Source of the DNA: Litorimonas cladophorae
GTDB lineage: Bacteria > Pseudomonadota > Alphaproteobacteria > Caulobacterales > Maricaulaceae
Direction of reading: 5' to 3'
NCBI RefSeq assembly: GCF_014652455.1
Contig: NZ_BMYV01000002.1
Coordinates: forward strand, 558,001 to 622,000
DNA length: 64,000 nucleotides
The translations under genes were made by a program, and so were the position numbers. The notes under the pieces were generated by a model, which made no database searches, was not told the origin of the DNA, and saw only the letters and a list, made by a program, of their open reading frames with translations. Positions 1 through 64,000 of the stretch are shown piece by piece. Position 1 is the stretch's first letter; each line of letters starts with the position of its first letter.

Positions 1-198
1 AAAAATGTCGGCGTTAGTGCCAAAATGAACATGATGGATATGCAGCCGGGCGACGTCACAAAGACATTTGCTAATGCTGATTTGTTACAATCGCTGACAG
101 GATATAAACCGAGTGTCGATGTGGAAGAAGGCGTGAAAGCCTTCGTCGATTGGTATCGTGAATATTACAGCGTCGGCTTGAACACCGCTCAACCCTAA
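1..198 (+). CDS. NAD-dependent sugar epimerase, C-terminal end (probable UDP-glucuronate 4-epimerase family), partial
   Basis: The left edge cuts this gene, leaving the last 65 codons before a TAA at 196-198. The visible tail contains MQPGDV, then a threonine/alanine stretch, LTGYKP and a closing FVDWYREYY. That is the usual C-terminus of short-chain dehydrogenase-type epimerases acting on UDP-glucuronate (CapI/WbpP-like). Known members convert UDP-GlcA to UDP-GalA, which fits the ugd gene later in the locus. The NAD-binding half is outside the window, so substrate is inferred. Its stop shares four bases with the stop of the convergent GDP-mannose pyrophosphorylase gene. Confidence 0.8.
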   Translation, partial: KNVGVSAKMNMMDMQPGDVTKTFANADLLQSLTGYKPSVDVEEGVKAFVDWYREYYSVGLNTAQP

Positions 199-1313
199 AC
201 CAGCTTATCGGCTTTCGCGTCTTTTAACTGCGTGACGACCTTTTTCACGTGCTGCGCTGAGTCCAGATTGATGACGAGAACAGAGTCCGCTGTCGCCACA
301 ACGGCGAGGTTAGATACGCCGACGGTTGCCACAAACGGTCCAGACGAACGAAGAAGGACGTTGGAGCAATCCACCTTGCTCGTATTTGTTTCGGCGCAAT
401 ATCCATCGCTAACTGCCGGGCCACCCATATTCATTTCATGTTCCCACACCGCGCGCCAAGACCCGATGTCATTCCATCCGATGTCGACGGGGCCGACCAG
501 GCTGATATTTGAAGCTTTTTCCATGATCGCATAGTCAAAAGACTCGCTACGACATTTATCGAAGCTAACGCCATCGAGGAAGATAAGGTTGTCGACTGTT
601 TTGGCTTCGCTGACGGCCAGTTTTACGTCATCTAGGATATCGGACGCATGATCAGCGAACGCCGACGTAATAACGTCGGGTTTAAAGAGGAAAATTCCTG
701 CGTTCCAAAAATAACTACCATTTGCGAGGTAGTCTTTCGCCGTTTCCAAATCTGGTTTTTCTACAAATTCTACGATCCCGCGACTCCCGTCGCCCGTTTC
801 TTTATCCGCCTGAATGTAGCCATAACCCGTTTCTGGATGTGTCGGCCGAATACCAAAGGTGACAATGTTGCCCGCCATTGCACTGGCGCCGCCAGAATTG
901 ATGTAGTTCCAGAATGCTGGCACATCGCCGATATAGTGGTCGGCAGGCAGTAACAGAACGAGCGCGTTTGGATCAGCATCCGCCATGGCTAAACCAATTG
1001 TGGCCGCAACGGCGGCTGTATTTTTGGCGAGCGGCTCTAGGATAACCATGTGAGGTTTGATGCCAATGTCTTCACATTGCGACACGACGAGGTCTTTATG
1101 CGCAGAGGCGCAGACAAAACTGGGCGGGGCAATATCAACGCCTTTGGCCATGCCGCCACGTACAGCGGTTTCCTGCAACATCGACAAATCTGAGACGATT
1201 TTATGAAACTGTTTGGGCTGTGCTTTTGTCGACATGGGCCACAAGCGCGTGCCCGCGCCGCCGCACATCACGAAAGGATAAATTTTAAAGGCCAAGATAT
1301 TCTCTCCAGTCAA
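195..1313 (-). CDS. manC: Mannose-1-phosphate guanylyltransferase (GDP-mannose pyrophosphorylase)
   Basis: A 372-residue cytoplasmic enzyme that joins mannose-1-phosphate and GTP to give GDP-mannose. The N-terminal nucleotide-binding signature CGGAGTRLWPMS follows about 16 residues after the start. FVEKP and the DIGWNDIGSW segment are typical of the family. It stops after the nucleotidyltransferase and short beta-helix part. It therefore lacks the phosphomannose-isomerase domain of bifunctional ManC/AlgA proteins, and the isomerase step may be done by the AGE-family protein at 4025-5140. It supplies the Gmd/Fcl pair at 10260-12288. The symbol is by pathway role; cpsB or xanB would be equally used. 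Confidence 0.93.
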   Translation of the reverse strand: MTGENILAFKIYPFVMCGGAGTRLWPMSTKAQPKQFHKIVSDLSMLQETAVRGGMAKGVDIAPPSFVCASAHKDLVVSQCEDIGIKPHMVILEPLAKNTAAVAATIGLAMADADPNALVLLLPADHYIGDVPAFWNYINSGGASAMAGNIVTFGIRPTHPETGYGYIQADKETGDGSRGIVEFVEKPDLETAKDYLANGSYFWNAGIFLFKPDVITSAFADHASDILDDVKLAVSEAKTVDNLIFLDGVSFDKCRSESFDYAIMEKASNISLVGPVDIGWNDIGSWRAVWEHEMNMGGPAVSDGYCAETNTSKVDCSNVLLRSSGPFVATVGVSNLAVVATADSVLVINLDSAQHVKKVVTQLKDAKADKLV

Positions 1314-1553
1314 CTGCGCTAGGGGTATATGGGAACCGCATACACACCCTTATCGCAAGAGGCAAAACGCATTTCTAAATTGCACCTGTGATACCGCAAA
1401 ATTTCGAATTTATTCTTGTAACACATATGTTTGGCGATAATACTGCACATAATTAACGGCGCAAAGACTTCCCTTACACCTTATGGTAACGAAGACATAC
1501 CAGTCTTAGGACAGGTCAATGCCCATAAGTCGAAATTTGGTAAGCAATATATT

Positions 1554-3074
1554 ATGACACGTACGCCTCGCTCAGACATCAGTGCCAATACGCTTGAGTT
1601 TGAAACTCTCCCGCTTGTCAAACCCACTGGATTTCGTGAATATGATGCGCGGTGGTGGTTTGGCCTGCCCAGTGAGGAAAAACCCTCTGAGCTCAACCTT
1701 TACGGCGTGCAGGCGCTTGGCGAGGGCTTAGGAACATTGATGCACGAACGCGGTGTCGAACCTAATATCGCGGTTGGCCATGATTTTCGTCATTACTCCC
1801 TCGGGATAAAGATGGCGCTCACAGCTGGCCTTATGAGTGCGGGTATCAATGTGCATGACATTGGTTTGGCATTGTCTCCGATGGCCTATTTCGCGCAATT
1901 CCACTTAGATTGTGCCGGCGTTGCAATGGTAACCGCATCGCATAACTCCAATGGATGGACAGGCGTGAAGATGGGCATTCAAGCGCCGCTGACATTCGGC
2001 CCCGATGAAATGGGCCGTCTCAAAGAGATCGTCCTTAATGGCGAAAGCGTTGCACGCGCCGGCGGGTCGTACCGCTATGTGGATGGTGTTCGCGAAGCCT
2101 ATATTGCCGACCTCACGAAGGACATAAAACTCTCGCGACCTATTCGCGTTGTTGCAGCCTGCGGTAACGGTACGGCAGGCGCATTTGCGGAAGAAACGCT
2201 CAAACGTATCGGCGCGGACGTCGTGCCTGTCGAATGCGATCTCGATTGGAGCTTCCCCAACTACAATCCCAACCCAGAAGCTTTGGAAATGCTCCATGCC
2301 ATGCGGGATGCCTGTCTTGAGAACAAAGCCGAAGTCGCACTTGGCTTTGATGGCGATGGTGACCGCTGTGGCGTCGTGGACAATACGGGCGAAGAAATTT
2401 TTGCCGATAAAGTCGGCGTTATGTTGGCGCGCGATCTATCCGCCATTCATGAAAATGCACAATTTGTTGTCGATGTAAAATCGACAGGGCTGTATCACAC
2501 GGACCCTGTCTTGAAAGCCAATGGCGCGAAAACAGATTATTACAAAACAGGCCACAGCTATATCAAACGCCGCGTGCATGAACTTGACGCACTCGTGGGA
2601 TTTGAAAAATCTGGCCATTATTTCTTTAACGCACCGCTCGGTCGCGGCTATGACGATGGTCTGGTGTCGGCGATCGCAATTTTGCAAATGCTGGACCGAA
2701 ACCCTGGGAAAACCATGGCTGACCTCCGTGAAGCACTTCCAAAAACCTGGGGTTCGCCAACGATGAGCCCATATTGCGCTGATGAAGAAAAATATGGTGT
2801 CATGGACAGCCTCGTTGCCAACGCCACCGCTGACGCCGAAGCAGGAGTTAAAATCTTGGGTCAATCGATTGTCGATGTGAACACAGTCAATGGTGTGCGC
2901 CTGACCCTTGAGGATGGAACTTGGGGGCTCATGCGCGCCAGCTCGAATACACCCAACCTCGTTGTGGTTGTCGAAAGCCCCACTTCTGAAGAGAATATGA
3001 TCGGTATGTTCCGAGAGATTGAGCGACGTTTGGCAAAATACCCAGAAATCGGTGAGTTTGATCAAAAGATCTAG
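1554..3074 (+). CDS. manB: Phosphomannomutase/phosphoglucomutase
   Basis: An enzyme of the alpha-D-phosphohexomutase superfamily interconverting hexose-6-phosphate and hexose-1-phosphate, giving mannose-1-P for the pyrophosphorylase next door. Visible signatures are the phosphoserine loop TASHNSNGW (Ser about residue 129 from this start), the metal loop GFDGDGDR and the sugar-binding FEKSGHYFF. An upstream in-frame ATG at 1431 would add 41 residues. I prefer 1554 because the family normally opens just before the TGFREYDARW segment, and the extra residues look non-conserved. The 506-residue length fits bacterial ManB/AlgC-like enzymes. It is co-directional with galU 49 bases downstream. Confidence 0.92.
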   Translation: MTRTPRSDISANTLEFETLPLVKPTGFREYDARWWFGLPSEEKPSELNLYGVQALGEGLGTLMHERGVEPNIAVGHDFRHYSLGIKMALTAGLMSAGINVHDIGLALSPMAYFAQFHLDCAGVAMVTASHNSNGWTGVKMGIQAPLTFGPDEMGRLKEIVLNGESVARAGGSYRYVDGVREAYIADLTKDIKLSRPIRVVAACGNGTAGAFAEETLKRIGADVVPVECDLDWSFPNYNPNPEALEMLHAMRDACLENKAEVALGFDGDGDRCGVVDNTGEEIFADKVGVMLARDLSAIHENAQFVVDVKSTGLYHTDPVLKANGAKTDYYKTGHSYIKRRVHELDALVGFEKSGHYFFNAPLGRGYDDGLVSAIAILQMLDRNPGKTMADLREALPKTWGSPTMSPYCADEEKYGVMDSLVANATADAEAGVKILGQSIVDVNTVNGVRLTLEDGTWGLMRASSNTPNLVVVVESPTSEENMIGMFREIERRLAKYPEIGEFDQKI

Positions 3075-3123
3075 GCCCTAAACTTGCATCGCCAAACCCA
3101 GACACTTCCACAGTTCGGATAAA

Positions 3124-4014
3124 ATGATGAAACGCGTTACAAAAGCTGTCCTCCCCGTTGCCGGATTCGGCACACGCGTCTTGCCCGCCACAAAGACGGT
3201 GCCCAAGGAAATGCTGACGATCGTGGATCGTCCTGCGTTACAATATGTGGTGGATGAAGCGATTGAGGCGGGAATTGAGCATTTTGTATTCGTCACAGCC
3301 CGAGGCAAAAGCGCAATCGTCGATTATTTTGATAGCGCCTATGAGTTGGAGGACACTTTACTGCGTAAGGGTAAGAAGGACATTTATGACAGATTGAAAG
3401 CCAAACAGCCAGTTGAAGGTACCATGAGTTTCGTACGTCAACAGCAAGCTAGGGGCCTCGGACATGCGGTCTGGTGCGCCCGCGACATCATTGGTGACGA
3501 GCCTTTTGCGGTTTTGCTTCCAGACGTACTCATTCAATCCGAACAATCTTGTTTGGCGCAAATGATGGATGTTTATAACCAAGTCGGCGGCAATATTATC
3601 GCCGTGGACCCTGTCCCCGAAGATAAGGTGTCGAGCTATGGCGTAATTAAGCCAAAATCGGGTGAGGATTTTCGATCGGAAAAAATTATCGCAATGGATG
3701 GCATGGTTGAGAAGCCGCCGGTCGCCGAGGCGCCTTCTAACCTTAAGATTACGGGGCGCTATATCTTGCAACCAGAGTTGATGGGCTTGCTTAAAGATCA
3801 AGCGGCCGGTGCGGGCGGAGAGATTCAGCTGACCGATGCTATGGCGCGCTTGATGGAAACCCAAGATTTCCACGCCTTCGCTTATGAAGGCCAAGATTAT
3901 GACTGCGGTTCCAAACTCGGTTATTTTGAGGCGGTTATGGCCTATGCGCGCACACATGCAGACATTGGCGAAGGGGCACGCGCGCTCATCCGTCAGTCGG
4001 CTGAATTAGCCTAG
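3124..4014 (+). CDS. galU: UTP-glucose-1-phosphate uridylyltransferase
   Basis: A 296-residue nucleotidyltransferase making UDP-glucose from glucose-1-phosphate and UTP. The N-terminus carries the GalU pattern VLPVAGFGTRVLPATKTVPKEM. Later parts include VLLPDVLI, VEKP and GGEIQLTDAM, all usual for GalU. A second Met follows the first immediately, so 3127 is an equally possible start. It feeds Ugd (26408-27571) and the GalE-like epimerase (38381-39391). It sits between the phosphomutase and the AGE isomerase, only 10 bases before the latter, as part of a precursor-synthesis operon. Confidence 0.95.
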   Translation: MMKRVTKAVLPVAGFGTRVLPATKTVPKEMLTIVDRPALQYVVDEAIEAGIEHFVFVTARGKSAIVDYFDSAYELEDTLLRKGKKDIYDRLKAKQPVEGTMSFVRQQQARGLGHAVWCARDIIGDEPFAVLLPDVLIQSEQSCLAQMMDVYNQVGGNIIAVDPVPEDKVSSYGVIKPKSGEDFRSEKIIAMDGMVEKPPVAEAPSNLKITGRYILQPELMGLLKDQAAGAGGEIQLTDAMARLMETQDFHAFAYEGQDYDCGSKLGYFEAVMAYARTHADIGEGARALIRQSAELA

Positions 4015-4024
4015 GCACGGCTTC

Positions 4025-5140
4025 GTGACGCAATTTAATGACGCCTTAATGCATAGTGCTGTGCGGCTCCGAACGTGGTGCAGCGAGCGAGCCTTGCCAA
4101 TTTGGGCCGACCGCGCCCAACTCCCAACGGGTGGCTGGGTTGAACATCTAGATTTGAACGGGCAGCCTGACCTACAGGCGGAGCGAAGATGGAGGGTGTT
4201 GGCGCGCCAAGTTTACGTCTACGCCAAAGCAACCTCCCTCGGCTGGTATGACGGGTTAGAAATTGCTGAGAATACCTATAAAAGACTGCAGGATATCGGT
4301 TATGTTCACCGCGTGGGCATCGACGGAAATGTCACAAATGATATGCGCGACCTCTATGACCACGCCTTTTATGTTTTAGCGGCGAGCAGTCTTTATGGGC
4401 TAACTAATCGACCTGAATATTTAAAAGACGCAGAAGGTCTTCTTGGTTGGATAGAAGACACGCTTGCTCACCCGCATGGCGGCTGGATGGAAACGAACCA
4501 AGCTTCACTTTCTGATGCACGTCGTCAAAATCCCCATATGCACCTGTTGGAAGCCAGTCTGTTTCTCTATGGATTGTCCCAAGACAAGCAGCACATTCAA
4601 TACGCTGAGCGTGTATTTTCTATTTTCGAAAAACATGTGTTCAATGAAGGTACAATCAGTGAGTTTTTTGAGGCAGATTGGACAATAGCCGCAAGCGACG
4701 AAGGCCAAACAGCTGAACCCGGACATGGAATGGAGTGGGTTTGGCTCTTAGGGCAATATGAGAAAGCCACAAGCGAAAGCGTTGGCCCTTATCAAGCCGC
4801 ACTCTACCAAACGGCACTGCGAAACCGCGGATGGTTCCTCAATGATGAAGAAACGAAAGCTGGAGAGGTGCGGCGCGAAACCAAACGTCTATGGGTTCAA
4901 ACTGAAGTGATAAAAGCGCATTTGGCAATGGCGGAAAAGGGAACGCCTGGTGCAAGAGATATGGCGGCCGCTACAATTGATGCTCTTTTTCCTACATATC
5001 TGACTGCAGATGGTCTCTGGAACGATCAGATAAATGCCTGTGGAACCAATATCGCCAAAACCATTCCCGTCAGTACGTTTTACCATATTTTATGCATGGC
5101 GGCGGAAGCTGAACGTGTCGCAGGCTTGATCGAGGCCTAA
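4025..5140 (+). CDS. AGE-family epimerase/isomerase, possible mannose-6-phosphate isomerase
   Basis: A 371-residue protein of the N-acylglucosamine 2-epimerase family ((alpha/alpha)6 barrel). Typical tracts are GGWVEHLDLNGQPD near the N-terminus, RQVYVYAKA, LYDHAFYVLAASSLY, the HGMEWVWLL helix and late WVQTEVIKA. Family members isomerise or epimerise mannose, glucose or their derivatives. Placement after phosphomannomutase and galU, with no classical ManA in view, suggests it turns fructose-6-P into mannose-6-P for GDP-mannose synthesis; this is inference. It uses a GTG start. Its TAA shares four bases with the stop of the convergent gene. Confidence 0.85.
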   Translation: MTQFNDALMHSAVRLRTWCSERALPIWADRAQLPTGGWVEHLDLNGQPDLQAERRWRVLARQVYVYAKATSLGWYDGLEIAENTYKRLQDIGYVHRVGIDGNVTNDMRDLYDHAFYVLAASSLYGLTNRPEYLKDAEGLLGWIEDTLAHPHGGWMETNQASLSDARRQNPHMHLLEASLFLYGLSQDKQHIQYAERVFSIFEKHVFNEGTISEFFEADWTIAASDEGQTAEPGHGMEWVWLLGQYEKATSESVGPYQAALYQTALRNRGWFLNDEETKAGEVRRETKRLWVQTEVIKAHLAMAEKGTPGARDMAAATIDALFPTYLTADGLWNDQINACGTNIAKTIPVSTFYHILCMAAEAERVAGLIEA

Positions 5141-6081
5141 GTGAATTCCAACCGTTCTTGGGACGCGTAGAACAGGGAATTGACATTGGTGTCTTGCTCG
5201 GACTCCGCGAAAGACAAATTCATAATCTTGCCGATTGTCTGTTTGCGTTCCCCTAATGCGACCTCAAAATCAGCTTCGATTTTCGCGCGCGCGCCGCTCA
5301 CATCTAAATGCCGCATAAGCGATTGATAGATATCAACCCGACCCATCAGAAAATAGCTTTCATACAGGATCTTTGTTGCAATTTTTTGGTGAATGTCTTG
5401 GTAGGACAGTTGATCCAGCATTTTCCCGACAGGCTTTACGATAAAATCCAATTCTTCGCGAATATCGGGCGAAACTAAATAAAGACGTTTGATTTTCAGC
5501 AGTTCGGCCTCAATAGCCGCTACCATTTCGGGGTCAGATTCCAAATTGTTGATGATCACGATGTCGATATCAGACCCCTTAATGGGCACCTTCAATGTAT
5601 CATGCTGGCGTGGTGTGTCGTGGGCGAGATAATAGGCGATGTCTCCCGACAAGAAAACCACACAGTTCTCGTTGATTTCCTTCTGTAGATCAGAGGGCAA
5701 TCTTAGGAGCGCTTCTCTAGCGAGCGATAACTTCCGAAGGGAGATACGGCGGAAGCGGTTAGCCAAACGTGTACCTGCCTCCACCGAGGCCACGCCTTGC
5801 TCTGGCAGGTAAATTAGACTGAACGTCAGAAAGTCGCGCAAGATGGACGGGCTCAAACGCAGCATATTCTCGCGCGTGACGTCATACCTCAGGTAATAGC
5901 GCGCGCAATTTTGAATCAGGATGCGATTGGAGCCGTAGCATACACGCCAGAGGCCGATCGGATGGACATTAGAAAAATGTTCCGACAGCCATGTTCCCGT
6001 TTGCGGGCCATGCTTTCGCAATACAGCCTCAATCCGATCAACAGTCGCTGTATCGCCTTCGTCAAATTTTATTTTGTTCAT
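5137..6081 (-). CDS. Uncharacterised protein with a nucleotidyltransferase-like GSD-x-D motif
   Basis: A 314-residue protein that I do not assign to a named family. Residues about 142-177 read FLSGDIAYY, then after about 20 residues GSDIDIVIINN. This resembles the core of the DNA polymerase beta-type nucleotidyltransferase fold, a G/S turn followed by D-x-D with Asp171 and Asp173. The first 130 residues are basic and helical-looking, and the last 100 are a helical tail. No signal peptide or membrane segment is visible, so it is probably cytoplasmic. It stands alone between the precursor operon and the first O-acyltransferase. Its function, substrate and any toxin-antitoxin role are unknown. 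Confidence 0.75.
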   Translation of the reverse strand: MNKIKFDEGDTATVDRIEAVLRKHGPQTGTWLSEHFSNVHPIGLWRVCYGSNRILIQNCARYYLRYDVTRENMLRLSPSILRDFLTFSLIYLPEQGVASVEAGTRLANRFRRISLRKLSLAREALLRLPSDLQKEINENCVVFLSGDIAYYLAHDTPRQHDTLKVPIKGSDIDIVIINNLESDPEMVAAIEAELLKIKRLYLVSPDIREELDFIVKPVGKMLDQLSYQDIHQKIATKILYESYFLMGRVDIYQSLMRHLDVSGARAKIEADFEVALGERKQTIGKIMNLSFAESEQDTNVNSLFYASQERLEFT

Positions 6082-6277
6082 AGGCGTACGCTAAGCCAAT
6101 AACCTTTGAACGTCTATGAAGTTATAAAATGGGTATGCGTAATTTAAGTACAGCTATAGGGAAAAACCTAGGCCCTATCTTCCGTTGAATGGTAAGTACG
6201 GGTTGGTATTTCCGTCTGACTATATTATGCAAAACACGTTTAATCAGGTGGTCTGTCCCGTAACTTAGAGTCTCATT

Positions 6278-8536
6278 TTGTCCGTTACCAAAGCAAATTC
6301 CGGATACATACCGGCAATCGACGGCTTGCGCGCTGTGGCCGTTAGTTTGGTCCTACTCTTTCATGTCAAAACACCTTTTTTTCTAGGCGGCTATGTAGGT
6401 GTTGATGTATTTTTTGTGATTTCAGGGTTCCTGATCACGCGTGGCATTATTTCGGCCTCTGAGAAGGGCAAGTTCAGCTTTGCTAATTTTTACTCTCGTC
6501 GGGCCGTGAGGTTGTTTCCTGCGCTCTTTGTTACCATTCTTGCGACGCTGATCGCAGGTTTTTTTGTTCTCAGCCCCTCTGCGCTGGAAGAAATGTCAGG
6601 ATCTGCTTTGGCAGCAGCTCTCTTCTTCGCAAATATTTTCTTCGCGTTGGATGCGGGCTATTTTGACACCGCTTCGCATCTAAAACCACTGCTGCATATG
6701 TGGTCATTATCGGTTGAGGAACAATTTTACCTCGTCTGGCCTGTGACGATCATTGTGTTGATGCGCGTTTTTAAGGGCAAAGCCAAATACCTGATCCCGA
6801 TCATTGGGGTACTGTCTCTAGCCGCGGCACTTTATTATGCGCCTAAAAATGCGAATTTCGTATTTTTCATGACGCCTTTCCGCATTTTTCAATTTTGTAT
6901 CGGCGCAGGTTTGGCTTTTTGGGCATTCCCTGTAGCCGGCAATAAACGCGGCTATCTTGGACTGGCGGCGATGGTCGCGCTTGTCTTCGCAACGGTTTGG
7001 ATCGGCGATACGGTAACAGGCGTCCTGCCGACCGCCTTGTTGCCCGCAGCCTTAGCGGGGATATTTATCGCAACAGCTAGAACACCCATCTTAGAAACTA
7101 TTTTTGCTTCGCCCCCGGCTGTTTGGTTAGGGCGTCGCTCATATTCAGTTTACTTGGTGCATTGGCCGATCATTGTTTATTATGGCATCAAAACTGGGTT
7201 TAATTTTTCGCCCGTCGATCAGATTGGCTTGATCGTTGTGTCCCTAGTTCTGGGTGCTGTCCTTTATAACTGTGTTGAAGAACCTTTGCGCATTCATGGC
7301 AAGCAATCCCTCACCGAAAGTAAGCTAAAGTTAGCGGGAATAATTCTGCCAATGGCGGCCGCTCTCTCTCTTTCTGTTCTGTTTATTCAAAAAGATGGGT
7401 TCCCAAGTCGAGTTCCTGAAGCTGTGAAATCTATCGTAAATAATGCGCCAAATGACTGGGCGACGAGGCTTGCCGAAATACGGACAGGCAGCTGTAATAT
7501 TGTTGTGGCAGATCATGGTTTTGATGATTGGAATCTGGAAATTTGCGGTGAGGTCGATCCAACGCGGCCCAATGTATTTGTAATTGGCGATAGCTATACC
7601 GGCGGAACTTATATGGCGTTCAAACGCGCTTATCCCGATGTGAATTTCCTTCAAATGTCCATTCCAGGGTGCCGTTTGAAGCTTCCAGAGAATATGCCCG
7701 ACGAGGGTAAATATGCCGATTGCAAGCGGTTATATGCTTTGTTCTTCAACGAGTTGCTTCCCAGTCGCCAATATGACGCCGTGATTTTCACGTCTAACTG
7801 GTTACCCAATCTGCACACAGATATTGGTGATGTTCTGAAGGCAAGTGCGGATACACAGACGCCGTCAGTTTTAATTGGCCAGCGACTTGCCTATTCCGAG
7901 AAACTACCGACAATATTAGAAAGCTCGATTTCCCTAAGTGAGGCGCAGAAATCGGCAGATCGAAAAATTGATCAAGCCAATATCAAATGGAATGAGTTCT
8001 ATAAAACGCGGTATGGTCCGCAAGCGGATGTATTCGTTGATTTCCTCGAGCTCGCCTGCACGCCCGAATGTTCAATTGCAACGAATGACGGTCGTATGAT
8101 TATTTTGGATGATAGACATTTGACTGAAGTTGGAGCTGAAGTCATGGCCGCTAAAATCCGCCGGAAATATGACCCGCAACTACGGCCTATTTTCAAAGCG
8201 AAGGCAATTGCGTCCGAAGGCCAGAATGGGCGCAAATCCCAGCTTGTTATGCAATGTTCTGCGGTTGGATCAGCAAAGCCGTTCGTTCGTGAGTATAGCT
8301 TGTCTCAAGAAAGTGGGATGTGGAAACTGGACCGTTCAAACCCGACCTCTGGAGCCTTTGAAAGATGGGACCTGAACATCTCCCCCGAGGGTGTAGTCTC
8401 AATCGCAGGCGAGTATCAGGAGGGGGCTGGTGGCATGAAAGAAATAAGCTTCTCTGGCATCTCATTCGATGACATTTTAATCGCAAATGGAAAACGCGGC
8501 CCTCGAGATTGCCGTCTAGTGGCAGATTTAAAATAG
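6278..8536 (+). CDS. Membrane O-acyltransferase (acyltransferase-3 family) with SGNH domain and extra C-terminal domain
   Basis: A 752-residue OafA/YrhL-type protein. Residues about 10-340 form the acyltransferase-3 membrane domain with IDGLRAVAV, His29 and FFVISGFLIT, plus about ten hydrophobic segments. Residues about 420-630 form a periplasmic SGNH hydrolase-like domain with GDSYTGG (about 437-443) and a late DDRHLTE. Such proteins pass acyl groups across the membrane onto surface glycans. After residue 655 comes a further domain of about 98 residues, with Cys660 and Cys745, that is not usual for the family and matches the lipoprotein at 8656-9141. The start is a TTG; no better ATG precedes the conserved N-terminus. 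Confidence 0.9.
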   Translation: MSVTKANSGYIPAIDGLRAVAVSLVLLFHVKTPFFLGGYVGVDVFFVISGFLITRGIISASEKGKFSFANFYSRRAVRLFPALFVTILATLIAGFFVLSPSALEEMSGSALAAALFFANIFFALDAGYFDTASHLKPLLHMWSLSVEEQFYLVWPVTIIVLMRVFKGKAKYLIPIIGVLSLAAALYYAPKNANFVFFMTPFRIFQFCIGAGLAFWAFPVAGNKRGYLGLAAMVALVFATVWIGDTVTGVLPTALLPAALAGIFIATARTPILETIFASPPAVWLGRRSYSVYLVHWPIIVYYGIKTGFNFSPVDQIGLIVVSLVLGAVLYNCVEEPLRIHGKQSLTESKLKLAGIILPMAAALSLSVLFIQKDGFPSRVPEAVKSIVNNAPNDWATRLAEIRTGSCNIVVADHGFDDWNLEICGEVDPTRPNVFVIGDSYTGGTYMAFKRAYPDVNFLQMSIPGCRLKLPENMPDEGKYADCKRLYALFFNELLPSRQYDAVIFTSNWLPNLHTDIGDVLKASADTQTPSVLIGQRLAYSEKLPTILESSISLSEAQKSADRKIDQANIKWNEFYKTRYGPQADVFVDFLELACTPECSIATNDGRMIILDDRHLTEVGAEVMAAKIRRKYDPQLRPIFKAKAIASEGQNGRKSQLVMQCSAVGSAKPFVREYSLSQESGMWKLDRSNPTSGAFERWDLNISPEGVVSIAGEYQEGAGGMKEISFSGISFDDILIANGKRGPRDCRLVADLK

Positions 8537-8655
8537 GGACCAGAACACTTCTGAGACGGTGAATGGATTTTACGTTACTCCTACGTACAATTCACTTTCA
8601 CCCAGTGTCTGATGCCTGTATGTGATGGCTGAAATTTTAGAAACAGTTGGATATT

Positions 8656-9141
8656 ATGACTTTCAAGACATTTTCGCTTCTGAAAACGAACAAAAATACC
8701 GTGCGCAGTACTTTCGCTACAGTCAGTGCGATCGGCTTGGCTTTCGCGCTAAGCGCATGCGCGCCAAAGGATGCTCCGAAAAAAACAACGACAGTTGAAG
8801 TCCCTGCAGTTGTTACCGTGACGCCCGCGCCTAAATATTTGACGCGTATGACATGTGGCGGCGTTGGCTCTGCAGCAGGGTTTGAACGTTCCTATGTTGT
8901 TTTTGTTGAAGGCGGAACGCTCTCATTCATCAAAGGCACTGCTGGCGAGTCAGGTTACGAATATTGGGGCGGCACAGTCGCAGCAGATGGAACGGTCAAC
9001 GTCGAAGGTACTTATGAAGATACTCCCGGTCAGCCGCGCGACATCACGTTCACGGGGAGCCTGACAGAGGCAACGCTCAACCTATCTGGTACACGCGGTC
9101 CTCGCGAGTGTACGGTCGCTGGCAAACTACCTAACGCCTAA
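8656..9141 (+). CDS. Small lipoprotein carrying the domain found at the C-terminus of the preceding acyltransferase
   Basis: A 161-residue protein with a signal peptide ending in the lipobox LSAC, so it is probably anchored by a lipidated cysteine. A Thr/Pro/Val-rich linker follows, then a domain of about 95 residues from the Met-Thr-Cys segment to the GTRGPREC end. The same pattern (MxC, GxGSA, EGxY, RGPR-D/E-C) closes the upstream acyltransferase. The two conserved cysteines could form a disulfide in the periplasm. I chose the ATG at 8656; an in-frame TTG at 8647 would add three residues. It lies about 120 bases after the acyltransferase and 42 before a glycosyltransferase. Function unknown, possibly glycan binding or acylation support. 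Confidence 0.8.
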   Translation: MTFKTFSLLKTNKNTVRSTFATVSAIGLAFALSACAPKDAPKKTTTVEVPAVVTVTPAPKYLTRMTCGGVGSAAGFERSYVVFVEGGTLSFIKGTAGESGYEYWGGTVAADGTVNVEGTYEDTPGQPRDITFTGSLTEATLNLSGTRGPRECTVAGKLPNA

Positions 9142-9183
9142 AGCTGCCGCCCCTAGGGCAATGTCGGGAACGCTTCGCACTAT

Positions 9184-10224
9184 ATGACACGTCACACATC
9201 CGAATTACGTGTCTGCGTGAGCGTTCCTATTGGTTATGGATCAAAGTTTTTCAAGTCTTCGCTTGGGTCTTTAAAAGCCCAAAATGAATATCTTGATATT
9301 GCGATAATGGACGCAAGCGGGGACCCCGCTGTTGCTCAGGAAATCGCCCAAAGCGGCGTTCAAACCACCTACCATAGATGTGCGCCTGACGGAGGGCAGT
9401 CAGACGCGATCGCAGAAGGATGGGCCCGCTCAACGGCGCCCATTCTCGCCTGGTTGAATGCTGATGATATGTTGTTGGAAAACTGCATACCTATGGTTCT
9501 CGCCGCTTTTGAGGCCAATCCAAACATTGATCTTATCTATGGGCATAGCTCGATCTGCAATGAGGAAGGCGATGTTCTTGGGCTACACAGTGCAGTTAAG
9601 CCCGTTTCCAATTTAATATATCGAGATAACTATATTTCGCAGCCTTCCTGTTTCATCCGACGAAGTGCTTTGGAAAAAATCGGCGGGATCGATAAATCTC
9701 TGCACTACACAATGGACTGGGATCTCTGGTTACGGCTTTATGATAATGGCCATGAATTTATGTTCATTGACGAAATTTTTTCGAATGTGTCTTGGGTCAC
9801 TGACACGAAAACAAGCCAGATTTCTATAAAGCGCTACAAAGAATTTGCCGCCATATTGCATCGTTCACAAGGTCTCATGAACGTCGCAAAAGGTGTCGTA
9901 TCCAGCGTGCTGCAAACGCATGGTGTCTATCGTGACCAGACGAAATGGGGTGATAGCTTACTCCCGCTTTACAACGGGAAACCTCACGCGACGCTACCGA
10001 TTATCAATGCGACAGAGACCGCTCAGCGGAGGCTAGAGTGCCGCTTTTCAAAGCCGACAAAGGACTATGTTGTAAGCTGTAAGTCTGGAGATATAACTTG
10101 GGATGGGGCTACCGCGTGGATCACGTTCCATACCGCGATAAAGGCTGGGGAATGCGGCGTCATTTGCATAGACGCAAAAAATTCATCAGATGATATGAAG
10201 CTGATAGAAGCCAAATGGGCATAG
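9184..10224 (+). CDS. Glycosyltransferase family 2 protein
   Basis: A 346-residue protein. The N-terminal GT-A domain shows SVPIGYGSKFFKSSL, a GGQSDAI segment, the metal/nucleotide-binding WLNADDML and a later MDWDLWLRL block typical of GT2 enzymes acting in polysaccharide assembly. It probably adds one sugar to the lipid-linked repeat on the cytoplasmic face. Donor and acceptor cannot be read from sequence. The last 100 residues, after the catalytic region, are beta-rich and unlike standard GT2, possibly a small accessory domain. It closes the acyltransferase-lipoprotein-GT2 run, and a perfect hairpin overlaps its stop codon. Confidence 0.88.
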   Translation: MTRHTSELRVCVSVPIGYGSKFFKSSLGSLKAQNEYLDIAIMDASGDPAVAQEIAQSGVQTTYHRCAPDGGQSDAIAEGWARSTAPILAWLNADDMLLENCIPMVLAAFEANPNIDLIYGHSSICNEEGDVLGLHSAVKPVSNLIYRDNYISQPSCFIRRSALEKIGGIDKSLHYTMDWDLWLRLYDNGHEFMFIDEIFSNVSWVTDTKTSQISIKRYKEFAAILHRSQGLMNVAKGVVSSVLQTHGVYRDQTKWGDSLLPLYNGKPHATLPIINATETAQRRLECRFSKPTKDYVVSCKSGDITWDGATAWITFHTAIKAGECGVICIDAKNSSDDMKLIEAKWA

Positions 10225-10241
10225 CGGCGAAACCGCCGCTA
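10222..10241. terminator. Hairpin between convergent genes, likely bidirectional terminator
   Basis: TAGCGGCG, a four-base loop, then CGCCGCTA make a perfect 8-bp GC-rich stem. It begins at the stop codon of the GT2 gene and lies 19 bases from the end of fcl. There is no strong T-run on the plus side, only a GTTTT further down, so termination is inferred from position and stem quality. Confidence 0.5.
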
Positions 10242-10259
10242 GCCAAGAAATGAGACGTT

Positions 10260-11228
10260 TTAGGCTTCTCTGATTGTATCCAGATGTGTCTCAAACCATG
10301 AAATCGCATCCGCCAACCCGTCTTCGAGTTCGCGGGTAGGTGACCACCCTAAAGCTGCCATACGTGAGTTGGACATAAGTTTGCGCGGCGTTCCGTCCGG
10401 CTTGGTCGTGTCTTTTGTCAATGTCCCTTTAAAGCCGACGAGCTTCATAATCAGTCGCGCCAAATCTTCGATAGGTATATCGTCGCCTTGGCTGACATTA
10501 ACATGTTCATGACCAGAGTAATTCTTCATTAAGAAAACAAGACCATCAGCGCAGTCATCAGCGTGCATAAATTCACGACGCGCCGTGCCTGTTCCCCAAA
10601 TTTCCATCGAATCCGCATTTTCTTCGCGGGCATTATAGGCCTTGCGAATAAGGGCTGGGATAACATGGGAGTTTTCCAGGTGGTAATTGTCGCCTGGACC
10701 ATACAGGTTTGTGGGCATTGCGGAGATGAAGTCACTGCCATGTTGCTGACGGTAGGCTTGACAAAGTTTTATCCCTGCGATTTTGGCGATCGCATACCAC
10801 TCATTTGTTGGCTCGAGAGCGCCAGAGAGGAGAGAGCTTTCCTCAATTGGCTGATCTGCAAACTTAGGATAAATGCAAGATGAGCCTAGGAATAAGAGCT
10901 TCTCCGTTCCAATGGCGTGAGCCTTGTGAATGATGTTCGAAGCGATCGCTAGGTTGTCATAGAGGAAATCAGCCGGGTAGACAGAATTCGCGTGAATTCC
11001 GCCAACCTTTGCTGCCGCCAAAAAAATGGCGTCGGGCTTATTTTCATCCATCCAGGCGTCAACGGCCGCTTTGTCTTTTAAGTCCAACTCCGACCGCGTA
11101 GCCGTTAGAACCTCAGCAACATTTTCACTCTCTAGTCGGCGAACAATCGCTGAACCGACCATGCCTCGATGGCCAGCAACCCAGACCCGTTTTCCGGTCA
11201 GGTCATAGGGTTTGGACGTATTAGTCAT
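10260..11228 (-). CDS. fcl: GDP-L-fucose synthase
   Basis: A 322-residue short-chain dehydrogenase/reductase that epimerises and reduces GDP-4-keto-6-deoxymannose to GDP-L-fucose. It shows the NADP-binding turn [12 protein letters not shown], the SSCIYPK loop with catalytic Ser and Cys, and [10 protein letters not shown] carrying the Tyr-x3-Lys pair. An in-frame GTG at 11252 would add eight residues. The ATG at 11228 is preferred, and it overlaps the end of gmd by eight bases, so translation is probably coupled. It supplies fucose for the GT10-like domain encoded at 15183-17627. Also called wcaG. Confidence 0.95.
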
Positions 11229-12288
11229 GTCGGTTTTTCCGGTCGACTTCACGTGCCACTAGCTTCAGATCGCTTTCCATCATATCGGCAACGAGACCTG
11301 CAAAAGGTGTTGTGAATGTCCAGCCCAACTTTTCTTTCGCTTTACTTGGATCAGAAAGAAGAAGTTCTACCTCTGTTGGACGGAAATAACGTGGATCTAC
11401 CTTAACCAACGTGCGACCAGTTTTGCTACATTTACCGATTTCATCAACGCCTTCGCCGCTCCAATCGATTTTGATATCGACCATAGAGAAAGCCAGTTCC
11501 ACAAATTCACGAACGGAGTGCATTTCACCCGTACCCAAAACATAATCGTCAGATTCGTCTTGCTGCAGGATGCGCCACATACCTTCTACATAATCACGTG
11601 CATGGCCCCAGTCGCGCATTGCGTCGAGGTTGCCCAGATAGAGTGTATCTTGGAGATTGTTGTGAATGGCGGCAACAGCCCGAGTGATTTTACGCGTCAC
11701 GAATGTTTCACCGCGGAGAGGGCTTTCATGGTTGAACAGGATGCCGTTGGACGCATGCATTCCATAAGCTTCGCGGTAGTTTACGGTAACCCAATAAGCG
11801 TAAATTTTAGCGGCCGCATATGGGCTGCGTGGATAAAAAGGCGTTGTTTCGCTTTGTGGCGTTTCGACGACTTTACCATACAGCTCAGATGTAGAGGCTT
11901 GGTAGAAACGTGTCTTGTCCGCCAAGTCGAGAATACGAATAGCTTCGAGCAAACGCAGTGTGCCAATCGCGTCAGATTGCGCCGTATATTCTGGCGTATC
12001 AAAGCTAACTTGGACATGTGATTGCGCGCCTAGGTTATAGATTTCGTCAGGTTGCGTTTCTTTAACAATACGGATCATGTTCGTGGAGTCGGTCAGATCT
12101 CCGTAGTGCAAGAATAGCTTGGCATCTGGATCATGCGGATCGACATAAAGGTGATCAATGCGCGACGTGTTAAACGAAGACGACCGGCGCTTAACGCCGT
12201 GTACAGTGTAACCTTTGCCAAGCAGAAGCTCTGTCAAATAGGCACCGTCTTGCCCGGTAACACCTGTGATTAAAGCGGTCTTTGTCAT
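11221..12288 (-). CDS. gmd: GDP-mannose 4,6-dehydratase
   Basis: A 355-residue dehydratase that makes GDP-4-keto-6-deoxy-D-mannose, the first committed step to GDP-L-fucose. It has the NADP-binding [10 protein letters not shown] motif, the HYGDLTD segment and [12 protein letters not shown] with the Tyr-x3-Lys catalytic pair. [16 protein letters not shown] is a hallmark of Gmd. It is the first gene of a two-gene operon with fcl and begins 277 bases from the FkbM gene upstream. That gap shows no gene. Confidence 0.96.
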
Positions 12289-12565
12289 ATGAGTACTCTC
12301 TGTCGATTTATTTTTCGTCCATGAGCAGACCTGATACAGATTTACGGCGCAGCGGCTTCAAACTCTATAAAAGGCTAGATCAGTATTCTGGTTGAATTGT
12401 TTTAAAATATGCAGTCTTGATGGTTTGGCTGACGGCACAATTGCCCCGCAACGTTAGCCCATACGAAATAGGAAAATATATCCTTCATGTAAAGTAAAGA
12501 TCGAGGGTGAAAGAGGTTGGAAGTCCAACAATAGCGTAGAATTCAGCCGCGATAATTTGAATTCA

Positions 12566-13381
12566 TTAGGTGTCGCCAAGTACCTTCTTCATACGGTTGA
12601 ACGTCCGCTTAACCTTTGAGTCACTGAGCGTTTCAGTCTGGGGGACATAAGGCGTCCATTTTTCGACGTCAAATCCGTCTTCATACATATCAAGTTTCAG
12701 ATTTTTGACCATCTGAGAGTTAATGAAAATGAAGTCTGCTTGCACAAAGCGGTTACCATAATAGCACAAATCTACGATATCGAAAAGTTCGAACCCAAGG
12801 GTGAGCGCCGCGTTACAGCGCTCTGCAAAGTTCTGAGGACCAGCTTCAATACAGAGAACGCTGCAATTCGAAACGACAGGAAGTGCGCCGCGCATTACAT
12901 CAAGCTCCGCGCCGTCGACGTCAATTTTTAGGAGGTAGGGTTTTGGGATCGTTTCCGTCTTAATCAGAGTCGCTATCGTGATGGTCGGGACCGTACGGAA
13001 ATTTTCACCATCCCCTTTCTCATGGGTTAAGCGAGAGTGCGTAATGTCTTTACCGGATCTTATCGAGGAGGTTTTCATCTTCGCAGTGCCATCGGCATCG
13101 GACGCTGCGGCCTTAATAATTTTGAATTGGATACCTGCGCCCTGATAAATGCGCTCAATATCTGCATAAAACTCTTCGATAGGCTCGACCAAGATATGCG
13201 GTACGTTAGGAAAACTGTTCATGAGGTCAGCTGTGCAGCTTAAAACGCCCACATCGACAACCGCCTCTACGGGGAAACCCATGTTTTTCAACGTTTTGAA
13301 GGCATGGGCTTTGGTTGGATGTCTGCTTAACATGTACTTTTCCGTAAAACGACAGCATAAATTGACCAAGCTGAAAAGCAA
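12566..13381 (-). CDS. FkbM-family methyltransferase
   Basis: A 271-residue protein with the FkbM SAM-methyltransferase layout: VVDVGVLSCT (SAM loop), HILVEPIEEF, then LLKIDVDGAELDVMRGA and CIEAG. FkbM relatives in polysaccharide loci O-methylate sugars. The closest visible relative is the protein at 21760-22512. Both share a distinctive ending (GFELFD, then CYY, then GFD and a Trp), so they are paralogues. The start used gives an N-terminus similar in length to the paralogue; a Met at residue 17 is the alternative. It is transcribed away from the ABC exporter genes, sharing a 120-base upstream region with them. Confidence 0.88.
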   Translation of the reverse strand: MLFSLVNLCCRFTEKYMLSRHPTKAHAFKTLKNMGFPVEAVVDVGVLSCTADLMNSFPNVPHILVEPIEEFYADIERIYQGAGIQFKIIKAAASDADGTAKMKTSSIRSGKDITHSRLTHEKGDGENFRTVPTITIATLIKTETIPKPYLLKIDVDGAELDVMRGALPVVSNCSVLCIEAGPQNFAERCNAALTLGFELFDIVDLCYYGNRFVQADFIFINSQMVKNLKLDMYEDGFDVEKWTPYVPQTETLSDSKVKRTFNRMKKVLGDT

Positions 13382-13501
13382 GTCGCTGCTGGGTTAAAGA
13401 TTGTAAATATACCCGCTATAGCAGACCTGCATTATGTGTTGCTCACAACCACGGATGGGTATTAAACCCTGCGGACGCATGGAACAGGATGAATCCTAAA
13501 T

Positions 13502-14362
13502 ATGACTTCCGTTAATCAAGATGAGGCAGTAGAACGCGAGACTTTGCCCGTCTATAGTTTTGATGCTTCCAAAGACGGCTTTAAATACGCTTTGGACGAC
13601 CTGAAGACGGCCTTATCGCGTCCTCGACTGCTCCTCAATCTGGTTCACACCTCTTTTTTCTCAAGGTATCAAGGCACTTTTCTAGGCGGGTTTTGGATCA
13701 CAGCCACAACCTTTATGATGGTCTCCGGACTAGCACTTCTCTACTCACGCATCCTTGGTGATAATCTCAGCGATTATTTTCCATATGTCGCCATCGGGAT
13801 CATCGTTTGGGGCCTCATATCGACATTGATCAACGAAGGCGCATCGGTTTTCCTGGCCGCGTCTGTCGCCTTCAATCAGGCGCCGATCCCCAAGACAATT
13901 TTCGCTCTTCGTCTGGTTGGTACAGCTTTACTCAGCATGCTCTACAAATTGATCATCGTGGTTGGCGTCCTCATTTACTTTAAGGTTTTTCCGTCTTGGC
14001 CCGCCCTCTTGATGGCGATCGGCGGGATGTTTCTTATACTTTGGACCGGGTTCTGGTTTACCCTATTTATCGGCACTATTGGCACGAAATTCAGGGATAT
14101 TGGGCAGCTTACCAGTGCATCGTTGACCTTTGCATTTTTCGTCACGCCTGTTTTTTGGCGTTCTGATCGACTGGGCGACCTTAGCTTTCTCATCACCTAC
14201 AACCCACTCTACCACTACATCAACACGGTCCGCGGTTCACTTCTCGGGTATTCCGATGTGGTCGAAAGTTTTCTTTGGGCGGGCGGAACATCGATTGTCA
14301 TCGCTGTCTTGGGTATGGTCACTTTCTGTCTGTTTGCAAAACGCATTGTGTATTGGAGCTAA
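13502..14362 (+). CDS. ABC-2 type polysaccharide export permease
   Basis: A 286-residue inner-membrane permease of the Wzm/KpsM type. It has a cytoplasmic N-terminal tail of about 45 residues, including LVHTSFFSRYQGTFLG just before the first membrane span, and six hydrophobic segments. The conserved NPLYHYINTVRG motif lies near the last loop. It forms the channel that moves a lipid-linked glycan to the periplasm. The ATPase gene begins one base after its stop. Whether the cargo is O-antigen or capsule cannot be decided from this gene alone. Confidence 0.93.
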   Translation: MTSVNQDEAVERETLPVYSFDASKDGFKYALDDLKTALSRPRLLLNLVHTSFFSRYQGTFLGGFWITATTFMMVSGLALLYSRILGDNLSDYFPYVAIGIIVWGLISTLINEGASVFLAASVAFNQAPIPKTIFALRLVGTALLSMLYKLIIVVGVLIYFKVFPSWPALLMAIGGMFLILWTGFWFTLFIGTIGTKFRDIGQLTSASLTFAFFVTPVFWRSDRLGDLSFLITYNPLYHYINTVRGSLLGYSDVVESFLWAGGTSIVIAVLGMVTFCLFAKRIVYWS

Positions 14363-14363
14363 G

Positions 14364-15113
14364 ATGGGCCCCTCAATCAAAATGGAAAATGTCGGCGTTC
14401 ACTTCGATCTCCCACAGGCTCGATCCCAGGGCATAATGAACTCTTTCAAAACTGTGGCTTTGGGTGGTGTGATCACGCAACAGAAAAGGCGCGTTGGCAT
14501 CAGTGCACTAGATAATGTCTCACTCAATCTCAAAACAGGTGATCGGGTAGCTTTAATTGGGCACAATGGAGCCGGCAAAACGACGCTTCTACGGATATTG
14601 GCAGGGATCATCCCGCCGACCTCAGGCAAAATTAGGGTTGAGGGGCGGATATCGTCTCTGATCTCCATCCAACTGGGGCTGAACAATCATGCCACTGGCC
14701 GCGACAATATCCGATTGCGGGCGCGTTATATGGGTTTTAACGAAGAAGAGATTGATCAGCAATTCGCGGATATCATTGAATTTTCCAACCTTAATGACTT
14801 CATCGATCTTCCGATGCGCTCTTATTCGAGTGGGATGCGACTTCGCCTCGCTTTTGCGATTGCCACAGCTTTTCGGCCTGACATTTTGATATTGGATGAA
14901 TGGTTGTCCGCTGGTGACGAAAACTTCCAGAAGAAAGCCAGTCAGCGCTTGGGCTCTCTCATCGACCGGACGGGCATCTTTATTTTCGCCAGCCATAACT
15001 CACAAGTGCAGGCAAGAACCTGCAACAAAGGTATAGTGTTGCGCCGTGGGAAGATTTTATTCCGCGGGGACATTGATGAGGCCATTAAGTTCAACCGTAC
15101 AACTGAATACTAA
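14364..15113 (+). CDS. ABC transporter ATP-binding protein for polysaccharide export
   Basis: A 249-residue ATPase partner of the preceding permease. Walker A is GHNGAGKTT, the signature is YSSGMRLRLAFA and Walker B is ILILDEWLSAGD, the form typical of Wzt/KpsT/TagH ATPases. An open frame extends upstream to 14130, but that part lies inside the permease gene in another frame. The ATG at 14364 directly follows the permease stop. The protein ends soon after the nucleotide-binding domain, so it has no C-terminal carbohydrate-binding module as in chain-end-recognising Wzt. It is therefore nearer the KpsT/TagH-like short form. Confidence 0.93.
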   Translation: MGPSIKMENVGVHFDLPQARSQGIMNSFKTVALGGVITQQKRRVGISALDNVSLNLKTGDRVALIGHNGAGKTTLLRILAGIIPPTSGKIRVEGRISSLISIQLGLNNHATGRDNIRLRARYMGFNEEEIDQQFADIIEFSNLNDFIDLPMRSYSSGMRLRLAFAIATAFRPDILILDEWLSAGDENFQKKASQRLGSLIDRTGIFIFASHNSQVQARTCNKGIVLRRGKILFRGDIDEAIKFNRTTEY

Positions 15114-15182
15114 ACTCACTTAGCCCAAGCGTATAGGATTCAGCCGTGGCTGGAACGGTTCCGTATAGGTTAATTGTAGCCT

Positions 15183-17627
15183 TCAGATTGATGAGATTTT
15201 CTTAGCAGCCTTTATAAAGTCGACCATTAAACGTTTGCGCTCTTCGACCAGAACCTGCGGCTGACTAAAGAGATCTGCCATACGTTTTTGAGACTTCAAA
15301 TATTGCTTGGCAAAGGCTTCGTCTGGCACGAAACGATCAATGTATTTGGCGGCGTCCTCACCGGTCATACCGAAGATGTTGATGAACCCACCATCGGGGA
15401 AAAGTTCATGAATGCGATGATTTGGACTCGCGAAATACACTGGAATTGCATTGACGGCAAAAGCGTCAAAAATCTTCTCTGTGATATAGTGTTTTTGATG
15501 GGTGTTTTCCAAACCCGACGCGATTAGCGTTTTCCCATCCAGGGCATTTAACTTATCTAAATGCCAATCTGGCAAGGCTTGACGTTTCTTCGCTGTTTTG
15601 GGCCAACCACCGCCGACGCGTACAATATTGCCTTTTTTACAGTTCTTCGCGACGGACGTACGCAGGAGACAAAGTCCATAAACATCGTCTTCCTTCACTT
15701 CCACGCCATAGCGTTCATTGTTACGGATTTCGGCATAAAACGCTGACCGTATTGTCGTGGAAGACCAATGCTTCATCAGATCTTCGACAGACATTTTAGC
15801 GTTCCGTCTAAAGTAATTCCCATATCTGACGAAGAATTTGTCACTCGTGGTTATGAAATAGGGAACCTTGTTAAAGGCATAAATGTCAGAGTTCATGTGG
15901 TTGAGGAAGTGATAGGGGATATTGCCCGCCTTGCTCTCAATCGTCCGGGCTTGCTCGGTATAGCCCTTGCTCCAGATTACGTCCCAAAGGGGCTCTTCCG
16001 ACAAGACCACATGTTTAGCATTGTAATTATCTAATTTATGGTTGTTTAACGCCTTGGTGTCTGAAGAAAAATCGATATTGAAGCCTGTCATAATCAGGTC
16101 GGCTTCTTTGGCCGTATCGACAATTTCGATCATGTCTTTGGAGTGCGTCAAGTAAGGTTGGTAAGACAATGGTGTCCGATTAGAGTGTTTTCCGTACAAC
16201 ATAACTTTCAAAGGCTTCGTAACCTCGAACGCCTCTTGGTTCGGCGAAATCTTCTTCTCATCAAATTCCATGAAAGCTTTTGCGCGTTTATAGCGATCCA
16301 CAGAAGCGGGGTTTACATTTTTCTCAATCGCTTCCGACAGGAGCTTTTGTATAGAGGCATTTTGGGCGTAGCTCGCAGCGAAACCCTCTCGATCAATCAT
16401 CAACCCGCTAATGCACGCGTTCAAGAACATCGAAAGATCGAACTTGGACGGGTTTTCGCGACGAGAAATCGTCTTCGCCATTTTCACTAAGGTGTCATTA
16501 TGGCATGTGCCTAAAGTTAAATCATCCTGTCCGAAATCACCGTTGGCGATCTGGAGGTAGAGCATCTGAATATCGTAAATGAATGTGTCCATTCCATAAA
16601 GAATCCAGAGTTGCCCTAACATTTGGCGCTTATGCGCCAAGAGCTCTGGATCATTAGCGATAGCTTCTAAACGATCAGGTAGAGCCTTGATCGCTTCAGG
16701 TGACTCATCGCAATAAACGACCGCTTCATCCCAGATCTTTTGGCGTCCCGGCGTTAGATATGTATCGGCAAGAATGACGGGAATTGATCCGGCTGCGATC
16801 GACTCCCAAAGACGAATAGAGTTGGGGCCGCTACCTGAAGGACAGAGTGCAAATGTCGTTTCTCTGAGGGTTTGCTTGAACTGCTCCGACGCATCCACAT
16901 TGATTAGTTTATCTTGAGTGTCACTGTTTTTACGAATTTGGTAATCATAGACGATTTTATTAAAATGCCAGCTGTCCCTACCGACGACCAAACCGCGTTT
17001 GTCATCACCCAGCAAATCCAAAATCCAATTGCGCGCTTCTGTCAGATACCATTGATTTGCACGCGCTCCGATGAACGAAAACAGATGCGCCCGTTTTTGA
17101 TCAAGTGGCCAATTTTCTTTCTTGGGGAATTGGACAGAATATAGGGGGAAAGGATGTAAGTCGATCTTGCGATCTTGACTAATTGAAAACTCATTCTTTA
17201 CGGCGTGAGTCCAAAAGATATCTGTTACACGGTGGTCAAAAAACATATCAATGAACTTCATCATATGAATATGCTGGCAGACGGTCACAACACGTGTGTT
17301 TGGTGCAATTTTTGCCGTCAGTTCCTTAAGCTTTGCCAGTAAAGGCATCGCATCGCTGCGCTTAGTGTTATATTTATCTAGGAAAGTGGCCCAAGGGAAT
17401 GCGAGGTAAACAACGCCTTTCACATCAAATAGATGTTCTTTGACCATATGATAGGCATTTTTCTCGGTGATAGCGGGAAATTGCCATTCGTCATCATGGG
17501 CAATGACTCCGCTATTTACCGATCCATGTGATTTGCTTTTATTACCCATTCCTCGGCCCTGAAACTTCCTCTCGAATTCAACTTTCGAAGTGGTCAATAC
17601 GATGCCCATCCCAGGTGATAACTCCAC
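15183..17627 (-). CDS. Two-domain glycosyltransferase: exostosin (GT47)-like N-terminus fused to a GT10 fucosyltransferase-like C-terminus
   Basis: An 814-residue protein. Residues about 40-380 resemble exostosin-family enzymes, with CPSGSGPNSIRLWESIAAGS followed by IPVILAD. After a linker, residues about 500-800 resemble GT10 alpha-fucosyltransferases, with HYITEKIFDAFAVNAIPVYF and the following SPNH. The gmd-fcl pair in the locus makes GDP-fucose, the donor expected for GT10. It could add two successive sugars, one of them fucose. The GTG at 17627 is the longest start; Mets at 17609 and 17549 are alternatives ahead of the conserved region. No signal peptide is visible, so it is probably cytoplasmic or membrane-associated. 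Domain calls rest on motif reading. Confidence 0.82.
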   Translation of the reverse strand: MELSPGMGIVLTTSKVEFERKFQGRGMGNKSKSHGSVNSGVIAHDDEWQFPAITEKNAYHMVKEHLFDVKGVVYLAFPWATFLDKYNTKRSDAMPLLAKLKELTAKIAPNTRVVTVCQHIHMMKFIDMFFDHRVTDIFWTHAVKNEFSISQDRKIDLHPFPLYSVQFPKKENWPLDQKRAHLFSFIGARANQWYLTEARNWILDLLGDDKRGLVVGRDSWHFNKIVYDYQIRKNSDTQDKLINVDASEQFKQTLRETTFALCPSGSGPNSIRLWESIAAGSIPVILADTYLTPGRQKIWDEAVVYCDESPEAIKALPDRLEAIANDPELLAHKRQMLGQLWILYGMDTFIYDIQMLYLQIANGDFGQDDLTLGTCHNDTLVKMAKTISRRENPSKFDLSMFLNACISGLMIDREGFAASYAQNASIQKLLSEAIEKNVNPASVDRYKRAKAFMEFDEKKISPNQEAFEVTKPLKVMLYGKHSNRTPLSYQPYLTHSKDMIEIVDTAKEADLIMTGFNIDFSSDTKALNNHKLDNYNAKHVVLSEEPLWDVIWSKGYTEQARTIESKAGNIPYHFLNHMNSDIYAFNKVPYFITTSDKFFVRYGNYFRRNAKMSVEDLMKHWSSTTIRSAFYAEIRNNERYGVEVKEDDVYGLCLLRTSVAKNCKKGNIVRVGGGWPKTAKKRQALPDWHLDKLNALDGKTLIASGLENTHQKHYITEKIFDAFAVNAIPVYFASPNHRIHELFPDGGFINIFGMTGEDAAKYIDRFVPDEAFAKQYLKSQKRMADLFSQPQVLVEERKRLMVDFIKAAKKISSI

Positions 17628-17789
17628 CTGTATTCCACAATATCAAACACCATAAGTATTCGAGACTTTAAATTTTTCGTGATTTGCCCCAGATATAAAC
17701 TCATACATCTGCCGCCCTTAAACGTCATTTAATCCAATTTGTCTAGGTAAAAGTCCGCCAAAAGAGAGTGGATTCATAGCCAAACTGCC

Positions 17790-19910
17790 TCAGGGGTTAC
17801 TCTTATTCTTTCTGCTTCGCATAATGCTCAAAACTCGGGCTACACGCTTATCATTCGCCTCAATATCCGTCACCCGGTGCTTTGGATGCAAAAGTGTTAT
17901 AGGGTCTACGCCTGGACCTTGGGGCGGAGTTAAATTTTCGATAAATTCTAAAACCTTCAAAACTTGGGCTTCGTTCAAAGAAAAACCTAATTCTTTAGCA
18001 ATGCTTGAAATAACGCTTTCGGGCTTGTCTGATATATGTTGAAAATTCACTTCCAAATCAGATCGCTGATCCCAAATTTTGTAAAGCTGAGCCTGATGTT
18101 TCAACGCGTTCAAAATTCCAGCTTCGGAGTCTTCCACCCAACCCATGCGAACGAGGGAGCTAACACGCCTTTCTAAAGATCTGTGGTTGGTAATCGTTTT
18201 CCAAATTGGACCCGTATAATCATCGACATTATGAACTTTGATCAGGTGGTATTTGACATCTGTCTTTCCTTCAAATGTCTTGTACCAGCCGCTAGCATAT
18301 GGTGTGTTCGTAATTTCAAACACGCCACGAATAACGTTGAAAACCCAAGTTCCGCCCGATCGGGGGACGCTTCCTACCAGCACAACCTTCGGAGTTGTAA
18401 CAGTGAGTTGCTTAGGTTTTGACTTCGGCGGGGCCACATCAATCTTAGGCGTGTCGGTGGCGCCAACTTGCTCGATGTATCTCTTTTTATGCCACGCTAA
18501 ACTCGCTTCGCGCTCAGCTAAATCAGATTTCAAGGCCGCAATCTTCTGCCTCGCCTGTACTAATTTTTGTTTCTCGGCTTCCGTTTCAGCTGAGACTTTC
18601 TCATAACGCTCTTTCTCTTCCAAAAGGGCGTCGAGTTGTTTCGACTTTCCTTCGGAGATGGCCGTTAGTGTTGACACTTGATGATCGAAGGCATCGATTA
18701 TGGCGGTATAAGTCCCCTTCATCGAGGCCTTAAATTCCGAAAGAGATGTACGTTCCGCACTTTGCGCGGTTGCTAGGTCTCCCTCTAGCTGTTCACAGCG
18801 CCGTTTAACTGAATTTAGTTTGTCACTAAGCTCCGCAGCGGTTGAGCATTTACTCTTATGTTCAAGCTTTAATGCCGCATAATCTGCTTTTAGGTTTTCA
18901 AGTTCTTGGGCCAATTGATTATGACCGCGCTCCGCGACATTCAATTTGTCACTAAGTTCTGCTGCAGTTGAACACTTGGTCTCATGTTCTAGTTTTAATG
19001 CGTCATGATCCGCTTTCAGGCATTTAAGCTCATGCGCTAAAGTTTTTCGCTGATCTTCATTCTTCGCGTTTTGGGCTTCAAATTGACTCAGCTTTTCTTT
19101 GAGTTCGATCTGTTCTGCGTCACGCTGTTGCGTAATCGCCAATACCAGCTCTTTTTCACGCGCAAGGCTTTTGGTTTCTAAATCGAGTTTCTTGCGTAAA
19201 TCCGCATTCGTTTTCTTCTCCTTTGAAAAATTCTTCTCAAGAGTTTTCTTTTGAGACTCGAGGGTTTTCATCTGCTTTTCGACGCGGAGTCTTTCTAAAA
19301 GAGCTATGTCGATACATCCAGATATGGTCACGAAATCTTCGTTTTCATCGATTTCCAGATCAGCATCTACGCCTTTGTCCTTGAAGGCTTTCAGAATCTC
19401 TTTCGCCAGGGTCGCGCCTTTGAAGAGCTGGGAATTCGAGCTCACAACGTTGAAGCGTCTAACGTTTTTGAAATAGGGACCACTCAGCATCTCTGAAATA
19501 ACGGAGCCTTCACCCCCGCAAATATCAACGATTAAATCGAAGTCTGCGCGCGACGGGATATAAGCCTTGACGACATCAGAAAAGCCTTGCGTTTGAACCT
19601 GAATTTCTTTTTGAAGTTCCAATCCTGGATAAATATCCAATAGTCCTGTTGGTTCATATAGGCCGCTCATATCCTCAAAATTGTAAATTTTGAGCTTTTC
19701 TGGCCTCGCCGAGTCCGTAACAGCCGCATTTACAACCGTAATATGGGGCGCATTCCGCGTTTCGAACTTTAAGATATTACAAACATCGATATTCGCATCG
19801 ATCAGGACGATGTTTTTATTAGTTGCGGCTATATATTCGTTGAGCTGTGAGCATCTGCCAGCCCCTAAGTAAAGAAGGTGCCCCATTTTCGTTTTTGGTG
19901 TCTTGGCCAA
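17790..19910 (-). CDS. Three-part protein: Rossmann/methyltransferase-like N-terminus, long coiled coil, C-terminal sulfotransferase-like domain
   Basis: A 706-residue protein. Residues 1-205 look like a Rossmann-type domain with LYLGAGRCSQL and VLIDANIDV, but I see no complete SAM site. Residues about 205-490 are a Glu/Lys/Leu-rich coiled coil including a 42-residue unit repeated in tandem. Residues 507-690 contain GSVPRSGGTW (516-522), the 5'-phosphosulfate loop of PAPS sulfotransferases, and a VHNVDDYTGP segment. It could sulfate or cap the exported glycan, with the coil as spacer. The methyltransferase-plus-coil layout recalls the chain-length ruler WbdD of E. coli O9a, but that is analogy only. 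It is followed by the exostosin gene and preceded by another coiled-coil gene. Confidence 0.8.
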   Translation of the reverse strand: MAKTPKTKMGHLLYLGAGRCSQLNEYIAATNKNIVLIDANIDVCNILKFETRNAPHITVVNAAVTDSARPEKLKIYNFEDMSGLYEPTGLLDIYPGLELQKEIQVQTQGFSDVVKAYIPSRADFDLIVDICGGEGSVISEMLSGPYFKNVRRFNVVSSNSQLFKGATLAKEILKAFKDKGVDADLEIDENEDFVTISGCIDIALLERLRVEKQMKTLESQKKTLEKNFSKEKKTNADLRKKLDLETKSLAREKELVLAITQQRDAEQIELKEKLSQFEAQNAKNEDQRKTLAHELKCLKADHDALKLEHETKCSTAAELSDKLNVAERGHNQLAQELENLKADYAALKLEHKSKCSTAAELSDKLNSVKRRCEQLEGDLATAQSAERTSLSEFKASMKGTYTAIIDAFDHQVSTLTAISEGKSKQLDALLEEKERYEKVSAETEAEKQKLVQARQKIAALKSDLAEREASLAWHKKRYIEQVGATDTPKIDVAPPKSKPKQLTVTTPKVVLVGSVPRSGGTWVFNVIRGVFEITNTPYASGWYKTFEGKTDVKYHLIKVHNVDDYTGPIWKTITNHRSLERRVSSLVRMGWVEDSEAGILNALKHQAQLYKIWDQRSDLEVNFQHISDKPESVISSIAKELGFSLNEAQVLKVLEFIENLTPPQGPGVDPITLLHPKHRVTDIEANDKRVARVLSIMRSRKNKSNP
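18780..19031 (-). repeat. Tandem 126-bp (42-codon) duplication inside the coiled-coil gene
   Basis: Two adjacent units, 18906-19031 and 18780-18905, encode near-identical 42-residue segments. Each has an LKAD segment, ALKLEH and then KCSTAAELSDKLN. Forty-two residues equal six heptads, so the duplication keeps the coiled-coil register. Confidence 0.85.
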
Positions 19911-19955
19911 AACTATTCTCCAGTCAACAGTGCGGAATGGCCAGTGAGTTGGGCG

Positions 19956-21614
19956 CTAATTTTCATTCCGAGACTCCAAGAAGTGTAATAAAGGATTCAC
20001 ACCGTCAATCAGAACATCCGGGTTGTCTTTCGTATATTTCCGCGTGTTAAACTTCGGGCCAGGAGACCGACCTTCAAATGCGCCATAATTTACAAAGTGT
20101 TCAATAGGGCTCATGGATATATTAGCCAGATCAGGGTAGGTTTTTAAATACCAATCCACATCAAATAATCCCGACTGATAGACGCGATTGACGTCACTTT
20201 GAGACGCTCTGCGACCCGCCAAACCGATTGCCCGCGATAATATTCGTACGGGGCGCGTTACTTTCCAAGAAAAACTGCTCTGTAGGCTGTCGATACGTTT
20301 ATGTGTTCGCGCGAGATCGTTTTCCAATTCGGCGACTAAACGTTCGGTCTTACCCTCTTTCCAACGAGCAACTTTTTTCAGCTCCTCAAGTTCCGTAGAG
20401 ACCTTTAAATAATTATGATAAGTTTCAGTTGCGTCGGATTGAATACTCGCCATTTGCTCGCTCATCAGGTCATCTTTCATATTCGATCGCCTTGCGTCGT
20501 CTATGGCCTCTGCATTGGCTTCAGCGAGTTCTTTGGCATGTAACAGGGTGGCTTCATGGGCTGCCTGCAGGTCTGATAAATCGGACTTAAGACGAGCGTT
20601 TTCATTGAGAAGCTTCTTCCCATCGGGATTTTTCTGACTCTCAATTAATTCTGCTTGAACCGCTTCAAGTTGCTCTAAAAGCAGACTTTTATTTTTTTCA
20701 AAGCGCTGATTATTGTCGGCTAATTCTGCTCGCACCGCATCAAGCTGCTCGACATAGAGCGCTTTGTTCTGCTCAAGGGCGTCTTGGCTTCCAACGAGAT
20801 CGGCCTGCATGGCTTCCATCTGTTCAAGCAATAACTTATTTTCACTCTCTAGACTCTGGTTTGCGTCAGATAGTTTGCCGAACCTAGTACTGATGTCCTC
20901 AAGTTTTTGAGAAGCTTTAACACCTTTGGCTTCAAGTTGATTGATCTGCGCCTTTGCGATTTCATAGTTTTCTGTTGAAGCGTTCAGTTCTTCAAACACG
21001 GATTTCAAATCAAATACATCTGGAGTGGAATAGGGCGAGATCGGTTCGGAACGCGCCTCGAGTTCCTGTTGGAGTTTCAAGACGTCTTGATTTTGTCTTA
21101 TGATTTGATTGGCGAAAATGCCGTGCAAATCGCTCACGGGTGGCCTTCTAGGGAGATCACCGACCCTGTCTGTGCCGTTAAATCTGTACTTGTTGACGCA
21201 AATTTCTATAAATTCTTCAGGAAACTGCAAAGCTGTGTCCGCATTTACCAAAAATACGGACTTGCGGTGTTTTCGAACAAAATTAAGAACGCTTTTAGTT
21301 GTTGTGATCCACGCAAATGCGGCTTCATCAGGCTTTAAACCGGCGGCTAAATAATGCGCCAATCCGAGTTTTGCTGGCAAATAAAACGCCAAAACATGCG
21401 GCTTTTTCTCTGCTTCGGCAAAGTGAGTCTCGAAGAGTGCCCAAGGTTCCTCAGACTTTGAGAACGCGATGACGCCAGACGTATCCTTTTCACTTTCGCT
21501 GGCAGGGTTGGTCGGCAAGCCTTCGGCCGAAACTACATTCCCAGAAATCGCCTCTAGAATCACGGAAATCGGGGGTTGATAGTTTTTCAACACCCCACCT
21601 GCTAACAAAATCAT
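19956..21614 (-). CDS. Coiled-coil protein with C-terminal W-Y-L / N-P-D type repeats, polysaccharide-locus protein
   Basis: A 552-residue protein of unknown function. Residues about 1-170 form a globular domain with no motif I recognise. About 215-470 is a long coiled coil containing three 25-residue repeats (EQ-L/M-x-A-x-x-A-E/D-L). The end carries VDWYLKTYPDL with PIEHFVNYGAFEGRSPGP, then a second weaker copy (NPDV with NPLLHFL). This short motif occurs at the ends of glycosyltransferases and related proteins in polysaccharide loci. I prefer the ATG at 21614; a start at 21689 would add 25 residues including an unlikely Cys-rich stretch. It lies 45 bases upstream of the sulfotransferase protein and probably shares its transcript. 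Confidence 0.75.
   Translation of the reverse strand: MILLAGGVLKNYQPPISVILEAISGNVVSAEGLPTNPASESEKDTSGVIAFSKSEEPWALFETHFAEAEKKPHVLAFYLPAKLGLAHYLAAGLKPDEAAFAWITTTKSVLNFVRKHRKSVFLVNADTALQFPEEFIEICVNKYRFNGTDRVGDLPRRPPVSDLHGIFANQIIRQNQDVLKLQQELEARSEPISPYSTPDVFDLKSVFEELNASTENYEIAKAQINQLEAKGVKASQKLEDISTRFGKLSDANQSLESENKLLLEQMEAMQADLVGSQDALEQNKALYVEQLDAVRAELADNNQRFEKNKSLLLEQLEAVQAELIESQKNPDGKKLLNENARLKSDLSDLQAAHEATLLHAKELAEANAEAIDDARRSNMKDDLMSEQMASIQSDATETYHNYLKVSTELEELKKVARWKEGKTERLVAELENDLARTHKRIDSLQSSFSWKVTRPVRILSRAIGLAGRRASQSDVNRVYQSGLFDVDWYLKTYPDLANISMSPIEHFVNYGAFEGRSPGPKFNTRKYTKDNPDVLIDGVNPLLHFLESRNEN
20601..20825 (-). repeat. Three 75-bp (25-codon) repeats in the coiled-coil gene
   Basis: Units begin at 20825, 20750 and 20675 on the minus strand. 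Each starts with an EQ-L/M-E/D-A segment followed by A-E/D-L. The third unit degenerates in its second half. A 25-residue period fits a 7+7+11 coiled-coil pattern rather than pure heptads. Confidence 0.75.
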
Positions 21615-21759
21615 GTAAGTCTCGTTCTCGTATCCGGCGCACTGAAAAGAGCAATCACCACACAATACAATGCGTTGCGCTAAATACAAGAATGTAGCAT
21701 AGTTTTAGCCCATGAATGTCGCTTTAGTTTAGATATTCAACAGTATGATCTGAGCTCTC

Positions 21760-22512
21760 ATGTCAAATATCTTCTCTAAAATTAAAGGCCGAATTGCCTT
21801 TTATCTCAAACCTGCGCCATTGCGCCGTCAGCCAACAAAAAAAGATAGTTTTGCGCTTTTGAAGCGCCTGAACATTCCGATTGCTTCGGTGATTGACGTC
21901 GGTGTCCATGAGGCTACGCAGGAGCTCATCACAGCTTTCCCAAAGGTTCCGCATATTCTCTGCGAACCCGTTGAAGATTTTTTTCCAGCTATCCGCGAGA
22001 ATTACTTCGGTCAGGTTCCCTCTTTTTTGATTGTTCCTCACGCAATAGGCAAGCTCAACGACGTTGTCGCGCTTGAAACCCTGTCCGTCGTTGACGATCA
22101 AGATATTACGCATGCTCGTATATCACCGCTAGATGGGGACAACGCCGAGAATGACCGAAGTGTTACGATGAAAACGCTTGATGCAGTGATGGCCGATCTG
22201 GATATTCCAAGGCCGCACCTACTAAAAATCGATATTGATGGCCCAGATATTGATGTGATTTTAGGCGCGGAAAAAACCTTAGAACACTGCAGTGTCATTT
22301 GTATCGAAGCTGGTGTTAAAGACATCCACCAACGGCTCAGTGTCATTCGAAAATATGGATTTGAGCTCTTCGACCTCGTTGATATTTGCTATTATGAGGA
22401 TCGTCTCATCCAGATGGACGCAATTTTCATTCGATCCGATTTGATAAAATCACTCGGATTGGAGTTTTACAAAAACGGGTTCGATATCAACCAATGGAAG
22501 ACGAACCTTTAA
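21760..22512 (+). CDS. FkbM-family methyltransferase (paralogue of the one at 12566-13381)
   Basis: A 250-residue SAM-dependent methyltransferase. It shows VIDVGVHEAT, HILCEPVEDFF, LLKIDIDGPDIDVILGA and CIEAGVKD, aligning along its whole length with the FkbM protein at 12566-13381. A likely role is O-methylation of a sugar in the same glycan. It is divergently transcribed from the coiled-coil operon with about 145 bases between the preferred starts. Its stop overlaps the convergent GT2 stop by four bases. Confidence 0.88.
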   Translation: MSNIFSKIKGRIAFYLKPAPLRRQPTKKDSFALLKRLNIPIASVIDVGVHEATQELITAFPKVPHILCEPVEDFFPAIRENYFGQVPSFLIVPHAIGKLNDVVALETLSVVDDQDITHARISPLDGDNAENDRSVTMKTLDAVMADLDIPRPHLLKIDIDGPDIDVILGAEKTLEHCSVICIEAGVKDIHQRLSVIRKYGFELFDLVDICYYEDRLIQMDAIFIRSDLIKSLGLEFYKNGFDINQWKTNL

Positions 22513-23345
22513 ATAGAGGCGGGCGGCTCTGTCTGATTGTCTTGGTTCAGCCTCGCGCTTTCCCGCAGGGCGGCGCGATATCCGAAGGCACAAGCCATTG
22601 CCGAAAAAACTTGCCCCAATCGCCGCCCAATTCGTGGCTGCAACTTCAATGTACCGGTCTCGTAGACTTCTTCCATGTAAATTGCTGCCTGCGTAATTGA
22701 TCGATTTCCGCCATGGTTGCGGAAGCCGCCAATTAAAGTTGGAACCGTCACCAAGCGTGTATGCTCGGCGAATTTACGCCAGATGAGGTAATCCCCCGCG
22801 AGCCGCATAGCGCAAATCTCGCTACGGTCCTGCGCTGAAAAACGCTTCCAGATTTCACAGCGAAAAAAGCTACTCTCAGCCTGGATACATCCCAGGAAGT
22901 TGGGATGAAAGTAGCCTCTTTTAATCCACCGCTGTGGCCAAATTCCTATCGGCAGAAGATACCTTAGCGCGCCATTGCGATCCCATGCCCCTGGAAACCC
23001 CGTGATCCATTTTCGGTTTTCAGAGACCTTCAGAAAGTCTGTTGCCACACGTAAAGCCCAAGACGGATAGAGATCATCCGAGTTCAGCCAACTGAAGATA
23101 TCACCCGTCGCTACATCGAATCCTTCGAAAATAGCTGGATACATCCCCGTAGTCGTCTGTTGAATCAGCCTGATGCGAGCCTCTGCTGTTTGAAGCTTCG
23201 CAACTATCTGAAGCGTCGCGTCTGTTGATCCCCCATCGACAATGATCAGCTCCCAATCGTCATAATCCTGAGTAATGACTGAGTTTATAGCGGCCTGTAT
23301 GTAAGGTTCGCCATTCAGCACGGGCATAACAATAGAGCATTTCAT
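22509..23345 (-). CDS. Glycosyltransferase family 2 protein
   Basis: A 278-residue GT-A enzyme. The N-terminus, SIVMPVLNGEPYIQAAINS followed by IIVDGGSTDAT, is the classic GT2 opening. WLNSDDLYP carries the metal-binding acidic pair and AGDYLIWRKFA is the downstream block. It resembles WcaA/WbbD-type sugar transferases that extend a lipid-linked glycan in the cytoplasm. Donor sugar unknown. No membrane span is evident. Confidence 0.92.
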   Translation of the reverse strand: MKCSIVMPVLNGEPYIQAAINSVITQDYDDWELIIVDGGSTDATLQIVAKLQTAEARIRLIQQTTTGMYPAIFEGFDVATGDIFSWLNSDDLYPSWALRVATDFLKVSENRKWITGFPGAWDRNGALRYLLPIGIWPQRWIKRGYFHPNFLGCIQAESSFFRCEIWKRFSAQDRSEICAMRLAGDYLIWRKFAEHTRLVTVPTLIGGFRNHGGNRSITQAAIYMEEVYETGTLKLQPRIGRRLGQVFSAMACAFGYRAALRESARLNQDNQTEPPASI

Positions 23346-23462
23346 AAGATTATTCCTTGCGAAATCCGCTCGGGGTCGCAGTTATTTATACGAAACGCAT
23401 CCACGCTCTCAAAGCCTGTATTAAGCTATTTCATTCCTTCGAACGAAACAATGGATAGTTGA

Positions 23463-24422
23463 ATGACCCAAACCCCAAATTTGAACCTGCCTTACCTCAT
23501 GCCTGCGCAGGCCTTGAAGTACATTACCTATAACGAAGCTATGTTGCGTTTGGACAGTTTGGCCCAGCTCAGCGTGAAATCTAGGGCCTCAACACCACCG
23601 ACGAGTCCTATCGTAGGCGATGCATATTTGGTCGGGCCCACCGCGACAGGAGATTGGACTGGCTTCGAGGACTTTATTGCCCGAAGTGACGCTTCGGGCA
23701 ATTGGAAGATGCTGGAACCTAACGCTGGCTGGACCTGCCTGATCTGTGATGATCGACGCCTATATGGCTTCTTCGACACTGGCTGGGCAGAGATTCAAAT
23801 CCCTGAAACCATGCAGACGCAGTTCGGTGTGAATGCCCAGGCCGATAATCTCAATCGGTTCGTCGTTAAGTCTGAAAACGCGCTGTTTGACAATGAAGGT
23901 CACAGTCATCGGCTTAAAATTAACAAAGCCGCTCTTTCGGATACCGCGAGCCTTCAGTTCCAGACGGGCTACCAATCTTATGGCGAGATGGGCCTAATCG
24001 GGAACAATGCCTTATCGATCAAAGTTAGTGAAAATGCGACCGATTGGACTGAGGCCATCAGGTGTGAAACCCATACTGGCCATACACAAATAAAAAATAT
24101 GTATAGTGGTGGAGTTTATCTTCTGAACGAGACAGCCAAAACGATCACACCTCCCAAATCCGGCGGATTCATGATGATCATGATCGACAATGAAGATTAT
24201 CCTCAGCTCTCCCACGCGGCCATAGTCGCTTATGATATTGGGGTCTCACCAAATGTGATTATCCTCGGCAGTGGCGACAAGTTTCGCGTCGCAAATGACG
24301 AACTCCTCACTGGGATAACGGGGCCCGATAAATTCACAACGCTCAGTGCGCTCAATGGCAGCCTCATGCTCGAGAACAGATACGGGACCCATCAGACATA
24401 TCGATATACTTTTTTAGGGTGA
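23463..24422 (+). CDS. DUF2793 domain protein (phage/gene-transfer-agent tail-like)
   Basis: A 319-residue protein whose first 110 residues match the DUF2793 pattern: TPNLNLPYL, QALKYITYNEAMLRLD, then VGDAYLVGPTATGDWTG and a WAEIQIP end. In alphaproteobacteria this domain occurs in prophage or gene-transfer-agent tail-fibre-like proteins and also alone. Residues 110-319 are beta-rich and could form a fibre or binding head. No other phage gene is nearby; neighbours are a glycosyltransferase and an O-acyltransferase. It may have been recruited as a surface or glycan-binding protein. Its stop overlaps the convergent acyltransferase stop by nine bases. Confidence 0.82.
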   Translation: MTQTPNLNLPYLMPAQALKYITYNEAMLRLDSLAQLSVKSRASTPPTSPIVGDAYLVGPTATGDWTGFEDFIARSDASGNWKMLEPNAGWTCLICDDRRLYGFFDTGWAEIQIPETMQTQFGVNAQADNLNRFVVKSENALFDNEGHSHRLKINKAALSDTASLQFQTGYQSYGEMGLIGNNALSIKVSENATDWTEAIRCETHTGHTQIKNMYSGGVYLLNETAKTITPPKSGGFMMIMIDNEDYPQLSHAAIVAYDIGVSPNVIILGSGDKFRVANDELLTGITGPDKFTTLSALNGSLMLENRYGTHQTYRYTFLG

Positions 24423-26354
24423 AACTGACTGGTTGAATAGGTCGGGGTAAGAGTTTCGGATTTCTCGACCAACCCATGAGGACGCCTTAAGCGTGAAATG
24501 GCTATCGTCACGGTATATCAAGTCGCCATTTGGAGTCTCAATATCACAGGTCTCTGGGCAAAGTAGATCCATCAGATCTACATAGTCATCAGCTCCGCCT
24601 TGCGAGATCTTCATGGCGTCAGCACGCTTAATGAAATCTTGGTTGACGAGGACGTTTGCTCGCGTCCTTGCGGCATTTGACTCGCCAGCTTTTTGTAGGA
24701 TGTCAGGCACACGTTCTCTGAAACGAGGGCGCAATCCAACCGTGACGACTTTGACCCCTAGAGACTCCAAGTATTTTTTCGTTTCCACGATATCTTTGTC
24801 GGAGACTTTCGTCCAATTCGCGACGAGAACAACATAATCAAATCTATTTTTCGTAATAACGTTTTCATACGCATTTTTGTAATGTGCCTGGCACTGATTT
24901 TTGTTCGCTGCCACTTTCGAGGGACTTTCAATTGGGCAACCTGGAATGATATAATGGCCGAAGTAGGGTGCTTTAAATCCCCCTTTTAAAGCGACATACA
25001 TATCACCTGCGAAACTATCGCCAAATACCAAAACTTTTGGCATTTTTCCCACTGGCGCTGTTGCGCAGCGTTCCACGCCATAAAGTTCTGGCGCGTCCTG
25101 CGGACGCATGAAGCAACGCCCTTCCTGATCAGCAACTCCATCAGTTCCAAGTGACGCGGTCAGAGGCCCCTGAGAGATTGCCTGTGAATTAGCTGCACCC
25201 TCTTTGGCAAACCCATTAAAATATGTCACGTTCATCGCCAAAGTCCCACTCATGAAAGCCATTGCAAGGAGGAAAAACTTCGTTCGAAGAACACGCGCGG
25301 GGCTTGCCGAACGGGACAAGCGGAACGGTTTCTCTACGCATTGATGTAACAATTCACCTAAAATGACGGATGCCACGAATAGGCCGGCTTGCTCAAATGG
25401 GCTGAGAACGTAATCTGTCGCCATATTCCAATAAACGATGATCGGCCAATGCGCGAGATAGATCGCGTAAGACCGCTCCCCTAAATACTTCAAAATTGGA
25501 GATGCAAATATACGTTCTTGGACGTTTGATTTCGCGGTAAACAGAAATGCGCCAGTCAGCAATGCAGGCAATAGCATCACGGTTACGACATGCTGGAAGC
25601 CCGATAGATCATCTGGAAGGGCCGCCGCGAGGCCGAATAGAGATAAGACGCTTAGAATGCCGATAATTGAGAGGCGATCTCTAAATTTCCACGCTGGCAA
25701 AAAGCTGATCAGACCGCCAATGGCAAACTGGAAGACCCGGAAGGGGGCAAGGAAAAAGACCATATCTGGATTTTCACGATGAAAATATACAGCTGCAACA
25801 AACGACAGCAAGCCAAGCGCCGCCATTGAGATCACAAGCAATTTTCGCCCCGATGCCAAGCAAGCAAAAAGGAAAATTGGCCAAACCAGATAGAATTGCT
25901 CCTCTACGGCAAGGGACCAAGTGTGGAGCAAAGGTTTTGTATCAGACGCCTGAGCAAAATATCCAGCTTCCGTCCAGAAGAAGATATTAGAGAGGGAAAT
26001 TGAAGAGAGGAAGCTCGAGAAACCTAGTCGGTTATAATCCTGGGCAGATAGAAAGAAGTACCCGCCAATCAAAGTCAACAACACGACCGTTAGGACCGCA
26101 GGCATAAGCCTTGCTGCCCGTCGGAAATAGAAATCCAGAAAGCTGAATGATCCGCGCTCAACACTTTGTGTGATGTTTCGTGTGATCAAAAAGCCTGAAA
26201 TGACAAAGAATGCGTCAACACCAATAAAGCCTGAGTGCGCGAACTGAAGGTCCAAATGGAACAACAGGACCAATAAAACCGCAACTGCTCTTAAGCCATC
26301 GATAGATGAAATATACGAGTGATGACCTGTTTTGGCGGGTGAGGTATTAGACAT
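24414..26354 (-). CDS. Membrane O-acyltransferase with SGNH domain (acyltransferase-3 family)
   Basis: A 646-residue OafA-type protein. SSIDGLRAVAVLLVLLFH places the catalytic His at about residue 33. FFVISGFLITRNI and about ten hydrophobic helices follow, then a periplasmic SGNH domain with GDSFAGDM and YRDDSHFT. It probably acetylates or otherwise acylates the locus glycan. It resembles the 6278-8536 protein along both domains but lacks that protein's extra C-terminal domain. It lies downstream of ugd on the same strand with a 53-base gap. Confidence 0.92.
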   Translation of the reverse strand: MSNTSPAKTGHHSYISSIDGLRAVAVLLVLLFHLDLQFAHSGFIGVDAFFVISGFLITRNITQSVERGSFSFLDFYFRRAARLMPAVLTVVLLTLIGGYFFLSAQDYNRLGFSSFLSSISLSNIFFWTEAGYFAQASDTKPLLHTWSLAVEEQFYLVWPIFLFACLASGRKLLVISMAALGLLSFVAAVYFHRENPDMVFFLAPFRVFQFAIGGLISFLPAWKFRDRLSIIGILSVLSLFGLAAALPDDLSGFQHVVTVMLLPALLTGAFLFTAKSNVQERIFASPILKYLGERSYAIYLAHWPIIVYWNMATDYVLSPFEQAGLFVASVILGELLHQCVEKPFRLSRSASPARVLRTKFFLLAMAFMSGTLAMNVTYFNGFAKEGAANSQAISQGPLTASLGTDGVADQEGRCFMRPQDAPELYGVERCATAPVGKMPKVLVFGDSFAGDMYVALKGGFKAPYFGHYIIPGCPIESPSKVAANKNQCQAHYKNAYENVITKNRFDYVVLVANWTKVSDKDIVETKKYLESLGVKVVTVGLRPRFRERVPDILQKAGESNAARTRANVLVNQDFIKRADAMKISQGGADDYVDLMDLLCPETCDIETPNGDLIYRDDSHFTLKASSWVGREIRNSYPDLFNQSVSP

Positions 26355-26407
26355 TTAGATACTCAGCAATTTGATTCACGCTCAATTCCAGATAGAAGGC
26401 TAAGCCT

Positions 26408-27571
26408 TTAATCCTTGCCAGACAAATCCCGGCTAAATACTCTATCAAGACAGTCTTCCAGATCATCTGTCACGCGGTTGGCGACGATTACGTCAGACAT
26501 GGATTTAAAATTGCTGAGATCTGAAATCACTTTTGCGCCAAAGAAATCATCCGAAGCCAACTCAGGCTCATAGATTACGACCTCAATACCTTTGGCCCGA
26601 ATGCGTTTCATGATGCCTTGAATACTCGAGGCGCGGAAGTTATCTGACCCAGCTTTCATGACCAATCTATAGATTCCGACACGCTCTGGATTTTTTGCTA
26701 TGATGGCATCCGCAACATAATCTTTGCGCGTGACGTTACTGGCGATGATCGCGCTAATAAGAGTCTGCGGGACTTTCTCATAGTTGGCCAAAAGCTGTTT
26801 TGTGTCTTTCGGAAGGCAATACCCACCATAGCCGAAAGACGGGTTATTATAATGGTCCCCTATGCGTGGATCCATGCAGACCCCCTCAATGATTTCGCTA
26901 GAAGATAGCCCGTGCATATGGGCAAAACTGTCTAATTCATTGAAATAAGCCACACGCATCGCGAGGTAAGTGTTAGAAAACAACTTGATTGACTCAGCTT
27001 CATTAGCTCCCGTGAATAGAACGGGGATGTTATCTTTGTGGGCACCTTCGACCATCAAATCAGCGAAACGACGCGCTTCATCTGAGTGATCTCCGACAAT
27101 AATGCGTGAAGGATAGAGGTTATCATGAACCGCATTGCCCTCGCGTAGAAACTCGGGAGAAAAAATGATAATATTTTCATGTTCTTGCCGCATCCGCGAT
27201 ACAAACCCGACTGGGATCGTCGACTTGATAATGATGGTCGCCTCAGGTGCATGCTCGGCCGCGTAGCCAATGACAGTCTCTACACTGGACGTATCAAACT
27301 GGTTGGTGAGCGTGTCATAACTTGTAGGCGTAGCGATCAGGACAAATTCGGCCCCTTTAATGGCTAGGGCCACATCAATCGTTGCCGTAATATCAAGCGG
27401 GACCTCGCGCAGCATTTTTTCACCCACGCCGTCTTCAACAGTGGCCTCTTTGCGGTTGAGCATGTCCACGCGGGATTGATCGACATCCAAAGCAAAAACT
27501 TGGTTATTCTGCCCTAGTAGAATGGCATTGGACAGACCGACATATCCTAGACCAGCAATCGCAATTTTCAT
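26408..27571 (-). CDS. ugd: UDP-glucose 6-dehydrogenase
   Basis: A 387-residue enzyme oxidising UDP-glucose to UDP-glucuronate. The N-terminal NAD-binding motif is [23 protein letters not shown] and SPEFLREG follow, with the catalytic cysteine in [14 protein letters not shown]. The length matches the short Ugd/KfiD class. I chose the ATG at 27571 because the Rossmann motif begins at once; a longer frame to 27652 adds 27 residues with no conservation. With the epimerase at the left edge it could supply UDP-GlcA and UDP-GalA. Confidence 0.94.
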
Positions 27572-27848
27572 GATATAAACTTCATTTAGATGATTTTGTG
27601 CGCCAAATTGCGGCATAGCCAAGAATTTTGCTCGTGTCATGTCAGAAATCAAACGGAACCCAACAGATGGTCTAAAGCGAAGCTGGAAAGCCGGGAGAGC
27701 ACCAAAAATTATATTACGTCCGACTTACCTTACCTTGTTGTCCTTCTGACAGTTGTTTTCAGCTCTCTTGTTAGATGAGGGCTTCACCTGTCGAGGGGGC
27801 TTATACTGAGCCACGTATCTAGATCGCGGCAAAAATATGTGAGCCGGC

Positions 27849-29909
27849 TCAGAATGTTCCGCTGAATTCAATGTTCAATATGGGGCCAAATGCTCGTGAC
27901 TCAAATTCGGTGAAACCCAGGACGCCTCGGTCTCGACGATCTGTAAAGACCTCACGGGTGAAGTCTTCGCGTGAGCCAAGCAGATTGGTGAGTTCGGCTC
28001 GAATCTTCATTCCCCAAGCGTCTTTATGTTCGATAAATCCATATGTAATAGGTTTGTCGAGTGTGGGGTCATCCGTCGTGAAAAGACGAAAGCCCTTATA
28101 GTCGGCGTATTCGCGGACACCACCGCCATAGGCCCAATCTGTATCAGGAATATCGTGGCGCATACGTGCGTGCCAGAAGGTTTTTAAATCTCGGCTCAAG
28201 GGTCTTGAGATGCGTGTTACAGGATCATCAACCCGACTGTCGCGCCATTGAATGTCTAGATCAAACTGGGTGCCATCCCAGCCCCAACGATTGCCTTTTA
28301 TACTTGTGTTAAAGTCGACCCCATACCGTATGGCATCGTCTACATTACCAACGGCGTCACCATCTTCCCCAATTGGGATGCGGTCGACGAGATCTGAAAT
28401 GAGACTAACGTAAGGGTTTAGGTTGACTGTGAAACCTTGTCCAAAGTCTTTATCATATTCTAGGCCGACGAACCAACTTTGCGAAGGCACCAGGTTCACG
28501 TTCCCCGTGCGGTCTATATTGTCGATAACATCTACAGAGGAAATGAAGTCAAAGAAGCTGAGTTGACCAACCTCTCGTTCAAGTTTTAAGCGCCAGGACA
28601 CGCTTTCATCTGGTTTATAGGTCGCCAGCAGGAAGCCTTTGGGGCGAACAAAGTCGCGTGTCAGGCCCCCTGTTTGCTCCAATTGTGAATATTCGACACC
28701 TCCAGAAACTTGAAGGTCCCATTTGGGCGAAAGCGCCCTACTGTGGGTGAGGGTGGCTTCCGTGCGACGCTCTTCGACGCGAGAGGTCGCCCCATCCAAA
28801 GCTTCCGCAATATACACCCCGTCGTTAAAAACCTGCAGCTCGGACACGATGTCCAGATAATTGAACGCGCCTTCAACGCCAAAAGTCCAATCCCGCCCAT
28901 CTTTTGGGGACCAACTATATTCAGTGCGTGCAATCGCTTCGCCTTCGTCGGCCAGCCGGTCAAAGATCGACCCATCTGATTGTTCACCATCCAGTGCAAA
29001 GACCGAGAAAACACTACGCGTCGGGGATCGTTCGAAACGATAATATCCGATTGCTTTGAGTTTTCCGGGACCGACAGGAAACTCGTAATCTGTGCCTATT
29101 TTTGCGTTCCACTCATTCTCGCCACCCGTAAAAACTGTTTCTAGGTCTCGGCCGCGTTCTGTTCCGAGAGGATTATCTTCAGCGCGTCGACTGGATCGTA
29201 TGAGATTGGCGGAATTGGTCTTGTTGAATTCTAAGTTTAAATTGCCAATGTGATTTTCCTTCGGCGTCCAATTCAAATCCAGAACAACGCCTGGCCCATC
29301 ATAATGATAGCGACCCAACTCTTCACGGACTTCAAAGATTGTTCCATCTGCTGCGGTCAAGATTTCTGGCCCCCAATCGCCATTGCGGTTCGCTTCGTTC
29401 TTGAGTTCTGCGGAATAGGCGAGGTTCCCCGTTTTCCCTGAGAGCGTTAAATGGGCATGTGTGAGGTTGACGGGTTGGCGTTCTCTGAACTGTGGAGCCC
29501 AGCTCCACGTTCCAGACTGACCTGTAGTTTTGGTGACAATATTGGCGACCTGACCTGAAAGCCCTGGAATATCCAGTGAGGCGCCATCGCGAATTTCGAT
29601 CCGCACCACATTTCCTGCAACAATACGGGAAAGCTGACTGCCCACGTCCGACTTCCCCGTTAGGCGTCCCCCATTGACCAACACATTTGCGCCGCCTTGC
29701 CCTAATCCACGGCGGTCATCTGCGCCTTGGAGTTGGAAGCCCGGAATTTGCGCGATCATATCAATTGCGGTTCGCGGTGCGTATTGGGCAAAGAACTCTG
29801 GCGAGAAGTCTTGCGCGGTTTGGGCTTGAGCCGACTGAGCAGGCAACTGGGCGAAAATTAGGCCGAGCGCGACCGTCGCCGCCAGATGCGGCTTTAAAAA
29901 AAGTGTCAT
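27849..29909 (-). CDS. TonB-dependent receptor-like outer-membrane protein
   Basis: A 686-residue protein with a signal peptide ending near AQSAQAQ, a short plug-like domain (AIDMIAQIPGFQL, then VLVNGGRL, IEIRDGASLDIPGLSGQVANIVTK) and a long beta-barrel with alternating aromatic strands, ending in phenylalanine. Such proteins import scarce nutrients across the outer membrane using TonB. No clear TonB box is visible before the plug. A good AGAGG-type ribosome site precedes the ATG. It lies 40 bases after the M56 gene, so it is likely the effector gene of the BlaI-M56 unit. Substrate unknown. Confidence 0.85.
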   Translation of the reverse strand: MTLFLKPHLAATVALGLIFAQLPAQSAQAQTAQDFSPEFFAQYAPRTAIDMIAQIPGFQLQGADDRRGLGQGGANVLVNGGRLTGKSDVGSQLSRIVAGNVVRIEIRDGASLDIPGLSGQVANIVTKTTGQSGTWSWAPQFRERQPVNLTHAHLTLSGKTGNLAYSAELKNEANRNGDWGPEILTAADGTIFEVREELGRYHYDGPGVVLDLNWTPKENHIGNLNLEFNKTNSANLIRSSRRAEDNPLGTERGRDLETVFTGGENEWNAKIGTDYEFPVGPGKLKAIGYYRFERSPTRSVFSVFALDGEQSDGSIFDRLADEGEAIARTEYSWSPKDGRDWTFGVEGAFNYLDIVSELQVFNDGVYIAEALDGATSRVEERRTEATLTHSRALSPKWDLQVSGGVEYSQLEQTGGLTRDFVRPKGFLLATYKPDESVSWRLKLEREVGQLSFFDFISSVDVIDNIDRTGNVNLVPSQSWFVGLEYDKDFGQGFTVNLNPYVSLISDLVDRIPIGEDGDAVGNVDDAIRYGVDFNTSIKGNRWGWDGTQFDLDIQWRDSRVDDPVTRISRPLSRDLKTFWHARMRHDIPDTDWAYGGGVREYADYKGFRLFTTDDPTLDKPITYGFIEHKDAWGMKIRAELTNLLGSREDFTREVFTDRRDRGVLGFTEFESRAFGPILNIEFSGTF

Positions 29910-29949
29910 GGTGGACCTCTGGTGGGGCTTTTAGTAAGTGAGCGGGAGA

Positions 29950-32160
29950 TTAATTCGAATATGTGCCGTAGGTCACGCGGGTTGTGTGACGGCCGTTCTC
30001 CCAATCGGTGAGTATGGTCATGTTTTTTGGTGAAATCGTTATTTCAGATCGATTGTCAACAAAGCCATAGGTGTCGAGCAGCTCGCAATATTTACCACGC
30101 AATTTGGTGGAAAGCGGTTTGCCGTTCAAGCTCATGACGTTGTCTGGATGGGACAAGAAGACGGTCTCCTTGGTGTTTTTGATTAAGCCGTCATTTAAAA
30201 GTTCGGTGATTACAACATCACGAAACTCTTCGTGTCTCGCACGGGAAAGGTGGTCCGCTTGAGCGTGAGATTTTGCCTTTTCGAGAGCTTTGTTCTTGGC
30301 CTTTTCTGCATGTTTATACGCAAGGGATGCGTGCTTTTTTGAGACCTTCGTTGACTGCTTTTGGGCCTCGATGACCGATTTATGAGCTTCTCTTTGTTGG
30401 ATGCGTGCTCGTTCTTGGTGAGCTTTCGCCTCAGCCTGATGTGTTTTCGCACGTTTTTGATTTTCTTTTGCTCTCGCGATGCTTTCAACTTGGCGCTGTT
30501 TATTTTGGATGAGCCTTTGTTGGGCCTCTACTTGTCTTTCGATTTCAGCGGAGCTGCGCAAATATTCGCGTTCTACTTCTGCCTGCGCTTTGGCCAACGC
30601 CTTAGTCTGTGCGTCATGAATTTGCGGACTGTTGAGGTGAGAAGACTGACGCTGGGCTGCTGTGAGACCCTTTTGCGCGGCCTTTAATCCCTCGAGTCTT
30701 GCCTCTGCATAATCTTCATATCTGTCTTCAATCGCCTCTCGTCGGTCTTCAAATAAATCTTTGATGTCATCGACGAAGTCTTCATATACCTCCGCGACAT
30801 CTTCCATTTCGTCCGCATCTAGCGGGTTGGATTTCGCGTAGGCTTCTAAACGATCCTCATATTGGTCCATGGCAATCGCGAAGCTTTTATATATGGCTTT
30901 GTCGGTTTCGATGAAACTTTGAAAGTCTCCCTCATTTTTGAGTGTCGATAAATCGAGTGGGGGCAATACTGGTGGCACTGGCGGTGTAGGTTGCACTGGC
31001 GGAACTGGTGGAGTCTGCGGAACCGTAATCACGCTGTCTGGCAGGGTGGCACTCATCTCTGCCGGTAGTGGCGCCGATGGTGCGGGCGGTACAGGATGGG
31101 CGTTTGCGCGCGTGGTGCTTCCTAAATAGACCGAGCCGATGAGCAGGGCGCTAACCAAGGACATCACAACGTGTTCGGGACGACCCCGCGAATGTGCGCC
31201 AGTTTGGGTCCCGCCCGTCAATCTTGTCAAACGATCCATCAAAGGGGCATTTTCGCCAGTTCCTGTTGCGGCTATACCAAGGCGTGGCTGGGCATTCAGC
31301 CGAAGTGAGGCTAATCCACGAACTAAGGACAGTGGATCGCGACCTTGACGCACAGCCAGATCATCACAAGCTTGTTCTCGGTCACGATCAGCCCATTTAG
31401 CGATAATGTGAATGGCAGGATGGAAAAATAGAACGGTTTTTACGGCGGTTTGAATGAGGTTCAGTGCGTAATCATAGCGGCGAATATGGGCGAGTTCATG
31501 AAGGAGGACTGCTTCAACTTGATCACTGGGTAATCCCGACAGGAAGCCAATAGGCACGAGTACAATTGGCTTTAACATACCTAGCGTCATGGGCCCTGAG
31601 ATGTTGGAAGACACCAATAGTTTCACATTTTCCGAAATGCCACTTTGTCGAAGGAGTAGCGTGAAGCGGTCCTGCCATTGCGGTGAGGGTGCAGACACGC
31701 CCAAGATACGGAGCTGCTGTACTTGGCCAAAGGCAAAAGCGTAGCGTAAACTCATGATGGCGAAGCCCAAAGCCCACAGACACGCTAGGATCGGGGTTAC
31801 GCGGGAAAAGTTGACATCTGCTCGCCCTATAAGGGCCGCAGGGTCAAATGGCGTAATCAAGCTGGTAAACCGACCTTGGGTTTCGCTTCCGGCAACTGCG
31901 GATAGGGTGGCACCCCCATCTGCAGTCATGACGCCGAAATTCAAGGGAGTTTGGCCGAGATAGGCCGCAAAGGTCCAAAGAAACGCAATCAAACATCCAA
32001 TTAATGCTGTAAGCTGACCAGCGTGCCGCAATGCGGGGGAATGCCCCCGCAGAGCAAAGCGCCAGATAACAACTGCAAGAAAGGCGATACCTACTTGCCA
32101 GATTGAATGCAGCACAGCCCATCCCAGGCTGTCCAAAATATGCGTGAATTCGGGCCCCAT
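29950..32160 (-). CDS. BlaR1-like M56-family membrane metalloprotease with coiled-coil C-terminus
   Basis: A 736-residue protein. The N-terminal half has several hydrophobic helices and the zinc motif HELAH (about 221-225), followed by REQACDDLAV, the M56/BlaR1 signature. A further membrane span and a Pro/Val-rich linker follow. About 350 residues of charged Ala/Lys/Gln/Glu helix come next, and then a short C-terminal domain. Classical BlaR1 instead ends in a penicillin-binding sensor, which I do not see. The start at 32160 has a strong AAGGAG site; a longer frame to 32235 runs into blaI. It is expected to cleave the adjacent BlaI-like repressor on sensing an envelope signal. Confidence 0.88.
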   Translation of the reverse strand: MGPEFTHILDSLGWAVLHSIWQVGIAFLAVVIWRFALRGHSPALRHAGQLTALIGCLIAFLWTFAAYLGQTPLNFGVMTADGGATLSAVAGSETQGRFTSLITPFDPAALIGRADVNFSRVTPILACLWALGFAIMSLRYAFAFGQVQQLRILGVSAPSPQWQDRFTLLLRQSGISENVKLLVSSNISGPMTLGMLKPIVLVPIGFLSGLPSDQVEAVLLHELAHIRRYDYALNLIQTAVKTVLFFHPAIHIIAKWADRDREQACDDLAVRQGRDPLSLVRGLASLRLNAQPRLGIAATGTGENAPLMDRLTRLTGGTQTGAHSRGRPEHVVMSLVSALLIGSVYLGSTTRANAHPVPPAPSAPLPAEMSATLPDSVITVPQTPPVPPVQPTPPVPPVLPPLDLSTLKNEGDFQSFIETDKAIYKSFAIAMDQYEDRLEAYAKSNPLDADEMEDVAEVYEDFVDDIKDLFEDRREAIEDRYEDYAEARLEGLKAAQKGLTAAQRQSSHLNSPQIHDAQTKALAKAQAEVEREYLRSSAEIERQVEAQQRLIQNKQRQVESIARAKENQKRAKTHQAEAKAHQERARIQQREAHKSVIEAQKQSTKVSKKHASLAYKHAEKAKNKALEKAKSHAQADHLSRARHEEFRDVVITELLNDGLIKNTKETVFLSHPDNVMSLNGKPLSTKLRGKYCELLDTYGFVDNRSEITISPKNMTILTDWENGRHTTRVTYGTYSN

Positions 32161-32170
32161 TTTCGTCTCC

Positions 32171-32548
32171 TTATTTGTCGAGCTTGGCAAGGAAGGCTTT
32201 GATCGCGTCGATCTCCGCCTCTGAGGTTTTTTCATTGCCTAAGGCATGCATGACGAGTTCGCTTGTGGACCCGCCAAAAGCGTTTTGAACAAAACGCTCG
32301 TAAAGGACCGATTTGGTTCGATCTTCTGTTTGTGTGGCACTGTAGAGGAAAGACCGCCCTTCACCTTGGGTGCGAGTTACAAGACCTTTGTCATGCATGC
32401 GTTGAATTTGCTTCAAGGTCGTTGTGTAACCCACATCCTTTGTAACACTTAATTTCGCATGGACGGCCTTGACCGTGCTAGGTTGGTGTTCCCAGAGGAT
32501 AGATAGGATCGCAGTTTCAGCTGCCGAAGGTTTGGTGTTTTTGCTCAT
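32171..32548 (-). CDS. BlaI/MecI/CopY-family transcriptional repressor
   Basis: A 125-residue winged-helix repressor. The family opening SAAETAILSILWEHQPSTVKAVH is followed by GYTTTLKQIQRMHDKGLV (the recognition helix and wing region). A C-terminal dimerisation helix closes it. In BlaI the scissile site lies between the two domains and is cut on signal from BlaR1. The ATG at 32548 is chosen; a TTG two codons earlier is possible. Two matched inverted repeats lie 15-56 bases upstream and are the likely operators, so it probably represses itself, the M56 gene and the TonB receptor. Confidence 0.93.
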   Translation of the reverse strand: MSKNTKPSAAETAILSILWEHQPSTVKAVHAKLSVTKDVGYTTTLKQIQRMHDKGLVTRTQGEGRSFLYSATQTEDRTKSVLYERFVQNAFGGSTSELVMHALGNEKTSEAEIDAIKAFLAKLDK

Positions 32549-32562
32549 GCCCAAGCTTTATA

Positions 32563-32604
32563 ACGACAGTTGTCGTAATGCAAGTATAAAACGACAACTG
32601 TCGT
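32563..32604. promoter_or_regulatory. Paired inverted-repeat operators for the BlaI-like repressor
   Basis: Two copies of ACGACA-NN-TGTCGT occur at 32563-32576 and 32591-32604, centres 28 bases apart. The inner pairs are GT and AC. They sit between the blaI start (32548, minus) and the SbcD-like gene (32705, plus). The position and dyad symmetry fit BlaI-family binding, and both divergent promoters could be affected. Confidence 0.7.
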
Positions 32605-32704
32605 TTAGAGGCGTTCTCCTCGGATTTCCTGGGATCACTGAATTAACTTTTGTTGCGTTGAATACGCTGCTTGACGCGACTCGCGCGGCGCGGTCCTGTG
32701 GTGT

Positions 32705-33838
32705 ATGGCGTTTACTTTCATCCATACGGCCGATTGGCAGCTCGGAAAAAGCTTTGGGCAATTCCCAGCTGAGATTGCAGGTGCGCTGCGTCTGGCCCGG
32801 CAAACCGTGATTGAGCGCATAGCAGATGTTGCGAGAGAGCAAGGTGCTGCGCATGTGCTCGTGGCAGGCGATGTGTGGGATAGTGCTATTCCGTCCAATT
32901 CGACGCTGCGGCAACCCCTCGCAATTATGGGTGAAGCAAAAGATGTCAATTGGTGGCTTCTTCCTGGCAATCATGACCCCGATGGGTCTGATGGATTATG
33001 GGACCGCGTGGATGCAGTGAAACCCGAAAATGTTCACTTATTGCGCACCCCCCAGCCCGTCGAAATCGAAATAGGCGTTTTCATCTTACCGGCGCCGTGG
33101 ACACGGATTCAACATGGCCAAGATTTGACGGTTTGGATGGACACTGCACAGACGCCAGAGGGCGCGCTGCGCATTGGCCTTGCACATGGGTCAGTTCAAG
33201 GGTTTGGCGCCGAAGGTGATACAGACCGTGAGATCATCCCGCCCACCCGCGCACAAACCGCACGACTAGACTATCTTGCGCTTGGTGACTGGCACGCGCG
33301 ACGAGAGGTCAATGCCCGACTTCAATACCCTGGAACGCCCGAACCTGACCGCCACAAATCGGGTGCACGGGGGCAAGTGCTCGCGGTGACTTTAGCGGCG
33401 GAGACCACGCCGAAGACCGAGGCCATTTCGACAGCGCGCTATGATTGGCCTGTTCTTACGACGGCCCTGCAACCTGAAACGGTTGCAGATGAGATTGAGA
33501 GTTTACGTCAGACCTTTTCATCGGGGCAACCATTGCGGCGTACTCATGCGCGTCTAGATGTTTCGGGCAAGATGACGGTCTCAGAGTGGGCGCTGTTCGA
33601 GAGTTTTCTTGATGAAATGAAAGGCGAGATGGCTTCGTTCGAAATTCGCGGAGAGAGTGATGTAAGTTTGGTTGTCGTGCCAGAGGACATCGAAGCGCTC
33701 GACGCGCAAGGTTCGGTACGCGAAGCGGCTGACGTATTGCTCACCCAATCCGAAGATCCAGATATATCGCGTGAAGATCGGCAAATTGCGTCGGAAGCTC
33801 TCCGCCTGCTGTTTCGCTATGCGGGAGACAGTGCGTGA
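32705..33838 (+). CDS. SbcD/Mre11-like DNA repair metallophosphoesterase
   Basis: A 377-residue calcineurin-like phosphoesterase. Metal-binding motifs are FIHTADWQLGK, VAGDVWD, LLPGNHDP and LAHGS, with a later GDWHARREV. The first motif has Gln where SbcD usually has His (DWHLG). This fits a YhaO-like or other Mre11-type nuclease subunit. It probably acts with the SMC-like ATPase encoded next, whose GTG overlaps its TGA stop by four bases. It cuts DNA ends or hairpins in known relatives. It is divergent from blaI and shares the operator region. Confidence 0.85.
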   Translation: MAFTFIHTADWQLGKSFGQFPAEIAGALRLARQTVIERIADVAREQGAAHVLVAGDVWDSAIPSNSTLRQPLAIMGEAKDVNWWLLPGNHDPDGSDGLWDRVDAVKPENVHLLRTPQPVEIEIGVFILPAPWTRIQHGQDLTVWMDTAQTPEGALRIGLAHGSVQGFGAEGDTDREIIPPTRAQTARLDYLALGDWHARREVNARLQYPGTPEPDRHKSGARGQVLAVTLAAETTPKTEAISTARYDWPVLTTALQPETVADEIESLRQTFSSGQPLRRTHARLDVSGKMTVSEWALFESFLDEMKGEMASFEIRGESDVSLVVVPEDIEALDAQGSVREAADVLLTQSEDPDISREDRQIASEALRLLFRYAGDSA

Positions 33839-36471
33839 GAATAACCAGCCTGAAATTCCGCCATGTCGGTCCCTTCGGAGCGGAAGGTGTTGCGCTTGAG
33901 GGTTTCTCAAACGGGTTGAATGTCGTCTGCCAAACCAATGAGTTTGGTAAGTCGACGATTTTGGAAGCGCTCGCAATTTTCCTCTTCAAACCGTTTTCTA
34001 GCGCACGCCAAGATGTGAAAGCCTTGCAAACGGCGGGGTCTATCGATGGTCCTGAAGGCGAGATTACATTTATGTCTGGCGGACGAAATTATTGTCTGAC
34101 CAAGGTCTTCCTAAAAAAGAAAGGTGCTCGTTTACAGGACGCCGACACTGGCCAAGTTTTGGCCACGGATCGCGCTGCCGAAGAAAAAGTAACAGAGCTG
34201 TTACGCGCTGCAAACCTCAATGATGGGCCATCTGGGCTGCTCTGGGTGCGCCAAGGCCTTTCTATGGTGGGTGTGAAGGATGACGGCCAAGTTGCCTCAC
34301 GCCTCGAAGGCGAACTCGGCACATTGATCGGCGGCGAGCGCGCGCGTGATTATTTGACCCGTGTCGAAACGGAGCTGGCAACCTATTTAACAAAAACTGG
34401 CGCGGCAAAAAAAGGTGGCCCTTTGCAGGTCGCGCAGGCCGCCGTGGAGGCGACCCAGGCTGAATTGACGGAGGCGATTCGCCTTCGGGATTTGACTAAA
34501 GCGACAGGTGTTGAGTTGGCGCGCGTGCATTCCGAATTGGAGCGCTTAGAGTTAGAATCCAGCCAAGTTGATATAGCAGCACAAATCGAGACAACTCGAG
34601 AAGCTATCACTGCGGCGCGGAGCTTTGCCAACGCGCTCGCGCTTCTTAGGGCCACACGCGATCAGGCCATTGCCTCAGCCGAACGTGCGACAGCTCGTCA
34701 AAATGAGCAGATTGAAAAACTGGTCACATTTAATGCCACACAAAAAGCCCTTGTCGCGATCGAAGGTGATGAAGCTGTATTGAAAGCTAGCCTCACGGAA
34801 AAACGCCGCGAACGGGACGAATTACGCAAAGAAATTGACTTGTTTGAAGCCAAGACTGCAGAGCAGGGGCGCTTGCGCTCTCGACGTGAAATTTTAGCCC
34901 GACAAACTCAACGCCTTGAGCAAACTGGGCGAGAGACAGCGCGCCTGTCAGAACTGGTAGAGGAATTAGATAAAGGCCAATTGAGTCTGAATTCGCTGAC
35001 AGAGTCGATTGCTGATCTGCCGCCAATCCGTCGCGCAGATATTGAGCCACTTCGCCGCGCCGCAGATCGAATGCGTCAGGTGGACGCTGAACTTCGGGCT
35101 TTGTCCACCCGCCTCTTTTTGGAACTTTCGCCTGACGGCGCAGGTAAGGTTGTCGTAGAGGGGCGTGCTCTAGATAGCGGGCCATTTGAGCTGTCGGGCG
35201 ATACCGTGTTGCATTTGGACGGTATTGGTCGACTGCGCAGTGATGACGGACGCTTGCGTGACCTTTCCGCCGAGCAGGTGGAAGCCCAAGCTGAGTATAA
35301 AAATCTGCTATCACAGTTTGGGGTGACCGATGTCACACAAGCCATCCGTATGGCCGATCAAAGACATGTTTGGGAGACTGATCGCAAACGTCTCACTGCG
35401 GATCTGGCACGCCTGGCCCCACAAGGCCGAGCGGCATTGGAAACAGATTTGGAAGCGGGCTTATCCGAAATTGAATCCTTGACGGACAGCCTTAATGATT
35501 TGGGAAGCGATCTGACGGACACACCCGGGTGTGACATTGATATCGCAGATGATTTACGCGCTACCCGTGCCAAGCTGACAGTCATCGAAGAAGCTCTTGA
35601 GCAACTCCAAACCAAGTTCGCTAAATTTGGAAGTGAACAAGCCCGTTTGCGCGAACGTCTCGCAGGGTTGAACCTCCCGGAGACGGAAGGTGAACGCGCC
35701 GCGCAAGCCAATTCTCTCGCCGTCGAGAAGCTCAAATATGAAACAGATGCGCGGGCGGCCAAAGCTAAGGTCGAGGCCATGAACTCCCAAGCACCCGTCC
35801 AATCATTAGATATGTTGGAAGCGCGAATGAAACGCTTAGAACGGGTCGTCGCTCAATCCCGCGCTGGGATGGAGGCGCTAAAAACGCAAGCCGCGGGTCT
35901 CATTGCGCGTCGCGATGCGGCCTTTGAGGGTGAAGATGCAGATGCGAAAGTCGCGGCGCTCGAAGCCCGTCTTGCAAGTCATCAGGCAGAATTATCTCGT
36001 CACTCTCGCCAGACAGATATCCGTCGGCTCCTGCGCGAAACGCTGACCCGAACCCAATCGCGTTTGCGTGAAGCCTATACGGCGCCCGTCGCCAAAGAAC
36101 TCGCGCCGCTTTTATCTATGGTGATCCCTGGTGCTCGTGCTGGGCTGGGCGATAATTTGGGTGTGGATACAGTTCATCGTGACGGCCGTAGCGAAGCAAT
36201 CACGCAACTTTCCGGTGGTACGCAAGAGCAATTCGCGATTCTGACGCGCTTGGCCTATGCACGGCTGCTGGCACGCGGGGGGGCGAGTGCGCCTGTAATT
36301 TTGGATGACGCGCTTGTCTATGCCGATGACGCGCGACGGAACGCGATGTTTGACGTGTTGAATCATGTCAGTTCAGGCGAAGATCCAATCCAAATCCTCT
36401 ACCTATCCTGCCATAAAGGGGCGACTTTCCATTTGGGGGGACATCTCGTCGAACCAAAACCCTGGCTTTAG
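33835..36471 (+). CDS. SbcC/YhaN-like SMC-type ATPase
   Basis: An 878-residue ATPase. The N-terminal half-site has a Walker A of the NEFGKST type, a variant of the GPNEAGKST form. About 600 residues of coiled coil follow. The C-terminal half has the LSGGTQEQFAILTRLAYARLL signature and Walker B PVILDDALVYAD. The protein is shorter than E. coli SbcC and no zinc-hook CxxC is evident in the coil, so YhaN-like is the nearer description. It starts with GTG in a GTGA overlap with the nuclease gene, so the two are translationally coupled. Confidence 0.87.
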   Translation: MRITSLKFRHVGPFGAEGVALEGFSNGLNVVCQTNEFGKSTILEALAIFLFKPFSSARQDVKALQTAGSIDGPEGEITFMSGGRNYCLTKVFLKKKGARLQDADTGQVLATDRAAEEKVTELLRAANLNDGPSGLLWVRQGLSMVGVKDDGQVASRLEGELGTLIGGERARDYLTRVETELATYLTKTGAAKKGGPLQVAQAAVEATQAELTEAIRLRDLTKATGVELARVHSELERLELESSQVDIAAQIETTREAITAARSFANALALLRATRDQAIASAERATARQNEQIEKLVTFNATQKALVAIEGDEAVLKASLTEKRRERDELRKEIDLFEAKTAEQGRLRSRREILARQTQRLEQTGRETARLSELVEELDKGQLSLNSLTESIADLPPIRRADIEPLRRAADRMRQVDAELRALSTRLFLELSPDGAGKVVVEGRALDSGPFELSGDTVLHLDGIGRLRSDDGRLRDLSAEQVEAQAEYKNLLSQFGVTDVTQAIRMADQRHVWETDRKRLTADLARLAPQGRAALETDLEAGLSEIESLTDSLNDLGSDLTDTPGCDIDIADDLRATRAKLTVIEEALEQLQTKFAKFGSEQARLRERLAGLNLPETEGERAAQANSLAVEKLKYETDARAAKAKVEAMNSQAPVQSLDMLEARMKRLERVVAQSRAGMEALKTQAAGLIARRDAAFEGEDADAKVAALEARLASHQAELSRHSRQTDIRRLLRETLTRTQSRLREAYTAPVAKELAPLLSMVIPGARAGLGDNLGVDTVHRDGRSEAITQLSGGTQEQFAILTRLAYARLLARGGASAPVILDDALVYADDARRNAMFDVLNHVSSGEDPIQILYLSCHKGATFHLGGHLVEPKPWL

Positions 36472-36536
36472 TCTCGCCACTGCCCTTTAGGTTGCCTATG
36501 GTGTCGGCGACATCTTGATCCAACTGAGAATTTAAA

Positions 36537-37397
36537 ATGACTACACCGAGTTTTACGCTGACATTTTCCTGCCCTGATCAACCTGGTATTGTGGCCAAGG
36601 TCAGCGGGTTTCTCTTTGATCTCAACGCCAATATTTTGAGCGCTCAGCAATATAAAGACTCCGGTAACAACCAGTTTTTCATGCGCGTTGTTTTTGGTTT
36701 CGCGTCTGAGGCTGATTTGCCGGCTGATCTTTCAGATAGATTAGGCGGGCTCGGGCAGACTTTGTCGCTTAATTGGACGCTTACCGATCGCCGCCGCAAG
36801 AAACGTGTTGTGTTGATGGTATCAAAATTTGACCATTGTCTTGCCGACTTGCTCTATCGGATGCGGGTTGGTGAATTAGATATGGATGTTGTCGGCATTA
36901 TCTCGAACCATCCAAAATCCGCATTACACTTGAAAAATTTCGGCGATATTCCTTATCATCACCTGCCGATTACAAAGGCAACCAAGCCCCAGCAAGAGGC
37001 TCAGATCAAAGCTATTGTTGAAGAGACGGGGGCCGAACTAGTCGTTCTTGCTCGCTATATGCAAATTTTATCGGATGATTTTTCTACGTTTCTTGCGGGC
37101 CGCTGTGTCAATATCCATCACAGTTTCTTGCCAGGATTCAAAGGCGCAAAACCCTATCATCAGGCCCATAAACGTGGCGTGAAAATGATCGGTGCGACTG
37201 CCCATTTTGTGACGGCAGATTTGGACGAAGGCCCGATCATCGTCCAAGATGTCGAACAAATCACGCATGTCGATACGCCGAAGGACCTAGTTCGCAAAGG
37301 TAGGGGGATTGAGCAACGCGTTCTCTCCCGTGCGGTTGGTTACTTGTTGGAAGACCGGGTTTTACTAAACGGACACAAAACTGTCGTTTTTGCATAA
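36537..37397 (+). CDS. purU: Formyltetrahydrofolate deformylase
   Basis: A 286-residue enzyme releasing formate from 10-formyl-THF, balancing one-carbon pools. Residues 1-80 form the ACT domain ([16 protein letters not shown]), and the rest is the formyltransferase-like catalytic domain. That domain shows [23 protein letters not shown] and the catalytic [19 protein letters not shown] and GATAHFV blocks. Length is standard. It lies 65 bases after the SbcC-like gene and about 85 before kdsA; this linkage has no clear functional reason. Confidence 0.95.
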
Positions 37398-37481
37398 AAT
37401 CCCAGGGTCTTAGGTGCGGCTTGACGGTCCCAATTAAATCAGCGAGACGCCGTCCAAGAATTACAGAAGTGAGTAAAAGCG

Positions 37482-38336
37482 ATGAAAACCACCAAGCTTT
37501 CCAACGGAAACTGGACAATTGGCGGCGACGGCCCTCTTGCGGTCATCGCGGGATTAAATGTTCTCGAAGACGTCGGTCTTGCCCTCGAAGTGGGGTCCGA
37601 GCTTAAACGCATTTGTTCGGACCTTGGTCTGCCTTATGTTTTTAAGGCCAGTTTTGACAAAGCCAATCGATCTTCCATAACGTCCTATCGCGGGCCGGGT
37701 CTCGATAAAGGTTTAGGCATGCTCGCGCGTGTGAAGTCTGAGCTGGGCGTTCCCATTTGTACGGATGTTCATGAGGCCAACCAATCTGAGCGCGTTGCTG
37801 AGATAGCCGATCTTGTTCAATTACCCGCCTTTCTCTGCCGCCAAACTGATCTAGTCGTCGCAATGGCGGAAGCGACCCAAGCGGCAGGCGGATTGCTTCA
37901 CGTTAAAAAGGCCCAGTTCCTTGCGCCGCGGGATGTCAAAAACATTATCTCAAAAGTGGGCGAAGTCGCACCCGACCTTGGCGTCATCATGTGCGAACGC
38001 GGCACCAGTTTTGGTTATAATAATCTGATCGTTGATATGCTGGGCATTGGTGCGATGCATGATTTAGATGTTCCAGTCACGATTGATGCAACCCATGCGG
38101 TACAATTGCCCGGCGCCGATCCGCGCACGGCAGGGGCCTCGACTGGCGGGCGTCGCGAAGGCGTCCCTATCATTGCGAAATCTGCCGTGGCCGCAGGCGC
38201 AGATGGCGTGTTCCTAGAATTTCACACTGACCCCGACGCTGCTTTGTGTGACGCACCAAGCTGTCTTCCATTGACGGGTGCCGCGGACCTCTTAAAAACG
38301 CTCAAGTTAATTCGAGAATTGGTCACGACTGGGTGA
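37482..38336 (+). CDS. kdsA: 3-deoxy-8-phosphooctulonate (KDO-8-P) synthase
   Basis: A 284-residue aldolase condensing PEP with arabinose-5-phosphate for the LPS inner-core sugar KDO. It carries KASFDKANRSS, SYRGPGLDKGL, TDVHEANQ, ERGTSFGYNNLIVDM and DATHAVQLPG, all characteristic. The metal-independent or metal-dependent class was not resolved here. It overlaps the longest frame of the following epimerase gene, although the better start of that gene lies 45 bases downstream. Confidence 0.96.
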   Translation: MKTTKLSNGNWTIGGDGPLAVIAGLNVLEDVGLALEVGSELKRICSDLGLPYVFKASFDKANRSSITSYRGPGLDKGLGMLARVKSELGVPICTDVHEANQSERVAEIADLVQLPAFLCRQTDLVVAMAEATQAAGGLLHVKKAQFLAPRDVKNIISKVGEVAPDLGVIMCERGTSFGYNNLIVDMLGIGAMHDLDVPVTIDATHAVQLPGADPRTAGASTGGRREGVPIIAKSAVAAGADGVFLEFHTDPDAALCDAPSCLPLTGAADLLKTLKLIRELVTTG

Positions 38337-38380
38337 CCCAACAGGTCGGGACAACAATTTTTTCCAGGCAAGGATTTAAT

Positions 38381-39391
38381 ATGACTGAGCAGGTATATGA
38401 CCTGAAAGGTCGAGAAATTATTGTTGTCGGTGGAGGCGGCTATATCGGGGCGCATGTTTGCAAGACGATTGCGGAAAGTAACGGAACGCCAATTGTTTTC
38501 GACAATTTTCAAGCTGGTCATAAACATGCCGTGAAATGGGGGCCACACGTCACTGTGGATCTCCGAGACCGCGCTGCAACCCTCATGGCTTTTCAGACCT
38601 ATTCAAAGGTCGAAACGGTTGTCCACCTTGCTAGCTCCATTGAAGTCGGGGAGGGTGAAAATCAACCCGAAGGATTTTATGAGAATAACGTCTCTGGTGC
38701 GTTGAACCTGCTGATGGCGATGCGCAAGACGAAAGCCAATCGATTAATTTTTTCCTCCACTTGCGCGACCTATGGTGAAACACAAAATATGCCTTTGTTG
38801 GAATCTGAAATTCAGAATCCGTTTAGTGTCTATGGTAAAACCAAGCTCGCGATTGAGCATTTGGTTCAAAGCTACCACAAGGCCTATGGCCTAAATTATG
38901 TGACCTTCCGTTACTTCAATGCTTCTGGCGCGGATGCGAGCGGCGAGATTGGTGAAGAGCATGATCCCGAAACGCATCTCATTCCAAATGCGCTCAAAGC
39001 TGCGGCAGGTCTGGGCAGCCGCATGAAGCTATTTGGCACAGATTACGACACACCGGATGGTACCTGCGTGCGCGATTATATACATGTGAACGATATTGCG
39101 CTGGCCCACATCTGTGCGATCCGCGCCATGGATGATGGTCTCTCGCAGGCCGAAGTCAATCTCGGTACGGGCGAAGGCTATAGCGTTCTTCAAATTATCA
39201 ACGCAATTGAAGAGGTGACAGGCTTGGCAGTGCCATATGACGAGGGTCCACGCCGCGAAGGTGACCTGACGCAGCTTTTCGCCGATGCTGCCCGCGCCGA
39301 AGAAATTCTCGGTTTTAAACCCCAACATTCCAGTCTTGAGAACATCATCCAAACAGCTTGGAATTTCCATAAAAATAATTGGGGTGTATGA
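38381..39391 (+). CDS. galE: UDP-glucose 4-epimerase
   Basis: A 336-residue SDR epimerase interconverting UDP-glucose and UDP-galactose. It has the NAD motif VVGGGGYIGAHVCK, SSTCATYG with the catalytic Ser/Thr region, VYGKTKLAIE with Tyr-x3-Lys, and YFNASGADA. The ATG at 38381 is preceded by AAGGA at good spacing. An in-frame GTG at 38333 inside the kdsA stop gives 16 extra residues and is less likely. Together with kdsA it points to LPS or glycan precursor supply. Confidence 0.92.
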   Translation: MTEQVYDLKGREIIVVGGGGYIGAHVCKTIAESNGTPIVFDNFQAGHKHAVKWGPHVTVDLRDRAATLMAFQTYSKVETVVHLASSIEVGEGENQPEGFYENNVSGALNLLMAMRKTKANRLIFSSTCATYGETQNMPLLESEIQNPFSVYGKTKLAIEHLVQSYHKAYGLNYVTFRYFNASGADASGEIGEEHDPETHLIPNALKAAAGLGSRMKLFGTDYDTPDGTCVRDYIHVNDIALAHICAIRAMDDGLSQAEVNLGTGEGYSVLQIINAIEEVTGLAVPYDEGPRREGDLTQLFADAARAEEILGFKPQHSSLENIIQTAWNFHKNNWGV

Positions 39392-39852
39392 CCAATTAAC
39401 TTCTAATGTTTCATTTGTATTACAAATGCTTCGCTATCGTTTTTATCCCAGCATTTTCCCGCTTCCAGCTCTTTGGCGAAAAATCGATCTAGGCCGTATC
39501 AATTGGGGCGCCAAACTTATGGTAGTTTTTTGCACCGCGTGAAATAATGGCGAAAATCGCAGCTCCCAAGTAAATCATATCTTTGGTCGAGTTGAACAAA
39601 CGGCGACGAGATTGGAAATTGTTGAACTCGCTTAACGCGATATGTCTGTGATGGTTGACCCGTAGCTTCCGACACGCCCGAACCCCAAATCAGTCTATCT
39701 GCCCACATTCTGAAGTTGTTTAGTATCTACTCAAACATCGCGGCGACCTCTATTCAAGCCAAGTATCTGAAAGAAGGTATTTGAGCGATGAAGGCTTATA
39801 AAAACGACCCTCGGTTTTGTGGACGATGTTCCACTTATTAGCCTTAGCTTTG
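39392..39852. other. Intergenic region between convergent galE and BCCT genes
   Basis: No convincing gene here. A minus-strand frame (about 39500-39690) translates to a plausible-looking basic then hydrophobic peptide but has no ATG, GTG or TTG start with a ribosome site, so it may be a decayed gene end. No strong hairpin-plus-T-run terminator was found by eye. Confidence 0.4.
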
Positions 39853-41466
39853 TTATCTATCCGTGGTTGCGTCTTCTGATTTAGTTGAGTTCACCAAAAT
39901 TTTATGCTCGTGCCTCATGCCGATATAGAGGCTCACGCAACACGCCAGAAGGATGATGGTGAAAGGTAAGGCCGCTGTGATTGTTCCTGCCTGTAGTGAT
40001 TGCAGAGCTTGTTTCCCTCCACCCACCAGCAATGCTGAGGCGGTTAGCCCCAAAGCTGCTGCCCAAAAAATACGTTGCTGTACAGGCGCATTGGTTTTTC
40101 CGCCCGACGTGATGGTATCAACGACAAGCGCGCCTGAATCTGCTGATGTTACAATGAAGACAATAAGCAATGCGATCGCGACGAGCGACGCAATATTACC
40201 GAAAGGCATTTCCGCCAACATTTGGAACAAGACTACGGATGAGCTTTCAACACCATTTGCCAAATCACCAACGCCATTTTCATATTGCTCTATCGCCGTG
40301 GTGCCGAAGGCTGTGAACCAAGCGATGCAGATGACGAAGGGCGCGAGTAAGACGACGGAGAAGTATTCACGGACAGTTCGGCCACGCGAAATGCGGGCGA
40401 TAAACATACCGACGAACGGTGACCATGAAATCCACCACGCCCAGTAAAATATTGTCCAATCATGGAACCACTGTTGATCTTCGCGCCCAATCCAATTCGT
40501 GAGAGAGGGTGTGTCAGTGATATAGGATACAAGATTCTGTCCCATACCTGTCATAATCAAAGTCGTTGGCCCCGCAACGATCACAAAAAGAAGGAGGCCC
40601 AGTGCAAAAACCATATTCATATTGCTAAGAAATTTTATCCCCCCATCCATCCCGCGAAGAACCGAGACTATAGCAAGGCCCGTCATGGATGCGACGAGCC
40701 CAATTTGAATCCAAAGATTAGGTTCGAAGTTGAATATATATCCTAGCCCGCTGGCGGCTTGGGTTGCGCCCAAACCTATTGTGGTTGCGAGGCCAAAAAT
40801 TGTGGAAACCACCGCCAGAAGATCGATTATGTGACCTGGCCAACCCCAGACACGTTCTCCGAGCAAAGGGTAAAAAGTAGATCGAATTGAAGCTGGGAGG
40901 CCTTTATTATGCGTAAAGAACCCAAGGGACAGCCCGACAATCGCATAGACAGCCCAAGGTGAGAGACCCCAGTGAAAAAGCGTCGCGCTAAAGGCCAAGC
41001 GGTTTGAATCCTCTGATCCCTGAACCGCGGCGAGAGGCGTGCCTGCCCAATTCGTGTGATAGGCTAATGGTTCGGCTGCGCCCCAGAACATGAAGCCAAT
41101 ACCGACCCCTGCTGCAAACAACATGGCAACCCAAGAGGCATAGCTATGAATGGGTTTAGCGTCTTGTCCACCCAATCGGATTTTACCTAATGGAGAGATC
41201 GCGAGAAACAGACAGAAAATGAGAATAGCGACCGGGGTGATTGCGAACAACCAGTCGAAGTTTTGCAAAGTCGAGGCCTTGCCGTAGGCTAGGACTGCTG
41301 CTGCGGGTTCCGGGAAGGCCAAGGTCAGGCCAGAAAATAGCAATATCAGACCCGCCGCAGTAAAGAAAACCGGATTGTGAACATCCAGGCCCATGACCTC
41401 AATATTATCCTGCCCAATTTCGTAATCGATATCATATTCCATATCGGTATCAGTAGGCCGCTTCAT
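39853..41466 (-). CDS. BCCT-family betaine/choline/carnitine transporter
   Basis: A 537-residue inner-membrane carrier with about twelve hydrophobic segments. The hallmark tryptophan-rich segment FYWAWWISWSPFVGMFIARIS is present, as is GIGFMFWGAAEPLAYH early in the protein. BCCT proteins take up quaternary ammonium compatible solutes, often with sodium, and help in osmotic adaptation. An acidic N-terminal tail of about 30 residues precedes the first span. The convergent gap to galE is 461 bases. Confidence 0.94.
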   Translation of the reverse strand: MKRPTDTDMEYDIDYEIGQDNIEVMGLDVHNPVFFTAAGLILLFSGLTLAFPEPAAAVLAYGKASTLQNFDWLFAITPVAILIFCLFLAISPLGKIRLGGQDAKPIHSYASWVAMLFAAGVGIGFMFWGAAEPLAYHTNWAGTPLAAVQGSEDSNRLAFSATLFHWGLSPWAVYAIVGLSLGFFTHNKGLPASIRSTFYPLLGERVWGWPGHIIDLLAVVSTIFGLATTIGLGATQAASGLGYIFNFEPNLWIQIGLVASMTGLAIVSVLRGMDGGIKFLSNMNMVFALGLLLFVIVAGPTTLIMTGMGQNLVSYITDTPSLTNWIGREDQQWFHDWTIFYWAWWISWSPFVGMFIARISRGRTVREYFSVVLLAPFVICIAWFTAFGTTAIEQYENGVGDLANGVESSSVVLFQMLAEMPFGNIASLVAIALLIVFIVTSADSGALVVDTITSGGKTNAPVQQRIFWAAALGLTASALLVGGGKQALQSLQAGTITAALPFTIILLACCVSLYIGMRHEHKILVNSTKSEDATTDR

Positions 41467-41741
41467 TCGATGTCCATTCAGTGACTATATGGCGAGCGTG
41501 ATGAACGGAGATTTTTCCGCTATCGAAGCAATTTATTACGCGTGACGTAGCGTCAACTACATATGTTTAGCCAAAATGCCAATAAAATGGGCGCTGTGTT
41601 GTGTATAATTCTTTCAAATCGTCCATATTCTTATTTCAATTATCGAAACAAGTGGTAAGGGCCGCGTTCACCCTCGCGCTAATTCCTAATTCGGCAGCCT
41701 TCGGCGCCGCTCTTGCGCGGGTTAAAGGTCAAGGACTTACT

Positions 41742-44306
41742 ATGTATCGACTACTTACAGGCGCTTCTGTTTTCGCACTGGCTTGCACGGCTGGGTCCGT
41801 TGCTACAGCGCAAGACGCCTCTGAGCCGACAGCGAGCCGTCTTGACGAGATTATTGTAACAGCGACCAAGCGACCTACCGGCCTGCAAGACACCGCCGTC
41901 ACTGTCGCCGCCATAGGTGAACAAGAGTTGGATCAGCTCGGCGTTAAGAATTTTACGGATTACCTTATCCAATTGCCAGGTGTCACGGCTGGCGGTGCAG
42001 GTCCCGGGCAAAGCACGATTTATATTAGAGGTCTTGCTTCTACGACTCCGAACTTGACAACTGCTGGCGTTGCGGGCCTCGCACCAAATGTTGCCTTTTA
42101 CTTGGACGAACAGCCTTTGGCGCAACCGGGACGAAATCTTGATGTCTATGCAGCCGACTTACAGCGCGTCGAGGTTCTCTCTGGACCACAAGGCACCCTG
42201 TTCGGTGCCAGTTCGCAGGCGGGTACGGTGCGTTTGATCACAAACAAGCCGAATCTGAATGGATTTGACGCCAATCTTAAGGCGTCTACGTCTTTCACCA
42301 AGGGTGGCGAAATGAGCAATAGCGTCGAAGCGATGATCAATGTGCCTGTGACGGACAAACTCGCACTTCGCGGCGTGATCTATTCCGACAACCAAGGCGG
42401 GTATATCGATAACGTTGCAGGTACACGCGATGCGTCGGAATCTGCACGCTTCCGCTCTGCGGGTACAACACGGGACAATGGTACAGTGGTTTCCGCAGGC
42501 CGCGAGGGATTTCAGGCTGGAGCTGATTTGTCCGGTGTTACATTTATTCAAGCGAATAATTCCGCAATCGCTGAAGAAGACTTCAATGACACGACCTATG
42601 CGGGTTTCCGCCTGAGTGGTTTGTATGAGTTTGATTCTGATTGGAGCTTATCGCTCACCCATGCACAACAACAACTCGACAGTGACGGTGTCTTTTTTGC
42701 TGACCCAGAGCTGGGCGAATACGAGATTGAACGTTTTAGCGAAGATACGATCGAAGATAATTTCCACAATACAAGTTGGACCCTCGAAGGGCGTCTTGGC
42801 GCACTCGACGCACTCTACACAGGTGCATACACGGAGCGCACGACTGACCAAAAAGTTGATTATTCCGACTATCTTTTCGTTGGCCAATACCTTCCATACT
42901 ACATCTGCGACGGTTCCGTCACCTATCCAGGTGGTGCACCATCCGGAACATGTCAGGCTCCTGATCTAAATGTGAAATCAAATACGGAGACAAAAGTTCA
43001 AACGCATGAATTGCGTTTCAACACACCAAGCGATCGACGCTTACGCGCGACATTCGGTGGCTTCTTCAGTGACCTAGAACTAACGGAGCTAAACGATTTC
43101 ATCTATCCTGGGTCTGTCAATGCGATTGGGTTTAACGGTCAAAGCGGTTTCGCGCCGAACTACGCTCTGACAGACACGTCTGTAACGGGCGAAGTTGGAA
43201 GCGCATCCCCCGGATATTTCAGTGAAGCTGGTCCGTTCCCGGAAGGCGTTGTCTTCCGAAATGACATCTTGCGAACCGACAAGCAGCTGGGTTTCTTTGG
43301 TGAAACGACATTCGACTTTACGGACGAATTTGCGCTGACATTGGGTGCGCGTTACTACGATATTGAAGTAGATCTGGAAGGGTCCGCCAACTCCTCATTC
43401 TTCAATTTAGGTCAAACAGAAGATGCGCAGCGAGCAGGTACAAATATCTCCGCGCAATTTGCACCAAACAACACGGTCGGCGCACCTGATAAGGCCGCGA
43501 CGGATGGCGTGATCGTCAAAGCAACGGCGACATGGCAGCCAACAACGGATTACTTGCTCTACGCAACCTATTCAGAAGGCTTCCGTCCCGGCTTGCTCAA
43601 TCGTCCAGGTGGCGCAGCAGGACCGAACGGTTTCACAGTCCCGTTTGCGTTAGACACAGATGATGTTCAGAACTATGAATTTGGTTGGAAAACAGAGTTT
43701 TTTGATAATTCCTTCCGAATGAATGGCTCGGCTTTCTTCGTTAAAGTAGAAGACCTTCAAACCACGATTTTCGATCCTTCGATCTCTAACCTGTTTTTCT
43801 CTGACAACGCTGCAAATGCAGAAATTAAAGGGGTCGAGGGTGATATCACCTGGGCGCCATACTCCGTCGAAGGCCTCACCATTGCGGGGGCATTCTCCTT
43901 TTTGGATACTGAAGTCACTGACGTCTTGACCCCAACAAATGATGTTTTGGTTGGCTCAGACTTGGCCTTTGCGCCAGGCTTTCAGGGCAACCTCCGAGCG
44001 CGTTACGAGTGGGAGCTTTCTCAGGAAGTCGCGGGTTCATCGCTCACGGCTCATATCATGCCACAAATCATCTTCACTGATTCTGCGGTGTCAGACATCA
44101 TTGAGATCAACAAAGCGAAGACACATGGCTACATGCTGTTAGGAACGACTTTGGGGGTCACAGCGGAGAACTGGTCGGCAGAACTCTTTGCGACAAATTT
44201 GACGAATGAGTACGCGGAGCTCAGCAACAACTTTGTCTTCGACCGTGAACGCGTGAACCCAATGCGCCCGCGCACATTCGGTATTCGTTTGGCCTACAAT
44301 TACTAG
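41742..44306 (+). CDS. TonB-dependent receptor
   Basis: An 854-residue outer-membrane receptor. A signal peptide ends near AQDASEP and is followed by a TonB-box-like DEIIVTATKR. The plug domain (LQDTAVTVAAI, then VLSGPQGTLFGASSQAGTV with ITNKP) precedes a 22-strand-type barrel ending in phenylalanine-poor AYNY. The ATG at 41742 has AAGGA seven bases upstream; a longer frame from 41601 has no signal-like start. It imports an unknown ligand. A stem-loop follows the gene, then a TPR-sulfotransferase gene. Its proximity to the xylan locus is suggestive only. Confidence 0.92.
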   Translation: MYRLLTGASVFALACTAGSVATAQDASEPTASRLDEIIVTATKRPTGLQDTAVTVAAIGEQELDQLGVKNFTDYLIQLPGVTAGGAGPGQSTIYIRGLASTTPNLTTAGVAGLAPNVAFYLDEQPLAQPGRNLDVYAADLQRVEVLSGPQGTLFGASSQAGTVRLITNKPNLNGFDANLKASTSFTKGGEMSNSVEAMINVPVTDKLALRGVIYSDNQGGYIDNVAGTRDASESARFRSAGTTRDNGTVVSAGREGFQAGADLSGVTFIQANNSAIAEEDFNDTTYAGFRLSGLYEFDSDWSLSLTHAQQQLDSDGVFFADPELGEYEIERFSEDTIEDNFHNTSWTLEGRLGALDALYTGAYTERTTDQKVDYSDYLFVGQYLPYYICDGSVTYPGGAPSGTCQAPDLNVKSNTETKVQTHELRFNTPSDRRLRATFGGFFSDLELTELNDFIYPGSVNAIGFNGQSGFAPNYALTDTSVTGEVGSASPGYFSEAGPFPEGVVFRNDILRTDKQLGFFGETTFDFTDEFALTLGARYYDIEVDLEGSANSSFFNLGQTEDAQRAGTNISAQFAPNNTVGAPDKAATDGVIVKATATWQPTTDYLLYATYSEGFRPGLLNRPGGAAGPNGFTVPFALDTDDVQNYEFGWKTEFFDNSFRMNGSAFFVKVEDLQTTIFDPSISNLFFSDNAANAEIKGVEGDITWAPYSVEGLTIAGAFSFLDTEVTDVLTPTNDVLVGSDLAFAPGFQGNLRARYEWELSQEVAGSSLTAHIMPQIIFTDSAVSDIIEINKAKTHGYMLLGTTLGVTAENWSAELFATNLTNEYAELSNNFVFDRERVNPMRPRTFGIRLAYNY

Positions 44307-44332
44307 TCCCAACCAAAACACTAAAAGACCCT

Positions 44333-44360
44333 GCAAAGCCTTGATCCATCGAGGCTTTGC
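44333..44360 (+). terminator. Stem-loop after the TonB receptor gene
   Basis: GCAAAGCCT at 44333-44341 pairs perfectly with AGGCTTTGC at 44352-44360 across a ten-base loop. There is no long T-run after it, so it may terminate weakly, or protect the upstream message and lower read-through into the next gene, which begins 16 bases later. Confidence 0.55.
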
Positions 44361-44375
44361 GCGTTTAGATAAGGC

Positions 44376-46376
44376 GTGACTTACACTGACATAGAGATAG
44401 CTGCCATTTTGTCAGGCGTCCGCCGGGATATGCAATCGGGGGCCTTCGACACGGCTCAAGCCCAGCTAGGCCCTTTTCTGGAACAGCTCCCCGAACATAG
44501 AGATGCGCTTTATATGGCTGCCGTCTGCGCACGTTATGTGAATGATGAGGCCTCCGCCCAAGAATATCTGGAGAGGCTCAAGCAAACCTCTCCAGACTAT
44601 GGGCGCGCCTTTCAAGAAGATGGCCATTTATGTCTCCGTACAGGCAAAACTGATCGCGCGCTGAGAGCGTTTCAGCTCGCGACCCAATATAACCCGACCC
44701 TCACCGCGAGCTGGAACGCGCAAGCCACGCTATTGCATGAAATGGGACGTGCGACTGATGCGCAAGTAGCCGAGGCGCAAGTGCTTCGTCTGCAAAAGCT
44801 TCCGCGCGACCTCCTTGCAGTGACCAATCACCTTTACGAAGGCCGTGTTCTGCAAGCCGAGCAAATCGCACGTAGCTTCTTGTTGAAGAACCCGCGACAT
44901 GTTGAAGGCATGCGCCTGCTCGCCGAAATTGGGACTCGTTTGGGTGTTCATGATGACGCGGAGTTTTTGCTCGAAACAGCGATCTTGCTCGAGCCTGAAA
45001 ATATCCAACTGCGCATTGATTTTATTCAAGTCCTACGCAAACGACAAAGGTTTGCGCAGAGCCTAGAGCAAGCGCGACGTCTATATGATAAAGACCCAAC
45101 TCGTCCTGTCTTTCAGTCGCTCTACGCGATCGAATCCATGCAATCGGGTGATTATCAACGCGCGCTCGACCTGTTCGATGAAATTCTGAAGATCCTTCCC
45201 AACGACTCTACGACATTGACCTCACGTGGGCATGCGCTGAAAACCTATGGCAAGTCAGACGAGGCAATTGCATCTTACCGCGCGGCCGTCAAAGCTGACG
45301 CTGGGGCAGGGGATGCGTGGTCGGCGCTGGCCAATTTAAAGACATATCAATTCTCAGCCGAAGAGCTCGATACACTTCAGTCGATACAGCAAAATCCAAA
45401 TCTCGCATTTATGGGCCGCGTTCACATCGCCTTTGCGTTGGGCAAAGCCTTTGAAGATGGCGGCGATTACGAAAGATCTTTTGAGAATTACGCCTTAGGC
45501 AATGGATTGAAATCAAAGCAAACCCGGTACACCACGACGCAAATGCGCGAACAACTTGACGCACAAGTCAAGCATGTCACCAGATCGACGATTGAGGGAT
45601 TAGTAGGACATGGAGCTAAAGCTCCCGACCCGATTTTTATCGTCGGTTTGCCGCGCGCGGGGTCCACTTTAATTGAGCAGATCCTAGCCTCTCATAGTCA
45701 GGTTGACGGTACATTGGAGTTGCCAAACATCCTCTCGATTGTTCACCGGTTAAGAGGTCGCAATCAAATAACGGATCGCGACCTTTATCCGCGAATATTG
45801 AAAAATATGAGCGCTGACGAGCTCCGTAGTCTTGGCGAAGAATATATTCAGGCGACGAAAATTCACCGACACGGCGCGGCATTCTTTACCGACAAGATGC
45901 CCAATAATTTTTGGCACTTAGGTTTGATCCATGCCCTTTTACCCAATGCAAAGATCATTGATGCGCGCCGCTCCCCATTGGATTGCTGCTGGTCAGGGTT
46001 CAAACAACTCTTCGCTGAAGGACAGGAGTTTACCTATGACCTTACTGACATAGGTGAATATTACGTGGCCTATGTTGAAATGATGGCGCATTGGGATGAA
46101 GTCTTACCGAAAGGGCGCATATTGCGAGTTGATCATGAGGATGTGTTAGATGACCTAGCTGGGCAAGTGCGACGAATACTGGATTATTGCGAACTTCCGT
46201 TCGAGACTGGCTGCTTAGAGTTTTACAAAACTGATCGTGCCGTCCGTACCGCAAGTTCAGAGCAAGTGCGTAAACCGATCAATAAAAACGGTGTTGGACA
46301 ATGGCGGAAATTCGAACCATATCTCGGCCCGCTAAAGCGGTCGCTTGGTCCGCTTATAGATAGTCAAAGAAAGTAG
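44376..46376 (+). CDS. TPR-repeat protein with C-terminal sulfotransferase domain
   Basis: A 666-residue protein. Residues 1-380 form several tetratricopeptide-like helical repeats (for example the DRALRAFQLATQYNP unit and the DEAIASYRAAVKADAGAG unit). Residues about 415-660 form a PAPS-dependent sulfotransferase-like domain with the 5'-loop IFIVGLPRAGSTLIEQILASH and the 3'-loop region in DARRSPLDCCWSGFKQLF. This two-part layout is common in marine proteobacteria; acceptor unknown. The start is a GTG with a close AAGG. It lies just after a stem-loop and three bases before a MarR regulator, so it is co-transcribed with the latter. Confidence 0.88.
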   Translation: MTYTDIEIAAILSGVRRDMQSGAFDTAQAQLGPFLEQLPEHRDALYMAAVCARYVNDEASAQEYLERLKQTSPDYGRAFQEDGHLCLRTGKTDRALRAFQLATQYNPTLTASWNAQATLLHEMGRATDAQVAEAQVLRLQKLPRDLLAVTNHLYEGRVLQAEQIARSFLLKNPRHVEGMRLLAEIGTRLGVHDDAEFLLETAILLEPENIQLRIDFIQVLRKRQRFAQSLEQARRLYDKDPTRPVFQSLYAIESMQSGDYQRALDLFDEILKILPNDSTTLTSRGHALKTYGKSDEAIASYRAAVKADAGAGDAWSALANLKTYQFSAEELDTLQSIQQNPNLAFMGRVHIAFALGKAFEDGGDYERSFENYALGNGLKSKQTRYTTTQMREQLDAQVKHVTRSTIEGLVGHGAKAPDPIFIVGLPRAGSTLIEQILASHSQVDGTLELPNILSIVHRLRGRNQITDRDLYPRILKNMSADELRSLGEEYIQATKIHRHGAAFFTDKMPNNFWHLGLIHALLPNAKIIDARRSPLDCCWSGFKQLFAEGQEFTYDLTDIGEYYVAYVEMMAHWDEVLPKGRILRVDHEDVLDDLAGQVRRILDYCELPFETGCLEFYKTDRAVRTASSEQVRKPINKNGVGQWRKFEPYLGPLKRSLGPLIDSQRK

Positions 46377-46379
46377 ATC

Positions 46380-46868
46380 GTGACGACCAGAGTCAATGAT
46401 GCGCTGATTGCCCTTCGCAAGATTCAGCAACGTACAGATCAAGCGTCAAAGATTTTGGCGCAGACTGTAGGACTTACGCCTTCTCAGCTGAATGTATTAC
46501 TGCATCTGCAGGATCGCGGCGAAACTTCCGCAGGGGAAATTGCAACACTTACCCATCTCAAACACGCAACGATCACGGCGCTTGTCGATAAAATGGTGGA
46601 GCGAGGATTCGTTTCCCGGCGGAAAAGCGACGAAGACAGACGCAAGGTTTGGGTGAAACTGGAACCAGAGGGGGAAGCCGCGATCTTGTCAGCGCCGAAC
46701 CTGTTGCAAGAAACCTTCAGGACACGATTTGAGAAAATTCCTAGCTGGCAACAGGCCATGTTGGTTGCCGCCTTGGAGCAGGTCGCTTCAATTATCGACG
46801 CGGAAAATATTGAGGCTGCCCCCGTGCTGCATTCTGGCGCGATAAATGAGAAGCTCCCCACCCAGTAG
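46380..46868 (+). CDS. MarR-family transcriptional regulator
   Basis: A 162-residue winged-helix regulator. Its HTH region reads LTPSQLNVLLHLQDRGETS, then AGEIATLTHLKHATITALV and a wing with SRRKSDEDRRKVWVKL. The GTG start lies directly after the stop of the sulfotransferase gene. Family members respond to small ligands and usually repress nearby genes. No dyad operator was evident by eye before the sulfotransferase start. Confidence 0.92.
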   Translation: MTTRVNDALIALRKIQQRTDQASKILAQTVGLTPSQLNVLLHLQDRGETSAGEIATLTHLKHATITALVDKMVERGFVSRRKSDEDRRKVWVKLEPEGEAAILSAPNLLQETFRTRFEKIPSWQQAMLVAALEQVASIIDAENIEAAPVLHSGAINEKLPTQ

Positions 46869-46897
46869 CGGTCAGTTCAAATTTCATATTGGTTAGC

Positions 46898-47420
46898 GGC
46901 CTTGTCGCGTTATCTGAGCGCTTGACGGTTTTCATTTAGTTGCTTTCTTAAGCGCGACCTAAGGCCGTTGCGGTATGCCACTTTTTTTGACCTTTGGTTC
47001 TTTAGGGATGTACGCTGCGGACACGTCGTCGCTTTAGGATTCCGCCATCTGCAAACAACAGTGTTCAGAACCGCTCCTTCGTCATCATCGGCTCGCCATA
47101 AGAAAACTATTTTCCTACCTATCTTTATGCAGACTTCGTCTAAATGACAAACAGGCGAAGTACTTTCAGATCGAGACTATATACGCTTCAGAAAATGTGG
47201 GTCGAAACTTATCAAGCTCTCAGAATAGGTTCGTATGAAACATTGAAGCCGCGTTCCATAATGGGTTCCGTGACGTCTTGAAAACTCGAGTTGAACTGGA
47301 ATTAGGGCCAGGGAGCCTGTTGGATAATGTCTGGATGGAATCGGTGATGGGTTTAGATTGCGGTTTTTATCGCTGGAAATGAGCAGATTTTTTGAGAACT
47401 GACATCAACGTGACAAAGCC
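46898..47420. mobile_element. Decayed insertion-element-like repeat, copy 1
   Basis: The right end, CGTGACAAAGCC at 47409-47420, and a 10/12-matching inverted left end, GGCCTTGTCGCG at 46898-46909, bracket a stretch with no open gene. The last 89 bases (47332-47420) align without gaps to 54963-55051, and similarity can be followed leftward to about 47200 with small gaps. This suggests an old insertion sequence or MITE. No target duplication is visible, and no transposase family can be named. Confidence 0.4.
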
Positions 47421-47551
47421 CTAAAAATGGTGTGGCGGGTCTAGGCTTTTTTTCGTTCCAAAATAAGCTCGGTTGTAGAAGTTCTTGTACTAATAGTGAC
47501 CGATCGGGAAAAAGTAACCTTAAATATACCGATGTCAAACTACCGCAAAAT

Positions 47552-47567
47552 TTGACAACGTTGTCAA
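47552..47567. promoter_or_regulatory. Perfect LacI-type palindromic operator
   Basis: TTGACAACGTTGTCAA is a perfect 16-base palindrome with the central CG typical of LacI/GalR-family operators. A/T-rich flanks extend the symmetry partly. It lies 387 bases before the GH43 gene and 52 before a doubtful small frame. A LacI protein is encoded at 56731, but its partnership with this site is unproven. Confidence 0.65.
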
Positions 47568-47618
47568 TTTTCTTTAGATGGTTCTCAAAAACTAGAATAA
47601 ACAGGGAGTAAAGCGCGC

Positions 47619-47915
<297 letters not shown>

Positions 47916-47953
47916 ATTCTAAACGTCAGTTGGTTTTTACCGGAGAGTAGCAA

Positions 47954-49684
47954 ATGAGATCTGATTTTTTAAACTCAATATTGGCGTTTGGGTGTGCGGT
48001 GGCCCTGAGTGGTTGTGCAGGCAGTATTGAAAGTGTCAATGAAACTGCCGACCTGAATTCTGAATCCACCGCCCGGTTTGACTGGCTTAAATATGAGGGG
48101 GCGGATCCTGTTCACTCCTCACCGATTGAGGCATGGACGCAGTATCGAAATCCAGTCCTTTCCGGATTTTATCCTGACCCAAGTATTACGCAGGCTGGCG
48201 ATAAATATTATCTGGTCAACTCCACCTTTTCCTACTTTCCCGGAATTCCTGTTTTTGAGAGCACTGACCTTGTTAGCTGGAAACAAATAGGCAATGTGAT
48301 TGATCGGCCAAGCATGTTGAATTTTGACGGATTGGGGCTCTCTCGCGGAGTTTTTGCACCGACAATTGAATACCACGACGGCACATTTTATGTAGCGAAT
48401 ACCTGCGTGGATTGCGGCGGAAATTTTGTTGTTACCGCTGAGGACCCTGCGGGACCTTGGTCTGATCCGATTTGGTTGCCTGAGGTGGGTGGTATTGATC
48501 CGTCATTATATTTTGACCATGACGGCACCGTTTATCTCATGAATAACGATGCTCCTGTTGGGGAACCCAGATATCAAGGCCATCGTGCCATTTGGATACG
48601 GGCCGTCGACCCGGAAACATTCGAGTCGATTTCAGAGCCTAAAGTCTTGATCGATGGCGGCGTGCGTCCTGAAGCAAATCCCATCTGGATTGAAGGCCCA
48701 CATATCTATTTCAAGGACGGCTATTACTATCTCAGCGCGGCGGAAGGGGGAACAGCCGTCGGGCATTCGCAAGTCATACTAAGGTCGCGTGAAGTTGAGG
48801 GACCTTATAGACCATTTGAAGGCAACCCCATTATGACGCATCGGCATTTGGACCCGGATCGCGACAACCCCATTACCTCAGTTGGACACGCCGATTATGT
48901 GATAGATGAGAAAGGCGATTGGTGGGCCACATTCTTGGCCGTGCGGCCCTATGAAGGCGACTTTTATAATACCGGACGCGAAACATTCCTTATGCCTGTT
49001 CGTTGGGAAGACGGATGGCCGATCATCATCCAAGGCGAAGAGAAGGTGGGTTATGTACAATCTCGGCCGGCCCTTCCTGTAACCGATGCCCCTGCCATCC
49101 CGATCTCTGGCAATTTCATTATCATGGACGATTTTGAAACAGCGGAGCTTCCATTTTATTGGATGATGCCGCGTGTGCCAAAATTAAATTGGCACAGTGT
49201 GGATGACGGACAGCTCCATATCATGGATATAGGTACTGGCTTGGGCGAGGGCGAGCAGCCAACCATGCTCGGACGTCGTCAGCAACATCTCAATGCCACG
49301 GCAACAACCAAGATTGACCAATTGCCTGTGGCTGCTGGTACAGAGACAGGATTGGCGGCTTTTCAAAGCGACGATTATTTTTATGCCTTAGGCGTTACGA
49401 AAAACGCCACTGGTGATCATATGATGCAACTCCGACGCAAGGCCGGCGGGGATGATCCAATCAACGGGGAAGTTGTTGCATCCAATGCGTTGCCAAAAGA
49501 TATGAGCTTGCCGCTTTATTTGAGAATTGAGGCCAAAGGCGGTGCTTATGATTTCGCTTATAGCACGGATAACCAGAGCTGGACCGATTTAAGGACTGAT
49601 CTGGATGGCAAAATCCTGAGTACCCGGACGGCAGGGGGATTTGTCGGCGCAGTCTTCGGGCTTTACGTTCAAGACCCGAAATAA
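47954..49684 (+). CDS. GH43-family glycoside hydrolase lipoprotein (probable beta-xylosidase/arabinofuranosidase)
   Basis: A 576-residue lipoprotein with lipobox LSGC near residue 21. The five-bladed propeller domain starts with NPVLSGFYPDPSI, whose Asp is the expected general base. GGIDPSLYFDHDGTVYL carries the pKa-modulating Asp and IEGPHIYFKDGYYYL the general-acid Glu. After about residue 390 a beta-sandwich domain resembles the C-terminal domain of larger GH43 xylosidases. A GGAGAG ribosome site precedes the ATG. The GH115 gene begins 18 bases after its stop. It probably trims xylo-oligosaccharides or arabinose side chains at the cell surface or in the periplasm. Confidence 0.9.
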   Translation: MRSDFLNSILAFGCAVALSGCAGSIESVNETADLNSESTARFDWLKYEGADPVHSSPIEAWTQYRNPVLSGFYPDPSITQAGDKYYLVNSTFSYFPGIPVFESTDLVSWKQIGNVIDRPSMLNFDGLGLSRGVFAPTIEYHDGTFYVANTCVDCGGNFVVTAEDPAGPWSDPIWLPEVGGIDPSLYFDHDGTVYLMNNDAPVGEPRYQGHRAIWIRAVDPETFESISEPKVLIDGGVRPEANPIWIEGPHIYFKDGYYYLSAAEGGTAVGHSQVILRSREVEGPYRPFEGNPIMTHRHLDPDRDNPITSVGHADYVIDEKGDWWATFLAVRPYEGDFYNTGRETFLMPVRWEDGWPIIIQGEEKVGYVQSRPALPVTDAPAIPISGNFIIMDDFETAELPFYWMMPRVPKLNWHSVDDGQLHIMDIGTGLGEGEQPTMLGRRQQHLNATATTKIDQLPVAAGTETGLAAFQSDDYFYALGVTKNATGDHMMQLRRKAGGDDPINGEVVASNALPKDMSLPLYLRIEAKGGAYDFAYSTDNQSWTDLRTDLDGKILSTRTAGGFVGAVFGLYVQDPK

Positions 49685-49702
49685 ACGGAGATACTAACCG
49701 CT

Positions 49703-52606
49703 ATGAAACATCCACTCTCTACCATTTTCAAATGTTTATTGCTGTCAGCATTCCTAAACGCTTGCAGCGGTTCAGAGGAAGTGTCGCAATCCGACGCCAT
49801 GCCGTTTACCGTGGTTGAAGTCTGCGAGGGAGCGGTCGTTGTTTGCGAAAATGCAGCTATTGGCAGCTTTGAATTAATTGTAGACGGTGTCGCAACCTCC
49901 ATCCGTGTAGAGGACGACGCGGAGCCTGCAATATTGCAGGCAGTAAAGTCTTTTGAAAATGACCTTGTTGCGGTCAGCGGAACTCCAAATCTGGATAAAG
50001 GGCGGGTCATTATCGTCGGTAATGTTCAAACCTCCGAACTTTTGCAGACGATGATTTCCGAAGGGAAGTTGGATATCTCGTCCATTGATGGAGTCTGGGA
50101 AGGCTATACCCAAGCTGTTGTTGACGAGCCGGTCGAGGGCGTAAGTCAAGCCCTCGTCATTGCCGGATCTGATATGCGGGGTACGATCTACGGAATTTAT
50201 GATCTCTCTGAACGGATGGGTGTGTCACCATGGCATTGGTGGGCGGATGTTCCGATCCGGGAGAAAGAAACTCTTTACCTGACGGCTGGACAACGCAGCG
50301 ATCAGCCCGATGTCAAATATCGGGGAATATTCTTAAATGATGAAAACCCGGCGCTCTATGGCTGGGTGAATGAAAACTATGGTGGGTTTGGCGATGAATT
50401 TTACGCTGAAGTTTTCGAATTAATTCTGCGCCAAAAGGGCAATTATATTTGGCCAGCTATGTGGGGCAAAGCCTATTACGACGACGATCCGGACAATAGC
50501 GCCTTGGCTCGAAACTATGGCATAGTTGTTGGAACATCTCACCATGAGCCTTTGGGGCGTGCCCATGTTGAATGGGAACGCTATGGAGATGGAGCATGGG
50601 ATTATAACATCAACGAGGAAAATCTGAAGGATTTCTGGCGCGGGGGTATGGAGCGTATGAAGGATAATGAAGTCCTTGTTACGATCGGTATGCGTGGTGA
50701 CGGGGACGAGGCGATGACCGAAGGTACGGCCATTTCTCTGTTGGAAAACATCGTCGAAGATCAGCGTGAAATTATTACTGACGTTACTGGAAAGCCAGCG
50801 GAGGAAACACCGCAAGTCTGGGCTCTCTACAAGGAGGTTCAGGATTATTACGATCAAGGCATGCGTGTTCCGGAAGATGTGATCTTATTATTTGCGGATG
50901 ATAATTGGGGCAATATTCGCCGCTTGCCAGAGCTCGATGCCGAGCGCGATGGCGGTTACGGCATTTACTATCATTTTGATTATGTCGGGGGGCCTAGGAA
51001 CTATAAATGGCTGAACACGACGCAGATTGAACGGGTTTGGGAGCAAATGCATCTGGCTAGTGAATATGGTGCGGATGAGCTTTGGATCGTCAATGTTGGC
51101 GATCTTAAACCTATGGAATTTCCTATCAGTTTCTTCCTGGATATGGGTTGGGACAACGACTTTACCTCATTAGAGGACCTACCAAATTATTACGAGAGCT
51201 GGTCCAGCAATCAATTCGGGCCTGAACACGCAGCCGAGATTGGTGCTCTGATAAAAGGATATACCAAACTTAATGCCCGTAGAAAGCCGGAGCTAATTTC
51301 ACCCGACACCTTCAGTCTCATCAATTACAATGAGGCAGAGCGTGTTTGGGAAGAATGGGTTAAGTTGGAGCAACTTGCTGACATTGTTCGTACGGATCTC
51401 GATGAGCGCTACCATGATGCCTATGACCAACTAGTTTGGTGGCCGATTAAAGCTAGCTCCAATTTAAACCACCTATACATAGCGGCGGCAAAGAATAAGC
51501 TTTACGCTAAGCAGGGCCGAGCCTCTGCCAATGACTGGGCTGATAAGGTGGAAGCTTTATTTGCTCGCGACGCAGAGCTGACTGATTATTACCACACGGA
51601 AATTGCGGATGGAAAATGGAACCATTTCGCGTCGCAAACCCACATAGGATATACCTATTGGCAGCAGCCTGATCAGAACAATATGCCGGAGATCACGCGA
51701 ATTGATGTACCGATCAACGGAGATCTTTTCGTGTCAATCGCCAGTGAGGTGACGGCCTATTCCGGCGGCAAAGCTATTGCCCGGACCCCGAGAATCGACA
51801 ATGTTCACGATCAAGCCGCCAGTTTCACCTTATTCAATACGGGTAAGGAACCTCTGCCCTGGAAAGCTAATTCCCTAACAGAGGGTGTCACGCTATCCAA
51901 ATTATCAGGGACGCTCGATCAGGAAGAACTCATAAATATCACCGTTAATTGGAAGGTGGTGCCAGTGGGAGCGTCTATTGCCGAAATCGAAATCGTGAAC
52001 GATGACAACGATACTCAGGTAGTTGAGGTGCCTCTATTGCGACTTGAGTATTCTAATAACCTGTCAGGTTATGTGATGAACAATGGCGTCATTGCCATTG
52101 ATGCCCAAAACTATAGCCAAGCCCTTAATGGGAATGTGACATGGAAGACAATAGACAACCTTTCCCGAACCGGATCTGCCGTCGCGGCCTATCCAGTCTC
52201 GGCTAAACCTTCCACATTGGGTAAGGACAGTCCCCATCTGGTTTATGACGTGATTCTGCCTAAGGCAGGAGATTATCGGCTTGCCGTCTCTGTTGCTCCG
52301 AGCCTCGATTATTGGGGTAAAGGGGGATTGACATTTGCCACGTCTGTTAATGATCAAATTGCTCAAACTCAGACTTTGAAAGCTGTTCCCTCGGATACAG
52401 ATGTTTTTTGGAACGAAGCCGTAGCTAATAATGCAATCACGCTCACGCACGACTTTTCTGTCAACGCGGCGGGGCAGCATCGCGTAAAATTATGGCGCAT
52501 AGATCCTGGTGTGGTCTTCCAACGCGTTGAGGTAAACCAAGGCGATATACAGGAAAGCTATCTCGGTCCGCTCGAGAGCCAAAAGATTAGTGCAACTAGT
52601 CGATAG
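49703..52606 (+). CDS. GH115-family xylan alpha-1,2-glucuronidase, lipoprotein
   Basis: A 967-residue protein with lipobox LNAC near residue 21. It shows the GH115 series GTIYGIYDLSERMGVSPWHWW, YRGIFLNDE, QKGNYIWPAMWGKAY, GTSHHEPLGRAHVEW and TIGMRGDGDEAM, then DELWIVNVGDLKPMEFP. C-terminal beta domains complete the usual length for the family. GH115 enzymes remove glucuronic or methyl-glucuronic acid from xylan. It is in one operon with GH43. Its stop overlaps the convergent esterase stop by eleven bases. Confidence 0.94.
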   Translation: MKHPLSTIFKCLLLSAFLNACSGSEEVSQSDAMPFTVVEVCEGAVVVCENAAIGSFELIVDGVATSIRVEDDAEPAILQAVKSFENDLVAVSGTPNLDKGRVIIVGNVQTSELLQTMISEGKLDISSIDGVWEGYTQAVVDEPVEGVSQALVIAGSDMRGTIYGIYDLSERMGVSPWHWWADVPIREKETLYLTAGQRSDQPDVKYRGIFLNDENPALYGWVNENYGGFGDEFYAEVFELILRQKGNYIWPAMWGKAYYDDDPDNSALARNYGIVVGTSHHEPLGRAHVEWERYGDGAWDYNINEENLKDFWRGGMERMKDNEVLVTIGMRGDGDEAMTEGTAISLLENIVEDQREIITDVTGKPAEETPQVWALYKEVQDYYDQGMRVPEDVILLFADDNWGNIRRLPELDAERDGGYGIYYHFDYVGGPRNYKWLNTTQIERVWEQMHLASEYGADELWIVNVGDLKPMEFPISFFLDMGWDNDFTSLEDLPNYYESWSSNQFGPEHAAEIGALIKGYTKLNARRKPELISPDTFSLINYNEAERVWEEWVKLEQLADIVRTDLDERYHDAYDQLVWWPIKASSNLNHLYIAAAKNKLYAKQGRASANDWADKVEALFARDAELTDYYHTEIADGKWNHFASQTHIGYTYWQQPDQNNMPEITRIDVPINGDLFVSIASEVTAYSGGKAIARTPRIDNVHDQAASFTLFNTGKEPLPWKANSLTEGVTLSKLSGTLDQEELINITVNWKVVPVGASIAEIEIVNDDNDTQVVEVPLLRLEYSNNLSGYVMNNGVIAIDAQNYSQALNGNVTWKTIDNLSRTGSAVAAYPVSAKPSTLGKDSPHLVYDVILPKAGDYRLAVSVAPSLDYWGKGGLTFATSVNDQIAQTQTLKAVPSDTDVFWNEAVANNAITLTHDFSVNAAGQHRVKLWRIDPGVVFQRVEVNQGDIQESYLGPLESQKISATSR

Positions 52607-54566
52607 CAATTTCAAAGGGTCCCACTGGAAGACCGGACTCATCAAAAAGATTGCCATATGGCACGTCCGACCAATTATATCGGACCTTTGTCGCGCTCAG
52701 GCTTTGCGGCCTGCTGATAATTAGATTACTGTCCTCGACCTGACCCATGACGTATTGGCATAGCGTCGGGCTGCAGAGCTCTAATCCAATGACATGATTT
52801 GATGAGAGTGTTTTTAGCGCGCGATTGGAACCCGATAATGCGACAGTGACGTCAATACTGGATTGCTTTGCTTCGAGTGGGTCTCGATTGGTATTAGCAT
52901 TGTCTTTCCCGTAAAATAAGTTCTCGGCGGCGTCGGCCGCGCGGTGCGCGACTTCCTGCTTATTGGGTGGATGGATATCGTAGGCATCGCCGGTGCCCAT
53001 CGCGACAACGAGCGCGGCATCTTCTGATTTCAATGCGACTTGCCTTTGGGCCTCCCTAATCTTGGCCCATCCGCTATCAACGGGGGTGTCACTCACGGAT
53101 CCAAATTCTGGCAGTTGGATGATAACCATTTTCGCGTCATCGCCAAAGTATGTTTTCCAGTCCTGCAAAAGTCCGTTTAACAAAGGTTCGTATGAATATT
53201 CATCTCCGGCATTGGACTCGCCCTGATACCAATACCCGCCTTTGATTTTTAGGCCTCGTAGTGGTCCGAGCATTGCGTTGCCAATTCCCGTAATACCAGA
53301 TACCGACTCCCAAGGCGCAAAGGGGGCATCCATTCCTGGCTGTTCAGCTTTTCGGTAGGACCAGTCTGATAGGGCGATGTCAATGTCAGCGTCATTGGTC
53401 AGTTTGAGGGCGCTTTTTGGACCCATCATGCCTCCCATATCCCAAGCGCTCGCAACGTTGACTACGATAGAGTTTACCCCGGATTTCAGGAGGCCTGTTG
53501 GAATTGGATAGCGGCGGTCTCCGCCCCAACTAAACTGTGTGCCGACCCTTTGTCCATTGATCCAGACATGATCCAATTCATCAATTGATCCCAGTTCAAT
53601 ATAGCTGGCCTCGGTGTGCGCCTTCGTGAGAATGAAATCTGTCTGGTACCAAACCTGCCCATTATAATTCTCGAGCCCCGCCAAACCCCAGTTTTTCCAG
53701 TTGGTGAAATCTGGAACGTCTGTCCAGTCATATCTGCTGGGTTCCAGCCAAGGCTCTGCCTTGTCAGGATTTCGGTTGCGCCACCAATCGTCCCACATTT
53801 CACCAAACACTTCCATGCCTGCTCTTTTGTCATCTGTATAAATCTCGAACAAATCTATATCATTTGTTCTCTGTCCTGTGGTTTTCAGGCTTTCAACACT
53901 CATCCAGCTTTCGATTTTAGTACCACCCCATGACGCATCGATTAGGCCAATTGGAACCTCGGCGGCTAGCTCCAGATCACGCGCTGTGAAATAGCAAACG
54001 GCGGAAAAGTTTCTTAAGGTTTCTGAATTCGCGACAACCCAATTACTATCAGGCTCAAAATTGTATTCTGGCGTCAGTGCGGTGGCTTTTGGGATCGTAA
54101 TCAATCGAATATTTTGGCGATGCTCCGCGCTTAACTCCCGGTCAGGGTTAAGCGCTCGATAAATAGGATATTCCATATTGGATTGACCTGAGCATAAAAA
54201 TACATCCCCTATCAATATATCGGAGATGACTTCCTTTCCTTCTACGACCAAATTGAACGGTCCGCCTTCAGGTAATGCTGTAAAACTGGCGCTCCACCGC
54301 CCGTCAGCATTGGGTTGGACTGTTTTGTTTTCGCTCGCAAATTCAAGGGAAAAAGGTTCCCCACTCTTTGCTGTCCCGCGAAATTTAATCGGGGCGCTTC
54401 TTTGAAGGACCATAGAATTGCTAAATATGTCGTCGATAGACACGGACTGGTTTATTTTCGTATCAGATTCACTTGCGAAGCCAGATGTAGCGAGTGAACC
54501 CAGAATAATGGTCAAAGTCGCCTTTTTGAAGGCCTGTGAAAGGGGCAAAGTTCTCAATGAATTCAT
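52596..54566 (-). CDS. Sialate O-acetylesterase-like SGNH carbohydrate esterase
   Basis: A 656-residue exported protein with a signal peptide ending near SGFASES. It contains the SGNH nucleophile block LCSGQSNMEYP, a central jelly-roll insertion (YIELGSIDELDHVWINGQRVG), GYWYQGESNAGDEY and the late DIHPPNKQEVAHR with catalytic Asp and His. This is the sialate-O-acetylesterase family, whose members in xylan loci remove acetyl groups from xylan. The ATG at 54566 with GAGG upstream is preferred; longer frames to 54650 run into a repeat-like element. It converges on GH115. Confidence 0.9.
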   Translation of the reverse strand: MNSLRTLPLSQAFKKATLTIILGSLATSGFASESDTKINQSVSIDDIFSNSMVLQRSAPIKFRGTAKSGEPFSLEFASENKTVQPNADGRWSASFTALPEGGPFNLVVEGKEVISDILIGDVFLCSGQSNMEYPIYRALNPDRELSAEHRQNIRLITIPKATALTPEYNFEPDSNWVVANSETLRNFSAVCYFTARDLELAAEVPIGLIDASWGGTKIESWMSVESLKTTGQRTNDIDLFEIYTDDKRAGMEVFGEMWDDWWRNRNPDKAEPWLEPSRYDWTDVPDFTNWKNWGLAGLENYNGQVWYQTDFILTKAHTEASYIELGSIDELDHVWINGQRVGTQFSWGGDRRYPIPTGLLKSGVNSIVVNVASAWDMGGMMGPKSALKLTNDADIDIALSDWSYRKAEQPGMDAPFAPWESVSGITGIGNAMLGPLRGLKIKGGYWYQGESNAGDEYSYEPLLNGLLQDWKTYFGDDAKMVIIQLPEFGSVSDTPVDSGWAKIREAQRQVALKSEDAALVVAMGTGDAYDIHPPNKQEVAHRAADAAENLFYGKDNANTNRDPLEAKQSSIDVTVALSGSNRALKTLSSNHVIGLELCSPTLCQYVMGQVEDSNLIISRPQSLSATKVRYNWSDVPYGNLFDESGLPVGPFEIAID

Positions 54567-54617
54567 TTTTAGTCGCCTCATAAGGTGAAAACCTAAATTT
54601 ACTTTATTACTTTGCAC

Positions 54618-55051
54618 GGCTTTGTCACGTCCACGACTATGAGCTTCCATTGCCGCAATTTAGCGTTCGCGGAGACATTGGTGTTGTCGCCAGTGCCCAT
54701 TCCAAATTACTTTCATCCCCGAACATCAGGAGCGTGTTTTTTGAAATGAGATGGCGTCGATGGTTGATGAGATTGTAGATCTGAGCGTCGGGCGAAAGCA
54801 GTTTTTGAGTTTGATGGCTGGATCAGAATTTTTGTGGTTTTCGTTCTCTGTTTCTGATGAGAACATCTGAGCATTGAACCCGTTAGTTTTCATGATTTTC
54901 CTGGCATCCCAGAAAACTATGTTGGAACGAAATTGGACCCAAATTGACGGTTTGAGAATGATTGGATGGTAGCGGTTTCGGGAGAAACTTCATGCTTTCA
55001 TCGCTGTGCATTGGTGGAATGTCTGAAAACCTGCATTACCGTGACAAAGCC
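54618..55051. mobile_element. Decayed insertion-element-like repeat, copy 2
   Basis: A 434-base stretch with perfect 12-base inverted ends: GGCTTTGTCACG at 54618-54629 and CGTGACAAAGCC at 55040-55051. Its right 89 bases align gap-free with copy 1 (47332-47420). No intact reading frame or target duplication was seen. It fills most of the gap between the esterase and the MFS gene. Confidence 0.45.
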
Positions 55052-55188
55052 ATCTGTGAGGGCTGTGCAGTCCCATAGCAGTCACGAAATTATTGTGTCT
55101 TGCTTCACTATGTAAATAATTGCATTAAAATTGTAGATAATTTGCAACTGCTGACAAGCGGGTCTAAGAGTTGTAAAAAGGGAACTCC
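55052..55188 (+). promoter_or_regulatory. Upstream region of the MFS sugar transporter with TTGCA motifs
   Basis: An AT-rich leader. It has TTGCA at 55120 and TTGCAA at 55142-55147, then AAAGGGA as ribosome site shortly before the ATG. The TTGCAA word recurs upstream of the TonB receptor at 61614, hinting at a shared regulator, possibly the LacI protein. Confidence 0.4.
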
Positions 55189-56727
55189 ATGACGATGTCC
55201 AACACTGGCAACTCTGACGCACTAGGCGCGCTCAAACCTAGCTTACCACTTCTCTCCATCCTCAATATGGCCGTTGGGTTTTTCGGACTCCAGATCGGGT
55301 TTGCGCTTCAAAATGCGAATGGATCTCGTATTTTTTCCTCTCTAGGCGCCGAGCCCGATACTTTGGCTCTATTTTGGCTCGCAGGGCCTGTGACGGGTCT
55401 CATAATTCAGCCTATTGTGGGGTATTTTTCGGACCGAACATGGACTCGATTTGGACGGCGACGTCCCTATTTCTTGCTAGGTGCGTTACTAGCGAGCTTC
55501 GCGCTCATCTTCATGCCGAACTCACCGGCACTCTGGATTGCGGCCAGCTCTTTATGGATTTTGGATAGCGCGCTAAATATTTCGATGGAGCCATTCCGCG
55601 CTTTCGTGGGAGATAATCTCAACACAAGACAACGAACGCTGGGATATGCGATCCAAGGCTTCTTTATTGGTGCTGGCGGGTATGTCGGTTCTAAGCTTCC
55701 AGAATGGGCAACAACTGTTGGCGCCTCTAATACAGCCAATGGTCTAGCGGTCCCAGATAGTGTCAAAGTCGCATTTCTCATCGGGGCGGGACTTTTGTTC
55801 TTGTCTGTCCTCTGGACAATTTTTACCACAAATGAATATTCGTCAGAGGAACTCGAAATCTTTGAGGCTTCGGAAACCTCAGCTCTAGCTCTCGCACGTC
55901 AGGCTGACCGCTTCGTCCCGCCCGCGCGTTCATTTGGAATTGCCGCATTTGGGTTTGGTATAGTCTCAGCTCTAACGTTCAGCCTTATCGCAGTGGGCGT
56001 TGCTGAACGACAGCTTGCGGTCTTTGCCGTGATGGTAGGCATCTTAGCTTTATTGTTAGGATATAATAGTCTTCGGCTAAAGTCTGATCGCGCGCCGGGC
56101 ATGGTTGGGTCATTGATGGACGATCTAGCCACCATGCCAGTTTTAATGAAGCGCCTCGCGCTTGTGCAATTCTGTTCGTGGTTCGCGTTTTTTACACTGT
56201 GGGTTTATTTGCAGCCCGCGGTCACATCTTTCCATTTTGGGACAAGCGACCCGTCTGCCAAAGCCTATGGAGATGGCTCTTTAGCGGTAAATAATATCTT
56301 CGCGGTTTATTCACTGGTGGCATGGGGTTTTTCGCTCTTAATCCCCCTGATTACCCGGGCGATTGGATTGAAACTGACATATGCTCTGGCATTGATTGTT
56401 GGAGGATTGTCTTTCATTGCTATCTGGAAGCTTGAGCCTAGCCTTTTTTGGGTGAGCGCAATTGGCATCGGAATTGTTTGGGCCTGTGTGCTTACATTGC
56501 CTTATGCAATCCTCGCGGATGCGCTCCCAGCAGAGCGGATGGGCACTTATATGGGTATATTTAACTACTTTATTGTCATTCCTCAGTTGATAGTTGGTAC
56601 AATTATGGGAACGGTGTTGACAAAGCTGCTGGGTGGGCAATCTATCCTAACACTTGTGGTCGGGGGCTCAGTGATGATTTTCGGCGCAGCGCTACTTATC
56701 TTTGTGCCCTATGAAGAGGTCGATTGA
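55189..56727 (+). CDS. MFS sugar transporter (maltodextrin/alpha-glucoside type)
   Basis: A 512-residue inner-membrane carrier with twelve hydrophobic segments. Early tracts are LNMAVGFFGLQIGFALQNAN and LAGPVTGLIIQPIVGYFSDR, then RFGRRRPYFLLGAL, as in GPH/SUC-like transporters. Caulobacter MalY, which moves maltose across the inner membrane, is of this type and sits in a comparable gene set. A role in maltose or maltodextrin import is therefore likely. The LacI gene begins three bases after its stop. Confidence 0.9.
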   Translation: MTMSNTGNSDALGALKPSLPLLSILNMAVGFFGLQIGFALQNANGSRIFSSLGAEPDTLALFWLAGPVTGLIIQPIVGYFSDRTWTRFGRRRPYFLLGALLASFALIFMPNSPALWIAASSLWILDSALNISMEPFRAFVGDNLNTRQRTLGYAIQGFFIGAGGYVGSKLPEWATTVGASNTANGLAVPDSVKVAFLIGAGLLFLSVLWTIFTTNEYSSEELEIFEASETSALALARQADRFVPPARSFGIAAFGFGIVSALTFSLIAVGVAERQLAVFAVMVGILALLLGYNSLRLKSDRAPGMVGSLMDDLATMPVLMKRLALVQFCSWFAFFTLWVYLQPAVTSFHFGTSDPSAKAYGDGSLAVNNIFAVYSLVAWGFSLLIPLITRAIGLKLTYALALIVGGLSFIAIWKLEPSLFWVSAIGIGIVWACVLTLPYAILADALPAERMGTYMGIFNYFIVIPQLIVGTIMGTVLTKLLGGQSILTLVVGGSVMIFGAALLIFVPYEEVD

Positions 56728-56730
56728 ACT

Positions 56731-57741
56731 GTGGTCAAAAAAGTCAAACTTGACGATATTGCAAAAGCTGCTGGTGTATCGATTGCTACGGCATCTCGCG
56801 CCCTCGCGGATAGCCCTGTCGTCAATGACGATACGAAGCGCCGCATATGGGAACTTGCGCGCGTGCAGGGCTATAACATGCGAGGGTTGCCTGTTAACTC
56901 TAGGTGGTCTGCTAAGGCGACGATTTCTATTATCGTACCGAAACCACAAGGCCGGGAGGGCTGGCTTCTTGACCCGTTTTTCCAAGAGCTTCTTGGCGGT
57001 ATCGGAGAAGCAGCTCGGTCTTTGCAATGCGATTATCTTGTCAGTCATGCCGATCCACAAAATTATGACGATCTCTCACGCTTGATGGACGGCACGCGCT
57101 CTGAAGGAATTATCTTTTTAGGACAAAGTTTTTTGCACGAACGCCTTAATCGTCTCGTAGGTCACCCGATGAAGTTTATCGTTTGGGGTGGTGAGCTGAA
57201 AGGGCAAGAATACACGTCAGTTGGGTCAGACAATATCCGTGGCGGCCGGAAAGCGACAGCGCATTTGGCGCGTCTGGGTCGGCGGCGAATCGCGTTTTTT
57301 GGAGATACCAATGCGCCTGAAATTAGTCAGCGTTTTGAGGGGTATAAAACAGCTTTGGATCAAGCAGGTTTAGCGTTTGATCCCAGCCTCGTTTTTCCGG
57401 CGCATTTTGAAATCGAGTCTGCCGCCAATTCTATGCATGCGTTGATCCGCCGTGGGACCGAATTTGACGCAGCCGTTTGTAGTTCAGACCTCATCGCAAT
57501 AGGAGTCATTAGGGCTTTGCGAAAGCATGGGAAAACTGTGCCCGGTGATGTCGCTGTGGTTGGCTATGACGACATTCAACTCGCGAGGTATATTGAACCC
57601 CCTCTGACGACTATCGGGCAAGACTTACCGCTAGCAGGACGTCTCATGGTTATGAAGCTTCTAAATGCCGAGACACCAAACGATATGCAGACAGAGCGTT
57701 TGCCAACCGAACTCATTCAACGGGAGAGCTGTGGGGCTTAA
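56731..57741 (+). CDS. LacI-family transcriptional regulator
   Basis: A 336-residue repressor. The HTH is VKLDDIAKAAGVSIATASRAL, followed by the hinge helix and a sugar-binding domain with ISQRFEGY, CSSDLIAIG and VAVVGYDDIQLARYIEPPLTTI. The start is GTG. It is co-transcribed with the MFS transporter and stands beside alpha-glucan hydrolases, as MalI does in Caulobacter. It probably binds near the MFS and receptor promoters. Its stop overlaps the alpha-glucosidase stop by four bases. Confidence 0.93.
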   Translation: MVKKVKLDDIAKAAGVSIATASRALADSPVVNDDTKRRIWELARVQGYNMRGLPVNSRWSAKATISIIVPKPQGREGWLLDPFFQELLGGIGEAARSLQCDYLVSHADPQNYDDLSRLMDGTRSEGIIFLGQSFLHERLNRLVGHPMKFIVWGGELKGQEYTSVGSDNIRGGRKATAHLARLGRRRIAFFGDTNAPEISQRFEGYKTALDQAGLAFDPSLVFPAHFEIESAANSMHALIRRGTEFDAAVCSSDLIAIGVIRALRKHGKTVPGDVAVVGYDDIQLARYIEPPLTTIGQDLPLAGRLMVMKLLNAETPNDMQTERLPTELIQRESCGA

Positions 57742-59375
57742 CTTGCCTTACTGATGAAGCCTGACCCGGGACAAATGAGTGAGCCAACACTTCCGACAGA
57801 CACATCGATATCGACTTGTCCATCATAGGCTAAATTGTTGTCTCCAAGGTTGAAGACGCAACGACGTATTTTCCCGCCGTGCATTCGATCAAAAACAAGA
57901 AGTTCACCTTCGCTTGGGAATTGTATTTCGCCTCGGCGTAGGACGTCACACCCGTTTCGTAAGGCAATGACCTGCTTTGTGAAATTTAAAACACTTTTTG
58001 GATCTTTCGATTGCAGTGCAACTGACGCAGAAGCGTGGTTGTCCTGTAGAGGTAGCCAGGGTTTGGCGTCTGAAAATCCTGCATAGACATTCGTATTCCC
58101 GTCCCAAGGCATGGGTGTTCGCGCGCCATCGCGGCCCAGCGTTTCCGGCCAATTCGCAATGGCTTCTGGATCTTTTAAGTCATCAAAATCTATTTCACCT
58201 TGTTCGAGACCAAGTTCTTCGCCGTAATATATAAACCCGTTTCCACGCAGAGCTGCCATCAAAAGCACCAATAATTTTGAATATTGTTTTGATGGATTTG
58301 AGCCCTTCCAGCGGGTCACAGCGCGCGGCGCATCATGGTTTTCGAACGCCCAACTAGGCCAGCCTTCACCCTCTATTCCAGGCCACTCTTTCTGAGTTTT
58401 TCTGACAAGGTCCGCCGAAATTTGTTCAGCGTAAAGATAGTCGAATGCATAAGCAGAGCTCAGGCGTTTATTTCCTTGCGTAAAGGACTTCATTTCCGAA
58501 AGTGGGCGCGGTCCGCCAACTTCGGCGACGGTGAATTTCTCCGCGCCAGCATTTTGAATAACGTTGCCGATCCGTTCGATGAAAGGCAAAAGCTCTGGCT
58601 GACTCATATTCATTTCATGACGTTGGAAATCAAAAGGTCGCGTGGGCGGGCGTTTAAATTCTGTTTCGGCAGGATTATCGCGAAGCGCCCGATCATGCAT
58701 AGCAAAGTTCAAGGCATCAATACGAAAGCCGTCTACGCCGCGGTCTAGCCAAAACTGAGTCACGTCTAGAATTGCGGCTTGAACGACCGGATTGTGTAAA
58801 TTTAGATCCGGCTGTTCGACTAAAAAATTGTGCAAGTAATATTGACCGCGCCGCGCATCCCATTGCCAAGCACCCATACCAAACACGGATTGCCAATTAT
58901 TCGGCGGGGAACCGTCAGCTTTTGCGTCTGCCCACACATACCAATCAGATTTATCATTAGTGCGCGAAGATCGGCTCTCTATAAACCACTCATGTTGGTC
59001 CGAGGTGTGACTATAGACTTGGTCAATAATTACCTTGAGCCCAACAGTGTGAGCTTTTTTTATCAAAATGTCGAAGTCTGCTAGAGTTCCAAATATTGGG
59101 TCAACGTCGCAAAAATCTGAGACATCATATCCGTAATCCGCCATGGGCGATGTGAAAAACGGACTAATCCAAATGCAAGAAACACCTAAAGATGCTATGT
59201 ACTCCAGCCGTCGTGTAATGCCAGGCAGATCGCCAATGCCGTCCCTATTTGTATCCTGAAAGCTGCGAGGATAGATCTGATAAATCAGCGCGCCCTTCCA
59301 CCACGGCGCATCATCCGAAGCCGGATGCGCTGGTGAGACGTCTTCAACCACAAGTGTATCGACTCCTTCACTCAT
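57738..59375 (-). CDS. GH13 alpha-glucosidase (oligo-alpha-glucosidase type)
   Basis: A 545-residue enzyme with the four GH13 regions: DQVYSHTSD, GFRIDALNF (nucleophile Asp), VAEVGG (acid Glu) and FENHDAPR (transition-state Asp). IYQIYPRSFQDTNRDGIGD is the oligo-1,6-/alpha-glucosidase opening. No signal peptide, so probably cytoplasmic, splitting imported maltodextrins to glucose. The ATG at 59375 forms an ATGA overlap with the stop of the upstream amylase gene; the longer frame to 59411 is less likely. Confidence 0.93.
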   Translation of the reverse strand: MSEGVDTLVVEDVSPAHPASDDAPWWKGALIYQIYPRSFQDTNRDGIGDLPGITRRLEYIASLGVSCIWISPFFTSPMADYGYDVSDFCDVDPIFGTLADFDILIKKAHTVGLKVIIDQVYSHTSDQHEWFIESRSSRTNDKSDWYVWADAKADGSPPNNWQSVFGMGAWQWDARRGQYYLHNFLVEQPDLNLHNPVVQAAILDVTQFWLDRGVDGFRIDALNFAMHDRALRDNPAETEFKRPPTRPFDFQRHEMNMSQPELLPFIERIGNVIQNAGAEKFTVAEVGGPRPLSEMKSFTQGNKRLSSAYAFDYLYAEQISADLVRKTQKEWPGIEGEGWPSWAFENHDAPRAVTRWKGSNPSKQYSKLLVLLMAALRGNGFIYYGEELGLEQGEIDFDDLKDPEAIANWPETLGRDGARTPMPWDGNTNVYAGFSDAKPWLPLQDNHASASVALQSKDPKSVLNFTKQVIALRNGCDVLRRGEIQFPSEGELLVFDRMHGGKIRRCVFNLGDNNLAYDGQVDIDVSVGSVGSLICPGSGFISKAS

Positions 59376-61285
59376 TTGATATGACGCTCCGCGCGGCCAT
59401 TGCCTTTGCATATTGTTAGACCAAATGCCGGAATAGTGACGGTTGCAGTCGCGGTCGTGACTGCTTCAACCGGGCAGTCTCCGCGTAATGCTGAAAACTG
59501 GGTCGTATTCGGCTCGATGCGTGTGTTCACTATACGCGGCTCTGACGATATGTTTGCAACGACAAGATATTCCGTGCCGTCAATTGGGTCGAAACGGGAG
59601 AATGCAAAGGCGTGCCCGTCCAGTTCCGTAAGCCGCGTTTCCATAGCCCCGCGACGAAAACTCGCGTGCTTAGCCCGAAGCGCCGACATATCGGCGATGT
59701 ACCTATAAAGCGGATGTTCGGTGTCAAAGTTTGCCTCTGCGGTCGTCGCGTCTGTCCCGATAAGATCATTGTCGTTGTAAACCTCAACTTTGCTGGGGAA
59801 GAGTGTTTCGCGCGCGAGCTGGTCACCCCCATCAGATACAAAACCTTGTTCGCTGCCCGAATATATGACGGGTACGCCGCGCATGGTCATCATCAGCCCG
59901 TGCCCAAGCTGCGTGCGCGCGAGGAGCTCTGTCTGGCTCATTGAAGGTTTTTCAGCTTTCAACAATCCAGAGAAGCGGCCCATATCATGATTGCCAAGGA
60001 ATGTGGGTTGATTAAGCCCTTTTTCAGCACCAGGCCCATATATATCATCAGCCCTCAAAAAGGTATCGAGTCGGGAAGTTGGTTCCTTGCCAGATACAAC
60101 ATCAAAGACCGCCGCCTGAAAACCGAAATCCAAGACTTGGTCGAATCCGTCAACAGTTGTGAAACGGGCTAGCGCGCCAGGGTCAGGGTCATAGACTTCA
60201 CCGAACATATAGAAATTCGGATTGCCCAAGCTGGCAGCATGGTCTTTCATAGCTGGTAAAAATTGCTGCCAGAATTCAGGGTTGACGTGACGGGTCGTAT
60301 CTATTCGAAACCCGTCAATCTCATATTCTGTAATCCAGTCTTTGAAGATTTCAATCATGCCGTCAACGACACGAGGATGCGCGGTGAAGAGGTCATCCAA
60401 ACCTGCGAAGTCGCCATAGATAGAGTTCTCACCTGCCCAAGTCGTCTCACCGCGATTATGGTAATATTGAAGATCATTCAGCCATGCGGGCGTTTTAACT
60501 GTCTCTTCGCCCGCGGGAATGTAGGGTGTGTAGGCATAGTTCGAATTTGTTAGATTGGAAAAATTTTCTGCCGTGTGCACGTGGGGCGCATCTCCTAAAA
60601 ACCTATTGTTGATTGGTTCGCCCGTTGGGCCGCCTTTGGTTGTCCAGGGGAAATCTGCAACAGAACGATATGTACAAGGGCCATCGACTTTATCGGCACC
60701 GGAATAATTAGGGTCGTAACATTCTCTATAACTGATCACATCGGCAGTGTGGTTAGTTATAATGTCCATATAAACCTTCATCCCGCGACCATGCGCTTCA
60801 TCGACGAAGGTCTTCAAATCTTCTTTCGTTCCCAAATGAGGGTCGGGAGCCGTGAAGTCGGTGATCCAATATCCATGATAACCAGAGCTCTCTTGCCCTG
60901 GCGCGCCTTGAACAGGTTTATTCTTAAATATTGGACCCAGCCAAATCGCCGTGGCCCCCATGCTTTGGATATAATCTAATCGCGCCGTCAGGCCTCGTAA
61001 ATCTCCGCCAAGATAAAAGGCTTTATTCGTTGGATCAAATCCATGCTGCAGAGCTCCGCCCGTAAAGCCGCCGGTGTCATTGGATGGGTCACCGTTTTCA
61101 AACCTATCGGGCAGAACGAAGTAGACGATCTCGTCTTGCGGTATGCGATCAGGCATTGCCGCGAAGGTGGGGGGCTTAGCTGTTTGTGGTTGGGCATCAA
61201 CGGTTGGTGCGCAAGCTGAAATGGCAAAGGCTACACTGCTTGCTAACAGGGCGCCGCATAATGATCTCTTCGCAAACTGTTTCAT
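59372..61285 (-). CDS. GH13 alpha-amylase-family lipoprotein
   Basis: A 637-residue exported enzyme with a lipobox (ISAC) near residue 25. GH13 regions are MDIITNHTAD, GFRIDTTRH (nucleophile), MFGEVYD (acid) and FLGNHDMGRF. The opening DEIVYFVLPDRFENGDPSND is typical of cyclomaltodextrinase-like amylases. It likely cuts maltodextrins or starch fragments in the periplasm or at the surface before uptake. It is the first gene of a two-gene operon with the alpha-glucosidase and is divergent from the TonB receptor. Confidence 0.93.
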   Translation of the reverse strand: MKQFAKRSLCGALLASSVAFAISACAPTVDAQPQTAKPPTFAAMPDRIPQDEIVYFVLPDRFENGDPSNDTGGFTGGALQHGFDPTNKAFYLGGDLRGLTARLDYIQSMGATAIWLGPIFKNKPVQGAPGQESSGYHGYWITDFTAPDPHLGTKEDLKTFVDEAHGRGMKVYMDIITNHTADVISYRECYDPNYSGADKVDGPCTYRSVADFPWTTKGGPTGEPINNRFLGDAPHVHTAENFSNLTNSNYAYTPYIPAGEETVKTPAWLNDLQYYHNRGETTWAGENSIYGDFAGLDDLFTAHPRVVDGMIEIFKDWITEYEIDGFRIDTTRHVNPEFWQQFLPAMKDHAASLGNPNFYMFGEVYDPDPGALARFTTVDGFDQVLDFGFQAAVFDVVSGKEPTSRLDTFLRADDIYGPGAEKGLNQPTFLGNHDMGRFSGLLKAEKPSMSQTELLARTQLGHGLMMTMRGVPVIYSGSEQGFVSDGGDQLARETLFPSKVEVYNDNDLIGTDATTAEANFDTEHPLYRYIADMSALRAKHASFRRGAMETRLTELDGHAFAFSRFDPIDGTEYLVVANISSEPRIVNTRIEPNTTQFSALRGDCPVEAVTTATATVTIPAFGLTICKGNGRAERHIK

Positions 61286-61365
61286 TATTGGATCCCTTTA
61301 CTGACGGCTGGAAGTTAAATCTTAAAAGTCGTCTTTTCGGTCTTCTAGCTTCAAAGCAAAGCTTC

Positions 61366-61510
61366 TTGCAAGCCTTTTTGCAAAAGTTTGCATTGATATT
61401 TTGGATATTTTTGAGTGAAAACGCCGTTAAACTGGGATTTTGTGTCCAAATTGCCACAATTTTTGTAAATTTGGAGAAGGCCGAAGAAAATATTTGCAAA
61501 ATGATTGCAA
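61366..61510. promoter_or_regulatory. TTGCAA motif cluster in the divergent amylase/TonB-receptor promoter region
   Basis: TTGCAA occurs at 61366-61371, 61378-61383, 61494-61499 and 61505-61510, with TTGCA at 61388. The last two are spaced eleven bases start to start, about one helical turn. The 328-base gap contains no gene. These could be sites for the local LacI-family regulator or another sugar regulator. Confidence 0.5.
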
Positions 61511-61613
61511 AAAAGTGTAAGCGAGTTTCAATAGGGTTAAACCATTAAACGTTTGATCCCTTAATTGATAATAGCGCCGATGAAATAAAACGGTGCAACG
61601 GAAGGGAAAACCA

Positions 61614-64000
61614 ATGAATAAGTCGATGATCGAGTTGTCACCGCTAAGTCGCCAGCTTCTTATGGGAACGGCGTCATTTGCCATGTTGATGGTTGCGGCT
61701 CCTGCCTTCGCGCAAGATGTCGCTGAAGAAGAAGTCGAAGATGTTGTTGTAACGACGGGTATTCGCCAATCGATTGAAGACAGTCTTAAGTTAAAACGCG
61801 AAAGTGGCTCGATCATCGAAGCGATTACGGCCGAAGACATTGGTAAGCTGCCTGACGTTTCCATTGCAGATTCGCTAGCCCGTCTTCCAGGCGTAACGGC
61901 GCAACGTGTTCGTGGCCGTGCGCAGTCTATCTCTATTCGTGGTCTTGGCCCGCAATTCTCTCTTGCGCTTTTAAATGGACGTGAAGTTGTTTCTACGAGT
62001 GGAAACCGTGGCGTCGAGTTCGATCAGTTTCCATCAGAGCTTATAGGGCAGGGCGTTGTTTACAAAACGTCCGATGCGCGATTGGCCGCTACTGGTATTG
62101 CTGGCGCCGTTGACCTTCGGACACGTAAACCTTTGGACACAGATGAAGGCTTCGTCGTGTCTGGTAAATATGTCATCAATGATAATGGCGATTTAAATCC
62201 AGACTTTGGTGCTGACGGTTATCGCCTCTTTGGTTCCGGCACGTATCGGAATGATGCCAACACTTTTGGTGTTACCTTAGGTGTCACGCATCAGTCCAAC
62301 CCTACTCAAATTTTCCAACGCGACTTGAAAACACAGGGCACTGGACTATTGCCAGGGACGAATACGGCCTATCCGTTGGACAACCCACGATCCGGTGTTG
62401 AATCCCGCGATTTCGAGCGGACGTCCATTGCGGGTACGCTGCAGTTTGACCCTACCGCCGATATTTCCTTCACATTCGACGGCTTCTACTCTGACTTCGA
62501 TGACACTGGTGTATTCCGAGGCGTAGAGACGCCGTTGGCAACGGCTTGGACAGGTGACAATCCGCCGACTGTGACTAGCTCAACGGGCACTGGTCCGTTT
62601 GTCGATTCCGTATCTTACACACAAAACCCTGCTATTCTTCGGACAGACACACAAGGCAACGAAGCTGAAATCTACGCACTCGGTGGTAACGTCGAATTTG
62701 GCGTTGGCGAGAAAACGCGGGTTATGTTTGATGCTGGGTATTCCGCAGTCTCATCCAATGGTGTTGACTATGAAAGCTATGCCGGTCTCGGCAGCAATAT
62801 TCTCTATGGTGCTGACAATTTTAACCCGGACTTCCGGGATGACTTCACCTTTACTACGCCGTCAAGTGGCGAGTATTCTATCGCAACCGGCCGCGATTAC
62901 ACGGATGCGTCTTCACTATTCCTTACGGACCCAGGCGGATGGGGCCAAGTTGGCTTTATCCGTAATAACGAGGTTGATGATGAATTGATGCAGCTTCGCG
63001 CGGAGGTGAGCCATGAACTAGATATTCCGTTCATCGACGGTCTCGTGGCAGGTGCGATATATACAGGGCGCGAGAAGTCCACGAGCGACATTCCAGCTGC
63101 ATTGCGTGCTGGTGGGGGCTTCACCAATAATACATCGCCAATTACAAACGTTATTGGGTCCACGGATAGCGGATCGATAGGATTTGATATTGTTGCCTAT
63201 GATCCGTCCAACCTGATCGAAAACGGAACCTATAGTCTCGATCAATTTGCGACTACAACTGTGGACATTCAAGAGAATGTTACGACGCTTTACGGTATGT
63301 TGAAGCTGGGTGAAGAGGTGTCTCGTATCAACGGTAACGTCGGCCTTCAATATGTAGTGACTGACCAAGAATCGACCGGTCAGTTTGGCTCATTTGCGTC
63401 TAGTCCAGGCACCGCAAATACGCTCGGTGACGATTATGAGCACTGGTTACCAACGTTAAATCTCTCATTTGACGCATCCGAAAATCTCGTTCTGCGTATG
63501 GGTGCTGGTAAGGCAATTTCCCGTCCGCAAATAAACGATTTGTCCGCCAATCTTGGTGTTAGCTCAAGCGCGCTCGTGTGTCCGGATACAGATGGAGATG
63601 GACGTCCTGACTCCTTCGCGAACGTATCTGCGAATACAGCTAATGTTTGCTTGTCATTTGGTGGCGGTAACCCGTTCTTACGTCCTTATGAAACAACCTA
63701 TGGCGACGTGTCGGCTGAGTATTATTTCTCACCTGCGGGTGCAATTTCTATCGCAGGTTTCGTAAAAGATATTGACGATTATGTCCAAGGCTCGAACACA
63801 ATTATTAGCGATGCATCTTTGGCCGCGCAATTCCTAGGTTCAGATTTTGTTTCTGCTAATCCCAATGCGGCCTTCATCAATGTCGGCGGCCCCGCAAACG
63901 TCGGCAAGGGTGACTTGTCTGGTGTTGAAATCGCCATTCGCCTGCCATTTGAAGACCTTACGGATAACGAGCTCCTCTCTGGTTTCGGTGTGAACGCAGC
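61614..64000 (+). CDS. TonB-dependent receptor (MalA-like), partial at right edge
   Basis: An open frame of 795 codons running off the window. It begins with a signal peptide (ending near APAFAQD), a TonB-box-like EDVVVTTGIRQS, and the plug series DIGKLPDVSIADSLARLPGV, RGLGPQFS and LLNGREV. These signatures are typical of the Caulobacter MalA/SusC-like maltodextrin receptors of this order. GAAGGGA precedes the ATG. No stop or frameshift appears in the part read. It probably imports maltodextrins released by the divergent amylase. Confidence 0.92.
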   Translation, partial: MNKSMIELSPLSRQLLMGTASFAMLMVAAPAFAQDVAEEEVEDVVVTTGIRQSIEDSLKLKRESGSIIEAITAEDIGKLPDVSIADSLARLPGVTAQRVRGRAQSISIRGLGPQFSLALLNGREVVSTSGNRGVEFDQFPSELIGQGVVYKTSDARLAATGIAGAVDLRTRKPLDTDEGFVVSGKYVINDNGDLNPDFGADGYRLFGSGTYRNDANTFGVTLGVTHQSNPTQIFQRDLKTQGTGLLPGTNTAYPLDNPRSGVESRDFERTSIAGTLQFDPTADISFTFDGFYSDFDDTGVFRGVETPLATAWTGDNPPTVTSSTGTGPFVDSVSYTQNPAILRTDTQGNEAEIYALGGNVEFGVGEKTRVMFDAGYSAVSSNGVDYESYAGLGSNILYGADNFNPDFRDDFTFTTPSSGEYSIATGRDYTDASSLFLTDPGGWGQVGFIRNNEVDDELMQLRAEVSHELDIPFIDGLVAGAIYTGREKSTSDIPAALRAGGGFTNNTSPITNVIGSTDSGSIGFDIVAYDPSNLIENGTYSLDQFATTTVDIQENVTTLYGMLKLGEEVSRINGNVGLQYVVTDQESTGQFGSFASSPGTANTLGDDYEHWLPTLNLSFDASENLVLRMGAGKAISRPQINDLSANLGVSSSALVCPDTDGDGRPDSFANVSANTANVCLSFGGGNPFLRPYETTYGDVSAEYYFSPAGAISIAGFVKDIDDYVQGSNTIISDASLAAQFLGSDFVSANPNAAFINVGGPANVGKGDLSGVEIAIRLPFEDLTDNELLSGFGVNA

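Follow-up and report, generated by a model that had tools for sequence, protein, structure and literature searches.

One 706-aa protein in the window (the whole stretch of DNA analysed, 64,000 nucleotides) is predicted to combine a methyltransferase-like head, a long coiled coil and, at the coil's far end, a PAPS-dependent sulfotransferase. We consider this protein somewhat more probably than otherwise (about 0.55) a coiled-coil arm in surface-polysaccharide assembly, with the end sulfotransferase as likely cap and coil length as control. That an enzyme is held at the coil end appears well supported by comparison of sequences: the neighbour and fusion pairs, the cassette replacement and the heptad-block coil lengths of several relatives all speak for the earlier idea of a coil carrying an end-enzyme. 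Chain capping by the sulfotransferase and chain measuring by the coil we infer by analogy. Variable-length coils with a probable glycan-modifying end enzyme occur in polysaccharide loci that often hold ABC exporters.

Head, coil and tail of the 706-aa protein

The ORF is free of internal stops (translation of the minus strand), and GGAG lies 7 nt upstream of its start codon (Table 1). The protein matches only itself in its own 3.02-Mb genome (E ≤ 0.001), and Pfam, NCBIfam and PDB sequence searches gave no useful match for the whole chain or for single domains; weak matches to SMC and other coiled-coil proteins were set aside as composition effects. Because a combined whole-chain alignment misaligned the tail rows, we predicted head and tail separately (AlphaFold, own alignments of relatives). 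The original prediction had placed a methyltransferase-like head, a long coil and a sulfotransferase-like tail in this order, and the predicted folds together with the coil periodicity confirmed that architecture, with a class-I methyltransferase fold modelled for the head and a sulfotransferase fold for the tail. As in WbdD-type proteins, an extended coiled coil is joined to a predicted glycan-modifying enzyme.

Table 1. Features of the 706-aa protein and of its locus, in window positions
Feature	Position	Strand	Basis or remark
Head + coil + sulfotransferase protein	17790..19910	-	706 aa, TTG start
Head, residues 1-200 (fold ~10-200), FkbM-like class-I methyltransferase fold (predicted)	19311..19910	-	Model, motif residues
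Coiled coil, residues 206-480, period 3.52	18471..19295	-	Hydrophobic periodicity
42-residue (six-heptad) repeat, two copies, residues 298-381	18768..19019	-	Period analysis; positions read from sequence
Sulfotransferase tail (predicted), residues 505-706	17793..18398	-	Profiles, model, Foldseek
P-loop PRSGGTW, residues 516-522	18345..18365	-	Tail alignment; role as in SULT enzymes
K558-x-H560, catalytic-His motif	18231..18239	-	Tail alignment; role as in SULT
R577...S585, 3'-phosphate site	18156..18182	-	Tail alignment; role as in SULT
Partner coiled-coil protein: degenerate head, coil, SWKVTRPVR, WYL/NPDV tail	19956..21689	-	Just upstream
Glycosyltransferase with GT47 (exostosin) + GT10 domains	15183..17627	-	Next gene downstream
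Exporter ATPase (Wzt/KpsT-like; ABC_tran), without C-terminal glycan-binding module	14130..15113	+	
ABC-2 exporter membrane protein (Wzm/KpsM-like; ABC2_membrane)	13502..14362	+	
GDP-mannose-4,6-dehydratase-type gene + epimerase	10260-12288		

The tail model (207 aa, 11-row alignment) reached a pLDDT of 89.5 and a pTM of 0.86, and the best 50 of its 1422 Foldseek matches to the PDB (E ≤ 10) all belong to the sulfotransferase superfamily (top E 6.7e-7). Pfam gave no match for the tail alone; a six-row tail profile retrieves PDB sulfotransferases at 9.7e-11. Twelve positions, among them R517, S518, G519, T521, W522, K558, H560, R577 and S585, are invariant in a 13-row alignment in which three rows are near-copies. 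By correspondence with SULT enzymes, these nine residues would supply the loop for the 5'-phosphate, the catalytic His and the 3'-phosphate site; one P-loop Ser/Thr is replaced by Gly in the 706-aa protein. The claim of a sulfotransferase-like tail with a PAPS site held, as both the predicted fold and the cofactor and catalytic residues are present, and the sign named beforehand as speaking against it, absence of a PAPS site from the predicted structure, was not seen. The genome carries APS kinase, so a supply of PAPS is plausible.

Seven loci besides our own were found with the tail, and all four tested match Sulfotransfer_1 and Sulfotransfer_3 above the curated cut-off. The tail has the fold, P-loop, K-x-H and R...S in common with Sulfotransfer_1 and Sulfotransfer_3 enzymes, including those of viral contigs, and differs from them in lying below Pfam detection and in being borne on a coil. 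Sulfotransferases related to the tail are encoded on 15 uncultivated viral contigs (L042-L056).

For the head, the model (242 aa, 10-row alignment; pLDDT 87.2, pTM 0.79) has a predicted class-I SAM methyltransferase fold, and the best 50 of 1478 Foldseek matches to the PDB (E ≤ 10) are overwhelmingly SAM methyltransferases. The GxG and acidic residue of the SAM motif are retained in the 706-aa protein. This motif is kept in 17 of 26 heads; nine are without a clean motif (in three of these the segment fell outside the alignment), and therefore the head may be no enzyme. The head profile also retrieves true FkbM enzymes, since all ten control proteins, which were taken from other matches of the profile, match Methyltransf_21 above the cut-off. 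Unlike these enzymes, the head of the 706-aa protein has no Pfam match at E 10 and no NCBIfam match at E 0.1, so that membership of Methyltransf_21 or TIGR01444 was not found with these two collections. Its profile-profile match to two FkbM proteins of the window is weak (probability 1.6%), and the head of L145 weakly matches Methyltransf_21 (0.0065, below cut-off). Homology of the head to WbdD was rejected, as no chain named WbdD is among the 16 PDB sequences found by the head profile at E ≤ 1.

None of 500 shuffles of the coil was as strongly periodic at 3.52, and its 275 residues include 4 glycines and no proline. The stretch after the head varies from about 40 to about 600 residues in coiled members without a fused enzyme. 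Among 13 relatives analysed, the dominant repeat is 42 residues in five (L033-L036, L041), 35 in L012 and 49 in L038; the coil units of L014 are not multiples of seven, and the repeats of another five are near shuffle level. Between the close strains Leisingera M527 and NJS204, coil length changes by 35 aa (5 heptads). Length changes in heptad blocks would fit a ruler, yet they are expected of any growing coiled coil.

The exporter locus and its neighbours

The gene had been placed in an ABC-exporter polysaccharide locus whose ATPase has no glycan-binding module, and this setting was recovered: we identified ABC2_membrane and ABC_tran domains in the two exporter proteins, and the ATPase ends 68 aa past the ABC domain, too soon for a Wzt-type C-terminal domain to fit. 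The true ATPase start is probably inside the ORF listed in Table 1. In WbdD-type systems the C-terminal glycan-binding domain of Wzt reads the cap, although this arrangement is not universal. Genes for KpsC/KpsS Kdo transferases (PF05159), a mark of group-2 (Kps) capsules, were not identified in the genome. A gene in L033-L036 and G468 that was considered as KpsC is Glycos_transf_1 instead (L033, L036 and G468 tested). Weak Wzz and SLBB matches in L033, below cut-off, may hint at a capsule.

In 14 of the 25 relatives scanned, the gene immediately upstream of the head-coil gene resembles that of the partner coiled-coil protein; in three more, such a gene is one gene away. Partner length and head-protein coil length are weakly correlated (Spearman 0.52, n=15, p 0.046; stop-to-stop ORFs), and thus the two proteins might pair. 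The head of the partner was also considered as a degenerate sulfotransferase, which hhalign did not support (0.2% and 6%). Genes like that of the GT47/GT10 protein occur near head-coil genes in some relatives.

Of 25 head loci, 12 have both exporter genes within the stretch that was fetched, as do 8 of the 13 loci with roughly 15-20 kb per side; the other five well-flanked loci have the membrane protein only (two) or neither gene (three). Control loci have both genes in 2 of 10 cases and an ATPase-type match alone in two more, with short flanks in two. The enrichment relative to controls (p 0.09 for both genes, 0.012 for the membrane protein alone) is suggestive, and is taken as supportive only because the exporter profiles were partly trained on the same loci.

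On either side of the locus, acyltransferase-3 / SGNH fusion proteins are encoded (6278-8536 and 24414-26354), and the glycan may therefore be O-acylated. A DUF2793 gene is found inside the locus (23463-24422), and DUF2793 genes recur close to head-coil genes on three Leisingera plasmids. At 29950-32235 lies a gene for a BlaR1-like M56 peptidase protein of 761 aa, whose 686-aa neighbour matches a TonB plug weakly.

Relatives and their coil ends

A search for the same architecture in related genomes yielded head-coil relatives, often near exporters, but the exact fusion of head, coil and sulfotransferase was seen only here. Within the order, the head is found in 9 of 299 genomes and the tail in 2 of 299, own genome included in both counts; the other copy of the tail is a 238-aa open frame. 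The 17 genomes of the same genus gave no head match at E ≤ 0.001, and one has a weak coil-only match to a different protein. Over the phylum, the head profile matches in 48 of 398 genomes, own included. Proteins of 19 of these loci were read and four more were searched with Pfam; at least nine head-coil proteins were found, a lower bound because the remaining matches are unread and some lie in long open frames, and 10 other loci of the 19 have no such coil. A scan of named genomes gave nine loci, six of them labelled gammaproteobacteria (including two Lamellibrachia symbionts, Thiohalocapsa and Thiocystis), and one an Escarpia symbiont labelled only 'bacterium'; the remaining two, from alphaproteobacteria, duplicate loci found before.

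Head-coil genes were also identified on six plasmids of Salipiger, Leisingera and Gemmobacter, where all are annotated 'hypothetical protein'. Replicon type rep_cluster_252 is present on five of the six (L141-L145), and in two of them rhamnose genes lie beside the replication gene. The comparisons below use 31 head loci besides our own (25 plus the six plasmid loci) from Alpha- and Gammaproteobacteria and tubeworm symbionts; three further plasmid matches, in Ensifer and Azospirillum, stand outside this set. The coil is present in 30 loci. The exception, G250 (L019:4076-4771), has a coil-less head with a TPR-adaptor gene 207 bp on that is cut by the contig end, and appears to be a broken or reduced copy.

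The coil ends with a motif like EAQIELIKDLLL (motif I) in 14 of the 31 loci and with one like DLKDLQxRY (motif II) in 15; two have neither (G250, and L033, in which an enzyme-like domain is fused). These counts are descriptive and no independent test, because the motifs were derived from the same data; motif I is degenerate in G059, and motif II was found by pattern in 14 loci and by eye only in Gemmobacter. The two motifs differ in the genes that follow. Near 12 of the 14 motif-I loci lies a gene for a TPR adaptor, in most cases linked with a methyltransferase or sulfotransferase; this count includes the three loci on which the adaptor profile was trained, and in G730 the adaptor lies 1.6 kb on. 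The two loci without it are L038 and L041, and the contig of L041 ends soon after. The profile also matches near G250. It found no adaptor in the 10 motif-II loci scanned whole or in 10 control loci; for the five motif-II plasmid loci it was run on selected proteins only.

The enzyme behind the adaptor is varied. It matches FkbM above the cut-off in five of the 12 loci (G059, G213, L036, G263, G1016), is another class-I methyltransferase in G468, and has a Methyltransf_24 match below cut-off in L035. In Leisingera caerulea it is a sulfotransferase of the tail type (own profile 1.4e-33; Pfam below cut-off), and in G988 and G990 sulfotransferase-like motifs were seen by eye, with Pfam negative. 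No enzyme is visible behind the adaptor in G852 and G730. The neighbour of motif II, by comparison, is a single sulfotransferase-like family in 14 of 15 loci (exception G226). Six of these 14 neighbours match Pfam Sulfotransfer_3 above the cut-off and seven below it (1.6e-5 to 0.0041); that of Gemmobacter has no Pfam match and is recognised by the family's own profile (8e-39). No crossed pair of motif and enzyme was seen among the 31 loci, and for the first 18 clear pairs the association gave a Fisher p of 4e-5, uncorrected for kinship. The coil-end motif thus appears to predict the type of the next gene in nearly all relatives.

In L. caerulea, the motif-I head-coil gene is followed by a gene for TPR plus sulfotransferase, and this sulfotransferase is closer to the tail than any other that was compared (29.5% over 200 aa, 7e-35); the second-closest is on a viral contig (30.5% over 177 aa, 9e-22). 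Since the closest relative of the tail is the next gene in L. caerulea, the 706-aa protein looks like a fusion of coil and end-enzyme. A comparable case is L033, from a tubeworm symbiont: its coil is fused to an enzyme-like domain that Pfam does not recognise and that shares 36% identity (3e-53) with the end of the gene beside the coil gene in the sister locus L035. DNA identity among L033, L034 and L035 is 91-93% across the exporter genes and 82-92% across partner and head; the matches end inside the coil repeats, with no match of ≥250 bp beyond. Compared with L. sp. M527, the L. caerulea DNA is homologous (78%) up to a point about 90 bp short of the coil gene's end, and again (85%) from just past the enzyme gene, which suggests that on Leisingera plasmids the coil end and the enzyme gene have been replaced as a unit. 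On a tree of 30 heads, end type has to change 10 times, compared with 11.3 for shuffled labels (as low in 50 of 200 shuffles), with weak support on 12 of the 27 inner branches; it is therefore not clearly inherited with the head. From the fusions, the replacement and the head tree together, the coil end travels with the enzyme more than with the head. Binding of the matching enzyme by the coil end would explain this most simply.

Proposed capping or tethering, and known systems

In the reading that we prefer, one end of an arm of the assembly complex would consist of the FkbM-like head together with its partner coil protein, and the coil would hold the PAPS-dependent sulfotransferase at the opposite end. 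There the sulfotransferase would act on the nascent chain while this is still cytoplasmic, and the ABC transporter next door would export the sulfated product. The analogy of known coiled-coil terminators makes it most likely that the sulfate would block the non-reducing end, with coil length having a part in deciding when the chain end is blocked. In related loci a separate methyltransferase or sulfotransferase, the product of the next gene, would probably be recruited via the coil-end motif; in our locus the enzyme is fused to the coil. Docking, activity, capping and length control we infer. The broader proposal of a scattered ruler family, with whole-heptad coil changes and with end-enzymes that are exchanged along with a matching coil-end motif or fused to the coil, in which sulfate or methyl capping sets the length of ABC-exported chains, we put forward tentatively, as the less probable side of an uneven bet.

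Several observations stand against a cap and a ruler. The same enzyme would serve to place sulfate on every repeat, two motif-I loci have no visible enzyme, and the ATPase is without a cap-reading module. This last point would also suit a coil that merely tethers the sulfotransferase to the polymerase for sulfation of repeat units, neither capping nor measuring. A tether accounts equally well for the fusion, the coil-end motifs and the replacement, and marine capsules with a sulfated repeat sugar are known (PMC11641403). We regard such a tether as possible if rather doubtful: the identified end-enzymes are methyltransferases and sulfotransferases, groups able to block a chain end, and long coils of variable length would seem costly for this purpose. 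The arm could also be oriented the other way, with the N-terminal head as terminator and the C-terminal end as an anchor to exporter, polymerase or membrane, while the sulfotransferase works separately. The predicted methyltransferase fold of the head favours this arrangement, as does WbdD, whose methyltransferase and kinase precede a C-terminal coil (PMC3482155, in part), and motif I, judged by eye, could be an amphipathic membrane helix. It is unlikely given that the SAM motif has been lost from several heads and that it is the C-terminal end that changes together with the enzyme gene. A purely structural coil, on a sulfotransferase whose substrate is a lipid or protein, could be read from the viral contig that ranks after Leisingera among the tail relatives compared, and is very improbable for a family whose genes lie among glycosyltransferase and nucleotide-sugar genes, often near exporters.

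The proposed cap and ruler have a strong precedent. In Klebsiella O antigens a coiled-coil ruler bears the terminating enzyme at its distal end (PMC11231755); in WbdD the enzymes are N-terminal to the coil (PMC3482155). WbdD (E. coli O9a / K. pneumoniae O3) resembles the 706-aa protein in that a single chain carries both an extended coil and a methyltransferase-fold domain, in its ABC-exporter glycan locus and in its group-transfer chemistry. The order is reversed relative to WbdD, as the exchangeable enzyme of the head-coil family is C-terminal. In further contrast to WbdD, no kinase domain is seen in the 706-aa protein, its C-terminal enzyme is a predicted sulfotransferase, and its locus has a second coil protein and an ATPase without a glycan-binding domain. 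The Klebsiella O4, O7 and O12 terminators are likewise at the end of a coiled-coil ruler, with modules fused or separate by serotype, but they are Kdo transferases or methyltransferase-kinases, and the portion of PMC11231755 used here names no sulfotransferase or FkbM-type terminator. The differences from this precedent are sulfation as the predicted reaction, the C-terminal position, the interchangeable end and the ATPase without a cap reader. Neither a description of the head-coil family nor sulfate as a chain terminator was found in our searches of the open-licence literature.

If the ruler reading is true, it would be of interest for capsules, where a length-control factor is still being sought. 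Natural variants are available in Leisingera: L. caerulea has a different end cassette at the same locus from that of M527 and NJS204, and the latter two share a cassette on coils 35 residues apart.
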